DNA of 42,075 bases, taken from assembly GCA_003171065.1 (NCBI GenBank), contig PMXQ01000086.1, positions 2,195-44,269 on the forward strand, in the 5' to 3' direction. Under the pieces are notes generated by a model, which had not been told where the DNA came from, made no database searches, and was given only the letters and a program-made list of their open reading frames with translations. The first letter of the stretch is position 1. Every line of letters starts with the position of its first letter. This document shows positions 1 to 42,075 of this stretch, in pieces. A program made the translations under genes and the position numbers. The stretch comes from Chloroflexota bacterium (GTDB taxonomy: Bacteria; Chloroflexota; Limnocylindria; Limnocylindrales; CSP1-4).

Positions 1-606
1 ACGCCGTCGCCGGCTGAAGCCGCCGAGAGCCGAGATTACCCGACCGTTGCCCATGTTTCAATCCGCAGCCGACGCCGTCGCCGGCTGAAGCGGGTGGGGA
101 TGGTTCCGAGGTGCAAGCCGTTCCAGTCGTTTCAATCCGCAGCCGACGCCGTCGCCGGCTGAAGCTGCCGCGCCGACCGTTGCGGACCGCGCCATAGACC
201 TCCGTTTCAATCCGCAGCCGACGCCGTCGCCGGCTGAAGCAGTCCCGATGGCCGGTAGCACCGTGTCGGTGATGAACTTGTTTCAATCCGCAGCCGACGC
301 CGTCGCCGGCTGAAGCCCAGCGCGCCTTTCACCTCGTCCGAGTGTGTCGCGACGTTTCAATCCGCAGCCGACGCCGTCGCCGGCTGAAGCCATCCCCAAC
401 CCGCTCGGCGGCACGCTCGCGTCCATGTTTCAATCCGCAGCCGACGCCGTCGCCGGCTGAAGCTCTCCACGCCCTATGCCTGGACTAAGATTGACGGGTT
501 TCAATCCGCAGCCGACGCCGTCGCCGGCTGAAGCCCCTGACGGGACGCGGGATGGTGCACGATGACTATGTTTCAATCCGCAGCCGACGCCGTCGCCGGC
601 TGAAGC
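1..606 (-). CRISPR. CRISPR array, type I-C associated; 8 full 37-bp repeats plus one partial repeat (1-20) at the window edge, 8 spacers of 34-39 bp
   Basis: Repeat gtttcaatccgcagccgacgccgtcgccggctgaagc starts at 55, 129, 204, 280, 354, 427, 498 and 570, with partial copy 1-20. Spacers 21-54, 92-128, 166-203, 241-279, 317-353, 391-426, 464-497, 535-569. The minus-strand repeat ends in GATTGAAAC (typical crRNA handle), so transcription is inferred on the minus strand, from the cas2 side. Confidence 0.98.
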
Positions 607-788
607 CCCTTCCTAAGCAGGCTGTGGAGCCCACTCTCCCTTCGCCACGTGTGCAGAACCAATCATCGGCCTAACGAACCAAGACCAGTGCTCCGAGACG
701 CAGTCGGCGCCCGTCACGGCCATGCTCGATTGTCGCGCGAACCTCACGTGTGAACCCGCCTTGCTTGCCATCCGCGCAAGATCCGCGT
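607..788 (-). promoter_or_regulatory. Probable CRISPR leader between cas2 and the leader-proximal repeat
   Basis: Non-coding interval between the cas2 stop (789) and the last repeat (606). Position and repeat orientation place the leader here. Confidence 0.6.
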
Positions 789-1079
789 TCACAGTACGAG
801 GGGGTCGCGGATGTCGTGCGCTACATCGACGCCGAGGATCCGCGTGAACGAAGAGCGTGGCTCTCGGAGCCTGTAGACACGCAGACTGTCGCGTGAAGGA
901 TCGATCAGCCGGCCCAGCCGCGCTTCGAGCCTAGCCAGTTCCGTGTCCGAGATCACGCACTCGAACACCGACTTCTGGACGCGCTGGCCGAATGCCTCGC
1001 AGACTTTCGCCACTCGGTGAAGGCGTCTCCTGCCCGCCGCATCGTCCGTGGCCACATCGTAGGCGACGAGAACTTCCAT
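789..1079 (-). CDS. cas2: CRISPR-associated endoribonuclease Cas2 (type I-C)
   Basis: 96 aa; MEVLVAYDVATDDAAGRRRLHRVAKVCEAFGQRVQKSVFEC is a typical Cas2 N-terminus; next to cas1 and the array. Confidence 0.95.
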   Translation of the reverse strand: MEVLVAYDVATDDAAGRRRLHRVAKVCEAFGQRVQKSVFECVISDTELARLEARLGRLIDPSRDSLRVYRLREPRSSFTRILGVDVAHDIRDPLVL

Positions 1080-1082
1080 CTC

Positions 1083-2114
1083 TCACCGTCCAACATAGGG
1101 CGGATACTCCGCCAGATCGCCACGCAGATGTCGCGCCAATAGCCTCGCCTGCACATGCGGAAGCAGGCCAACCTGGATGCTGCGCTGCAGCAGTCTGTGG
1201 GGGACCATCTCTTCCTTCCGTCGCTGGAATGCCACGAGAACCGCCCGCCGACCATCTTCGTTGAGGTGGTAGGCGCCACCCGGAAGGTTGTCGAACGAGT
1301 CGACGGTCACCTGGCGGCGATTGATCAGACGGAGGGCGAGCCGGTCAGCGAGAGCCGGCCGAAGCTCCTCCAGGAGATCCAGGGCCAGGGCCGGTCTGCC
1401 TGGCCGGAGCACGTGGAGAAAGCCTACTTGCGGGTCGAGGCCGACTCCCTCCAGGGCGGCCGAACACTCAGCGAGCACCAGTGCGTAGAGGAAGGAGACC
1501 AGGGCGTTGGTCCGGTCCCGAGGCGGTCGACGGGATCGACGATCGAACGGGAAGTCAGAACGGTCGACTCGAACCATCGATCCGAAGGCCTCGAAATAGG
1601 ACCGCGCAGCCTCGCCTTCGATCCCTCGGACTTCGGCCATCGACCCGGCGCCGTGTATGTGAGTGAGCGCAATTGCCAGCCGGTCGGCTGACTTGCGCAG
1701 CGTGCTCTCGTCCGACTCAGTGGCGGCCTCGCGAGCCGCACGAAGCAGCAGGACGCGACTGTTCTGCACCTTGCCGGCAACGAGTCGGATCGCGATGGCG
1801 CGAGTCCGAGCCTCATTGTCGAGAGCTAGATGTTGGGCTCGCCGGAGAAGAACGTTGCCCCGGGTGGGGCCCTCTATTCGCGCCCGGAACCGTCCACGGT
1901 TGTCCAGCCAGACAATGCTCTTGCCATCCTGGGCGAAACGCTCGATGACATATGGCGTGATGGTGACTCGGCCGATCGCGACCAACGCCGACAACCGCAG
2001 GAGCGGGACTCTGAGCCGTGTCTCGTGCTCGACGTCGACGCGAACGGCATCGTGGTCCATTGCCACGACGGCTCCCTGGGTCTGGACATAGAGCACGTTC
2101 AGGAGTTCGATCAC
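1083..2114 (-). CDS. cas1: CRISPR-associated endonuclease Cas1 (type I-C)
   Basis: 343 aa; Cas1 fold motifs (VLYVQTQGAVVAMDHDAVRV; RFRARIEGPTRGNVLLRRAQ; FLHVLRPGRPALALDLLEELRP). Confidence 0.95.
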   Translation of the reverse strand: MIELLNVLYVQTQGAVVAMDHDAVRVDVEHETRLRVPLLRLSALVAIGRVTITPYVIERFAQDGKSIVWLDNRGRFRARIEGPTRGNVLLRRAQHLALDNEARTRAIAIRLVAGKVQNSRVLLLRAAREAATESDESTLRKSADRLAIALTHIHGAGSMAEVRGIEGEAARSYFEAFGSMVRVDRSDFPFDRRSRRPPRDRTNALVSFLYALVLAECSAALEGVGLDPQVGFLHVLRPGRPALALDLLEELRPALADRLALRLINRRQVTVDSFDNLPGGAYHLNEDGRRAVLVAFQRRKEEMVPHRLLQRSIQVGLLPHVQARLLARHLRGDLAEYPPYVGR

Positions 2115-2767
2115 GGCGCAGATGCCTCCTCCACTGCTGGCTCGAATGACTGCTTGTCAACTTGGGCCAGGCGGACGCGATCGGCTACGACATCCGGCAG
2201 GCACGACTCCGCGAGCGAGCAGCGCTGACAACGCGCATCGTTCACTGGCGGGGGCAGCACTTGAGACACGAGCATCCGGCGCGTTGCCTCTATGAGGCTC
2301 ATGGTCCGGGCCCGCAACGAATCCGAGAACTCGACCTCGCGTCGCCGGCGTGTCGCCACATGGAAGATTGCGCCTCTCGACACCGGGACTGCGAGCATGT
2401 CCTCTAGACAGAGGGCTTGGGCACACAGCTGCACGTCGGCATGCCTGCCGCGCGGCGGCCCGACCTTGTACTCGATCGGGTATGGGCCGTCCTGCCGAAA
2501 CTCGACGACGTCAGCCTTGCCTCGAACACCCAGGCGATCCGACCACAAGGGAATCGCCCTTTCGACTCGGATGCCCGCCGTCACCTCCACTTCTCCGGCG
2601 TCCACACGCTCGTGAGACAGCTGACCGCGGATCGTGTAGATGTTCTCGTCAAAGGTCTGCTCGAGATGGATCAGGCCGCACTGGCGCGGGCAGTAGCTGA
2701 AATGTTCCAGTGCGGAGATGAGGACCTCCGCGCGATCGAGGTCCCCATCCACATTCCCGCCATCCAC
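2111..2767 (-). CDS. cas4: CRISPR-associated exonuclease Cas4
   Basis: 218 aa; FSYCPRQCGLIHLEQ N-terminal Cys, PIEYKVGPPR nuclease motif, C-terminal CQRCSLAESCLP cysteines; 4-nt overlap with cas1. Confidence 0.95.
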   Translation of the reverse strand: MDGGNVDGDLDRAEVLISALEHFSYCPRQCGLIHLEQTFDENIYTIRGQLSHERVDAGEVEVTAGIRVERAIPLWSDRLGVRGKADVVEFRQDGPYPIEYKVGPPRGRHADVQLCAQALCLEDMLAVPVSRGAIFHVATRRRREVEFSDSLRARTMSLIEATRRMLVSQVLPPPVNDARCQRCSLAESCLPDVVADRVRLAQVDKQSFEPAVEEASAP

Positions 2768-2770
2768 GGG

Positions 2771-3682
2771 TCAGGCCAGGCGTCGCAGCTCGACGTTCGT
2801 CGCAGCCGAGACTCGGGCCCCGATAGCGAGCGGCGCGCCGTCGAAAGCAACCTCGTAGTCGCCGAACGCACGCGCCGGATCGCCATCTGCGTGCCTGGGC
2901 TCGACAGTCAGACGGTCGAAGAGCGTGTAGGCCTGTGCATTGCCGAGCTCGCTCTGGTGATCGAACACGTACAACCCGCGAGTGGACATCTCGCCGCGAG
3001 CCGCCGACCGATCGTGGTCGAACATCTGCGTGAGAGCCTGCCAGAAGAGTTCAAGGTCTTCCTCAGAGAAGCCCGTCTGCTTCGCGAGGAACGCGGAGAC
3101 GAAGCCGTGCGAGCGGTACAGACCATAGGGGACGGTGGCCTTGCGGCCCATTGTCCGGTTGTCGCCCTGCTGATCCTCAGCTTCCTTCGGAGTCTCCACG
3201 GCCATCCGGGTAATGGCGTACTCCAGGCTCGTGATCGGCTCTATCGAGCGACCAAAGGTCATTTGGACGGGCCCACGGACTTGACCGCAGTTGTTGGCCT
3301 TCATCGCCATGACCGCACCGAATGTCCGGACGTCGTAGAAGTTAGAACACATCCAGTTGCGCGCCTTGTCTCGAACCGCTACCGGCACACTTTTGGCATC
3401 CTTGTCGACGAACGCGACCTCGTTAACGCCGACGTATGCGCGCGTCCGAACCTCAGTTAGCAGTGCGTGCTCCTTCACGTAGATATCGAAAGGCGGTTGG
3501 CAATCCTTCACGAGGCCGACGAAGTTACGGACCTTCCGCTTCAGGCTGACGTCGGTCACGATGCCGTGCCCGCTGACCGCGTCCACGCGGGGGAGGTTGC
3601 CGGCGTCCGGATCGCCATTCGGATTGCCATCCCGAACGTCGAACAGCAGGACGAAATCGTAGCGATGGTTCAACTCGGCCAT
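2771..3682 (-). CDS. cas7: Type I-C Cascade backbone protein Cas7 (Csd2 family)
   Basis: 303 aa; LNHRYDFVLLFDVRDGNPNGDPDAGNLPRVD is a Cas7/Csd2 signature. Confidence 0.95.
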   Translation of the reverse strand: MAELNHRYDFVLLFDVRDGNPNGDPDAGNLPRVDAVSGHGIVTDVSLKRKVRNFVGLVKDCQPPFDIYVKEHALLTEVRTRAYVGVNEVAFVDKDAKSVPVAVRDKARNWMCSNFYDVRTFGAVMAMKANNCGQVRGPVQMTFGRSIEPITSLEYAITRMAVETPKEAEDQQGDNRTMGRKATVPYGLYRSHGFVSAFLAKQTGFSEEDLELFWQALTQMFDHDRSAARGEMSTRGLYVFDHQSELGNAQAYTLFDRLTVEPRHADGDPARAFGDYEVAFDGAPLAIGARVSAATNVELRRLA

Positions 3683-3683
3683 G

Positions 3684-5402
3684 TCAGTTGATCTCCCCTT
3701 CTGAGGTGTGCTTTCGGAAGAAGTCTTGGCGTTGGTGGTAGTACCCGATGGCGAAGTCGCCCTGCTGGATCAGCGAGAGATGCGCTGGGATCCTGGGGAT
3801 GCCGTCCACGATCTCGCCGATCAACCGCTCCAGCCAAGCTCTCGTGTGTGGTGATTCGATCTTGGCCAAGTGATGGTTGCTGAGGTCGAGCAGCCGGGGA
3901 AAGACCGTGATTGGCGTGCTCGAAGCCGCCCCGTAGTAGCGATCCTTGATCGTCGCGTTGAGCCCAGGACTGGCCGTCTGCTGGGTTCGCTCAAGCGCGG
4001 CGAACAGGCGTCCGAGCCGGTAGGCTGGATCCGGATTGGCCGTATCTAGAGCCACGCTGAGTTCCTCCCTTTGATGTCCGGACGCGCGCCGGTGACGGTT
4101 GACCACGGCTTTGATTAGGGCCGCCCGCTCTGGAGTGACGTCACCCTCTGCGCACGAGCGCCGGATGGCGGCGGCGAGCAGGCTGATGGGATATGGGCCA
4201 CGTGTGAGGATTGCGTATGCGACATCGCCCTGAAGGTTCGGTGGAATGTTCTTGGCCTCGCGTTGCGGGGCGATCGAACGAAGCAGGCGGAACAGCGATG
4301 GATGCTCCATGGAAAAGCCGGGCCGAGCGATATCGATGTCCTCGAAGTGATCCTGCAGCCGCTTGGCTATCTCCTCGGCGCTGGCAACCGTCCAGGTTCT
4401 GACCGCCGCCCGGCCGGCATTCGGGGCAAGACCCAGCACGTAGAACCGGCCAGCGTCATCCGGCACGGCGGTCCAGGACCCGTCAGAGAGCGCCTTTAGG
4501 ACGGCCCTGATTGCTTCCGACTGCCGATCAGGATCTTCAGGCGCAGGGTCGGAGAAGAGGCTGGCGACCCCCTGTTCGACCAACTCGTCCGCCTGGCGCT
4601 CTGCCCAGAAGACGAACGTGGAGTCGCCGAGCCAGGCCTTCCGGCGAGAGTCAGAGGATAGTAGGTCGTTGAGGGCCGTCGTGTACTTGAAGGCCGCCTC
4701 CTCGCTCACTGGTGCGTTGTCGCCCTGCTCGTGGCCATAGGACTCGAACGCAGAGAGGTTGAAGGAAACCAGGCTGGCCCCGCTGGTGTTCGCGCCGCGT
4801 ATGCCCTTGAGTGGCGGGTGGAGCCTGGATACCGGAGCCCGTTTGCCAGTAACCAGGCACGTCCCTGTAGGCGCGGGCGCCGCTGGATCAGCAGGCAACT
4901 CACACTCACAGATGAGTGAGGCGTGCCCAGCCAACCTGAAGGAGATGAACGGGTTACCGGCAACCATCTCCGCCCAGAGCGGGTCGTGCTCCATCTGTTC
5001 GATGGGCAATCCAGCAAGGAATTCAACAAGAGCGACTACGCCCGCGTCGGCTGGTTCTCCGCCGAAACGTTCCGTGATTGTTGAGAGGAACGCTTTGTGC
5101 GCCTCAACCGTCCGAGGCGATTGACCGTCCACTGAAATGCCAAGTGCGTACTCGACGTTATCCCACAGGAGGTTGGCAGCGACACCGCTGGTGCGCATGA
5201 TCGCCTTCGGAACGAGGAACTCCCTCGCGACGAGTCGCTTTCCGTCTGGCACGCGTGTATCCGCGATTTGGACAAATCCCCCTTCGGGGGTTATCTCGAC
5301 GATGAAAGGGAGACGTTTGCGTTCCCATCCCGGGCGCGGCAAAGCCCCGTCTTCACGTGCGCAGCGCCGCTCGTAGTACTCAACGAGAGCCTGAAGGATC
5401 AC
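3684..5402 (-). CDS. cas8c: Type I-C large subunit Cas8c (Csd1 family)
   Basis: The track ORF begins at 5630, but a Csd1-type start VILQALVEYYERR uses GTG at 5402 that overlaps the cas5 stop (GTGA). This gives 572 aa. Confidence 0.92.
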   Translation of the reverse strand: MILQALVEYYERRCAREDGALPRPGWERKRLPFIVEITPEGGFVQIADTRVPDGKRLVAREFLVPKAIMRTSGVAANLLWDNVEYALGISVDGQSPRTVEAHKAFLSTITERFGGEPADAGVVALVEFLAGLPIEQMEHDPLWAEMVAGNPFISFRLAGHASLICECELPADPAAPAPTGTCLVTGKRAPVSRLHPPLKGIRGANTSGASLVSFNLSAFESYGHEQGDNAPVSEEAAFKYTTALNDLLSSDSRRKAWLGDSTFVFWAERQADELVEQGVASLFSDPAPEDPDRQSEAIRAVLKALSDGSWTAVPDDAGRFYVLGLAPNAGRAAVRTWTVASAEEIAKRLQDHFEDIDIARPGFSMEHPSLFRLLRSIAPQREAKNIPPNLQGDVAYAILTRGPYPISLLAAAIRRSCAEGDVTPERAALIKAVVNRHRRASGHQREELSVALDTANPDPAYRLGRLFAALERTQQTASPGLNATIKDRYYGAASSTPITVFPRLLDLSNHHLAKIESPHTRAWLERLIGEIVDGIPRIPAHLSLIQQGDFAIGYYHQRQDFFRKHTSEGEIN

Positions 5403-6076
5403 GACAGCACCTCCGCACTGTCGCGCTTCGGAACGCGGAGGACACCTCGTTCGAGCTTGGCTCGGAAGAACAGCGGGTGCGGTTTCTCCATGTCGGCGAA
5501 GTCCAGGTCGTAGAGCATGACCCCAAGATCCCGAGACTCCTGGATCGCCGCCGGCCGCGAGCCGGAATCCTCGACCAACTCGAACGTACAGGCGAACTCG
5601 CGACAGCCCAGATAGGGCTGGTTCACGCACTGCCCGTGTTCAGCGCGTCGTCGGAACATCTCGCGGTACTTCACCAAGCCGTCGTTCGATCCCGCGGCGC
5701 CGGTCAACGCCATATCCGCCCAAAGGCGGTACGCGACATCGCGCAGCACCATGCTGGCCCGCTGCTGGCGATCGTCGTCGGCATAGAACTCACGGAGCAT
5801 GCCTCCGCCACGCCCTACAGTCTCGACCGATCCAGTCGGCACCTTTGAGCCGACCTCATTGCGGCGGATGGATGACCACTGGATTGGCCGCAGCACTTCG
5901 ATCCGTTCGACCTCCCAACGAATCGCCGGTTTCCAGAGCACAGCTTCGAACACGGCCCGCGCAGCGGAAGGTGTCATCACGTCGTACGAAACGCGCTCCA
6001 CCTTCAGTTCGGGCCGCGTGAAGCACGCATACTCGCCTCGGACTTCGAGGCACAGGCTCCCCATGCGCACCTCCAC
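5399..6076 (-). CDS. cas5: Type I-C Cas5 (Cas5d/Cas5c), probable pre-crRNA processing endonuclease
   Basis: 225 aa; EVRGEYACFTRPELKVERVSYDVMTPSAARAVFEAVLWKPAIRWEVERIEVLRPIQWSSIRRNEV is a characteristic Cas5d N-terminus. Confidence 0.95.
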   Translation of the reverse strand: MEVRMGSLCLEVRGEYACFTRPELKVERVSYDVMTPSAARAVFEAVLWKPAIRWEVERIEVLRPIQWSSIRRNEVGSKVPTGSVETVGRGGGMLREFYADDDRQQRASMVLRDVAYRLWADMALTGAAGSNDGLVKYREMFRRRAEHGQCVNQPYLGCREFACTFELVEDSGSRPAAIQESRDLGVMLYDLDFADMEKPHPLFFRAKLERGVLRVPKRDSAEVLS

Positions 6077-8302
6077 TCAGGCCACTAGCTCGGGGGCAAT
6101 CGAGGCGTCCCCGACAACCACGCCCAACCGATCGTCGTATCGGTCTGGCTCCACAACCTGCAGGCCGGCGATCTCGCGCACCCCGCCGCTCGCCGCAAGG
6201 CGCTTGAATTCCCAGTCGTGAAGAACCACTGTGAAGCGCTGGAGGCGCCGCAGGAGGTCGCGGTCTGGCTTGCCAGCTTGGCCCAGTCGCTCGAGCCTGG
6301 CAATCAAGCCACTACCGCGCCCATACGGCACAAGGACTGTGGTAGTACCGGCGTCATCGATCATCTGGAACTTCGCCGAGGCCGTTCGCAGGCCCAGTTC
6401 GGCGTCCCGAGCCCCCGCAGTCAGAAGTGGCAGGATTCCCGCCCGATCGAGCGTTGGAAGGGTCCCGTAGAGAAGTTCGAAGTAGCGGCCGAAGCCCTCG
6501 GGACCGAGAAGCTCCGAGGCATCCGGGCTCGCTGCAAGTAGGCTCCTGGTAGATTGCTCACCCTGGAGTAGATGCCCCTTCGGACTGGGCTTCGGGGGGA
6601 CGAACACTAGGACCCGCCCACGCGCGAGCTTTCCTTCCCGATTGCAGCGACCGGCACTCTGCGCGATCGAGTCCAGCCCAGCGAGGGCTCGGAACACGAC
6701 CGGGAAGTCGATGTCCACACCGGCCTCGATAAGTTGCGTGCTTACGACGCGAATCTGGGCTCCAGTGAGGAGGAGCCGCTTGATCTCGGCCAGCTTCTCG
6801 GCCCGGTGTTCGGCGCACATTGACGCGGATAGGTGAAAGGCTTCCGGCAGGAGCCCGCTCAGCGCCTTCGCGTCGGCCCTCGTGTTTACCACGCAGAGGA
6901 CCTGACGCTCCCCTAGCACCTTCGCGGCAACCTCTTCCCAGGATGACCGAGCCCCAACGTCTCGCGGCCACTCCACCGAAACCCGCTCCAACTGCGTCGC
7001 CAGTGATCCCGGGTCTCGAACCAGCTCCCGGACGCCGTCAAGCCCCTTGAACCTACGGCCGGAGTGTTCGGCACTGGTGAGGGCAGGCTGCGTCGCCGTG
7101 CACAACACAACGGATACGCCATATCCGGCCACCAGGACTCGAAGAACCGACAGGATCGGCGCCAGATAGTCCGGCGGTAGAAGCTGCGCTTCGTCGAGCA
7201 CGATCACGGTACCGGGGATGTTGTGGAGCTTGCGAGACCGTCCGCGCTTTGAGGCGAATAGCGACTCGAACAGCTGGATCGTCGTGGTCACAACCAGGGG
7301 CGCATCCCAATTCTCAGCCGCCAGCAGCCCGAGTTCATCCGTCGAGTCCGGGTCGAGGTTGCTGTGATGCTCTAGCACGCCATCGCCAACCGCCGCACGA
7401 AAAGTATCGGCCGTCTGCTCGATGATGCTCAAATAGGGAATCGCGTAGATGACCCGGCGGAGGCCGTTAACGCGTGCGTGTGCGAGGGCAAACGAGAGCG
7501 AGGTCAGCGTCTTGCCGCCGCCGGTTGGCACGGTCAGAGAAAAGAAGCCTGGCGGTTCAAACGCGCGGGCCATGACTTCATCCCGGACCTGCCAGCGAAC
7601 TTCGTTCACAGCGCCGTCACGGGGGAGATCTGCTACGACATCGGCGAGTCTGGCTTCGATCTCGGCCAGCGAGGGCCACCCCGTGCGGCCGTTCGATCGA
7701 TCAGGCTTCGCGAACTGCTCGGTGTCGAGGGAGTCGGCATCGACCAGGCATGAGAACAGCATCCGGACGAAGACGTGTAGCGCCTCTTCGGTACCGCCCG
7801 GCATCCCGCTTTGTGGGCCCGGAGACTCGAGCACATCGGACGGCAGCGCGCCAGAGTCAATGGCCGCGTCGAGCAACTCGCGGCGCTGAAGCTGGATTGA
7901 AAGCGCAGCCTCTCCAACGTCGCCCGAGCCCCAATCAGTCAGACCGGCATGGTGGCCACCGATGATGTAGCCGAGGACGCGACCCCGAATCCGATCCAGC
8001 CGATCCACGGCGTGCATGGCGCCCACGATTGCGTGATGAGGACCGCGCGATGGCCCCCCGGGTTCGTAGCCGGAACTGGCCCGAAGGTACCGCTGCCAAT
8101 CCGGCTGCGCCTTGCCAAGGTCGTGCCACAGACCGGCCAGAAAGGCCCAGTCAGCACCGCCAAACGGTCGAGCGAAATCGCCGGCCCGCCGTGCCGTCTG
8201 CTGAAGGTGGTCTTCAAGAGACTGCGTCCGCCAGGCGCCAGTCGCTAGATCCTGTTCGACGTGCGCCAAGACGGTGGCCTCGCGCCTCTCACTCGCTGTC
8301 AT
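6077..8302 (-). CDS. cas3: CRISPR-associated helicase-nuclease Cas3 (HD + DEAD helicase)
   Basis: HD motif LWHDLGKAQPDWQRYL, Walker A TGGGKTLTS, DEAQ box, QSAGRCNREGK. The track ORF starts at 8329; MTASERREAT at 8302 is a plausible alternative start. Confidence 0.95.
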   Translation of the reverse strand: MTASERREATVLAHVEQDLATGAWRTQSLEDHLQQTARRAGDFARPFGGADWAFLAGLWHDLGKAQPDWQRYLRASSGYEPGGPSRGPHHAIVGAMHAVDRLDRIRGRVLGYIIGGHHAGLTDWGSGDVGEAALSIQLQRRELLDAAIDSGALPSDVLESPGPQSGMPGGTEEALHVFVRMLFSCLVDADSLDTEQFAKPDRSNGRTGWPSLAEIEARLADVVADLPRDGAVNEVRWQVRDEVMARAFEPPGFFSLTVPTGGGKTLTSLSFALAHARVNGLRRVIYAIPYLSIIEQTADTFRAAVGDGVLEHHSNLDPDSTDELGLLAAENWDAPLVVTTTIQLFESLFASKRGRSRKLHNIPGTVIVLDEAQLLPPDYLAPILSVLRVLVAGYGVSVVLCTATQPALTSAEHSGRRFKGLDGVRELVRDPGSLATQLERVSVEWPRDVGARSSWEEVAAKVLGERQVLCVVNTRADAKALSGLLPEAFHLSASMCAEHRAEKLAEIKRLLLTGAQIRVVSTQLIEAGVDIDFPVVFRALAGLDSIAQSAGRCNREGKLARGRVLVFVPPKPSPKGHLLQGEQSTRSLLAASPDASELLGPEGFGRYFELLYGTLPTLDRAGILPLLTAGARDAELGLRTASAKFQMIDDAGTTTVLVPYGRGSGLIARLERLGQAGKPDRDLLRRLQRFTVVLHDWEFKRLAASGGVREIAGLQVVEPDRYDDRLGVVVGDASIAPELVA

Positions 8303-8674
8303 GACACGCCCCCACGCGCCGCGGCGCACAACCCGAATCTGGTCGCGTCGCTGGACCCACCGCAGCTCGACCCGCCCCGAAATGTCGCCTCAAGACATGG
8401 CCTGCTTTCATTCCGGCATGTTCCCCTTGCCGCCGGGCCATCAGCTGGCCCAGCCAGCATAGACTTGTAGACCCGAGTCTGGACCCTGCGCGTGCCACCT
8501 AGGCTGGCACGGAGCACACAGCGCGCTGAACGCGCCAGCTCATCGATGTTTTCACCGCGGGCGGCAGTCACGTCTCCGGCGTGTGGCAACACGTGAACTG
8601 GCCGACCGTCAGAACGGTCATCGCGTCATCCTCGCTCCATTGGACTAGGAAACCGGCGAGGAAGGAGAAGCACG

Positions 8675-8842
8675 ATGGCCGATCCCCTCCAGTCGGCAGG
8701 GATAGATCAACTCAAGCCGCCTCCCAGTGGCATTGACGTACGCTTGGCAATGGAGGGTTCACCGGCTGCTTCCCGCGTGCCCTACCATCGGAGTGGACCT
8801 GCCGTCGGCTTCTGGCCGGGTTGTGTCGGGAGGAGATCGTGA
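8675..8842 (+). CDS. Small ORF (55 aa) with good RBS, overlapping the downstream NUDIX start by 4 nt (GTGA)
   Basis: ATG at 8675 preceded by gaaggag; MADPLQSAGIDQLKPPPSGIDVRLAMEGSPAASRVPYHRSGPAVGFWPGCVGRRS, stop 8840-8842. Too short for the supplied ORF track. Confidence 0.3.
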   Translation: MADPLQSAGIDQLKPPPSGIDVRLAMEGSPAASRVPYHRSGPAVGFWPGCVGRRS

Positions 8843-9288
8843 AGACGGGGTCGGTAGTCAGGCGTCCCGTGGCCCGCGTCCTTCTCTTCGACGATCAGGG
8901 ACGCCTGCTGCTCCTGTTCGATCCGGATCCGGTTCGGGGCGCTTACTGGTATCCGCCGGGCGGTGGCATTGAACCTGGAGAGTCACCGGAACAGGCTGCG
9001 CGCCGGGAGCTCCTGGAGGAGGTTGGCCTCGATGTGCCCGAGCTCGGACCGGTCGTACTGCGACGACGCGCCCGATTCACATATGGCGGCCAGCGCCTGG
9101 ACCAGGACGAATGGCACCTGCTGGGGCATGTCGCGTCGCCTGTGGTGGGTCCGGGTCGCCTGGGAGACGGCGAGGCAAGGGCCGTGGCAGCGCACCGCTG
9201 GTGGTCTCTCTCGGACCTGCGCGCATCGCACGAGCGCTTCTTCCCGGAAGGACTGATCGAAATCGTGGAGCGCCTTCAGACGCCCTGA
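8839..9288 (+). CDS. NUDIX hydrolase
   Basis: NUDIX box GGGIEPGESPEQAARRELLEEVGLD. Start chosen at GTG 8839 after GGGAGGAG; the track ORF uses TTG 8821. Confidence 0.9.
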   Translation: MKTGSVVRRPVARVLLFDDQGRLLLLFDPDPVRGAYWYPPGGGIEPGESPEQAARRELLEEVGLDVPELGPVVLRRRARFTYGGQRLDQDEWHLLGHVASPVVGPGRLGDGEARAVAAHRWWSLSDLRASHERFFPEGLIEIVERLQTP

Positions 9289-9360
9289 CAGGCCTGCCAA
9301 TGCCGACCGACATCAGGTTTCCAGGGTGCATCGGCGCCAACTCGCCCCGCCGAGGCTCCC

Positions 9361-10404
9361 CTACCCTGCGACCCTGAGGCTGCCCACCAGATCGGGGTTG
9401 GAGACCTCGCCGGAGACGTTGCCGCCGCTCAGGGCGTTCCAGCCGCCCAGCAGCTTGATGAACTCCCGCATCAGCTCGTCGTTGAACTGGCCGCGCATCG
9501 CCACCCGCATCAGCCGCAGTGCCTCGAAGGCGGTCACGGCAGTCTTGTACGGCCGGCGAGAGGTCAGCGCGTCGAAGGCATCGACAATGGCCACGACCTG
9601 GCTGTCCAGGGCGATCTGCGAGCCGGCGCGCGAAGTCGGGTAGCCGGACCCGTCGCAGCGCTCGTGATGCTCGGAGATGATGTGGGCGTAGGAGGGGGCG
9701 TAGCCGAGGGCACGCACGATCATGTCGTGGCCGGCCTTGGCGTGGCCTCGCATGACCTGCCACTCGACGGCGTCGAGTGGTCCCGGCTTGTCCAGGATCA
9801 CCTTGGGCACGCGGTTCTTACCGATGTCGTGGAGGAGGCCGCCGCGGGCCACGTCCCGGATCTCCTGCGGCCCACCAAAGCGCGTGAAGCGGGCGAGAAC
9901 GATGCCGTACACAGCGGAGTTGATGGCGTGCGTGTGCGTTGCCATGTGCTTCTGCATCGTGGCGACCATGGCCCAGACCAGATCCTCGTCCTCCAGCATG
10001 CGGAAGGTGATGGCGTCGACAGCGTTCTGGGTCATCATCAGGCCGTCGTGGTCGAGCGGCCGGTCGCGCATGAAGACCGGGGCCAGCACCTTGGCGGCGA
10101 TCGAATAGGCCGTCTTGCTGCGCTCGATGGGCGACATGCGCTGGTTGGCGAGCACCCTCGGCAGCGACGCGGCCAGGGCCCCATGCAGCAGGTCGGCATC
10201 GATCTCGCGAACCAGGAACGACATCCCGCGCTGGGCCCTGGCGACAACGCGCCGCAGGTCTCCACCGCGCATGGCATACAGGATCGGCCTTGGCCCGCGC
10301 CAGATGTACAGGTCGCAGGGCAGCGTCTCGATGTCGGTCAGGACTCGGGCCGGAACGGGCTCGAATCCTGGCGGGGCGGCGGTGATGGCCGGTTGGACTG
10401 GCAT
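9361..10404 (-). CDS. HD-GYP domain protein (putative cyclic-di-GMP phosphodiesterase)
   Basis: HDIGKNRVPKVILDKPGPLDAVEWQVMRGHAKAGHDMI ... EHHERCDGSGYP. The track ORF starts at 10440, but a predicted promoter at 10444-10470 favours the ATG at 10404. Confidence 0.9.
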   Translation of the reverse strand: MPVQPAITAAPPGFEPVPARVLTDIETLPCDLYIWRGPRPILYAMRGGDLRRVVARAQRGMSFLVREIDADLLHGALAASLPRVLANQRMSPIERSKTAYSIAAKVLAPVFMRDRPLDHDGLMMTQNAVDAITFRMLEDEDLVWAMVATMQKHMATHTHAINSAVYGIVLARFTRFGGPQEIRDVARGGLLHDIGKNRVPKVILDKPGPLDAVEWQVMRGHAKAGHDMIVRALGYAPSYAHIISEHHERCDGSGYPTSRAGSQIALDSQVVAIVDAFDALTSRRPYKTAVTAFEALRLMRVAMRGQFNDELMREFIKLLGGWNALSGGNVSGEVSNPDLVGSLRVAG

Positions 10405-10443
10405 GTCTGCTCGAATGTGCGCGGGGCTGAGTGCCCACAAGAG

Positions 10444-10470
10444 GTGTCGGTGCCATCCGAACCCCCTTGA
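10444..10470 (-). promoter_or_regulatory. Putative sigma28 (FliA) promoter of the HD-GYP gene
   Basis: Minus strand TCAA-N15-ACCGACAC. Confidence 0.55.
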
Positions 10471-10484
10471 GAGGAGTCAGGCGG

Positions 10485-10512
10485 TCAAATGCGGGAGCCG
10501 GCCAGCCGATAC
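10485..10512 (+). promoter_or_regulatory. Putative sigma28 (FliA) promoter of cheR
   Basis: Plus strand TCAA-N16-GCCGATAC (also readable as CAAA-N15), just upstream of the cheR ATG at 10521. Confidence 0.55.
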
Positions 10513-10520
10513 CTCCCGCG

Positions 10521-11363
10521 ATGGAGACTCCGCCAAGCCCTGAGCGACCTGCCCTTGCGCCCGCGTTCGCGCCGGCTCCCGAGCTCGACACCGTCGCCTA
10601 CGACCGGCTCGCCCGAGAAGTTCGCAGCCTACTTGGAATCGACCTGAGCCAGTACAAACCGGCCCAGGTCTGGCGCCGGGTGAACGGTTTCGCGGCGGCT
10701 CGCGGCCTGACCGACTCCGACGTCCTGGTCGCCAGGGTTCGCCAGGATGCGGCGCTGCGCCAGGCCTTCCTGGACATGCTGACCATCAACGTCAGCGAGT
10801 TCTTTCGGAACCCAGAGGCCTGGGAGATGCTGGTCGATCGACACCTGAGGTCGATGCTGCACAGCCAGCTCTCGATCAGGATCTGGAGCGCCGGCTGTTC
10901 GCTCGGCTACGAGCCCTTCACCGTGGCGATGCTCGCCCGCGAGATCGCGCCGGCGTCGTCTGTCCGCATCCTGGCCACCGACCTCGACGACACGATTCTG
11001 TCGCGCGCCCGGCAGGCGACCTACACCGAGGCCCAGATGGCGGGCGTTTCGGATGGGCGGCGGGCCCGGTTCTTTCGGCGCAGCGAGGACAGATGGGAGG
11101 TGAAGCCGGAGCTGAAGGCCCTGGTCACTTTCGGGCGGCACGACCTTCTCAAGGATGCCTACGAGAAGCCGTTCGACCTGATCTGCTGTCGTAACGTGGT
11201 CATCTACTTCACCGAGCAGGCCAAGGTCGACCTCTACCGGCGCTTCTGCGCTGCGCTCCGGCCAGCCGGGATCCTCTTCCTGGGAGCGACTGAGTCGATC
11301 CCAAACGCCCGGGCGGTCGGCCTGGAACCCGCGGGGCTCACCTTCTACAGGCGCCCCGCGTAG
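10521..11363 (+). CDS. cheR: CheR-type chemoreceptor protein methyltransferase
   Basis: MLTINVSEFFRNPEAWEML, IRIWSAGCSLGYEPFTVAML, FDLICCRNVVIYFTEQAK. Start taken at METPPSPERP within the longer track ORF. Confidence 0.92.
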   Translation: METPPSPERPALAPAFAPAPELDTVAYDRLAREVRSLLGIDLSQYKPAQVWRRVNGFAAARGLTDSDVLVARVRQDAALRQAFLDMLTINVSEFFRNPEAWEMLVDRHLRSMLHSQLSIRIWSAGCSLGYEPFTVAMLAREIAPASSVRILATDLDDTILSRARQATYTEAQMAGVSDGRRARFFRRSEDRWEVKPELKALVTFGRHDLLKDAYEKPFDLICCRNVVIYFTEQAKVDLYRRFCAALRPAGILFLGATESIPNARAVGLEPAGLTFYRRPA

Positions 11364-11516
11364 GGTCCTCGCCGGCAACACCGGGGCCGATTGGGCCTGG
11401 CCGAACGGGCCGTCCAGGGCGCGGAAGTCCGTTCCCGCTCCGCTCCGGGGTCCTGCCCAAGACCATGCAAACGCAGCATTCCAGATCCCACGGCCGTGGG
11501 CTACCCTCCGGGGCGT

Positions 11517-11960
11517 ATGACAACTCCCACACCGCTCCACGCGGGGAGCCACTCACCCTCGGTGCTGATCGTGGACGATGACGAGTACGTCTACGGCGCG
11601 CTGGAAGCCGCCCTCCGCGGCCTGAGGGTTCATCTCCTGACCGCGCGCACGGCGGCTGAGGGTGAGGCTCTTGCCCTGCAACATCGACCGGCGCTGGCCA
11701 TCGTGGACGTGGGCCTGCCGGATCGGAACGGCTACCGGCTGACCGCCGATCTGCGTCGCTCGCCGTCGCTGACGGGGATGCGCATCCTCATCCTGACCGG
11801 CCAGTCGCCCGACGAGGCGGCCGCCCGCGACTCGGGCGCCAACGGCCTGATCCTCAAGCCGTTCCGGCTGCACCACTTCCTCGATCTGGTCCGCGAGCAG
11901 CTCGGCTCGCGCGAGCACGATCAGGAGCGCCTGCCCGCGGTCCTCGCTCGCGGCGCCTGA
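11517..11960 (+). CDS. Single-domain response regulator (receiver)
   Basis: SVLIVDDDEYVYGALEAAL, phosphoacceptor D in AIVDVGLPDRNGY, conserved K in LILKPF. Confidence 0.9.
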   Translation: MTTPTPLHAGSHSPSVLIVDDDEYVYGALEAALRGLRVHLLTARTAAEGEALALQHRPALAIVDVGLPDRNGYRLTADLRRSPSLTGMRILILTGQSPDEAAARDSGANGLILKPFRLHHFLDLVREQLGSREHDQERLPAVLARGA

Positions 11961-12101
11961 CCCAAAGGTCGAGCAGGACGCCGTCGCTTCAGGCCTCTGC
12001 GCACCGGCCTCGATCAAAGCTTGCCCGCAGATCTTCGTCCGAGCGTCAGCCAGATGCCTTGTGGCGCATCCATGCTCCGAGCGGGCCCGACTGAGGTCCC
12101 C

Positions 12102-14156
12102 TCATGCCGCGCCAGCTGTCGTCTGGAACCGGTGGTGGTCCTCCGCGTAATGCCGGAGCACAACATGTTCGACGTGGCCGGCCCGGACTCCCGCCTCCAT
12201 CATCCGGTTCCACATGTCCCAGTCATTGGGTCTCCGCTCGCGCCAGCACTCCTCGTCTTCGCGGATGAACCTCAGGCCTGACGAATAGAGAACGGCCTCA
12301 GCACAGAACCCTGCCTGGCGCGGCGGCCATACACCCAGCCTGAACCATTGACCTTCTGGCAGCTCTATCCAGGAGTCGCCATACACGAACTCCAGCCGAT
12401 GCTCGAGTGCAACAGAGAGCAGCGCCTCGATGTGGTCTCGCGTGAACTCGTCATTGTTGGCCTGAGGTGCGATCCACTGACCTCGGGCCAGTTCCAGGCC
12501 GTGGTTATACAGTCGCGAGCCGACGCACATCCACGCCAGCTCCGGGTCGCCCTGGTACGGGCTCAGTTCCGGGAGGTCTTCGAACCGGACCCTGGGGTCG
12601 TCCACAGTTCGAATGGCATCGAGGGTTTCCTCGGTGGCGTGGTCGCCAACCACAACGACCTCGATGTTCCTGTAGGTCTGGCTGAGGACGGAGGCGAGCG
12701 ATCGCTCTACCAGGATCCGGCCACGGCTGTACGTTGGGATCACGACGCTCACAAGTGGGTTGTCGTCGGCCCCGTCGGGCCAGCAGACCTCGCGGTCGCC
12801 CCGCAGCTGGGCGAGTGTCTCGCGCTCTTCGATGCTCCTGGCCCTGATCATCCGGCGGTGAGCCAGATTCGCCCGCGCCTCGGACTCCACGGCGAGTTCA
12901 CGCTCCCGAGCCTGGCTGCGAGCCAGACCGGGCGTCAGTCCTCGCAGGGAGCCACGGCCGGCATGGTCCGCTGCCCAGCGGAATGCGTCCGCCCACTCGG
13001 CCGCTCGATCGCGGACGTTGTACTCGGCACGGACCCGCTCCCCGGCCCGGCCGGCGAGATCCTCCCGCATCTGAGACGAGGCGGCCAACCGGCGCAGCTT
13101 CTCGCGCCACTCGGCCTTGTTGCGGGCCAGCAGCCCATCCACGCCGTCGCGAATGACGTCATAGGGACCGCCGCCCATGGTCCGGGATGCAACGGTGGCT
13201 GCACCGACGAGCGAGTACTCGAGCCAGTGGAGTTCCGAGCGGGCGCGACTGAAATCGTCCTGGCCGACTGGTGCGAGGCCTATTGCCGGCCGTGCGGCCG
13301 CGAGCTGGCCTGCAAAGTCGCGGACCTCCTGGACGTACGGCAGTGCCTCGTCCACGACGGCGCGGACGCCGGGATCGTCGCTGCCGAGCCAGATCCGGCG
13401 CCCGCCGGTCGCTCGAGCGGTCTCGTCCACGGCATCGCGGCAGATCGCGTAGTCGTGCAGGCGGACGGCCATACCGTAGTACAGGAACGACAGTGGCCGG
13501 GGCTCGGAATCCGGAGTCTGCTGCTCATACCATTCAGTGTTGACGGCATTGCGAACCACGCGCACGGCGGAGTTGTAGCGGCGAAGGCTGCTCGCCAGCG
13601 TGGGGGTCGTCACCGTCACGAGGTCGGCCCGGCGGGCGAAGCGCTCGATCAGGTCGAGATCGCCCTGGATGCGGTGATAGAAGCCGAGCCAGGGCTGAGG
13701 CGCCAGCAGCATGTCGTCGATCTCGTATACCATCGCCCGTCCGCGCAACACGGATCGATCCCGTTCAATGGCGGCCAGCAGATCGCGGACGATTCGATCC
13801 CGGGCGACAGGCGCATGACCCGTCGTCTTGCAGTGGCCGGCAAGCGTGGCGGCATCCGGAGCAGCGTAGTCGCACTCGTCGCAGGCGCAGACCGTGGCGT
13901 AGTACCGCCGAAAGACCAGGACGTCGGCCCACTCGATCGGCGAGGTGTCAATCACGGCGACGCCGTCGCGAACGGCATCGTCGAGGCGGTCGGCGTAGGC
14001 AGGCGGAACCTGCACTCGGTAGTCGTTGAACTCGCCCCAGGTTCGCAGCTCCACGCCGTGATCGGCGAGCAGACCGCGGTAGACGCCCAGTCGCACGGAG
14101 TCGCACACTCCAGCGTCGATCGAGCCATAGACGAGGACGCGCAGTGGTTCGCCCAT
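12102..14156 (-). CDS. Two-domain glycosyltransferase (N-terminal GT4-like domain with C2H2-like motif, C-terminal GT2-like domain)
   Basis: 684 aa; C-terminal LVSVVIPTYSRGRILVERSLASVLSQTYRNIEVVVVGDHATEETLDAI is GT2-type. The N-terminal ~400 aa are clearly related to the protein at 19378-20580 (e.g. SELHWLEYSLVGAAT / SELHWLEYALAGAAT). Confidence 0.85.
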   Translation of the reverse strand: MGEPLRVLVYGSIDAGVCDSVRLGVYRGLLADHGVELRTWGEFNDYRVQVPPAYADRLDDAVRDGVAVIDTSPIEWADVLVFRRYYATVCACDECDYAAPDAATLAGHCKTTGHAPVARDRIVRDLLAAIERDRSVLRGRAMVYEIDDMLLAPQPWLGFYHRIQGDLDLIERFARRADLVTVTTPTLASSLRRYNSAVRVVRNAVNTEWYEQQTPDSEPRPLSFLYYGMAVRLHDYAICRDAVDETARATGGRRIWLGSDDPGVRAVVDEALPYVQEVRDFAGQLAAARPAIGLAPVGQDDFSRARSELHWLEYSLVGAATVASRTMGGGPYDVIRDGVDGLLARNKAEWREKLRRLAASSQMREDLAGRAGERVRAEYNVRDRAAEWADAFRWAADHAGRGSLRGLTPGLARSQARERELAVESEARANLAHRRMIRARSIEERETLAQLRGDREVCWPDGADDNPLVSVVIPTYSRGRILVERSLASVLSQTYRNIEVVVVGDHATEETLDAIRTVDDPRVRFEDLPELSPYQGDPELAWMCVGSRLYNHGLELARGQWIAPQANNDEFTRDHIEALLSVALEHRLEFVYGDSWIELPEGQWFRLGVWPPRQAGFCAEAVLYSSGLRFIREDEECWRERRPNDWDMWNRMMEAGVRAGHVEHVVLRHYAEDHHRFQTTAGAA

Positions 14157-14284
14157 AGGCCTCTATGATCCCGGCACGTTGAGGCAGAGATAAGGGGTCA
14201 TAGGTGGTGCCGAAAAGGGGAGGGTTGGAGGTCCCAAGCTGCGCCGCCGCCAGAGGCCGACGCGACGAGCCCGCAATCGTCCGG

Positions 14285-14530
14285 TCAGTGGCGCAGGGGG
14301 CGATCCCCGCCGTCGATGGCGCGGACTATACGGTCATCGTTGAGGAGGCGCAACTCGCGACGAATCTGCTCGAGCTGGCACTGCAAAGAGATGAGCAGCT
14401 CGCGATCGTCGAGGAGGATGCGCTCCAGGCGATGCTGTATGGCCCGCACGGAGAGCGGGCTCAGGGCAGCGGCGAGCGTCTCGGCCGCGACCTCGCGCTC
14501 GATCGTACTTCCGTGCGGGGCCGGCATCAT
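14285..14530 (-). CDS. Small helical hypothetical protein between fliS and the glycosyltransferase; candidate export chaperone
   Basis: 81 aa, 4-nt overlap with fliS; RLERILLDDRELLISLQCQLEQIRRELRLLNDDRIV is predicted helical/coiled coil. No firm family match. Confidence 0.5.
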   Translation of the reverse strand: MMPAPHGSTIEREVAAETLAAALSPLSVRAIQHRLERILLDDRELLISLQCQLEQIRRELRLLNDDRIVRAIDGGDRPLRH

Positions 14531-15000
14531 CGCCGTACGCCCCCTGCGGCGTACTCGCCGGCAGACACCAGGACGGGCCTCACGGTGGGCGCGCGAAACG
14601 GCGTGGGTTCGGCCGGAGCTTCAGCGGCGCCCGACGCCGGGCGAGCCGCGATCTCCTGCCACGCCTCGAGCAGACCTCGCAGAACCTTGATCGCCTCTTC
14701 CGTCGGCCGGGGATCCTTGGCCAGGTTGCCGGCCACCAGCCGGCGCATCACAAAGTCGTAGAGCTGATCAAGCTGGATAGCGATCGGGCCCGCCGAGAGG
14801 TCCAGCGATCCGCGCAGGGCCGCCACGATCTCCTGTGAGCGGATGGACGCGTTGTGGGCCTTCTCGATCTCACGGCGTTCCACGAATGCCAGGTGCTGCG
14901 TCGCGAAGCGGATCGCCCCCTGGTAGAGCAGGACGATCTGGCCGGCGCGAGTGGCACTGGCGACCTGGGACGTCCGATAGGCGGCGGTCGGATCGAGCAT
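14527..15000 (-). CDS. fliS: Flagellar secretion chaperone FliS
   Basis: MLDPTAAYRTSQVASATRAGQIVLLYQGAIRFATQHLAFVERREIEKAHNASIRSQEIVAALRGSLDLS ... LYDFVMRRLVAGN. Start moved from 15156 to ATG 15000. Confidence 0.93.
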   Translation of the reverse strand: MLDPTAAYRTSQVASATRAGQIVLLYQGAIRFATQHLAFVERREIEKAHNASIRSQEIVAALRGSLDLSAGPIAIQLDQLYDFVMRRLVAGNLAKDPRPTEEAIKVLRGLLEAWQEIAARPASGAAEAPAEPTPFRAPTVRPVLVSAGEYAAGGVRR

Positions 15001-15059
15001 GGAGCGGGAGCCTCGTGACTTCGCTGGTGGGGGCTGGCCGTGCGGCCGTTCCACGTTAG

Positions 15060-15087
15060 GTATCGGCTCCGGAGGGGGTCGCCTTGA
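15060..15087 (-). promoter_or_regulatory. Putative sigma28 promoter upstream of fliS
   Basis: Minus strand TCAA-N16-GCCGATAC. Confidence 0.5.
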
Positions 15088-15236
15088 CCGAACGTGGCCC
15101 CCCGGCACCACCTGGACCGGCCACCATGGGGCTGAGCCCGGGACCGAGAGCGGCACGCCCCGACAGCGCGGCTGTCACCTGGCGAACGCCCCGCACGGCG
15201 AGTTGAGCACAGGGAGAGCCCCGAGTTGGGCCGTCG

Positions 15237-17480
15237 CTAGCTGCTGGAGGTGGACGTGCTGCTCAGGCCGCTCGACGAACTAGAACTCGACGAGCTAGAT
15301 GATGTCGATTCGCCGAGCTCGGCGGCGATCTGGGCCGACTGGGACTGCAGCGTCGCCAGAGTCGTCTCCATGGCCGTGAATTGCGCCTCGATCATCGACG
15401 TGTAGTTGTCGATCATCTCCTGCTCGGTGGCTTCGCGGCTCTGAACGGAGGTTATCTGGTCCGTCAGGCTCGTCGTGCTCGACTGGATGTAGGCCTGCGT
15501 GTTCGACGGATCCTCATAGCCCTGCAGCTGGGCCAACAGTTGACCCAGTGGACCCGTGGCGCTGTCGAGCAGGCTGGACGCCCCGTTCGGGTCGTTGGTC
15601 AACGCAGCAGCCAGTTTGTTCGTATCTAGCTGAAGCCGATTCGTCGTCCCAACTGCAGAGCCGACGGTGCCGGTGCTGACCCCGAGCGCGCTCAGGGAGT
15701 TGGTGTTGCCACCGCCGACGGCCTGCATGACCGTGTTGCGCAGGCTCAGGAACATCGTCAGGGCCGTGGGGTCGTCCGCCAGCGGACCGGCGGATCCGGC
15801 CGTGCCTCCGACCGTCCCGGGCGTGTTCGCTGTCAGGTTGTCGAGCGTGTCACCCAGGCTGTTGAAGGCCGATATGAAGGAACTCAGGGCAGTCTGCACG
15901 GCATTTGTGTCGACACCCACGCTGAGAGTCTCGGTCTCACCGAGGGGCGACTGGCCGACCAGGCTCAAGGACACGCTGTCGATGGCGTTCGTGACCGTGT
16001 TGCTGGCGCTGATGATCGACCGGCCATCCACGGTGAGCTGCGCATTCCGGCCGACGACCTGAGCGTTGGTCGTTCCGGGAGCCAGCTTGAGCGCAGCCCC
16101 CAGATTGCCGCTCGTGTCGACTATGTCAATGGCGGACGCGCCCGTGCTCTGCGCCGTCAGCTCGATCTCGTCGTTGGTTCGGTCGACCGAGGCGACGACT
16201 CCCGCGCCCGCGTTGTTGATCCTGGTGATGACGTCCGACAGCGAGTCCTTCGTCGTGTCGTACGAGATGGCCACACCGTTGATCGTCAGCACGCCGGTGC
16301 TGGTCGAGGTCACCCCTGGAATATCGGACGTGTCGATCGTACTGACCATGCGGGCGACGCCAAGATTCGTGGCACCCGTAATCGTCGGATTGGCGGCGTT
16401 CGTCGCGCTCGAGTTGGCGATCCCGAGCATCCCCAGGGCATTGCTCGAGTCGCCCGACGCGCTGAACGACAGCGAATGCGCGACGGCGCCACCGGCGATG
16501 CTCAACTGGAGTTTGTTGCCCACCACAGAGAACGTGGCAGTGGCCGAGGGGTCGGCGGAGACGTTTGAACCGCCGGCCTGCAACTGATTCTGGATCGCCT
16601 GGCCGAAGCCCGCCATGACCTGATCCAGCGTCGTCTTGGTGGGATCCCCAACCGTGTAGTGGACGATGACTCCGTCGACGATGGCGCTGATCTGTCCGGC
16701 CGTGACGCTGCCGGGCAGGTTCAACGATTGCAGCGTTGGATCCAGATAGGCCGTGCCGTCGACGGTCGCGTTCTGGACGTTGGCCACGCCCTGTGTGCCC
16801 AGGCCGAAAGCGGTCGCCAGATTGCTGGTGTCGGAAGGATCGCCGAAGCCGATCGTGTGCGCCGCCGAGTTGCCGCTGATCGCGAGCTGCAGCTGCCCGT
16901 TGACGATGGAGGCGCTGACCGTGCTCCCGCTGTCGGTGGTCTGGAGCTGCGTCTGAAGCGCGCTCGACAGATCGTCGATCACGGATTGGAGGGTCGTGGT
17001 AGTGGGATCCCCGACCGTGACCTGGACGGCGGTCCCGTCCACCGTGAGGGTCATAGTGCCGGCCGTGATGGGAGTCGCAAGGTTGGCGTTGGCGAGTGTC
17101 TGCGACGTGTCGACGTTTCCCGTTACCGCGGCGCCGAGTGCGCCGGTCGAAGTCGCCCGTGTCGCCGTCGCCAGGTTCTGGACAGAGATCTGGTATGAGG
17201 CGACGGTGGCGCTCGCGCCCGCCGAAGCCGTCAGGACCGAGCTATCGCTCGATGTAGCCGCGCGGCTCGAGCCTGCGCTCGTGACGGTAAAGTTCTTGAG
17301 CTGAGTTACGACGCTGTCGATGGCCGAGCCGAGCTGCCCGTATGCCGTCTTCTCGGAGGTGAGGCTGGCTTCTTTCGTCTGAAGGTCGGTTAGCGGCTGC
17401 TTCTCGGCTGCCACGAGAGCGTCGATGATGCTCTGTGTGTTGAGTCCTGAGATTACGCCGCCGAATTGGATCGTTGACAT
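15237..17480 (-). CDS. fliD: Flagellar hook-associated protein 2 / filament cap FliD
   Basis: MSTIQFGGVISGLNTQSIIDALVAAEKQPLTDLQTKEASLTSEKTAYGQL and C-terminal LTDQITSVQSREATEQEMIDNYTSMIEAQFTAMETTLATLQSQ are FliD signatures; Ser-rich C-terminal tail. Confidence 0.95.
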   Translation of the reverse strand: MSTIQFGGVISGLNTQSIIDALVAAEKQPLTDLQTKEASLTSEKTAYGQLGSAIDSVVTQLKNFTVTSAGSSRAATSSDSSVLTASAGASATVASYQISVQNLATATRATSTGALGAAVTGNVDTSQTLANANLATPITAGTMTLTVDGTAVQVTVGDPTTTTLQSVIDDLSSALQTQLQTTDSGSTVSASIVNGQLQLAISGNSAAHTIGFGDPSDTSNLATAFGLGTQGVANVQNATVDGTAYLDPTLQSLNLPGSVTAGQISAIVDGVIVHYTVGDPTKTTLDQVMAGFGQAIQNQLQAGGSNVSADPSATATFSVVGNKLQLSIAGGAVAHSLSFSASGDSSNALGMLGIANSSATNAANPTITGATNLGVARMVSTIDTSDIPGVTSTSTGVLTINGVAISYDTTKDSLSDVITRINNAGAGVVASVDRTNDEIELTAQSTGASAIDIVDTSGNLGAALKLAPGTTNAQVVGRNAQLTVDGRSIISASNTVTNAIDSVSLSLVGQSPLGETETLSVGVDTNAVQTALSSFISAFNSLGDTLDNLTANTPGTVGGTAGSAGPLADDPTALTMFLSLRNTVMQAVGGGNTNSLSALGVSTGTVGSAVGTTNRLQLDTNKLAAALTNDPNGASSLLDSATGPLGQLLAQLQGYEDPSNTQAYIQSSTTSLTDQITSVQSREATEQEMIDNYTSMIEAQFTAMETTLATLQSQSAQIAAELGESTSSSSSSSSSSSGLSSTSTSSS

Positions 17481-17535
17481 CCTGGTCTCCCGGAAGCGCC
17501 ATGGCCAGCCCCGTCCGCCGGAGCAGCCGTTCGGG

Positions 17536-17562
17536 GTATCGGCTCAAGTCTCGCAAGCTTGA
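17536..17562 (-). promoter_or_regulatory. Putative sigma28 promoter of fliD
   Basis: Minus strand TCAA-N15-GCCGATAC, 55 nt upstream of the fliD ATG. Confidence 0.65.
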
Positions 17563-17619
17563 GCCGGCGAGCGGCAGTCCACCAGCCGGGTTTCCCCCCG
17601 AACTTGCGGGCTGGGCCGC

Positions 17620-17955
17620 TCACTTCGCCCGCGCTGTTGATCGGCTCGAGTCGCGGGTGGTGTTCATCATCCGCCGCGTGTTGGCGAGCCTCTCGCGGAG
17701 TGAAGCCATCTCGGTTCGGAGCTGATCGGCAGCCTCTCGATCGCGGTCGAGAATCCGGCGAAGCCTGGCGTTGAGGTCCGGCGGGCGCGTCTTGGGGTCC
17801 GTCCGAACGAGGAATCGAAGAGCCGCCTCGCGCGCCTTCAGGGCCGCGGTCGCGGCTTCCAGGTCGGGATCGGGTCGCCGGCCCAAGGCAACCATCAGGG
17901 CATCCGTGGCAGCTTCGAGGGCACTGATAGTGGCGACCTGGTGGGTGGCGTCCAT
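17620..17955 (-). CDS. Hypothetical helical protein between flagellin and fliD (possible chaperone-like protein)
   Basis: MDATHQVATISALEAATDALMVALGRRPDPDLEAATAALKAREAALRFLV ... RRILDRDREAADQLRTEMASLRERLANTRRMM; heptad-like. The track ORF start is 17961. Confidence 0.6.
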   Translation of the reverse strand: MDATHQVATISALEAATDALMVALGRRPDPDLEAATAALKAREAALRFLVRTDPKTRPPDLNARLRRILDRDREAADQLRTEMASLRERLANTRRMMNTTRDSSRSTARAK

Positions 17956-17981
17956 TCTCACCTTGGGGCCGAAGGCCGAAC

Positions 17982-18015
17982 AGAAGGGGCCGGCGGTAAC
18001 CCGCCGGCCCCTTCT
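17982..18015 (-). terminator. Hairpin downstream of flagellin, probable intrinsic terminator
   Basis: Perfect 15-bp inverted repeat agaaggggccggcgg-taac-ccgccggccccttct, 47 nt after the flagellin stop; only modest U content follows. Confidence 0.7.
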
Positions 18016-18061
18016 TGACTCTCAGTCGGTGGCCCAACCGGCGTCGGGCCAGGGAACCGAA

Positions 18062-19258
18062 CTAGCGGAGCAGGGTGAGGACGTTCTGCGGAGCAGAGTT
18101 GGCCTGGGCGAGGATCGCCGTGCCGGCCTGCTGCAGGATCTGTTCCTTGGTGAAGTTGACCATCTCCGACGCCACGTCGAGGTCCCTGATGCGGGACTCG
18201 GACGCGTTGAGGTTCTCGGAGGCCACGCCGACCGCGGCGATCGTGTGGTTGAGGCGGTTCTCGACGGCGCCGAAGCTGGAGTCGAGGTTGTTGATGTAGG
18301 TGATCGCCTTGTCCGTCTCACTGATGAGGGTGGACGTGGCGGTTCCCTGGTTGGCTGTCCAGGTGGCCGCGCTTCCGGTGGCTGTAGTGAAGGCGCCGAT
18401 CGCCGTGTCAAAGGCACCGCCGTCGTAGGCGGATGTCTGAGCGTTACCGAACGTAACGGCCAGTGTGTCTCCCGAGTTGGCGCCGATCTGGAACGTGGCC
18501 GTGTTGTTGCCGGCCGTGGTCTGGACGTTGAGCCCGGCGAGGTCCTTGGACAGGTTGGCCGCCGTGCCGCCGGCCGCGCCGGCGACGGTGATGCTGACTC
18601 CCAGCTGGCCGAACGTGATGGTTTGGGTGCCAGTGGCGTCCATGGCCGCCAGGTTGACCTGCTGGCTGACGGTGCCCAAGGTCATGGTCAGGGTCCCGGC
18701 GCCGCCGGCGCTCGAGAGCGTGTACGTGGAGCCGGCCCGTGCGCCGGAGACGTCCACGTTGGAGATGGTGGCGGGAACGTCGGCCAGGGCAACACCCGCC
18801 TTCGCTGTGCTGCCCGCCGCCTGCGTGACGCTCATGGCGCCAGTGAGGAGGTTCTGGCCGTTGAACGTGGTCGCGCCCGCGATCCGGGTGATTTCGGCCT
18901 GGAGGGCGACTACTTCGGTGTTGATGCTCGCGGCGTCGCTCGAGCCGATCGTGGCGTTGGCCGCCTCGACCCCCAGCTCGCGAATGCGCTGCAGCATCGA
19001 CTGGATCTCGTTCAAGCCGCCTTCTGCGGTCTGAACCATCGACACGCCGTCCTGGGCGTTTCGCTGGGCCTGGTTGAGGCCGGTGACCTGCGCCTCGAGC
19101 TTGTTGCTGATGGCGAGGCCAGCGGCGTCGTCTGCGGCCGTGTTGATCCGCAAACCACTCGACAGCTTCTGGACGCTACTGGAGAACGCATTCGACGTAA
19201 CGCCGAGGTTTCTCAGGGCATCGAGTGCGTCAACGTTCGTGTTGATGACCATACTCAT
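18062..19258 (-). CDS. fliC: Flagellin
   Basis: MSMVINTNVDALDALRNLGVTSNAFSSSVQKLSSGLRINTAADDAAGLAISNKLEAQVTGLNQAQRNAQDGVSMVQTAEGGLNEI ... conserved C-terminus ASEMVNFTKEQILQQAGTAILAQANSAPQNVLTLLR. Confidence 0.98.
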   Translation of the reverse strand: MSMVINTNVDALDALRNLGVTSNAFSSSVQKLSSGLRINTAADDAAGLAISNKLEAQVTGLNQAQRNAQDGVSMVQTAEGGLNEIQSMLQRIRELGVEAANATIGSSDAASINTEVVALQAEITRIAGATTFNGQNLLTGAMSVTQAAGSTAKAGVALADVPATISNVDVSGARAGSTYTLSSAGGAGTLTMTLGTVSQQVNLAAMDATGTQTITFGQLGVSITVAGAAGGTAANLSKDLAGLNVQTTAGNNTATFQIGANSGDTLAVTFGNAQTSAYDGGAFDTAIGAFTTATGSAATWTANQGTATSTLISETDKAITYINNLDSSFGAVENRLNHTIAAVGVASENLNASESRIRDLDVASEMVNFTKEQILQQAGTAILAQANSAPQNVLTLLR

Positions 19259-19264
19259 TGGAAT

Positions 19265-19301
19265 AGGCCTCCTAGCCTGGGTTCAGTGCGGCATCCATGC
19301 C
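19265..19301 (-). promoter_or_regulatory. Candidate CsrA-binding sites in the flagellin 5' leader
   Basis: Minus strand: GGCATGGATGCC (19290-19301, CANGGANG in a small hairpin) and AGGCTAGGAGGCCT (19265-19278, AGGA in a hexaloop overlapping the Shine-Dalgarno AGGAGG). Confidence 0.5.
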
Positions 19302-19329
19302 GCCGGAGGGCATCTGCCCACCGCGGGAG

Positions 19330-19356
19330 AAGTCGGCTCGGGGGGCCCCCACTTGA
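19330..19356 (-). promoter_or_regulatory. Putative sigma28 promoter of flagellin
   Basis: Minus strand TCAA-N15-GCCGACTT, about 71 nt upstream of the flagellin ATG. Confidence 0.65.
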
Positions 19357-19377
19357 GGCGGAAGAAGCGTCACGGGT

Positions 19378-20580
19378 CTAGCCAGCGCTCGCGGCGGTGC
19401 GCGCCCGCCCCAACCCGGCATGCTCAGCTGCCCACCGGTAGGCATTGGCCCACTCCGGCGCCCGGGCGGCCACGGTGTACTCGGCCAGAACGCGCTCCCG
19501 GGCCCGGGCGGCCATTTCCGACCGGAGGCCCGGCGAGGTTGCGAGTGAGCGCAGGTGACGCTCCCAATCGGTCCCGGCGCGGGCCACCAGACCGTCCACG
19601 CCATCACGAACGACATCGTAGGGACCGGGCCCCGCCAGACCGGAGACGATCGTGGCCGCTCCGGCCAGCGCGTACTCGAGCCAGTGGAGCTCGCTGCGGG
19701 CGCGGTTGTATGGAGTGTCCTGGAGCGGCGCCAGGCCGATGCCGGGCCGGGCGGCGACGAGAGCGGCGGCGAACGCCGGCCGGCTCCGAACCCAGGGCCG
19801 GACTTCATCGACCACTCCCGCCACCTGCGCCGCATCCGCGCCGAGCCAGACCCGGCGCAGCGTGGGAGTATCTCGGGCAACGGCGTCGACGGCCGGGCGT
19901 GCGACCTCATAGTCACGCAACCGAACTGCCGCTCCGTGGTAGATGACACGCGGCTCACCGGGCGCCTCGGCGGGTCCGTCGGGCCGCCCGGCCTCATACC
20001 AGCCCGGATCGACGGCGTTGCGGATGACCCGCACCGCAGCGAGGGTGTGAGGAGCCAGGCGCTCGGCCAGCACCGGCGTAGTCGTGGTCACGAGATCGGC
20101 CAGACGCAGGATCCGCTCGATCAAGTCGAGCTCGAGCAAGTCCTCGGCACCCGCTGGCAGTTCGGCCGAAAAGACATCGTCGTCCGTGTCGTAGACGATC
20201 GCGCGATTGCCCAGGACGCCGCGCTCCGCCTCGAGAAGCCCGATCAACGGCCGGATGCCGAAGTAGGGCGCCGGCACGACTAAATGGCCGGCTACGCGGC
20301 CATGCGACCTGGCCTCGCGCGTGTCCAGCGTTCGGAGCCCGCAACCAAGGCAGGCGTGCCAGGTCCGGTAGTGCCGCCTCAGGACCACAACGTCCGACCA
20401 ACCGATGACGGCCTCCAGGGCCCCGAAAGGGTCCTCTTCGGTGGCGGGGTCGCCCGGAGTCCAGCTCACCAGCTCGACCGCGTGCCTGGCCAGCTCGGGG
20501 ACGAAGGCTTCGAACCTGAGAGCGTCGGAGGCACCGGCGGCGCCCGGACCGATCACGAGAACGCGCAGGGTAGCGGTCAT
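19378..20580 (-). CDS. Glycosyltransferase (GT4-like), paralogue of the N-terminal half of 12102-14156
   Basis: VRVIRNAVDPGWYEAG, RVWLGADAAQVAGVVDEV, PYNRARSELHWLEYALAGAATIVSG, PYDVVRDGVDGLVAR. Start at MTATLRVLVIGPG (20580). Confidence 0.82.
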   Translation of the reverse strand: MTATLRVLVIGPGAAGASDALRFEAFVPELARHAVELVSWTPGDPATEEDPFGALEAVIGWSDVVVLRRHYRTWHACLGCGLRTLDTREARSHGRVAGHLVVPAPYFGIRPLIGLLEAERGVLGNRAIVYDTDDDVFSAELPAGAEDLLELDLIERILRLADLVTTTTPVLAERLAPHTLAAVRVIRNAVDPGWYEAGRPDGPAEAPGEPRVIYHGAAVRLRDYEVARPAVDAVARDTPTLRRVWLGADAAQVAGVVDEVRPWVRSRPAFAAALVAARPGIGLAPLQDTPYNRARSELHWLEYALAGAATIVSGLAGPGPYDVVRDGVDGLVARAGTDWERHLRSLATSPGLRSEMAARARERVLAEYTVAARAPEWANAYRWAAEHAGLGRARTAASAG

Positions 20581-20732
20581 GACGCACACTGCGACGGACG
20601 CGCGAACAGCCGGATTCCCACGATCGAGATGGTCCGGCACCGGCTTCTTGGCGGGTAGTCGGCATTGGGGGGATCCGACCGGGGAGGCGCGATGGTACCG
20701 GCCCGGCGCTTCCAGGTTCAGGCGAAGTGGGT

Positions 20733-21032
20733 TCAGGCGATGCCGGGGTCGTCGTCCTCCGGATCGTCGGCGGTGCGCTCAGCCGCGGGACTGCGCTCCG
20801 GATCAGCCACCGGAGCCAGCGGTGCCAGCATGACCCGCAGCCTGGCCCTCGTGTCCGAGGCCTCCCGCACTTCACCCGATACCTGCTCGACGAGCTCCGC
20901 GCGCACCACCGCCACGTGACGCGGCGCGGCGATGCCAAGGACTACGCGGTCGCCCTCGATCCGAACGACGCGCACTTCAACGTTGGGACCGATCCTGATC
21001 GATTGGCCCGAGCGGCGCGTGAGGACGAGCAT
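20733..21032 (-). CDS. csrA: Carbon storage regulator CsrA with C-terminal extension
   Basis: MLVLTRRSGQSIRIGPNVEVRVVRIEGDRVVLGIAAPRHVAVVRAEL; adjacent to fliW. Confidence 0.97.
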   Translation of the reverse strand: MLVLTRRSGQSIRIGPNVEVRVVRIEGDRVVLGIAAPRHVAVVRAELVEQVSGEVREASDTRARLRVMLAPLAPVADPERSPAAERTADDPEDDDPGIA

Positions 21033-21482
21033 TCAGCCCTCCTCCGCAACCGGAACCTGTAGCGGGAACTCGGGGTCTTCCACGACGAGCTGTCGGGCCG
21101 TGGCCTTTTGTATGTCTATGACCAGGGGACCGGCCAGGTTGGCCGTTATGGCAGGTGGCTCCCCGTGAACGGCCAGGATGGCCAGAACCCATTCGCCCTC
21201 ATCGACGAGGCCGAGCTTGCGCAGCCGGTCCGACGTGCCTGGCTTGACGTTGTCGGCCGCCGCGGCGATGAAACCCATCGTTGGGTCGTCGGAGGAGACG
21301 ATCTCGTACAGCGCGGTTTCTGGAACGCCGCTCAATCGATGGTGAACGAGGGCGGGCAGCCCAACAAGGCCGTCCGGAAAGACAATCTCGGCTGCGATGG
21401 GTGCTTGGCTCACGGACCGGTCCTCGCATGCGGGCACGAACTTGAGGTGGCCTGTCAGCGCCGGCTCACCAGAGCGCGTCAC
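21033..21482 (-). CDS. fliW: Flagellar assembly factor FliW
   Basis: IVFPDGLVGLPALVHHRL ... MGFIAAA ... WVLAILAVHGEPPAITANLAGPLVIDIQKATARQLVVEDPEFPLQVPV. Confidence 0.95.
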   Translation of the reverse strand: MTRSGEPALTGHLKFVPACEDRSVSQAPIAAEIVFPDGLVGLPALVHHRLSGVPETALYEIVSSDDPTMGFIAAAADNVKPGTSDRLRKLGLVDEGEWVLAILAVHGEPPAITANLAGPLVIDIQKATARQLVVEDPEFPLQVPVAEEG

Positions 21483-22357
21483 TTCAGGTAGTCGATGAGA
21501 CTCGTCTGCATCACCTTGGCCGTGACGGCAAGGGTAGCCTGGTAGGTCGTCTGGCGCTGCGTCAGCTCTGTGATGGCGGAGGGCATGTCCGTGTCCTCGA
21601 GCTGGCTCAGGAGAGCCTGGTTGCTGGTGGTGAGCGCCTGCTGCGTCGTCTTGGCATCGGTGAGCCGGTTCTCCCGAGCACCGACCGTGGCCTGGGCCTG
21701 CGTCAGGGTCTGGAGGGCGCTAGAGATCTGGCCGATGGTGGATTGCTGGACCGGCTGGCCGCTGTTCAGATCGGCCTGGAGCTGTGTCAGGGCCGTCATC
21801 GCCGGCTGGAAGGCAACGTCGCCGGCCAGGCTCACCTGCATCGTGGCGGCGGGCCCGATGCGCGCGATCGAGACACCATGATCGCCCTGGTATGAACTGA
21901 CCTGGCCGGGTCCGGTCACTTCGAACGGGGCGCGATCCACGCGAAAGCCGCCGAAGATGTATTCGTCGCCGACCTGGGCGTTCGCGTCCTGGGCCAGCGC
22001 TTCCGTCAGCTGGGAGACTTCCGCCGCGATCGACTTGAGATCTCCGGGGCTCAGCGTTCCGTTCGCGCCCTGGATGGCGAGCTCGTTGGCGCGCTGGATC
22101 AGATCCCCGGCGCTGGACAGCGCGGTGTCCATGGCCGAGAGCGTGCTCGTGGCATTGTCGATGTTCCGGCCGAACTGGTTGAGCTGGGCCAGAGTGTCGT
22201 TCAGCCCGACGGCAGACTGGACGTCGGCCGGGTTGTCGGACGGCCGGTTAAGCTGCTTGCCCGAGCTGACCTTCTCGGTGATCGATTGGATCGAAGCCAG
22301 ATCGTTCGACAGGCTGCTGTTGGCGGTGTCGTAGATCATCGATTCGGACACGCGCAT
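21479..22357 (-). CDS. flgL: Flagellar hook-associated protein 3 FlgL
   Basis: MRVSESMIYDTANSSLSNDLASIQSITEKVSSGKQLNRPSDNPADVQSAVGL; flagellin-like C-terminus. Confidence 0.95.
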   Translation of the reverse strand: MRVSESMIYDTANSSLSNDLASIQSITEKVSSGKQLNRPSDNPADVQSAVGLNDTLAQLNQFGRNIDNATSTLSAMDTALSSAGDLIQRANELAIQGANGTLSPGDLKSIAAEVSQLTEALAQDANAQVGDEYIFGGFRVDRAPFEVTGPGQVSSYQGDHGVSIARIGPAATMQVSLAGDVAFQPAMTALTQLQADLNSGQPVQQSTIGQISSALQTLTQAQATVGARENRLTDAKTTQQALTTSNQALLSQLEDTDMPSAITELTQRQTTYQATLAVTAKVMQTSLIDYLK

Positions 22358-22370
22358 CGCTCAGCCTCCG

Positions 22371-24110
22371 TTACGCGGTCACAACGCCGGTGGCGTTGAT
22401 GAGCGTGTCCAGCATCTGGTCCATCGTCGTGATGACCCGTGCAGCTGCCTGATAGGCGCGCTGGAAGCGGAGCATGTCGGTCGCCTCCTCGTCGAGCGAG
22501 ACGCCGCTCGTCTGCTGGACCTGGTTGTTCAGCTGGTTGACCACGAGCTGCTGGTTCTGCGACATCTCGGTCGCCTGGCTCGACGCCGAACCGATCTTGG
22601 CGACGAGCCCGGAATAGAAATCCGTGGTCGTCTGCGACGGTGTGTAGAGGGAGGAGGCCACGACGGTGTTGTGGCCGGGCGTGGTGAAGTCCGTCACCAG
22701 GTCCGCACCGGCCTTGGTAGCCGTCTCGCTGCTGACGGTCAGCTTGATGCCGAGCTGGTCGAAGTTCAGGACCTGCGTGTCGCCCGCCGCCATGTCGGCG
22801 ACTGTGATCGTCTGGTGGCTGCCGTCCGCGCCGGTCAGGGTCAGGCTGTCGCCCGTACCGCTGAACGTGTAGGTCTGGGCTACGGCTGTGTCCGTCGCCA
22901 CGGTCATCAACCGCGCCGTCGTGTTCGTGCTCAGGTCCATGCCGCCGACGATGTCCGTCCCGGCCACGCCGGCCGAGTAGCTCTTGGCGTTCTGCAGGTC
23001 TGCGATCAGCCCGGCCACGGAGCCGTCGCCGGGAGTGTCCGGAGAGGCGGACGCCGCGATCAGCTGCGGGTTCGCCGCCACGGCCGGATTGACCGCCAGC
23101 GTCGCGGCCGCGTTCCCCGGGTAGTAGGTGAAGAGCGCCTGGCCGGCATTCCCGTTGGCATCGACGCCGCGCTCGTGGAGCGCGTTGGTCGAGTCGGCTA
23201 TGCCCTGGGCCAGCGAGTCGAGCTGCGATTGGTAGCCGGCGACGTCCACGTCGCGAACGTCCAGCAGGGCCTTCAGCTGCCCGGACGGCAGCGACACCGC
23301 GCTGCCGTCGGACCAGGTCGGAGTGACGTGGCCCGAGCTGTTCGTCTGGGCGACCATCTGACGCGCGGTCACACCAGAAACCAGGTCCGTTCCGCCGATC
23401 TCGACGGTTGCCGACCCGTCTTTCTGGACGGCGACGGAGGTCGGAACGATGGCGCTCAGCTGCTCGAGCAGCTGCTCGCGCTGATCCAGCAGGTCGTTGG
23501 GATTGGCTCCGGTGACGGTGACGCGCTGGATCTGGCCGTTCAGGCCGGCGATCTGGGTGGCCAGGTCGTTGATCGACGTGACCTGCTGGCTCACCTGAGT
23601 GTCGATGCCGCTGGCGATCATGCCGAGCTGAGTCGAGTCGCTGTTCATCTGCATCGCCAGGTTCGAGGCCTGTTCTGTCAGGGCGGTCCGCGCCGCCGTC
23701 GAGGTCGGCTCCGAGGCGACGTCCTGCCACGCGGCGTAGTACTGGCTGATGGTGTTGCCCAGACCCGAATCTGACGGCTCCGGGAAGATCGCCTCGACCT
23801 TCGCCAGCTCCTGATCGCGGGTCTCCCACTGGCCCTGCAGCGTGGTCTGTGCCTGGACCTGCTGGTCGAGGAAGGTGTCCCGCACGCGCGTGATGGCGGC
23901 GACCGTGACGCCGGAACCGATCTGGCCCGGCAGGCCGCTCCGGTTGAAGGCCGGGAACGTGTACGGCGGCGACTCGACGAGCGAGACCTGCTGGCGGGAG
24001 TAGCCGGGGGTGCTCGCGTTGGCGACGTTGTGGGCCGCCGTGTCGAGCTGCTGCTGGGCGGCGCGGAGAGCCGATGACCCGATCTCGAGTCCGAAGAAGG
24101 GGGAGCTCAT
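22371..24110 (-). CDS. flgK: Flagellar hook-associated protein 1 FlgK
   Basis: MSSPFFGLEIGSSALRAAQQQLDTAAHNVANASTPGYSRQQVSLVES; C-terminus VSLDEEATDMLRFQRAYQAAARVITTMDQMLDTLIN. Confidence 0.96.
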   Translation of the reverse strand: MSSPFFGLEIGSSALRAAQQQLDTAAHNVANASTPGYSRQQVSLVESPPYTFPAFNRSGLPGQIGSGVTVAAITRVRDTFLDQQVQAQTTLQGQWETRDQELAKVEAIFPEPSDSGLGNTISQYYAAWQDVASEPTSTAARTALTEQASNLAMQMNSDSTQLGMIASGIDTQVSQQVTSINDLATQIAGLNGQIQRVTVTGANPNDLLDQREQLLEQLSAIVPTSVAVQKDGSATVEIGGTDLVSGVTARQMVAQTNSSGHVTPTWSDGSAVSLPSGQLKALLDVRDVDVAGYQSQLDSLAQGIADSTNALHERGVDANGNAGQALFTYYPGNAAATLAVNPAVAANPQLIAASASPDTPGDGSVAGLIADLQNAKSYSAGVAGTDIVGGMDLSTNTTARLMTVATDTAVAQTYTFSGTGDSLTLTGADGSHQTITVADMAAGDTQVLNFDQLGIKLTVSSETATKAGADLVTDFTTPGHNTVVASSLYTPSQTTTDFYSGLVAKIGSASSQATEMSQNQQLVVNQLNNQVQQTSGVSLDEEATDMLRFQRAYQAAARVITTMDQMLDTLINATGVVTA

Positions 24111-24111
24111 G

Positions 24112-24558
24112 CTAGGCCCCCCGATCCACGTAGGTGGGGCCCGGGTTGGCCGAGTAGCCCCCGACCGTGCCGTCGGGGCCAATCCTGCCGAGGCCCATGA
24201 GCAGCCGAATCAGGGCCGCATCCACGGCCCAGGCCTGCTCGATCAGGTATGCGTTCCGCCGCGCGCTGGCGGCGAGCCGCTCACACAGGGCCGGGACGCC
24301 GACGTCACCGAGCATCGCCCTGTCATCGTCCGTGAGAATCCCCGTGAGGCGATTCACTTCCTCGACCAGGGCCTCGGCCTGCTCGTTGCGACTCGTGAGA
24401 CCGAGACGGTCGTGGCGCTGGACGGCAAGTGTGACCTCGTCCGAGATGCTGGCCAGGGTGGTCAGAGCGGATGTCAGCGCGCTCAGCTCGGGCGACCCCA
24501 ACCCGATCGGATAGCCGGGGGCGTATCCCGAGAACTCGTGGCCGCCCGGCGCAAACAC
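24112..24558 (-). CDS. flgN: FlgN-like flagellar export chaperone
   Basis: 148 aa helical protein between flgM and flgK; LTSRNEQAEALVEEVNRLTGILTDDDR ... LAASARRNAYLIEQAWAVDAALIRLLM. Confidence 0.75.
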   Translation of the reverse strand: MFAPGGHEFSGYAPGYPIGLGSPELSALTSALTTLASISDEVTLAVQRHDRLGLTSRNEQAEALVEEVNRLTGILTDDDRAMLGDVGVPALCERLAASARRNAYLIEQAWAVDAALIRLLMGLGRIGPDGTVGGYSANPGPTYVDRGA

Positions 24559-24867
24559 CTAGGCTCGCTTGTCGAGGATCCCTCGAGCCACGACCTCGGC
24601 GTTAACCGTGTACGTGCCCTGGGCGATCCGTTGCTTGGCGTCGGACACCTTGTCGGCACGGACATCGGGAGCGGCATTCGCGGCTTCGAGAGCCTGATGC
24701 ATCTCCCGGCTCCGCGGCGAGAGCTCGACGCGGGCGGCCGGCTGGCCGACGGGGGTTGCCCCGTTCTGGGGTCGCGCCTGCTCCGGACGTACCGGCGTCG
24801 AGTTGGCAGCCGGCGTCTGATTGAGGAGCGGCGACGAGGTTACGGACCGCGGGTCTTCGATCTTCAT
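24559..24867 (-). CDS. flgM: Anti-sigma28 factor FlgM
   Basis: MKIEDPRSVTSS... VELSPRSREMHQALEAANAAPDVRADKVSDAKQRIAQGTYTVNAEVVARGIL. Confidence 0.92.
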   Translation of the reverse strand: MKIEDPRSVTSSPLLNQTPAANSTPVRPEQARPQNGATPVGQPAARVELSPRSREMHQALEAANAAPDVRADKVSDAKQRIAQGTYTVNAEVVARGILDKRA

Positions 24868-24895
24868 TCTTGTCCTCTCTTGGGCGTCACCATAG

Positions 24896-24922
24896 GGATC
24901 GGCCGGTACCGAGAAGCCTTGA
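24896..24922 (-). promoter_or_regulatory. Putative sigma28 promoter of the flgM-flgN-flgK-flgL-fliW-csrA operon
   Basis: Minus strand TCAA-N15-GCCGATCC, 28 nt upstream of the flgM ATG. Confidence 0.65.
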
Positions 24923-25041
24923 CCCGCGGGAGGGGTAGTTCTTCATCATTTCGACGTATGCGTTGCACATGAGCGACGGCAAGGCGAGGATGCCATGCCG
25001 GGCCTCGCCTGGTAAGGACCCACTTGGGGGCACTCCGATTA

Positions 25042-25083
25042 CCGTAGATCCGGTAGGACCCACCGTAGATCGAGCAGGACCCA
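25042..25083 (-). repeat. Two tandem 21-bp repeats (18/21 identical) upstream of flgM
   Basis: Plus strand ccgtagatccggtaggaccca then ccgtagatcgagcaggaccca; an extra aggaccca half-copy at 25015-25022. Confidence 0.75.
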
Positions 25084-25095
25084 GGCGGCCGACGC

Positions 25096-26193
25096 TCACG
25101 AACCACTTCCGACCCCCTGCTCTGCCGTGAGCCGAAAGACCGTGGCGGTCGAGTAGGTTTCGCCCGGCTCGAGAGTCACGCTCGGGAATTCCGGCTTGTT
25201 GGGAGAGTCCGGATAGTGCTGCGTTTCCAGGCAGAAACCGCTGCGGCGCGTGTAGGGCTTGCCCGCCTTACCGACGCAGGTTCCGTCCAGGAAGTTGGCG
25301 GTGTAGAACTGGATCCCGGGCTCCGTCGTGCTGACTTCGAGCCGGCGCCCGCTGGTGGGCTCGTAGGCGGTCGCGGCCAGAACCAGGCCCTCGTCCGAAC
25401 CTCGGTCAACGACCCAGTTGTGGTCGTAGCCGCCGGCGAGCTCGAGCTGCTCGTCGACCTGGTTCACCCGGGCGCCGATGGCCGTCGGCTTGCGGAAGTC
25501 GAACGGCGTGCCGGTCACGTCCCGCAGCTCGCCCGTAGCGATCATGTACCTGTCGATGGGCGTGAACCGGCCGGCGTTGATCTGGACCTCGGTGTCCATG
25601 ACGTCGCCGCTGCCCTCGCCCGCCAGGTTGAAGTAGGTGTGATTGGTCAGGTTGACGATCGTCGGGCGGTCCGTCGTCGCCGAGTAGTCGATCCTCAGGA
25701 CGTTGGCCGGCGACAGGGTGTAGACGACCCTGGTCGTGAGCGTTCCGGGGAAGCCTTCCTCGCCGTCGGCGCTCAGATATGTCAGCTCGAGGACCGCGTC
25801 CTTGCCTGCGACCGCGGCCTTCGCGTCCCAGACCCGCACGTCGAAGCCCCTCGGCCCGCCATGCAGGTTGTTCGGCCCATTGTTCGCCGCCAGCTTGTAC
25901 TCAACGCCATCCAGGCTGAACCTGGCCCCGCCTATGCGGTTGCCGTAGCGGCCGATGATCGCGCCGAAATGGGGACCGCCCTTTAGGTAGGCGTCGCTCG
26001 TATAGCCGGCGAGGTCGGTGAGTCCGAGGACCACGTCGGCCTGTCTGCCGGCCCGGTCCGGTGCGGTCCAGGATGTGATGATGCCGCCGTAGGTCGAGAT
26101 CCGGACCGTGGCGCCGTCATCGCCGGCCAGGGTGTAGATGTCAACCGCCCTGCCTGCGACGGTGCCGTACGGCGCCCCGGTAATCGTCGTCAT
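25096..26193 (-). CDS. Aldose 1-epimerase (GalM family)
   Basis: TYGGIITSWTAPDRAGRQADVVLG, GPHFGAIIGRYGNRIGGARFSLDG, NNGPNNLHGGPRGFD, IVNLTNHTYFNLAGEG, CLETQHYPDSPNKPEFPSV. Start at MTTITGAP. Confidence 0.95.
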   Translation of the reverse strand: MTTITGAPYGTVAGRAVDIYTLAGDDGATVRISTYGGIITSWTAPDRAGRQADVVLGLTDLAGYTSDAYLKGGPHFGAIIGRYGNRIGGARFSLDGVEYKLAANNGPNNLHGGPRGFDVRVWDAKAAVAGKDAVLELTYLSADGEEGFPGTLTTRVVYTLSPANVLRIDYSATTDRPTIVNLTNHTYFNLAGEGSGDVMDTEVQINAGRFTPIDRYMIATGELRDVTGTPFDFRKPTAIGARVNQVDEQLELAGGYDHNWVVDRGSDEGLVLAATAYEPTSGRRLEVSTTEPGIQFYTANFLDGTCVGKAGKPYTRRSGFCLETQHYPDSPNKPEFPSVTLEPGETYSTATVFRLTAEQGVGSGS

Positions 26194-26237
26194 GTCGGCT
26201 CGCTCCTCAAGGGTCACGGTCCCGGCCAAGTCCAGAC

Positions 26238-26948
26238 TCAGGGCAGTCTACCGAGCTGCGTGGCATCGCTGAGTGTGTTGTCCTGGAGCGAGAGCGCCCG
26301 GGCACTCAGCTGGAAGTCGCGCTCCTGCTGGATCATCTGGGTCATCGCCAGCGACATGTCGGTGTTGCTGCCCTCCAGCATGCCCTGCTGAATCTGCCCT
26401 GTGGCGGGCGGGAGATTGCCCGCCGCGGCGTAGAGATTCTCCCCCAGCCGAGTGGCTCCGCCGGCGGGCCAGGCCACCAGCGCGATTCGCTGGCCGGTCT
26501 GGACGATGGTTCCGTCCTTTGACACGGTGAATGGTTCGCCAGGTTGGATCGTGTGCCCGGCCACGTCGAGCACCGGGTAGCCCTGCTGGGTGACAAGCGT
26601 GCCGGTGGCGTCGGTCACGAAATCGCCGGCGCGGGTGTAGGCGATGCCACCGCCCGTTCGGACGACGAAGAGCCCGTCGCCTTCGATAGCCAGGTCCGTC
26701 TCCTTCCCGGTCACCTGGATCGGGCCCTGGCTGATGTCCAGCTTCAGGCCGGTCGGGATCGTGCCGGTGCCGAGGAGGCCCAGCTCCGGACCGAGCGAGT
26801 TCATGATCCCCAGCTCGTAGTCGGTCTGGCTGGTCTGGGACTGCTTGAAGCCGACGGTGTTGGCGTTCGCGATGTTGTCGGCCACGATGTCCTGGCGGGT
26901 CGCCGCTGCGACAACGCCGGACAGAGCCGTGTAGAAGCCTCTGATCAT
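26238..26948 (-). CDS. Flagellar basal-body rod protein, FlgF/FlgG family
   Basis: MIRGFYTALSGVVAAATRQDIVADNIANANTVGFKQSQ ... AIEGDGLFVVRTGGGIAYTRAGDFVTDATGTLVTQQGYPVL ... LEGSNTDMSLAMTQMIQQERDFQLSARALSLQDNTL. Confidence 0.93.
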   Translation of the reverse strand: MIRGFYTALSGVVAAATRQDIVADNIANANTVGFKQSQTSQTDYELGIMNSLGPELGLLGTGTIPTGLKLDISQGPIQVTGKETDLAIEGDGLFVVRTGGGIAYTRAGDFVTDATGTLVTQQGYPVLDVAGHTIQPGEPFTVSKDGTIVQTGQRIALVAWPAGGATRLGENLYAAAGNLPPATGQIQQGMLEGSNTDMSLAMTQMIQQERDFQLSARALSLQDNTLSDATQLGRLP

Positions 26949-28108
26949 GGTCGCACTCTCCGCCGCCCCAGCCGGGCCGCTACGTCGGAGTCGACGAGCC
27001 GGGTGCGCAGCGCCAGGATCGCTTCGGTGTGGATCTGGCAGACGCGCGATTCGGTCACTCCGAGGACCTGCCCTATCTCTTTGAACGTCATCTCGTCCTG
27101 GTAGTAGAGGGCGAGCACCATTCGCGGGCGCTGAGGCAGCCGGCTTATCTCGTGAACCAGCGACGCGATGGTGTCGCGACGAGCCGCTTCGTCGGCCGGG
27201 TCCACGGCATTGGGGTCGGGGGCGTTGTCGGCCAGGATGACCGACTCGTCGTCGTTGTCGCGGGCGTCGTGCTCGTCGAGCGAGACCGTCACGACCGAGG
27301 CGGCCTGGAGCCGCTCGCGGTAGCGGGCGAGGGGCATGTTGAGCCGCGCCGCGATCTCCACCTCGGTGGGCGAGCGGCCCAGCTCGTGCTGAAGGTCGCG
27401 GATCGCGCCCTGGATGGCACGGGCGGCTTCTCGGCCCGCACGTCCAACACTGTCGAGCGAGCGCACGGCGTCGAGAATCGAGCCCCTGATTCTGAGGATC
27501 GCGTACGACTCGAACGAGGCGGCGGCGTCGGGCCGGTAGGCGTCGATCGCCCGCAGCAGCCCGAGCACGCCGGCCTGCATCGCGTCCTCGTGGTCGAACA
27601 GACCGGGCACCGAGACGCCGAGCCGGCCCACGACGTATTTGACCAGGTGAGCATAGCGCTGTACCAGCTGGTCGCGGCTGAGCCCCGCGCCCGGCGCGGG
27701 CGTCTGCCCGTATGCGTCGTAGCCGTTCAGATTCGGCGATTCCTCGTCTGGAGCCACCAGCTCGTCGGGCGCGACTTCCGCGGCGGCCGCCTCACCCTCG
27801 GCCGCGATCTCGTCGCCGGCCGCTTCGGCTTCCGTGGCTGGATCGGCGGTGGCGCCGGATCGATCGCCGGGCGCATCGCCGCCGGAACCCTCTGGCGACC
27901 CTCCGAACGGGACACCCCAGGAACTCTCCAAGTCGCTCTGGCCAACTCCGCCGATCGACCCCAGGGCGGGCCGTACGGTCGTGGAATCGACGACCGCGTC
28001 GAGGCGCGCCGTCTCCGGCAGCAGGCGGGCCGCAGGTCGCAGCAGGACCGGGCTGTTCGCGCCGGCGGTGGCGTAATGAGGCGGGAGCGGGTGTCGGTTC
28101 AACATCAC
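26945..28108 (-). CDS. fliA: Flagellar sigma factor FliA (sigma28) with long acidic N-terminal extension
   Basis: LVQRYAHLVKYVVGRLGVSVPGLFDHEDAMQAGVLGLLRAIDAYRP; C-terminal LPQRPRMVLALYYQDEMTFKEIGQVLGVTESRVCQIHTEAILALRTRL. Confidence 0.95.
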   Translation of the reverse strand: MMLNRHPLPPHYATAGANSPVLLRPAARLLPETARLDAVVDSTTVRPALGSIGGVGQSDLESSWGVPFGGSPEGSGGDAPGDRSGATADPATEAEAAGDEIAAEGEAAAAEVAPDELVAPDEESPNLNGYDAYGQTPAPGAGLSRDQLVQRYAHLVKYVVGRLGVSVPGLFDHEDAMQAGVLGLLRAIDAYRPDAAASFESYAILRIRGSILDAVRSLDSVGRAGREAARAIQGAIRDLQHELGRSPTEVEIAARLNMPLARYRERLQAASVVTVSLDEHDARDNDDESVILADNAPDPNAVDPADEAARRDTIASLVHEISRLPQRPRMVLALYYQDEMTFKEIGQVLGVTESRVCQIHTEAILALRTRLVDSDVAARLGRRRVRP

Positions 28109-28123
28109 TATCTCTCCTCAGCC

Positions 28124-28435
28124 TCAGGCACTTCGACTGACGGTGGACGGCGACTTGCTTTTGGCTGCGGCGCGAGCGGCGGCATCTGGCTTTCCGGCCT
28201 TGCTGGCCTTCGCCCTACGAGCCTCGCGCTTCTTGCGCATTCGCAACAGTCTCCGTTCGGGGGGCTCCAAAAAGCCCACCAACCAGCGGCCCACGAAGGT
28301 GAACAGGACGGCGGCCGCCAGACCCCGATCGACCGAGTCGACGACGGGGGTTCCGGCCGAAATAGAAGCACCGCTCACGGCGAGTGCAGCCACGATGGCA
28401 ACGCGGAGAGTCCAGGTGGCGACGAGCAGTTCCAT
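28124..28435 (-). CDS. Small membrane protein with Lys/Arg/Ala-rich C-terminal tail, between flhA and fliA
   Basis: MELLVATWTLRVAIVAALAVSGASISAG ... RGLAAAVLFTFVGRWLVGFLEPPERRLLRMRKKREARRAKASKAGK; tight spacing (3 nt) to flhA. Confidence 0.6.
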   Translation of the reverse strand: MELLVATWTLRVAIVAALAVSGASISAGTPVVDSVDRGLAAAVLFTFVGRWLVGFLEPPERRLLRMRKKREARRAKASKAGKPDAAARAAAKSKSPSTVSRSA

Positions 28436-28438
28436 CTA

Positions 28439-30517
28439 TCAGACCTCCACCTGGGCATGAACCTGAACCGAGATGCTGGGCAGGATCTCCTCGTACGAGA
28501 GAACGGCCAGCTGCGGCGCGTGGCGCTCGGTCAGGTTCCGCAGCGCCAGCCGGATTCGAGTCGTGCACAGGAGGATCGGCTGGTAGCGCTGGAGGGCGAG
28601 CTGCCGCAGCGACCGATCGATCGCCTCGACGAGGGCCCGACTGTCGGAGCCGGATAGCTCCAGCCCCACGTAGCCGGGCTGGACCATGACCGAGGCCCCG
28701 AGACGGGTATCCAGATCGGGGGCCAGGGCGACGGCGTGTATGGCCCCGTCCGGCGCTCGATATCGCATCGAAATGGCCCGGGTGAGCGCGTGCCGAACCG
28801 CCTCGGTAAGGAAGAGAGGCTCCTTGGTGCTGCGCGCGCCGTCGGCGACGGCCTCCAGAATCGTGGCCAGATCGCGGATTGGGATGCGCTCGCGCAGCAG
28901 TCCCTGCAGGACTTTCTCGACGTCGCCCACCGACACGAGGCTCGGGATGATCTCCTCCACAAGTCCCGGCTGATCGTGCTTGAGCCCATCGAGGAGCTGG
29001 CTCGTCTCGGGCCGCCCCAGAATCTCGTAGGCGTGGCGGCGGATCGTCTCGGCCAGATGGGTGGCCATCACCGAGGCGGCGTCGACGACCGTGTAGCCCA
29101 TGCTCTCGGCCCGCTCCCGCTCCGCGACGCTGACCCACGATGCTGGCAGGCCGAACACGGGTTCTGAAGTTGGGATGCCGCTGACGGCGATCTCTCCGCC
29201 GTTGGGATCCATGCACAGCATCTTCGTGGGATCGACGGAGCCGCGGGCAATCTCGGAGCCGCGGAGCTTGATGACGTATGAGTTCTGGTCGAGTACGAGA
29301 TCGTCGCGGATGCGGACCGTGGGCACGATCAGGCCCAGCTCGCCGGCGATCTGGCGGCGAATCAGGCCGATCCGCTCCACCAATCCACCGCTGGCGCCGC
29401 CCTCGACCAGGCCGACCAGGCCGTAACCCACCTCCAGCTCCATCGTCTCGACCTTGAGGGCGTCGAGCGGGCTCTCCTGGCCGCTGCCGAGGGCGGGCAG
29501 TGCCGGCGTGACAACCGGAGCCGCCGCCGCCGCCACGAGCGCGGCCGCAGTCGCCGACTGGGACAGGAACCAGCCACCGCCGGCGACCAGGGCACCGCCG
29601 ATGCAAAAGACGAACGTCGGGAAGCCGGGCACGACGCCGATGACGAACAGCACGCCGCCGACGACCATGAAGAGGCGGGGGCGGCTCAGGAGCTGGGCGC
29701 CGAGGTCGCTGCCGAGACCCGCCTCGGAGCCGCTGCGCGTGACCAGGACGCCTGTGGCCACCGATACGAGAAGCGCGCTGATCTCGTTCACCAGGCCGTC
29801 TCCGACCGTCAGGACCGTGTAGGTCGTGAGGGCCATGCCGATGTCGTAGCCCTTCTGCATGACGCCCACCGTCAGCCCGCCGACGATGTTGACGACGATG
29901 ATGACGAGGGCCGCGACGGCGTCGCCTTTGACGAACTTGGAGGCGCCGTCCATGGCACCGTAGAAGTCCGACTCCCGCTCGATGGCATGGCGTCGAGCTC
30001 GGGCCTCGTCCGGCGTGATCAGGCCCGCGTTCAGATCCGCGTCGATGCTCATCTGCTTGCCGGGCATGGCGTCCAGAGTGAACCGAGCCGCCACCTCGCT
30101 CACCCGGCCGGCGCCGTTGGTGATGACCACGTACTGGATCACCACCAGGATCAGGAAGACCACGATGCCGACGATCGTGTTGCCGCCCACGACGACCTTG
30201 CCGAAGGCGTTGATGACCTCGCCGGCATGGGCGTTGAGGAGGACCAGCCGGGCGGCCGAGACGTTCAGTCCCAGGCGGAAGAGGGTGGCGATCAGGAGCA
30301 GCGGCGGGAACGAGCTGAACTCGAGCGGCTCCCGGATGTTCAGGCTGACCAGCAGGATCGTCAGAGAGAACGTGATGTTGAGGACGATGAGAATGTCCAG
30401 CAGCGTCGGCGGCAGCGGGACGATCATCATCGCCACGATGCCGACGACGGCCGCGGCCAGGAAGGTGTCGCTGCGGCCCAGGGCGGTGACGGGCGCCGGA
30501 GTCGTCTGGGTCGTCAT
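28439..30517 (-). CDS. flhA: Flagellar biosynthesis protein FlhA
   Basis: 692 aa; MMIVPLPPTLLDILIVLNITFSLTILLVSLNIREPLEFSSFPPLLLIATLFRLGLNVSAARLVL and C-terminal FHIPEP-family features. Confidence 0.98.
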   Translation of the reverse strand: MTTQTTPAPVTALGRSDTFLAAAVVGIVAMMIVPLPPTLLDILIVLNITFSLTILLVSLNIREPLEFSSFPPLLLIATLFRLGLNVSAARLVLLNAHAGEVINAFGKVVVGGNTIVGIVVFLILVVIQYVVITNGAGRVSEVAARFTLDAMPGKQMSIDADLNAGLITPDEARARRHAIERESDFYGAMDGASKFVKGDAVAALVIIVVNIVGGLTVGVMQKGYDIGMALTTYTVLTVGDGLVNEISALLVSVATGVLVTRSGSEAGLGSDLGAQLLSRPRLFMVVGGVLFVIGVVPGFPTFVFCIGGALVAGGGWFLSQSATAAALVAAAAAPVVTPALPALGSGQESPLDALKVETMELEVGYGLVGLVEGGASGGLVERIGLIRRQIAGELGLIVPTVRIRDDLVLDQNSYVIKLRGSEIARGSVDPTKMLCMDPNGGEIAVSGIPTSEPVFGLPASWVSVAERERAESMGYTVVDAASVMATHLAETIRRHAYEILGRPETSQLLDGLKHDQPGLVEEIIPSLVSVGDVEKVLQGLLRERIPIRDLATILEAVADGARSTKEPLFLTEAVRHALTRAISMRYRAPDGAIHAVALAPDLDTRLGASVMVQPGYVGLELSGSDSRALVEAIDRSLRQLALQRYQPILLCTTRIRLALRNLTERHAPQLAVLSYEEILPSISVQVHAQVEV

Positions 30518-31974
30518 CGCTCGAGCTCCTCAGCGGTATCGGTCGATCGGTCGGTTTCCGGGTCCGCCCCGCCCGCGGAGCCCTCCATGTCCGCCTCGTA
30601 GCGGGCCATCTCCTCCGGGGTCAGATCAGCCAGCTCGTCCTCGTCGAGGGCCCGCGCCAGCGCGCCTTCGTCGACTTCCGCCACGACCTCACCGCCGTCA
30701 TCGGGCGGGGCCTCGCCGTCGGGCGGGCCGACCGGTGCGGCGGTTGAGGGGATGGCCCCCGCCTCGCCGATCTGCCCGAAGCGGGCCGCCTCTTCATCCT
30801 CGGCCACGGTCTGGCCAACGGAATTCGCGGCGTCGACCCACCACGGTTGCGTGCCGAGACCCGCGGCGGCCCTTGCCTGGCCGGCCTGCCAGCCTCGCCC
30901 GTCACCGCCGGCCTTTCGGCCGCGGCCGGCCACCGCGAAGCGGGTCTGGTGGACGAGAACCAGCAGCCGAGCCACGGCGCGGTACAGGTGCGCCGGGACC
31001 TCGGCCCCGATCGGTCGCGAGAACAGGGCCCGCGCCAGGGGCTTGTCCTCGACGATGGGGACTTTGTGACCGCGGGCGATTTCCTTGATGCGTTCCGCCA
31101 TCAGGCGCTGGCCCTTGGCCACGATCCTGGGGGCCCGCATGGTCAGCGAGTCGTACTTGAGCGCGACCGCCAGGGTGGTAGGGTTGGTGACCACGACGTC
31201 CGCGGTCGGAACGGCATCCATCATCCTGGCGAAGGCCATCTGACGGGCGCGGCGGCGGCGGGCACCGCGGATCTGCGGGCTGCCTTCCTGGTCCTTGTAC
31301 TCCTGTTTAACCTCCTCCTTGGTCATCCGGATCGACTCCATGGCCCTGCGGCGCTGGACGACGAAGTCGACCAGGGCCACGACGGCGAGCAGGATCGTGA
31401 TCGTCAGGCCGAGCTGGAAGACGGCGTTCAGGCAGCTCCCGGCGATGGTGCCGACGTCGGCTCCCTCGGTCCCTACGATCGCAGGGATGCGAGTGCCGAC
31501 GACCTGCCAGGAGATGTACGCGAGGATGGCCAGCTTGCCCGACGCCAGGCCGAGCCTGACGAGGGCCTGCTTGTCTGCCATCCGGCGCAACCCGGCGATC
31601 GGATTGATGCGGCTCGGGTCGAATCGGATCGCCTTGTAGGAGAAGACGAGGCCGCCCGAGACAAGGTTGCCGGCTATGCCGGCGACCATCACGAGCGCGG
31701 CCAGGGGCAGAATCAAGGTCAGGACGGCGAGGATTGCGTCGCCCGTCTCTCCGAGCAGCCGAGCGTTGCTGGCGCGCGGGTCGAGAGTCAAGATGGCCGT
31801 CTGGGTGCGCAAGACCAGTGAAGCTCCGATGCCCGGCAGGAGGCTCGAGAGTGCCAGAGTGCCGACGCCCAGCGTCAGCCCCATGGAGAACTCATGGCTT
31901 CGGCCGATGCCCTGGCCTTTGGCTCGGGCCTCCTCGCGCCGTCGTGGGGTGGGTGCTTCGGTCTTCTCGGCCAT
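30514..31974 (-). CDS. flhB: Flagellar biosynthesis protein FlhB, NPTT variant with long C-terminal extension
   Basis: MAEKTEAPTPRRREEARAKGQGIGRSHEFSMG ... MTKEEVKQEYKDQEGSPQIRGARRRRARQMAFARMMDAVPTADVVVTNPTTLAVALKYD. Confidence 0.97.
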   Translation of the reverse strand: MAEKTEAPTPRRREEARAKGQGIGRSHEFSMGLTLGVGTLALSSLLPGIGASLVLRTQTAILTLDPRASNARLLGETGDAILAVLTLILPLAALVMVAGIAGNLVSGGLVFSYKAIRFDPSRINPIAGLRRMADKQALVRLGLASGKLAILAYISWQVVGTRIPAIVGTEGADVGTIAGSCLNAVFQLGLTITILLAVVALVDFVVQRRRAMESIRMTKEEVKQEYKDQEGSPQIRGARRRRARQMAFARMMDAVPTADVVVTNPTTLAVALKYDSLTMRAPRIVAKGQRLMAERIKEIARGHKVPIVEDKPLARALFSRPIGAEVPAHLYRAVARLLVLVHQTRFAVAGRGRKAGGDGRGWQAGQARAAAGLGTQPWWVDAANSVGQTVAEDEEAARFGQIGEAGAIPSTAAPVGPPDGEAPPDDGGEVVAEVDEGALARALDEDELADLTPEEMARYEADMEGSAGGADPETDRSTDTAEELER

Positions 31975-31982
31975 GCCCGCCC

Positions 31983-32738
31983 CTACGCACTTACGGCGCC
32001 GCCGGAGGCGGCCTGGAAGACGAATCGATAGATGGCCTCGGCGCCCGAGACGAGCGCCGGCATGCCCAATGCGAGGACGACGACCCCGACCAGCATCTTG
32101 AGCGGCAGGCCCAGGATGAAGACGTTGATCTGCGGGATGGCTCGGGCAAGCAGCGCGACCGACAGCTCGACCAGCAGCAGCACCAGCGCGATCGGCAGGG
32201 CGACCCGAACTCCGAGCTCCATCGCCAGGGCGACGGTCTGGGCGCCGGTCATCGACAGGTCCGCCGGCCAGCCTGCGCCCACCGGATACACCACGAAGGA
32301 GTTCGCCAGAACCTGGACGAGCGCCAGCTGAAGCCCCATGGCCAGGAACAGGAGGCCGGCCAGGACCGAGAAGAACGGGTCGATCGCGGTGGAGGCTTCT
32401 TCCTGCGTGGGGCTGAACACCGAGCCGAGGGAGAGGCCCAGCTGGATCGAGATGACCCGGCCTGCCAGTTCGACGGACTCGAATGAGAGTGTCAGGATGA
32501 ACCCGAGTGAGAGGCCGATGATCAGCTCGAGCGGCGCCGCGAGAAGAAGCGGCAGGGTGCCGGCCGAAGCGCCCGCGGGATTGACCAGGGCGATCGTCAG
32601 ACAGGCGGCCAGGCCGAATTTGACCAGCGGCGGGATCGCCTGGTGGCCGAACAGCGGGGCCGCGAAGACGAGTCCGGTGCAGCGCATCAGCACCAGGAAG
32701 AGGAGCGCCGTCTGGCCGCCGCTGAGGGAGACCGTCAT
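31983..32738 (-). CDS. fliR: Flagellar biosynthesis protein FliR
   Basis: LLFLVLMRCTGLVFAAPLFGHQAIPPLVKFGLAACLTIAL ... EEASTAIDPFFSVLAGLLFLAMGLQLALVQVLANSF. Confidence 0.95.
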   Translation of the reverse strand: MTVSLSGGQTALLFLVLMRCTGLVFAAPLFGHQAIPPLVKFGLAACLTIALVNPAGASAGTLPLLLAAPLELIIGLSLGFILTLSFESVELAGRVISIQLGLSLGSVFSPTQEEASTAIDPFFSVLAGLLFLAMGLQLALVQVLANSFVVYPVGAGWPADLSMTGAQTVALAMELGVRVALPIALVLLLVELSVALLARAIPQINVFILGLPLKMLVGVVVLALGMPALVSGAEAIYRFVFQAASGGAVSA

Positions 32739-33004
32739 CGGTTGGCCTCCGACGCGACCTGGAAGACGTACTGCGTAAACTCGACCAGCGAGTTGATCAT
32801 GGAGGGGCCGAGGATCACCAGCACAAGCGCGACCACCACGAGCTTGGGCACGAAGGTCAGCGTGGCCTCGTTGATCTGAGTCGCGGCCTGGACGATCGAG
32901 ATCGCCAGGCCCACGGCCATCGAGACGAGCACGATCGGCCCTCCGACCAGGAGGGTCGTCCAGAGAGCCCGCTGCATTACCGTTCCGACATCGGCTGGCG
33001 TCAT
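32735..33004 (-). CDS. fliQ: Flagellar biosynthesis protein FliQ
   Basis: 89 aa; ALWTTLLVGGPIVLVSMAVGLAISIVQAATQINEATLTFVPKLVVVALVLVILGPSMINSLVEFT. Confidence 0.97.
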   Translation of the reverse strand: MTPADVGTVMQRALWTTLLVGGPIVLVSMAVGLAISIVQAATQINEATLTFVPKLVVVALVLVILGPSMINSLVEFTQYVFQVASEANR

Positions 33005-33013
33005 CGGGCTGCC

Positions 33014-33781
33014 CTAGCCGAAGCTGTGGACGAGGGACTGGACGACGAGCACCCAGCCATCGACCAGGACGAAGAGGAGGAGCTTGAACGGCAGGGCGAT
33101 CTGGGTCGGCGAGACCATCACCATGCCCATCGACATCAGGGCCGAGGCAACCACGAGGTCGATGATCAGGAAGGGGATGTAGAGCAGGAAGCCCATCGTG
33201 AAGGCGGTCTTGAGCTCGCTGACGACGAAGGCCGGAAGAAGAACCTCGATCGAGACGTCGTCGGCCGTCGCGGGTCGCGGCTCCTTGGAGAGATCGATGA
33301 AGACCTGCAGATCCTCGTCACGGGTCTGGCTGAGCATGAATTCACGGAAGGGCTCGATGCCCTTCTGGATCGCCTCGTCCTGACTGATCGAGTTGTTCAG
33401 GTACGGCTGCAACGCATCGTTGTTGGCCTCGGCGAGGACTGGCGACATCACGAACAGGGTCAGGAAGAGCGACAGACCCATCAGGACCTGATTCGGCGGC
33501 AGATTGGGAATGCCGATGGCGCTGCGCAGGAGCGACAGCACCACCACGATCCGAGTGAAGCTGGTGGCCAGCATCAGGATCGCCGGGACCAGCGATAGCA
33601 CGGTGATGGCGACCAGAAGCTCGAGCGAAAGCGCGAACTGGCCGTTGCCGTTGGAGGCCTGGCCGTCGCCGACCTGAACCGTGATGTCCGACGAGCCGGT
33701 GGAGCTGCAGCCGGCGACTACGAGGGCGGCCAGCCCCAGAAGAACCAGCAGGCGCAGCCGGCGGGCCGTCGGGCGGCTCAT
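33014..33781 (-). CDS. fliP: Flagellar biosynthesis protein FliP with lipobox-like signal peptide
   Basis: LVAITVLSLVPAILMLATSFTRIVVVLSLLRSAIGIPNLPPNQVLMGLSLFLTLFVMSP ... IALPFKLLLFVLVDGWVLVVQSLVHSF; N-terminus ends LVVAGCSS. Confidence 0.97.
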   Translation of the reverse strand: MSRPTARRLRLLVLLGLAALVVAGCSSTGSSDITVQVGDGQASNGNGQFALSLELLVAITVLSLVPAILMLATSFTRIVVVLSLLRSAIGIPNLPPNQVLMGLSLFLTLFVMSPVLAEANNDALQPYLNNSISQDEAIQKGIEPFREFMLSQTRDEDLQVFIDLSKEPRPATADDVSIEVLLPAFVVSELKTAFTMGFLLYIPFLIIDLVVASALMSMGMVMVSPTQIALPFKLLLFVLVDGWVLVVQSLVHSFG

Positions 33782-34581
33782 CGGGCGCGGCTTCCGTTGA
33801 AGAACCCGGCCAGCCGATCGGTCAGGTTGTCGATCGGGGCCAGCAGCGTGTTGAGGGTCGTGGCGAACGGAGCCCGTGCGGAGCCGAGAGCAACTCCACT
33901 CGGCCGGGTTGTGGCAGTCCGCGGGCCGCGGGCCAGGCCGGCCTCGGATTCGTCGGCCGGCGACTCCGCGGTCCGAGCATCCTCCAGCTCGGCGGCGTCG
34001 AGCTCTGCCAGCGCAACCATTCCGTTCGGCGTGAGGCCCACCACCAGGCGCCGGTCGCCGACCGCAACGAGGTGGAGAGAGGCCTTCGAGGCGAGCGTCC
34101 GCGACTCTAGGACGTTGAGGCTACCGCCCCGCCTGGGGCCGGCGGTCTGCATCCGCCCCAGCACGCGCAACGTGATGAACAGCAGGACAAGGACGAGTGC
34201 GCCCTTGGTGATCAGGTCGATGGGGTCGATGCCGCCGGCCGCGCCCCAGGCCGAACCGACTACGGAGGAGGCCGCCGCCGAGTCCCCGATTCCCGACGCC
34301 GCGGGCGACGAGCCCGCCCCGCCCGCCACCGGGGATGGGTTCAGAGCGCCGATGATCGCGATTCCAGCCAGTACCGCCACGACCGAAGCCATGCCGATCC
34401 GGGTCGGCGAGACCCAGCCCCGCGACCGCCGGGCCGGTGCAGCGGCGCCGGACAATGCGGCCGCGGCGGCGACATCGCCGTCGGAACACGTACCGGCGCG
34501 GGCGTCGAGCTCCGCCGCGGACAGGCCGCGGCGTCGTGCCATCGGGCGGCGCCCGGCGACCGAGCGGCGGGTTGGCGGCAT
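33778..34581 (-). CDS. fliO: FliO-like flagellar biosynthetic protein
   Basis: DLITKGALVLVLLFITLRVLGRMQTAGPRRGGSLNVLESRTLASKASLHLVAVGDRRLVVGLTPNGMVALAEL; located between fliN and fliP. Confidence 0.75.
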   Translation of the reverse strand: MPPTRRSVAGRRPMARRRGLSAAELDARAGTCSDGDVAAAAALSGAAAPARRSRGWVSPTRIGMASVVAVLAGIAIIGALNPSPVAGGAGSSPAASGIGDSAAASSVVGSAWGAAGGIDPIDLITKGALVLVLLFITLRVLGRMQTAGPRRGGSLNVLESRTLASKASLHLVAVGDRRLVVGLTPNGMVALAELDAAELEDARTAESPADESEAGLARGPRTATTRPSGVALGSARAPFATTLNTLLAPIDNLTDRLAGFFNGSRAR

Positions 34582-34583
34582 CT

Positions 34584-35591
34584 TCAGCGACCCTGCGGAG
34601 TCAGCCGCTGCTGGCGGGAGACGACGTCGGTGATGCGGACGCCGAAGTTCTCGTCCACGACGACGACCTCGCCCTGGGCGATCGGCCGGCCGTTGATCAG
34701 AATGTCGACCTTCTCGCCGGCCAGCTTGTCGAGCTCGACGATCGAGCCGGGGGTAAGGGACAGGACGTCGCGGATGGGCAGCGTCGTCCGCCCGATCTCG
34801 ACCGCCACCTGCAGGTTCACCCCAAGCAAGAGATCGATGTTGTAGCCGGGCTGATTCGACGGAGTGGCTGTCAATTCGGGGAGCTGCGCGGGCCGCACGT
34901 TGGCAGGCATCGCGTGGCCGCCGCCGTTGCCGTTGCCCGAGCCGGACCCGGCAGAGGCCGATGTGGCCGCTCCGGACGGCGTCGTGACCGCCTTGAGCTC
35001 CTGCGTGCGCTGGGCCACGGTCTGCGGTTGCGGCGGCGGAGTCGGAGACGGCGCCTCCGATGCCAGGGCCTGTAGCGCCACGATGTGGGCCGCGAGCTCG
35101 CCCGCGACGGCGGCGTCATAGGCCGACACCACGACCACTTCTTCGTTGTCGACGGAAGTGAGCGGCAGGCGCAGGAGCAGGAGCGGTGCATCAGGTGCCG
35201 GCATCTCCACCGGAGCGCCGAGGCCGAGCCCCTCGCCCAGGATCGATTCGAAGGCGGTGCTGAGCGCCTCCATCACGAGCTCCTGCAAACGGCCGGCGGC
35301 GTAGACCTTGCCGCCGATCGTGCTGCCCTTGCTCGGATCCAGGGCGCCCCATGACCCGCGACGGTCGGTGCCCAGCAGCTCGAACGACGACGATGGCTCC
35401 AGCGGGGTCGGCACTTCCGCAGGCGTGCTGCTGCCAACCGTCAGGTCGCCGCAAGTGATGGGGCATAGCGCATCGGCCGAGATGGCCTCGGCGATGGCCG
35501 AGCGCAGCATCGGCCAGAGCGGCAGGATGGAGGCGCCGGCACCGAGCGATTGACCGTCGGCGGTCTTCCAGTCGAACGATTCCCAGCTCAT
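34584..35591 (-). CDS. fliN: Flagellar switch protein FliN with large N-terminal domain (FliY-like size)
   Basis: C-terminal SpoA/FliN domain [75 protein letters not shown], preceded by about 190 aa plus a linker. Confidence 0.92.
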
Positions 35592-35592
35592 G

Positions 35593-36579
35593 TCAGGCCT
35601 CCATGGGCACAAGTGGCGTCACCAGACGCAGGGCTATGCGATCCCCTACCCGACCCGGAACTGCCCACGCCTGGGCCTGGTCGGACACCGTGATGAGGAC
35701 CGGTTCGTCGAAGTGCTCGTCGAAACGGATGACGTCGCCGGGCTGCAGCTCTGTCAGCGCCTCGACGGGAATGTCCACCGCGCGGAAGGCGGCCGAAACT
35801 GGGATCTCGACCCCTCGAACCTCGCCTTCCAGAATCTCGCGCACGCTGGCGTCGCCGGCGGCCTGGCGCCGCTGGGCGTACCACATCGTGGCGGCCAGTC
35901 TGGGCAGCAGCGGCTCGAGCGTCCCGAACGGATAGCAGACCGTCATCGGGGCCGTTTGACCGGCGAACCGGACCTCGTAGGTGAGGACCGCCACGACTTC
36001 GGTTGGAGCGGCGAGACGGAGAAGGATCGGCGAGAGAGCCGTTTCCGTGACCGAGACGTCCAGCGTCTGGAGATGAGCCCAGCCCTCGTTGAGGGCGTGG
36101 GGCAGGTGTGCGACGACGCGGGATATCAGATTGGCCTCGATCGGCGTGGGCTCGTTCCGCTCCGAAGGAATGCGACCCGGGCCGCCCAGCAGCCGATCGA
36201 CCGCGGCGAAGGCAAAGCCCAGATCCAGGTCGGCCAGGAAGGGGCCGGCCAGGCCGGGACTCGCCATCACCACGAGCTCCGTGGGGAGCGTCAGCTGGCC
36301 GAGGTAGTCGTCGAAGACCAGCTGGTCGGTGCCGGCCAGCTGGATCACGACCGAGCCGCGCAGGAACGACGACAGGCGTGCGGCCGCGACGCGGCCGACG
36401 TTCTCATGGATTGCCTGCAGCGTGCGCAGCTGCTCGTTGGAGAACTTGGCGGGCCGGCGGAAGTCGTAGGTCTTGACGATTCGACCGTCCGCGCTCAGCG
36501 ACGGCGGCTGATCCTCGGACGGCAGCGAACCATCCGCTACCGCCCCAAGGAGCGCATCGATCTCGGCCTGCGACAGCAT
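35593..36579 (-). CDS. fliM: Flagellar motor switch protein FliM
   Basis: [26 protein letters not shown] ... [42 protein letters not shown]. Confidence 0.97.
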
Positions 36580-36591
36580 CTGACGGTTCGC

Positions 36592-37098
36592 CTACTGCAT
36601 TACGAAGTCGGTGAAGTAGACGTCGATGACCGCGCGGTCACCCATGACCTTCCGCATCGCCGCCAGCAGCTCGGTCTTGAGGGCGGCCCGGCCGTCCGGG
36701 CTGGTCAACGAATCGGAGTCGTGCGAGGAGACGACCGTGCCGAGAGCGTCGAGGAGCAGCGGCACGTCATCCGCGTCTTTGGCAGTCTCTGCCGTCTCCT
36801 CCTTGGCGCGGGCGTCGCTGGAGAGGGTGTAGAAGCTCGCGGATTCGGGTCGCAGCTCGATCGTCAGAGCGACCTTGGCGTACTTGAAGGCGCCTGGTGT
36901 CGCGCTGCTGGCGAGGTTGATGACCCGGCTATCGAGCGCGAGCATGGGGCCGTGCTGCCCGGGACCGGGATCGGGTACAGGCGGCGTGGGTGCGCCGGCC
37001 GACAACTGGGTGAAGGCGAGGGCGCCGGCCGCAGCCAGTCCCAGGGGCACTCCCAGGACGAGGATGGCGCGGCGTCCGCGGGGGATCGGCAGTTTCAC
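36592..37098 (-). CDS. fliL: Flagellar basal body-associated protein FliL
   Basis: Single TM then VINLASSATPGAFKYAKVALTIELRP ... MRKVMGDRAVIDVYFTDFVMQ. GTG start at 37098 (VKLPIPRGRRAI). Confidence 0.85.
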   Translation of the reverse strand: MKLPIPRGRRAILVLGVPLGLAAAGALAFTQLSAGAPTPPVPDPGPGQHGPMLALDSRVINLASSATPGAFKYAKVALTIELRPESASFYTLSSDARAKEETAETAKDADDVPLLLDALGTVVSSHDSDSLTSPDGRAALKTELLAAMRKVMGDRAVIDVYFTDFVMQ

Positions 37099-37159
37099 GG
37101 GTGGTTCTCCATCGAGACGAGACGGCGGCTGGCCGGAAGGAACAGCGAGAAGCTGAGGC

Positions 37160-37954
37160 TCATGGGAATGAGGGCGCCGCGACCGGGCTGGCCGCGCTGT
37201 CATCAGCTGGTGGCGTGCTGTCATCCGCTGGTGGGTAGATGACGACGATGTCGACGCGACGGTTCTTGGCTCGCGAGGCGTCGTCGGTGTTGGGCACGAT
37301 CGGGTTGTACTGGGCGTTGCCCTGGGCGGACAGCCGGTCGGGCGGCATGCCCTGCTGGACCATCGCCTGGAGCACCGCCAGAGCTCGCGCGGTCGAGAGC
37401 TCCCAGTTGTCGGCGTAGAGGCCGCCCTCGGGCGGCTGGTCGTCGGTGTTGCCCTCGATCCGAATGTCGTTGGGCAGCGGCTTGACGATGCCGACGATCT
37501 TGCCGACGAGCGTCACCGCCTGGGCGTCGAGATTGGCCCGGCCGGATGAGAACAGCAGAGCGTCGTTGAGGCGGATGACTATCCCCTGCGGGGCTATCCC
37601 GACCTCGACCTCGCCGCCCAACCCCTGGCCGATGGCGTAGTCCTCGAGCTCGGCCGTGATCGCCCGCAGGTCGCTCTCCACGGTGCTCGACCCGGTGTCG
37701 TAGTTCTGTTCCTGAACCGTCGTTTCCTGGCCGTCCATGATCGAGACGGCCGACTGACCCTGCATGACGTCGGCGTTGAAGGCTGCCGAGACCGACTCGG
37801 CGAGCAGGATGAACTTGCGAGTATCGGTATTGCTGATGGCGTACATGACCACGAACAGGACGAAGAGGAGCGTGATCAGGTCCGAGTAGGTCAGGAGCCA
37901 GCGCTCCTCGTTGTCGTGCGGCCCCTCGGCGTGGGATCGCTTGCGTCGCGCCAT
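37160..37954 (-). CDS. motB: Flagellar motor stator protein MotB
   Basis: MARRKRSHAEGPHDNEERWLLTYSDLITLLFVLFVVMYAISNTD; OmpA-like domain IRIEGNTDDQPPEGGLYADNWELSTARALAVLQAM. The track ORF 37160-40048 is an overextended frame. Confidence 0.96.
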   Translation of the reverse strand: MARRKRSHAEGPHDNEERWLLTYSDLITLLFVLFVVMYAISNTDTRKFILLAESVSAAFNADVMQGQSAVSIMDGQETTVQEQNYDTGSSTVESDLRAITAELEDYAIGQGLGGEVEVGIAPQGIVIRLNDALLFSSGRANLDAQAVTLVGKIVGIVKPLPNDIRIEGNTDDQPPEGGLYADNWELSTARALAVLQAMVQQGMPPDRLSAQGNAQYNPIVPNTDDASRAKNRRVDIVVIYPPADDSTPPADDSAASPVAAPSFP

Positions 37955-38754
37955 CACGCCGCCTCCGCTATCGGCGCGCCGGAGGTCGTCTTCTCGGTGG
38001 CTTCGCCCTCTTCGCCCTCCGATCCCGCGTAGGCCCGCAGCTTCTGGGCCACGATCCGCGGGTTGTCGCCGGCCTGGATCGCCAGGATCGCGGCCAGGGC
38101 GAGACGCCGCTCGCTGACCTCGGCCTGATCCTTGCCCTTGAGGTTGACGGAGATCGGTAGCCACAGGATGTTCGCGGCACCGACGCCGAAGAGGGTGGCG
38201 ATGAACGCGGTGGCAATCGATTCGCCCAGCCCCGAGGGATCCGACAGGTTCGACAGAACGCTGACGAGGCCCATGACGGTGCCGAGGACGCCGAAGGTGG
38301 GCGAGTAGCCGCCCATCTTGGCGAACATGTCGATGCCCTTCATGTGGCGGGCCTGCATCGACTCGATCTCGATCTCGAGGATCTCCTCGACCGTGTCGGG
38401 CTCGAGACCGTCGATGACCATCTGCAGGCCGTGTCGAATGAACGGATCCTCTACGGCTTCGACGTCGGCCTCGAGGGCGAGCAGACCCTCGCGCCGGGCC
38501 CGTTCGGCGAACTTGACCAGCATCACGCGGATGGCGCCGATGTCGCTCACGCGCGGCTTCATGCTCAATCCGAGCAGCTTGGGGAAGGTCATGAACTGCT
38601 TCACGGAGGTCGACGCCATCGTCGCTCCGAAGGTCGCCCCGAAGATCAGCAGGATCGCCGAGGGATTGGCGAAGGCAACCGGCGAGCCGCCGTCCAGGAC
38701 GTCGGCGACCATCATGGCGGCGATGCAGACCATGATGCCGATGCCAGAATCCAT
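37954..38754 (-). CDS. motA: Flagellar motor stator protein MotA
   Basis: GGSPVAFANPSAILLIFGATFGATMASTSVKQFMTFPKLL ... PTFGVLGTVMGLVSVLSNLSDPSGLGESIATAFIATLFGVGAANILWLPI. Confidence 0.97.
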   Translation of the reverse strand: MDSGIGIMVCIAAMMVADVLDGGSPVAFANPSAILLIFGATFGATMASTSVKQFMTFPKLLGLSMKPRVSDIGAIRVMLVKFAERARREGLLALEADVEAVEDPFIRHGLQMVIDGLEPDTVEEILEIEIESMQARHMKGIDMFAKMGGYSPTFGVLGTVMGLVSVLSNLSDPSGLGESIATAFIATLFGVGAANILWLPISVNLKGKDQAEVSERRLALAAILAIQAGDNPRIVAQKLRAYAGSEGEEGEATEKTTSGAPIAEAA

Positions 38755-38760
38755 CTTGGT

Positions 38761-39057
38761 CTAGCCCTTGGGGGAGTCGTCGTAGGCGCGGAGGCGCCCA
38801 CGGTTGGGGTGCTCGTACAGCGCCGGATCCATGGCCTGAGGCGGGTCGTAGGCCCGCCGGCCGCCGAACCTGGCGTCGACGTTGAGCGACCGCTGGTAGT
38901 AGTGGAAGCGCGTCGCGACCTCGGTCGCCGTCTCGCGGACGAGCAGCTTCTTGCCGTCGGCAAGGGTGATGATGGTGTCCGGCGTCTCCTCGATCGTCTC
39001 GATTCGATCGGGGTTCACCAGCACGGCCGTGCCGTCGGTCCGCGTCAGCGGGATCAC
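38761..39057 (-). CDS. flbD: FlbD family flagellar protein
   Basis: MIPLTRTDGTAVLVNPDRIETIEETPDTIITLADGKKLLVRETATEV; upstream of motA as in many Gram-positive flagellar loci. Confidence 0.92.
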   Translation of the reverse strand: MIPLTRTDGTAVLVNPDRIETIEETPDTIITLADGKKLLVRETATEVATRFHYYQRSLNVDARFGGRRAYDPPQAMDPALYEHPNRGRLRAYDDSPKG

Positions 39058-39060
39058 GGC

Positions 39061-39771
39061 TCAGGCCAGGCTGCCGGTGAGGGCGAGGCGCATGAGCCCG
39101 GCCCGGGATCGGACGTTGAGCTTGCGGCTGAGGTTGGCCCGGTGGGCCTCGACCGTCTTCACAGATAGGACCAGGGACTCGGCGATCTCGCGGTTGGAGA
39201 GGCCCTGGCCGATGAGGTAGAGCATCTCGCGCTCTCGGGGAGTCAACAGCGAAACCGGGCCTTCGTCGACGAGGGCGGCCGCCAGGTGCTCCCCCGCCGT
39301 CGGGAAGCCGGCGACGATGGGGCCGAGGCCATCCATCACCCGCCGAACGAGCATCAGGAAGGTGTCTCGGTTGACGTTGTCGATGAGCATCGCGGCGTCC
39401 GCCCCGCCACCCAGGCAATCGCCGGGCGCAACTTCGCGGCCGCGCGTGACCAGGGCGATCAAGCGGGGCTTGGGCCAGAGGGCGGCCAGGAGCCGGCACA
39501 CCTCGGGCCCTTCGGCGGGCGTGAAGTCGAACAGAACGAGCTGCGGATGGACGTCCGACGCCAGTCGGAAGGCTTCGTACACGGATGCGGCGCTGGCAAC
39601 CTCGCAGGCCGACCCGCTGGCGAGCATCGTGGAGACGCCGAGGCGGACGATCTCGGCCTGGTGGATGATCAGAGCGTGCGTCACCGCGCGGGTCGGCCTC
39701 GGTGGCGGTGCCGTGGGGCGGCCCCCGCGACGGTCCTGTACGGGATAGCTGGCGATCGACATTTCGGCCAA
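39061..39771 (-). CDS. LuxR/NarL-family DNA-binding regulator with degenerate receiver domain; first gene of the flagellar operon
   Basis: HTH LLTPREREMLYLIGQGLSNREIAESLVLSVKTVEAHRANLSRKLNVRSRAGLMRLAL; the receiver region lacks the N-terminal acidic pair. Confidence 0.88.
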   Translation of the reverse strand: MAEMSIASYPVQDRRGGRPTAPPPRPTRAVTHALIIHQAEIVRLGVSTMLASGSACEVASAASVYEAFRLASDVHPQLVLFDFTPAEGPEVCRLLAALWPKPRLIALVTRGREVAPGDCLGGGADAAMLIDNVNRDTFLMLVRRVMDGLGPIVAGFPTAGEHLAAALVDEGPVSLLTPREREMLYLIGQGLSNREIAESLVLSVKTVEAHRANLSRKLNVRSRAGLMRLALTGSLA

Positions 39772-40071
39772 TCCTTGGGGCTACCTGTCCTGGCGGGACG
39801 GTCCGTCGAAGAGTGCGGAGCGGAGCACGTCCTGCGATCTGGCCTGAAGCATTCGGCAGGGAGGGCGTGTAGGTGTACTCCCGGCTTGAGCCGGTCGTTC
39901 GGGGAGGGACCTCCGTAGTCGGCCGTTTGCCGTAGGGTCCTGGGGCGGCCGGGGGTGTTCCGATGGCACGAACGGGCCGCCCGGCTGGCCGACTACCGGC
40001 CCAGACTCGATACTTAGCGTGCCAAACCCGAGAGCAAGAGCGCTCCAACGTTCGAAGAGGAGGCTCCGCAG

Positions 40072-41007
40072 ATGACGGCCGCGATCGAAACTCGAGGTCT
40101 CACGAAGCGCTACGGCCGGGCGCGCGGGATCATCGACGTCGATCTGGTGGTAGAGGCGGGCCAGATCTTCGGCTTCCTTGGCCCCAACGGCGCCGGGAAG
40201 TCAACGATGATCAGGCTGCTGCTGGACCTGATCAGGCCGAGCAGCGGGGAGGCCCGCGTCCTGGGTCTGGACACTCGTCGGGACCGGCTCGCGATCGACC
40301 GGCGGACCAGCTACGTGCCCGGCGAGCTGTCTCTGTACAGTGAGCTGACCGGCCGCCAGCTGCTGACCTACCTGGGGAATCTGCAGGGCCATGTGGACGC
40401 GCCCTACCGCGACAGACTGATGGAGCGGCTCGAGCTCGATCCGACAAGGAGGATCAAGGCCCTGTCGCGCGGCAACAAGCAGAAGGTCGGCCTCGTGGCG
40501 GCATTCATGATTCGGCCCGAACTGCTGATCTTCGATGAACCTACAGCCGGCCTGGATCCCTTCGTCCAGCTCGAGTTCGAGCACCTTTGCGAAGAGGCCC
40601 GCGGTGAAGGCCGGACCGTGTTCATCTCGTCCCACCAGCTACCCGAGGTCGAGCACCTGTGCGATCGCGTCGGCATCATCCGCGAGGGCAGGCTGCTGGC
40701 CGTCGAAACGATTGCCAGCCTGAAGGAGCGGGCCCTGCGCCGGCTCGAAATCGACTTCGGCGGACCCGTCGAAGCGGAGGCTTTCTCCAACCTGCCGGGC
40801 GTGCGCGACCTGGTGGTGAAAGACGGCACGCTACGTTGCACAGTCATGGGAAGCGTCGACGCGCTGGTCAAAGCCGCGGCGCGATTCGAGGTTCGCAACA
40901 TATGCAGCATCGACACGAGCCTCGAAGAGATATTCATGGCCTACTACGGATCGGGCGAGGCCGCCGACAAGGACGCACCCGGGGAGGCCGGCCATGCTGC
41001 TGCGTAA
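40072..41007 (+). CDS. ABC transporter ATP-binding protein (ABC-2 type exporter)
   Basis: Walker A GFLGPNGAGKSTMIRLLLDL, signature LSRGNKQKVGLVAAFMIRPELLIFDEPTAGLDP, H-loop SSHQLPEVEHLCDRVGII. Confidence 0.97.
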   Translation: MTAAIETRGLTKRYGRARGIIDVDLVVEAGQIFGFLGPNGAGKSTMIRLLLDLIRPSSGEARVLGLDTRRDRLAIDRRTSYVPGELSLYSELTGRQLLTYLGNLQGHVDAPYRDRLMERLELDPTRRIKALSRGNKQKVGLVAAFMIRPELLIFDEPTAGLDPFVQLEFEHLCEEARGEGRTVFISSHQLPEVEHLCDRVGIIREGRLLAVETIASLKERALRRLEIDFGGPVEAEAFSNLPGVRDLVVKDGTLRCTVMGSVDALVKAAARFEVRNICSIDTSLEEIFMAYYGSGEAADKDAPGEAGHAAA

Positions 41008-41794
41008 TGTCTTCACCAAGACGATTCGGGATTTGCGCTGGCCGACGTTCTGGGTGAGCCTCGGATGTGGGGTAATGACGGCCTATTTCGCAGTTCTCTT
41101 TCCTACCTACTCCAAGATCGTCGACATGGAATCACTCCTCGAGAAGATGGGGCCGGCCGCCCAACTCCTGGGCGCCAGCGTGGGCGACGCGAACAGCCTT
41201 GTCGGCTTTCTTCACATCGAGCTGTTCTCGATGATCCTGCCCGCGGCGCTGGTCGCCTTCGCCGCCGGCGAGGCGAGCGGATTCACGGCCGGCGAGGAGT
41301 CGCGCGGCACGATCGACATTCTTCTCTCGTATCCGGTTTCGCGTCGCCGTGTCGTCCTCGAAAAGTGGCTGGCGGTCGTGCTGGCCTGCATCGTGTCCGT
41401 CGTCGTCCTGTGGGTTTTTGCGATCGCCGGCGCCGCCATCAGCGCCAGCCCGCTGCCGCCCGGTCCACTCGCCGCGGCGCTGGTGATGCTCGTCCTGCTG
41501 GGCCTGGCGTTCGGGGACATCGCCCTGGCCATCTCCGCCTTCGGCGGCAACCGCGGGGCGGCCATCGGCGTGACAGTGGCGCTGATGGTGGCGATGTACC
41601 TGATCGACGCGCTCAGCTCCATCGTGAACGGTTTGGGGGCGATCCGGCCGCTCTCGCTCTTCCGCTACTACATGGGTGACGATCCACTCCGCAACGGACT
41701 GAACCTGGGCGACGCGGCCGTGCTTGCCGCCGTCGCGGCTGTCTTCCTGGCCCTCGCCGTCGTCGCCTTCGAGAGGCGAGATCTGGCGGCCTGA
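40994..41794 (+). CDS. ABC-2 type transporter permease
   Basis: Multiple hydrophobic segments; EESRGTIDILLSYPVSRRRVVLEKWLAVVLACIVSVVVLWVF is typical of ABC-2 permeases; overlaps the ATPase gene. Confidence 0.92.
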   Translation: MLLRNVFTKTIRDLRWPTFWVSLGCGVMTAYFAVLFPTYSKIVDMESLLEKMGPAAQLLGASVGDANSLVGFLHIELFSMILPAALVAFAAGEASGFTAGEESRGTIDILLSYPVSRRRVVLEKWLAVVLACIVSVVVLWVFAIAGAAISASPLPPGPLAAALVMLVLLGLAFGDIALAISAFGGNRGAAIGVTVALMVAMYLIDALSSIVNGLGAIRPLSLFRYYMGDDPLRNGLNLGDAAVLAAVAAVFLALAVVAFERRDLAA

Positions 41795-42022
41795 CGCCAC
41801 GCCGCGCCCCGGAGCTCGGTTCGGGCGCATTTCGCATACGGCGCGCAACCTCGTCACAACCTGCGTTTGTGGCTAAGGCAACCCGGCTGCAGCGAAATCG
41901 TTCCCTCGCCACTACTGACTCCCGCCGACCGGTCGCCCATGCTTCCCTCACGCACGGCAGCCCGCCGGTCGACCATTGACCGGAGGAGACAGATCCGGTC
42001 GTGCCGGGAAGAGGAGGATACG

Positions 42023-42075
42023 ATGGCCGCCGCGCCAGGGACCGAGATGAAACGCACCCTGACGATGACCGGGCT
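42023..42075 (+). CDS. Partial CDS running off the right edge; product unknown
   Basis: ATG 42023 preceded by gaggagga; MAAAPGTEMKRTLTMTG..., open to the window end. Confidence 0.4.
   Translation, partial: MAAAPGTEMKRTLTMTG

Follow-up and report, generated by a model that had tools for sequence, protein, structure and literature searches.

Six bipartite elements in an uncultured Chloroflexota genome are almost certainly promoters for RNA polymerase carrying FliA, the sigma-28 factor encoded beside them (26945 to 28108), and the arrangement read from the sequence is one in which the early flagellar operon would be FliA-independent, the late genes FliA-driven, and FlgM the source of feedback. 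The elements lie in a stretch of 42,075 nucleotides (the window) and recur before the same genes, at near-fixed distances and with diverged spacers, in up to 12 sister species. For FliA binding, transcription start points, and FlgM export, we infer from the behavior of the family. The source MAG comprises 3.0 Mb in 151 contigs and is 88% complete; the closest relatives that bear a name are MAGs entered as "Chloroflexi bacterium" with the label fen (fen_1066 and fen_1044 among the isolates).

Promoter-like sites and motility genes of the window

An initial annotation had placed six such sites upstream of six motility units, and all are present with coordinates, strands, and spacers correct. Searching both strands of the 42 kb for TCAA-N15/16-RCCGAY returned exactly these six (0.56 expected by chance), and six or more matches were reached in 0 of 100 dinucleotide shuffles of the window. 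The pattern search also confirmed TCAAG as the -35 element in five sites, the exception being cheR with TCAAA, and the N15/N16 spacers. All six carry an RCCGAY box, corresponding to the GCCGATA-like -10 of sigma-28 promoters and followed by a C-rich NCCT where ATAA is usual, while TCAAG, 15 or 16 bp from TCAA to RCCGA, corresponds to the TAAAG-like -35 at ~15 bp from the -10. A weight matrix trained on 26 orthologous sites scored the six at 22.9-26.7 bits, ~11 bits above the rest of the window (next best site, 11.7); with the unit concerned left out of training, each still scored 18.0-23.7 bits, a level expected no more than 0.06 times in a shuffled window. The canonical TAAA-N14/16-RCCGAY had no match in the window, and sigma-54 (-24/-12) sites, allowing one mismatch, matched once (1.2 expected), outside the flagellar region. 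The features are as follows.

9361 to 10404, minus strand: HD-GYP (HD_5) protein, probable c-di-GMP phosphodiesterase (Pfam PF13487, 6.6e-23)
10444 to 10470, minus strand: predicted FliA promoter of the HD-GYP gene (TCAAG; TCAA-N15-ACCGACAC)
10485 to 10512, plus strand: predicted FliA promoter of cheR (TCAAA, N16; 8 nt between its end and the ATG)
10521 to 11363, plus strand: cheR (Pfam PF01739, 1.6e-51; start ATG 10521)
11391 to 11960, plus strand: CheY-like response regulator (Pfam PF00072), lacking a FliA site of its own
14527 to 15000, minus strand: fliS (Pfam PF02561, 1.4e-30; ATG 15000 conserved)
15060 to 15087, minus strand: predicted FliA promoter of fliS (TCAAG, N16)
15237 to 17480, minus strand: fliD (Pfam PF07195/PF02465)
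17536 to 17562, minus strand: predicted FliA promoter of fliD (TCAAG, N15)
18062 to 19258, minus strand: fliC, flagellin (Pfam PF00669/PF00700)
19330 to 19356, minus strand: predicted FliA promoter of the flagellin gene (TCAAG, N15)
20733 to 24558, minus strand: flgN-like ORF, flgK, flgL, fliW, and csrA, probably co-transcribed from the flgM promoter
20733 to 21032, minus strand: csrA, following fliW
24559 to 24867, minus strand: flgM, anti-sigma-28 factor (PF04316, 1.3e-17; TIGR03824 above cut-off)
24896 to 24922, minus strand: predicted FliA promoter of the flgM operon (TCAAG, N15)
25096 to 26229: aldose 1-epimerase, not flagellar
26945 to 28108, minus strand: fliA, sigma-28, with a ~140-aa N-terminal extension (TIGR02479, 226 bits; cut-off 189.6)
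39847 to 39882, minus strand: single-copy conserved element, not a FliA site, ~85 nt upstream of the luxR-type gene that opens the early operon

Pfam matches back HD-GYP, cheR, the response regulator, fliS, fliD, fliC, fliW, flgL, flgK, flgM, and fliA, as well as flhA, flhB, fliR, fliQ, fliP, fliO, fliN, fliM, fliL, motB, and the luxR-type regulator, so the flagellar export genes are present in the window. The longest ORFs of cheR, HD-GYP, and fliS begin before their likely starts (for HD-GYP, ATG 10404 was chosen from promoter position and orthologues), which makes some sites seem to lie inside or abut ORFs in a mechanical gene list. The cheR and HD-GYP promoters stand back to back with -35 boxes 14 bp apart, a spacing at which simultaneous occupation would be unlikely. 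Because its -10 ends 8 nt before the ATG, the cheR mRNA is predicted to be leaderless or nearly so, and by the same arithmetic the flaG and HDOD mRNAs, encoded elsewhere in the genome, should be too.

The window's coding of both fliA and its antagonist flgM, in the same locus, was borne out by profile matches. FliA has Pfam regions 2, 3, and 4, exceeds the PRK06986 FliA cut-off (208 vs 201) in addition to that of TIGR02479 (FliA/WhiG), and finds FliA/WhiG-type sigma factors as its closest solved chains. In E. coli FliA, D81, R84, and R91 belong to the region contacting the GCCGA -10; the equivalents here are D, R, and R, and the ESRV-Q-H recognition helix is kept. Fifteen genomes of the genus, the source genome included, carry fliA at 60-83% identity to the window protein, depending on the aligned stretch, and the N-terminal extension, of low complexity with conserved ends, is confined to flagellate species. 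FlgM matches PF04316 and TIGR03824 and has a predicted FliA promoter in 12/12 genomes.

Conservation in sister species and targets beyond the window

Flagellar loci are syntenic across the genus, and we scanned orthologous upstream regions with each unit left out of the matrix in turn. Sites of at least 12 bits, a level reached by 0.7-1% of random 153-nt stretches, stood at near-fixed distances in 55 of 57 regions: exactly -55 from the start codon at flgM (12/12 orthologues), -98/-99 at fliC (8/8), -84 to -88 at fliS (10/10), -35/-36 at cheR (8/8), -61 to -69 from the ATG at HD-GYP (9/9 genomes), and, at fliD, 8 of 10 orthologues, the best score lying at -82 to -86 in all 10 and falling below 12 bits in two genomes (G007 and G012). 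Spacer identity between orthologous sites was 36-46% (flgM 69%) and -10 identity 77-94%; the 100% identity of the -35 is inflated, in part by selection, as training sites were chosen by consensus match, and the fair test is the leave-one-out scan. No FliA site was found upstream of flgN, flgK, flgL, fliW, flgF, fliA, flhA, flhB, or luxR in 8-12 genomes each, nor upstream of glycosyltransferase genes in any genome tested. Sites therefore precede late flagellar and chemotaxis genes and are absent before early ones, as for a sigma-28 regulon.

Genome-wide counts used the stricter pattern TCAA-N14/16-RCCGAYHHCY; the loose TCAA-N15/16-GCCGAT was rejected as too permissive on the source genome, with 27 matches, many of them coding, and 7 in a reversed control. 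The stricter pattern had 11 matches there against 3 for its reversed control, namely the six window sites, one each before HDOD, CheC-like, CheY, and PilZ genes, and one in a coding frame. Ten of the 11 precede flagellar, chemotaxis, or c-di-GMP genes, the enrichment that had been anticipated. Across the genus, flagellate genomes with fliA averaged 12.0 matches and genomes lacking fliA 3.5 (Mann-Whitney p = 0.0004), with reversed-pattern means of 1.7 and 2.3, respectively; the latter genomes, at 1-5 matches each, show background counts only. They test co-occurrence and not the loss of the cheR promoter, since they lack the cheR orthologue and hold only distant CheR domains (35-37% identity) in long frames.

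Among genes outside matrix training, sites lie at near-fixed distances before flaG (9/9 genomes), the CheC-like gene (11/11), and the HDOD gene (4/4), and one also lies upstream of the PilZ gene; at cheW, a good -10 is paired with a -35 of the CTCAC type. The cheY site is weaker evidence because it overlaps the upstream coding frame and its conservation may be coding. These data support the addition of flaG, cheC, cheY, cheW, HDOD, and PilZ genes to the predicted regulon. MCP genes of the source genome had no convincing site in a non-exhaustive scan of the 10-kb stretches around them. Overall, the proposal that late genes are under FliA control finds support in orthologue conservation, in enrichment that tracks fliA, in the correct prediction of further motility genes beyond the window, and in a matching FliA.

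The early operon and sister species without flagella

The early flagellar operon begins at the luxR-type gene and extends to fliA and a rod gene of the flgF/G type. The initial annotation had drawn it from 39771 to 25096 and saw no FliA site; the absence stands, but the extent does not, as 25096-26229 is the aldose 1-epimerase and the flagellar part ends at ~26238. Ahead of the operon, the 36-bp element at 39847-39882 occurs in exactly one copy in 12/12 flagellate genomes and in none of nine others. It is not of FliA or sigma-54 type, an Rfam search of the early-operon leader found nothing, and the element is the best candidate for an early promoter or operator.

Three sister genomes retain fliA and lack FlhA: G011 (92% complete), G015 (84%), and G019 (95%). 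Flagellin was not found in G011 or G019, while G015 has one match on a separate contig, possibly contamination; FlgM was not found in G019. G011 and G015 have lost the early operon, and both retain the chemotaxis cluster beside FliA-type sites, with sites kept at flgM, cheR, and the CheC-like gene and, in G015, also at HD-GYP. Their FlgM has ATC in place of ATG and is missing ~37 N-terminal residues, and the divergence between the two flgM genes (dN 0.09, dS 0.34; a weak test on a short sequence) suggests that the altered gene is still under selection. Possibly, then, these two species keep the FliA/FlgM switch as an independent control over a program of chemosensory and c-di-GMP functions, a tentative reading that we rate just short of evenly balanced; FliA would be released by other means than FlgM secretion, as the two have no export apparatus left and their FlgM lacks its ATG start and N-terminal linker. 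Non-flagellated Legionella oakridgensis, with fliA and flgM kept without a flagellum (PMC5655016), is a precedent, from which G011 and G015 differ in also retaining the chemotaxis cluster and several FliA-type promoters, and in their altered FlgM.

A predicted sigma-28 hierarchy, its alternatives, and known systems

The early operon would be transcribed first, without FliA, and would yield FliA, which would then drive flgM-flgN-flgK-flgL-fliW-csrA, fliC, fliD, fliS, cheR, and the HD-GYP gene, together with the flaG, cheC, cheY, cheW, HDOD, and PilZ genes elsewhere, including a second chemotaxis block. FlgM would restrain FliA up to its own export through the basal body and, as flgM is itself a FliA target, would close a feedback loop.

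That the sites might instead bind another late-motility activator, for example of the LuxR type, is very improbable. A luxR-type regulator does head the early operon, and the case for promoters is drawn from sequence alone, but two boxes with 15-16 bp from TCAA to GCCGA have the geometry of a sigma-28 promoter, CCTAAAG-N15-GCCGATA precedes flagellin in other Chloroflexota, and G011 and G015 keep their sites with fliA present and the early operon gone. Less probable still is that the sites are real and read by a second FliA/WhiG-type sigma factor. FliA and WhiG share a promoter preference, and one sister genome (G014) carries a second FliA-like gene; the source genome, in contrast, has a single FliA above the search threshold, and that protein exceeds both the FliA/WhiG and the FliA cut-offs. 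Chance matches or coding constraint we regard as the most remote explanation of all: GCCGA is common in GC-rich DNA, and even genomes lacking fliA hold a few matches, but the shuffles, the distances conserved around diverged spacers, and the motility or c-di-GMP genes behind 10 of 11 matches speak against it, and the orthologue scan already contradicts it.

FliA-driven late transcription, as preferred here, provides an evidence-based regulon and promoter consensus for an uncultured Chloroflexota lineage, for which the literature searched held no FliA regulon, and makes late-motility genes predictable from genome sequence. It would indicate a sigma-28 hierarchy conserved in Chloroflexota and tied to c-di-GMP genes (HD-GYP, HDOD, and PilZ), and leaves two loose ends worth following, the early-operon element and FliA/FlgM without flagella.

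Compared with the E. coli sigma-28 promoter, TAAAG-N14-GCCGATAA, the sites share the GCCGAT core of the -10, the AAG end of the -35, and 15 bp from TCAA/TAAA to GCCGA, as well as the targets flgM, flgK/L, fliC, fliD-S, che genes, and a PilZ gene (E. coli ycgR). They differ in that TCAAG is the rule, N16 spacers are frequent at fliS, fliD, and cheC, and the -10 continues NCCT/NCCC; moreover, E. coli has a FliA site ahead of its fliA operon, and fliA itself has none in this lineage. Flagellin genes of other Chloroflexota families are preceded, at a distance of some 90-190 nt, by CCTAAAG-N15-GCCGATA or CCTCAAG-N15-GCCGA, and TAAAG prevails outside the present family; a genome of the same family (G346) has TCAAG and GCCGATACC. 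A tie between the -35 base (C/A) and a recognition-helix residue (C/S in ESRVxQ) found no support among the few helices extracted, with ESRVCQ beside TAAAG in G214 and ECRVSQ beside TCAAG in G230. The TCAAG preference that the initial annotation called a shifted -35 does hold for the lineage, but "shifted" overstates it: in E. coli, ChIP-seq mapping of FliA also shows TCAAG, at flgKL and fliLMNOPQR (PMC4183435). As TCAAG is a minority -35 of E. coli FliA, and Chloroflexota flagellin promoters have both TAAAG and TCAAG, its predominance at these predicted promoters is a lineage preference or drift within the known consensus and no new promoter class.

FliA and FlgM in flagellate and flagella-less species

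27690-28108 (-), FliA N-terminal extension (~140 aa), acidic and of low complexity

Both ends of this extension are conserved in the flagellate species (start of MFDRQFLPPL type, end of DLSGYGAYG type), and no such ~140-aa extension was seen in FliA of the flagella-less species. FliA is retained and FlhA absent in three sister species, G015 (locus L054), G011 (L055), and G019 (L056); in two of them FlgM no longer has its ATG and is shorter by about 37 residues at the N terminus, and the third has no FlgM.

Sequences upstream of the early operon and cheR

39847-39882 (-), invariant element upstream of the early flagellar operon
10505-10523 (+), cheR -10 box to ATG

The invariant element is present as a single copy per genome in all 12 flagellate genomes and in none of the nine other genomes searched. 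The cheR ATG lies 8 nt downstream of the -10 box end, an arrangement conserved in eight genomes, and the cheR mRNA is predicted from sequence to be leaderless or almost so.

Neighbours of the late flagellar genes

1083-8329 (-), cas3, cas5c, cas8c, cas7, cas4, and cas1, Type I-C CRISPR
12102-14156 and 19378-20640 (-), two mutually related glycosyltransferase-like genes
20733-21032 (-), csrA, immediately after fliW
25096-26229 (-), aldose 1-epimerase, flanked by a flgF/G-type gene and flgM

The Type I-C CRISPR genes share the window with the flagellar locus. The aldose 1-epimerase gene was found in only part of the sister species. Neither glycosyltransferase-like gene, both among the late flagellar genes, has its own FliA site; a role in flagellin glycosylation is possible. 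Finally, the adjacency of csrA and fliW suggests that flagellin translation is under FliW-CsrA control.
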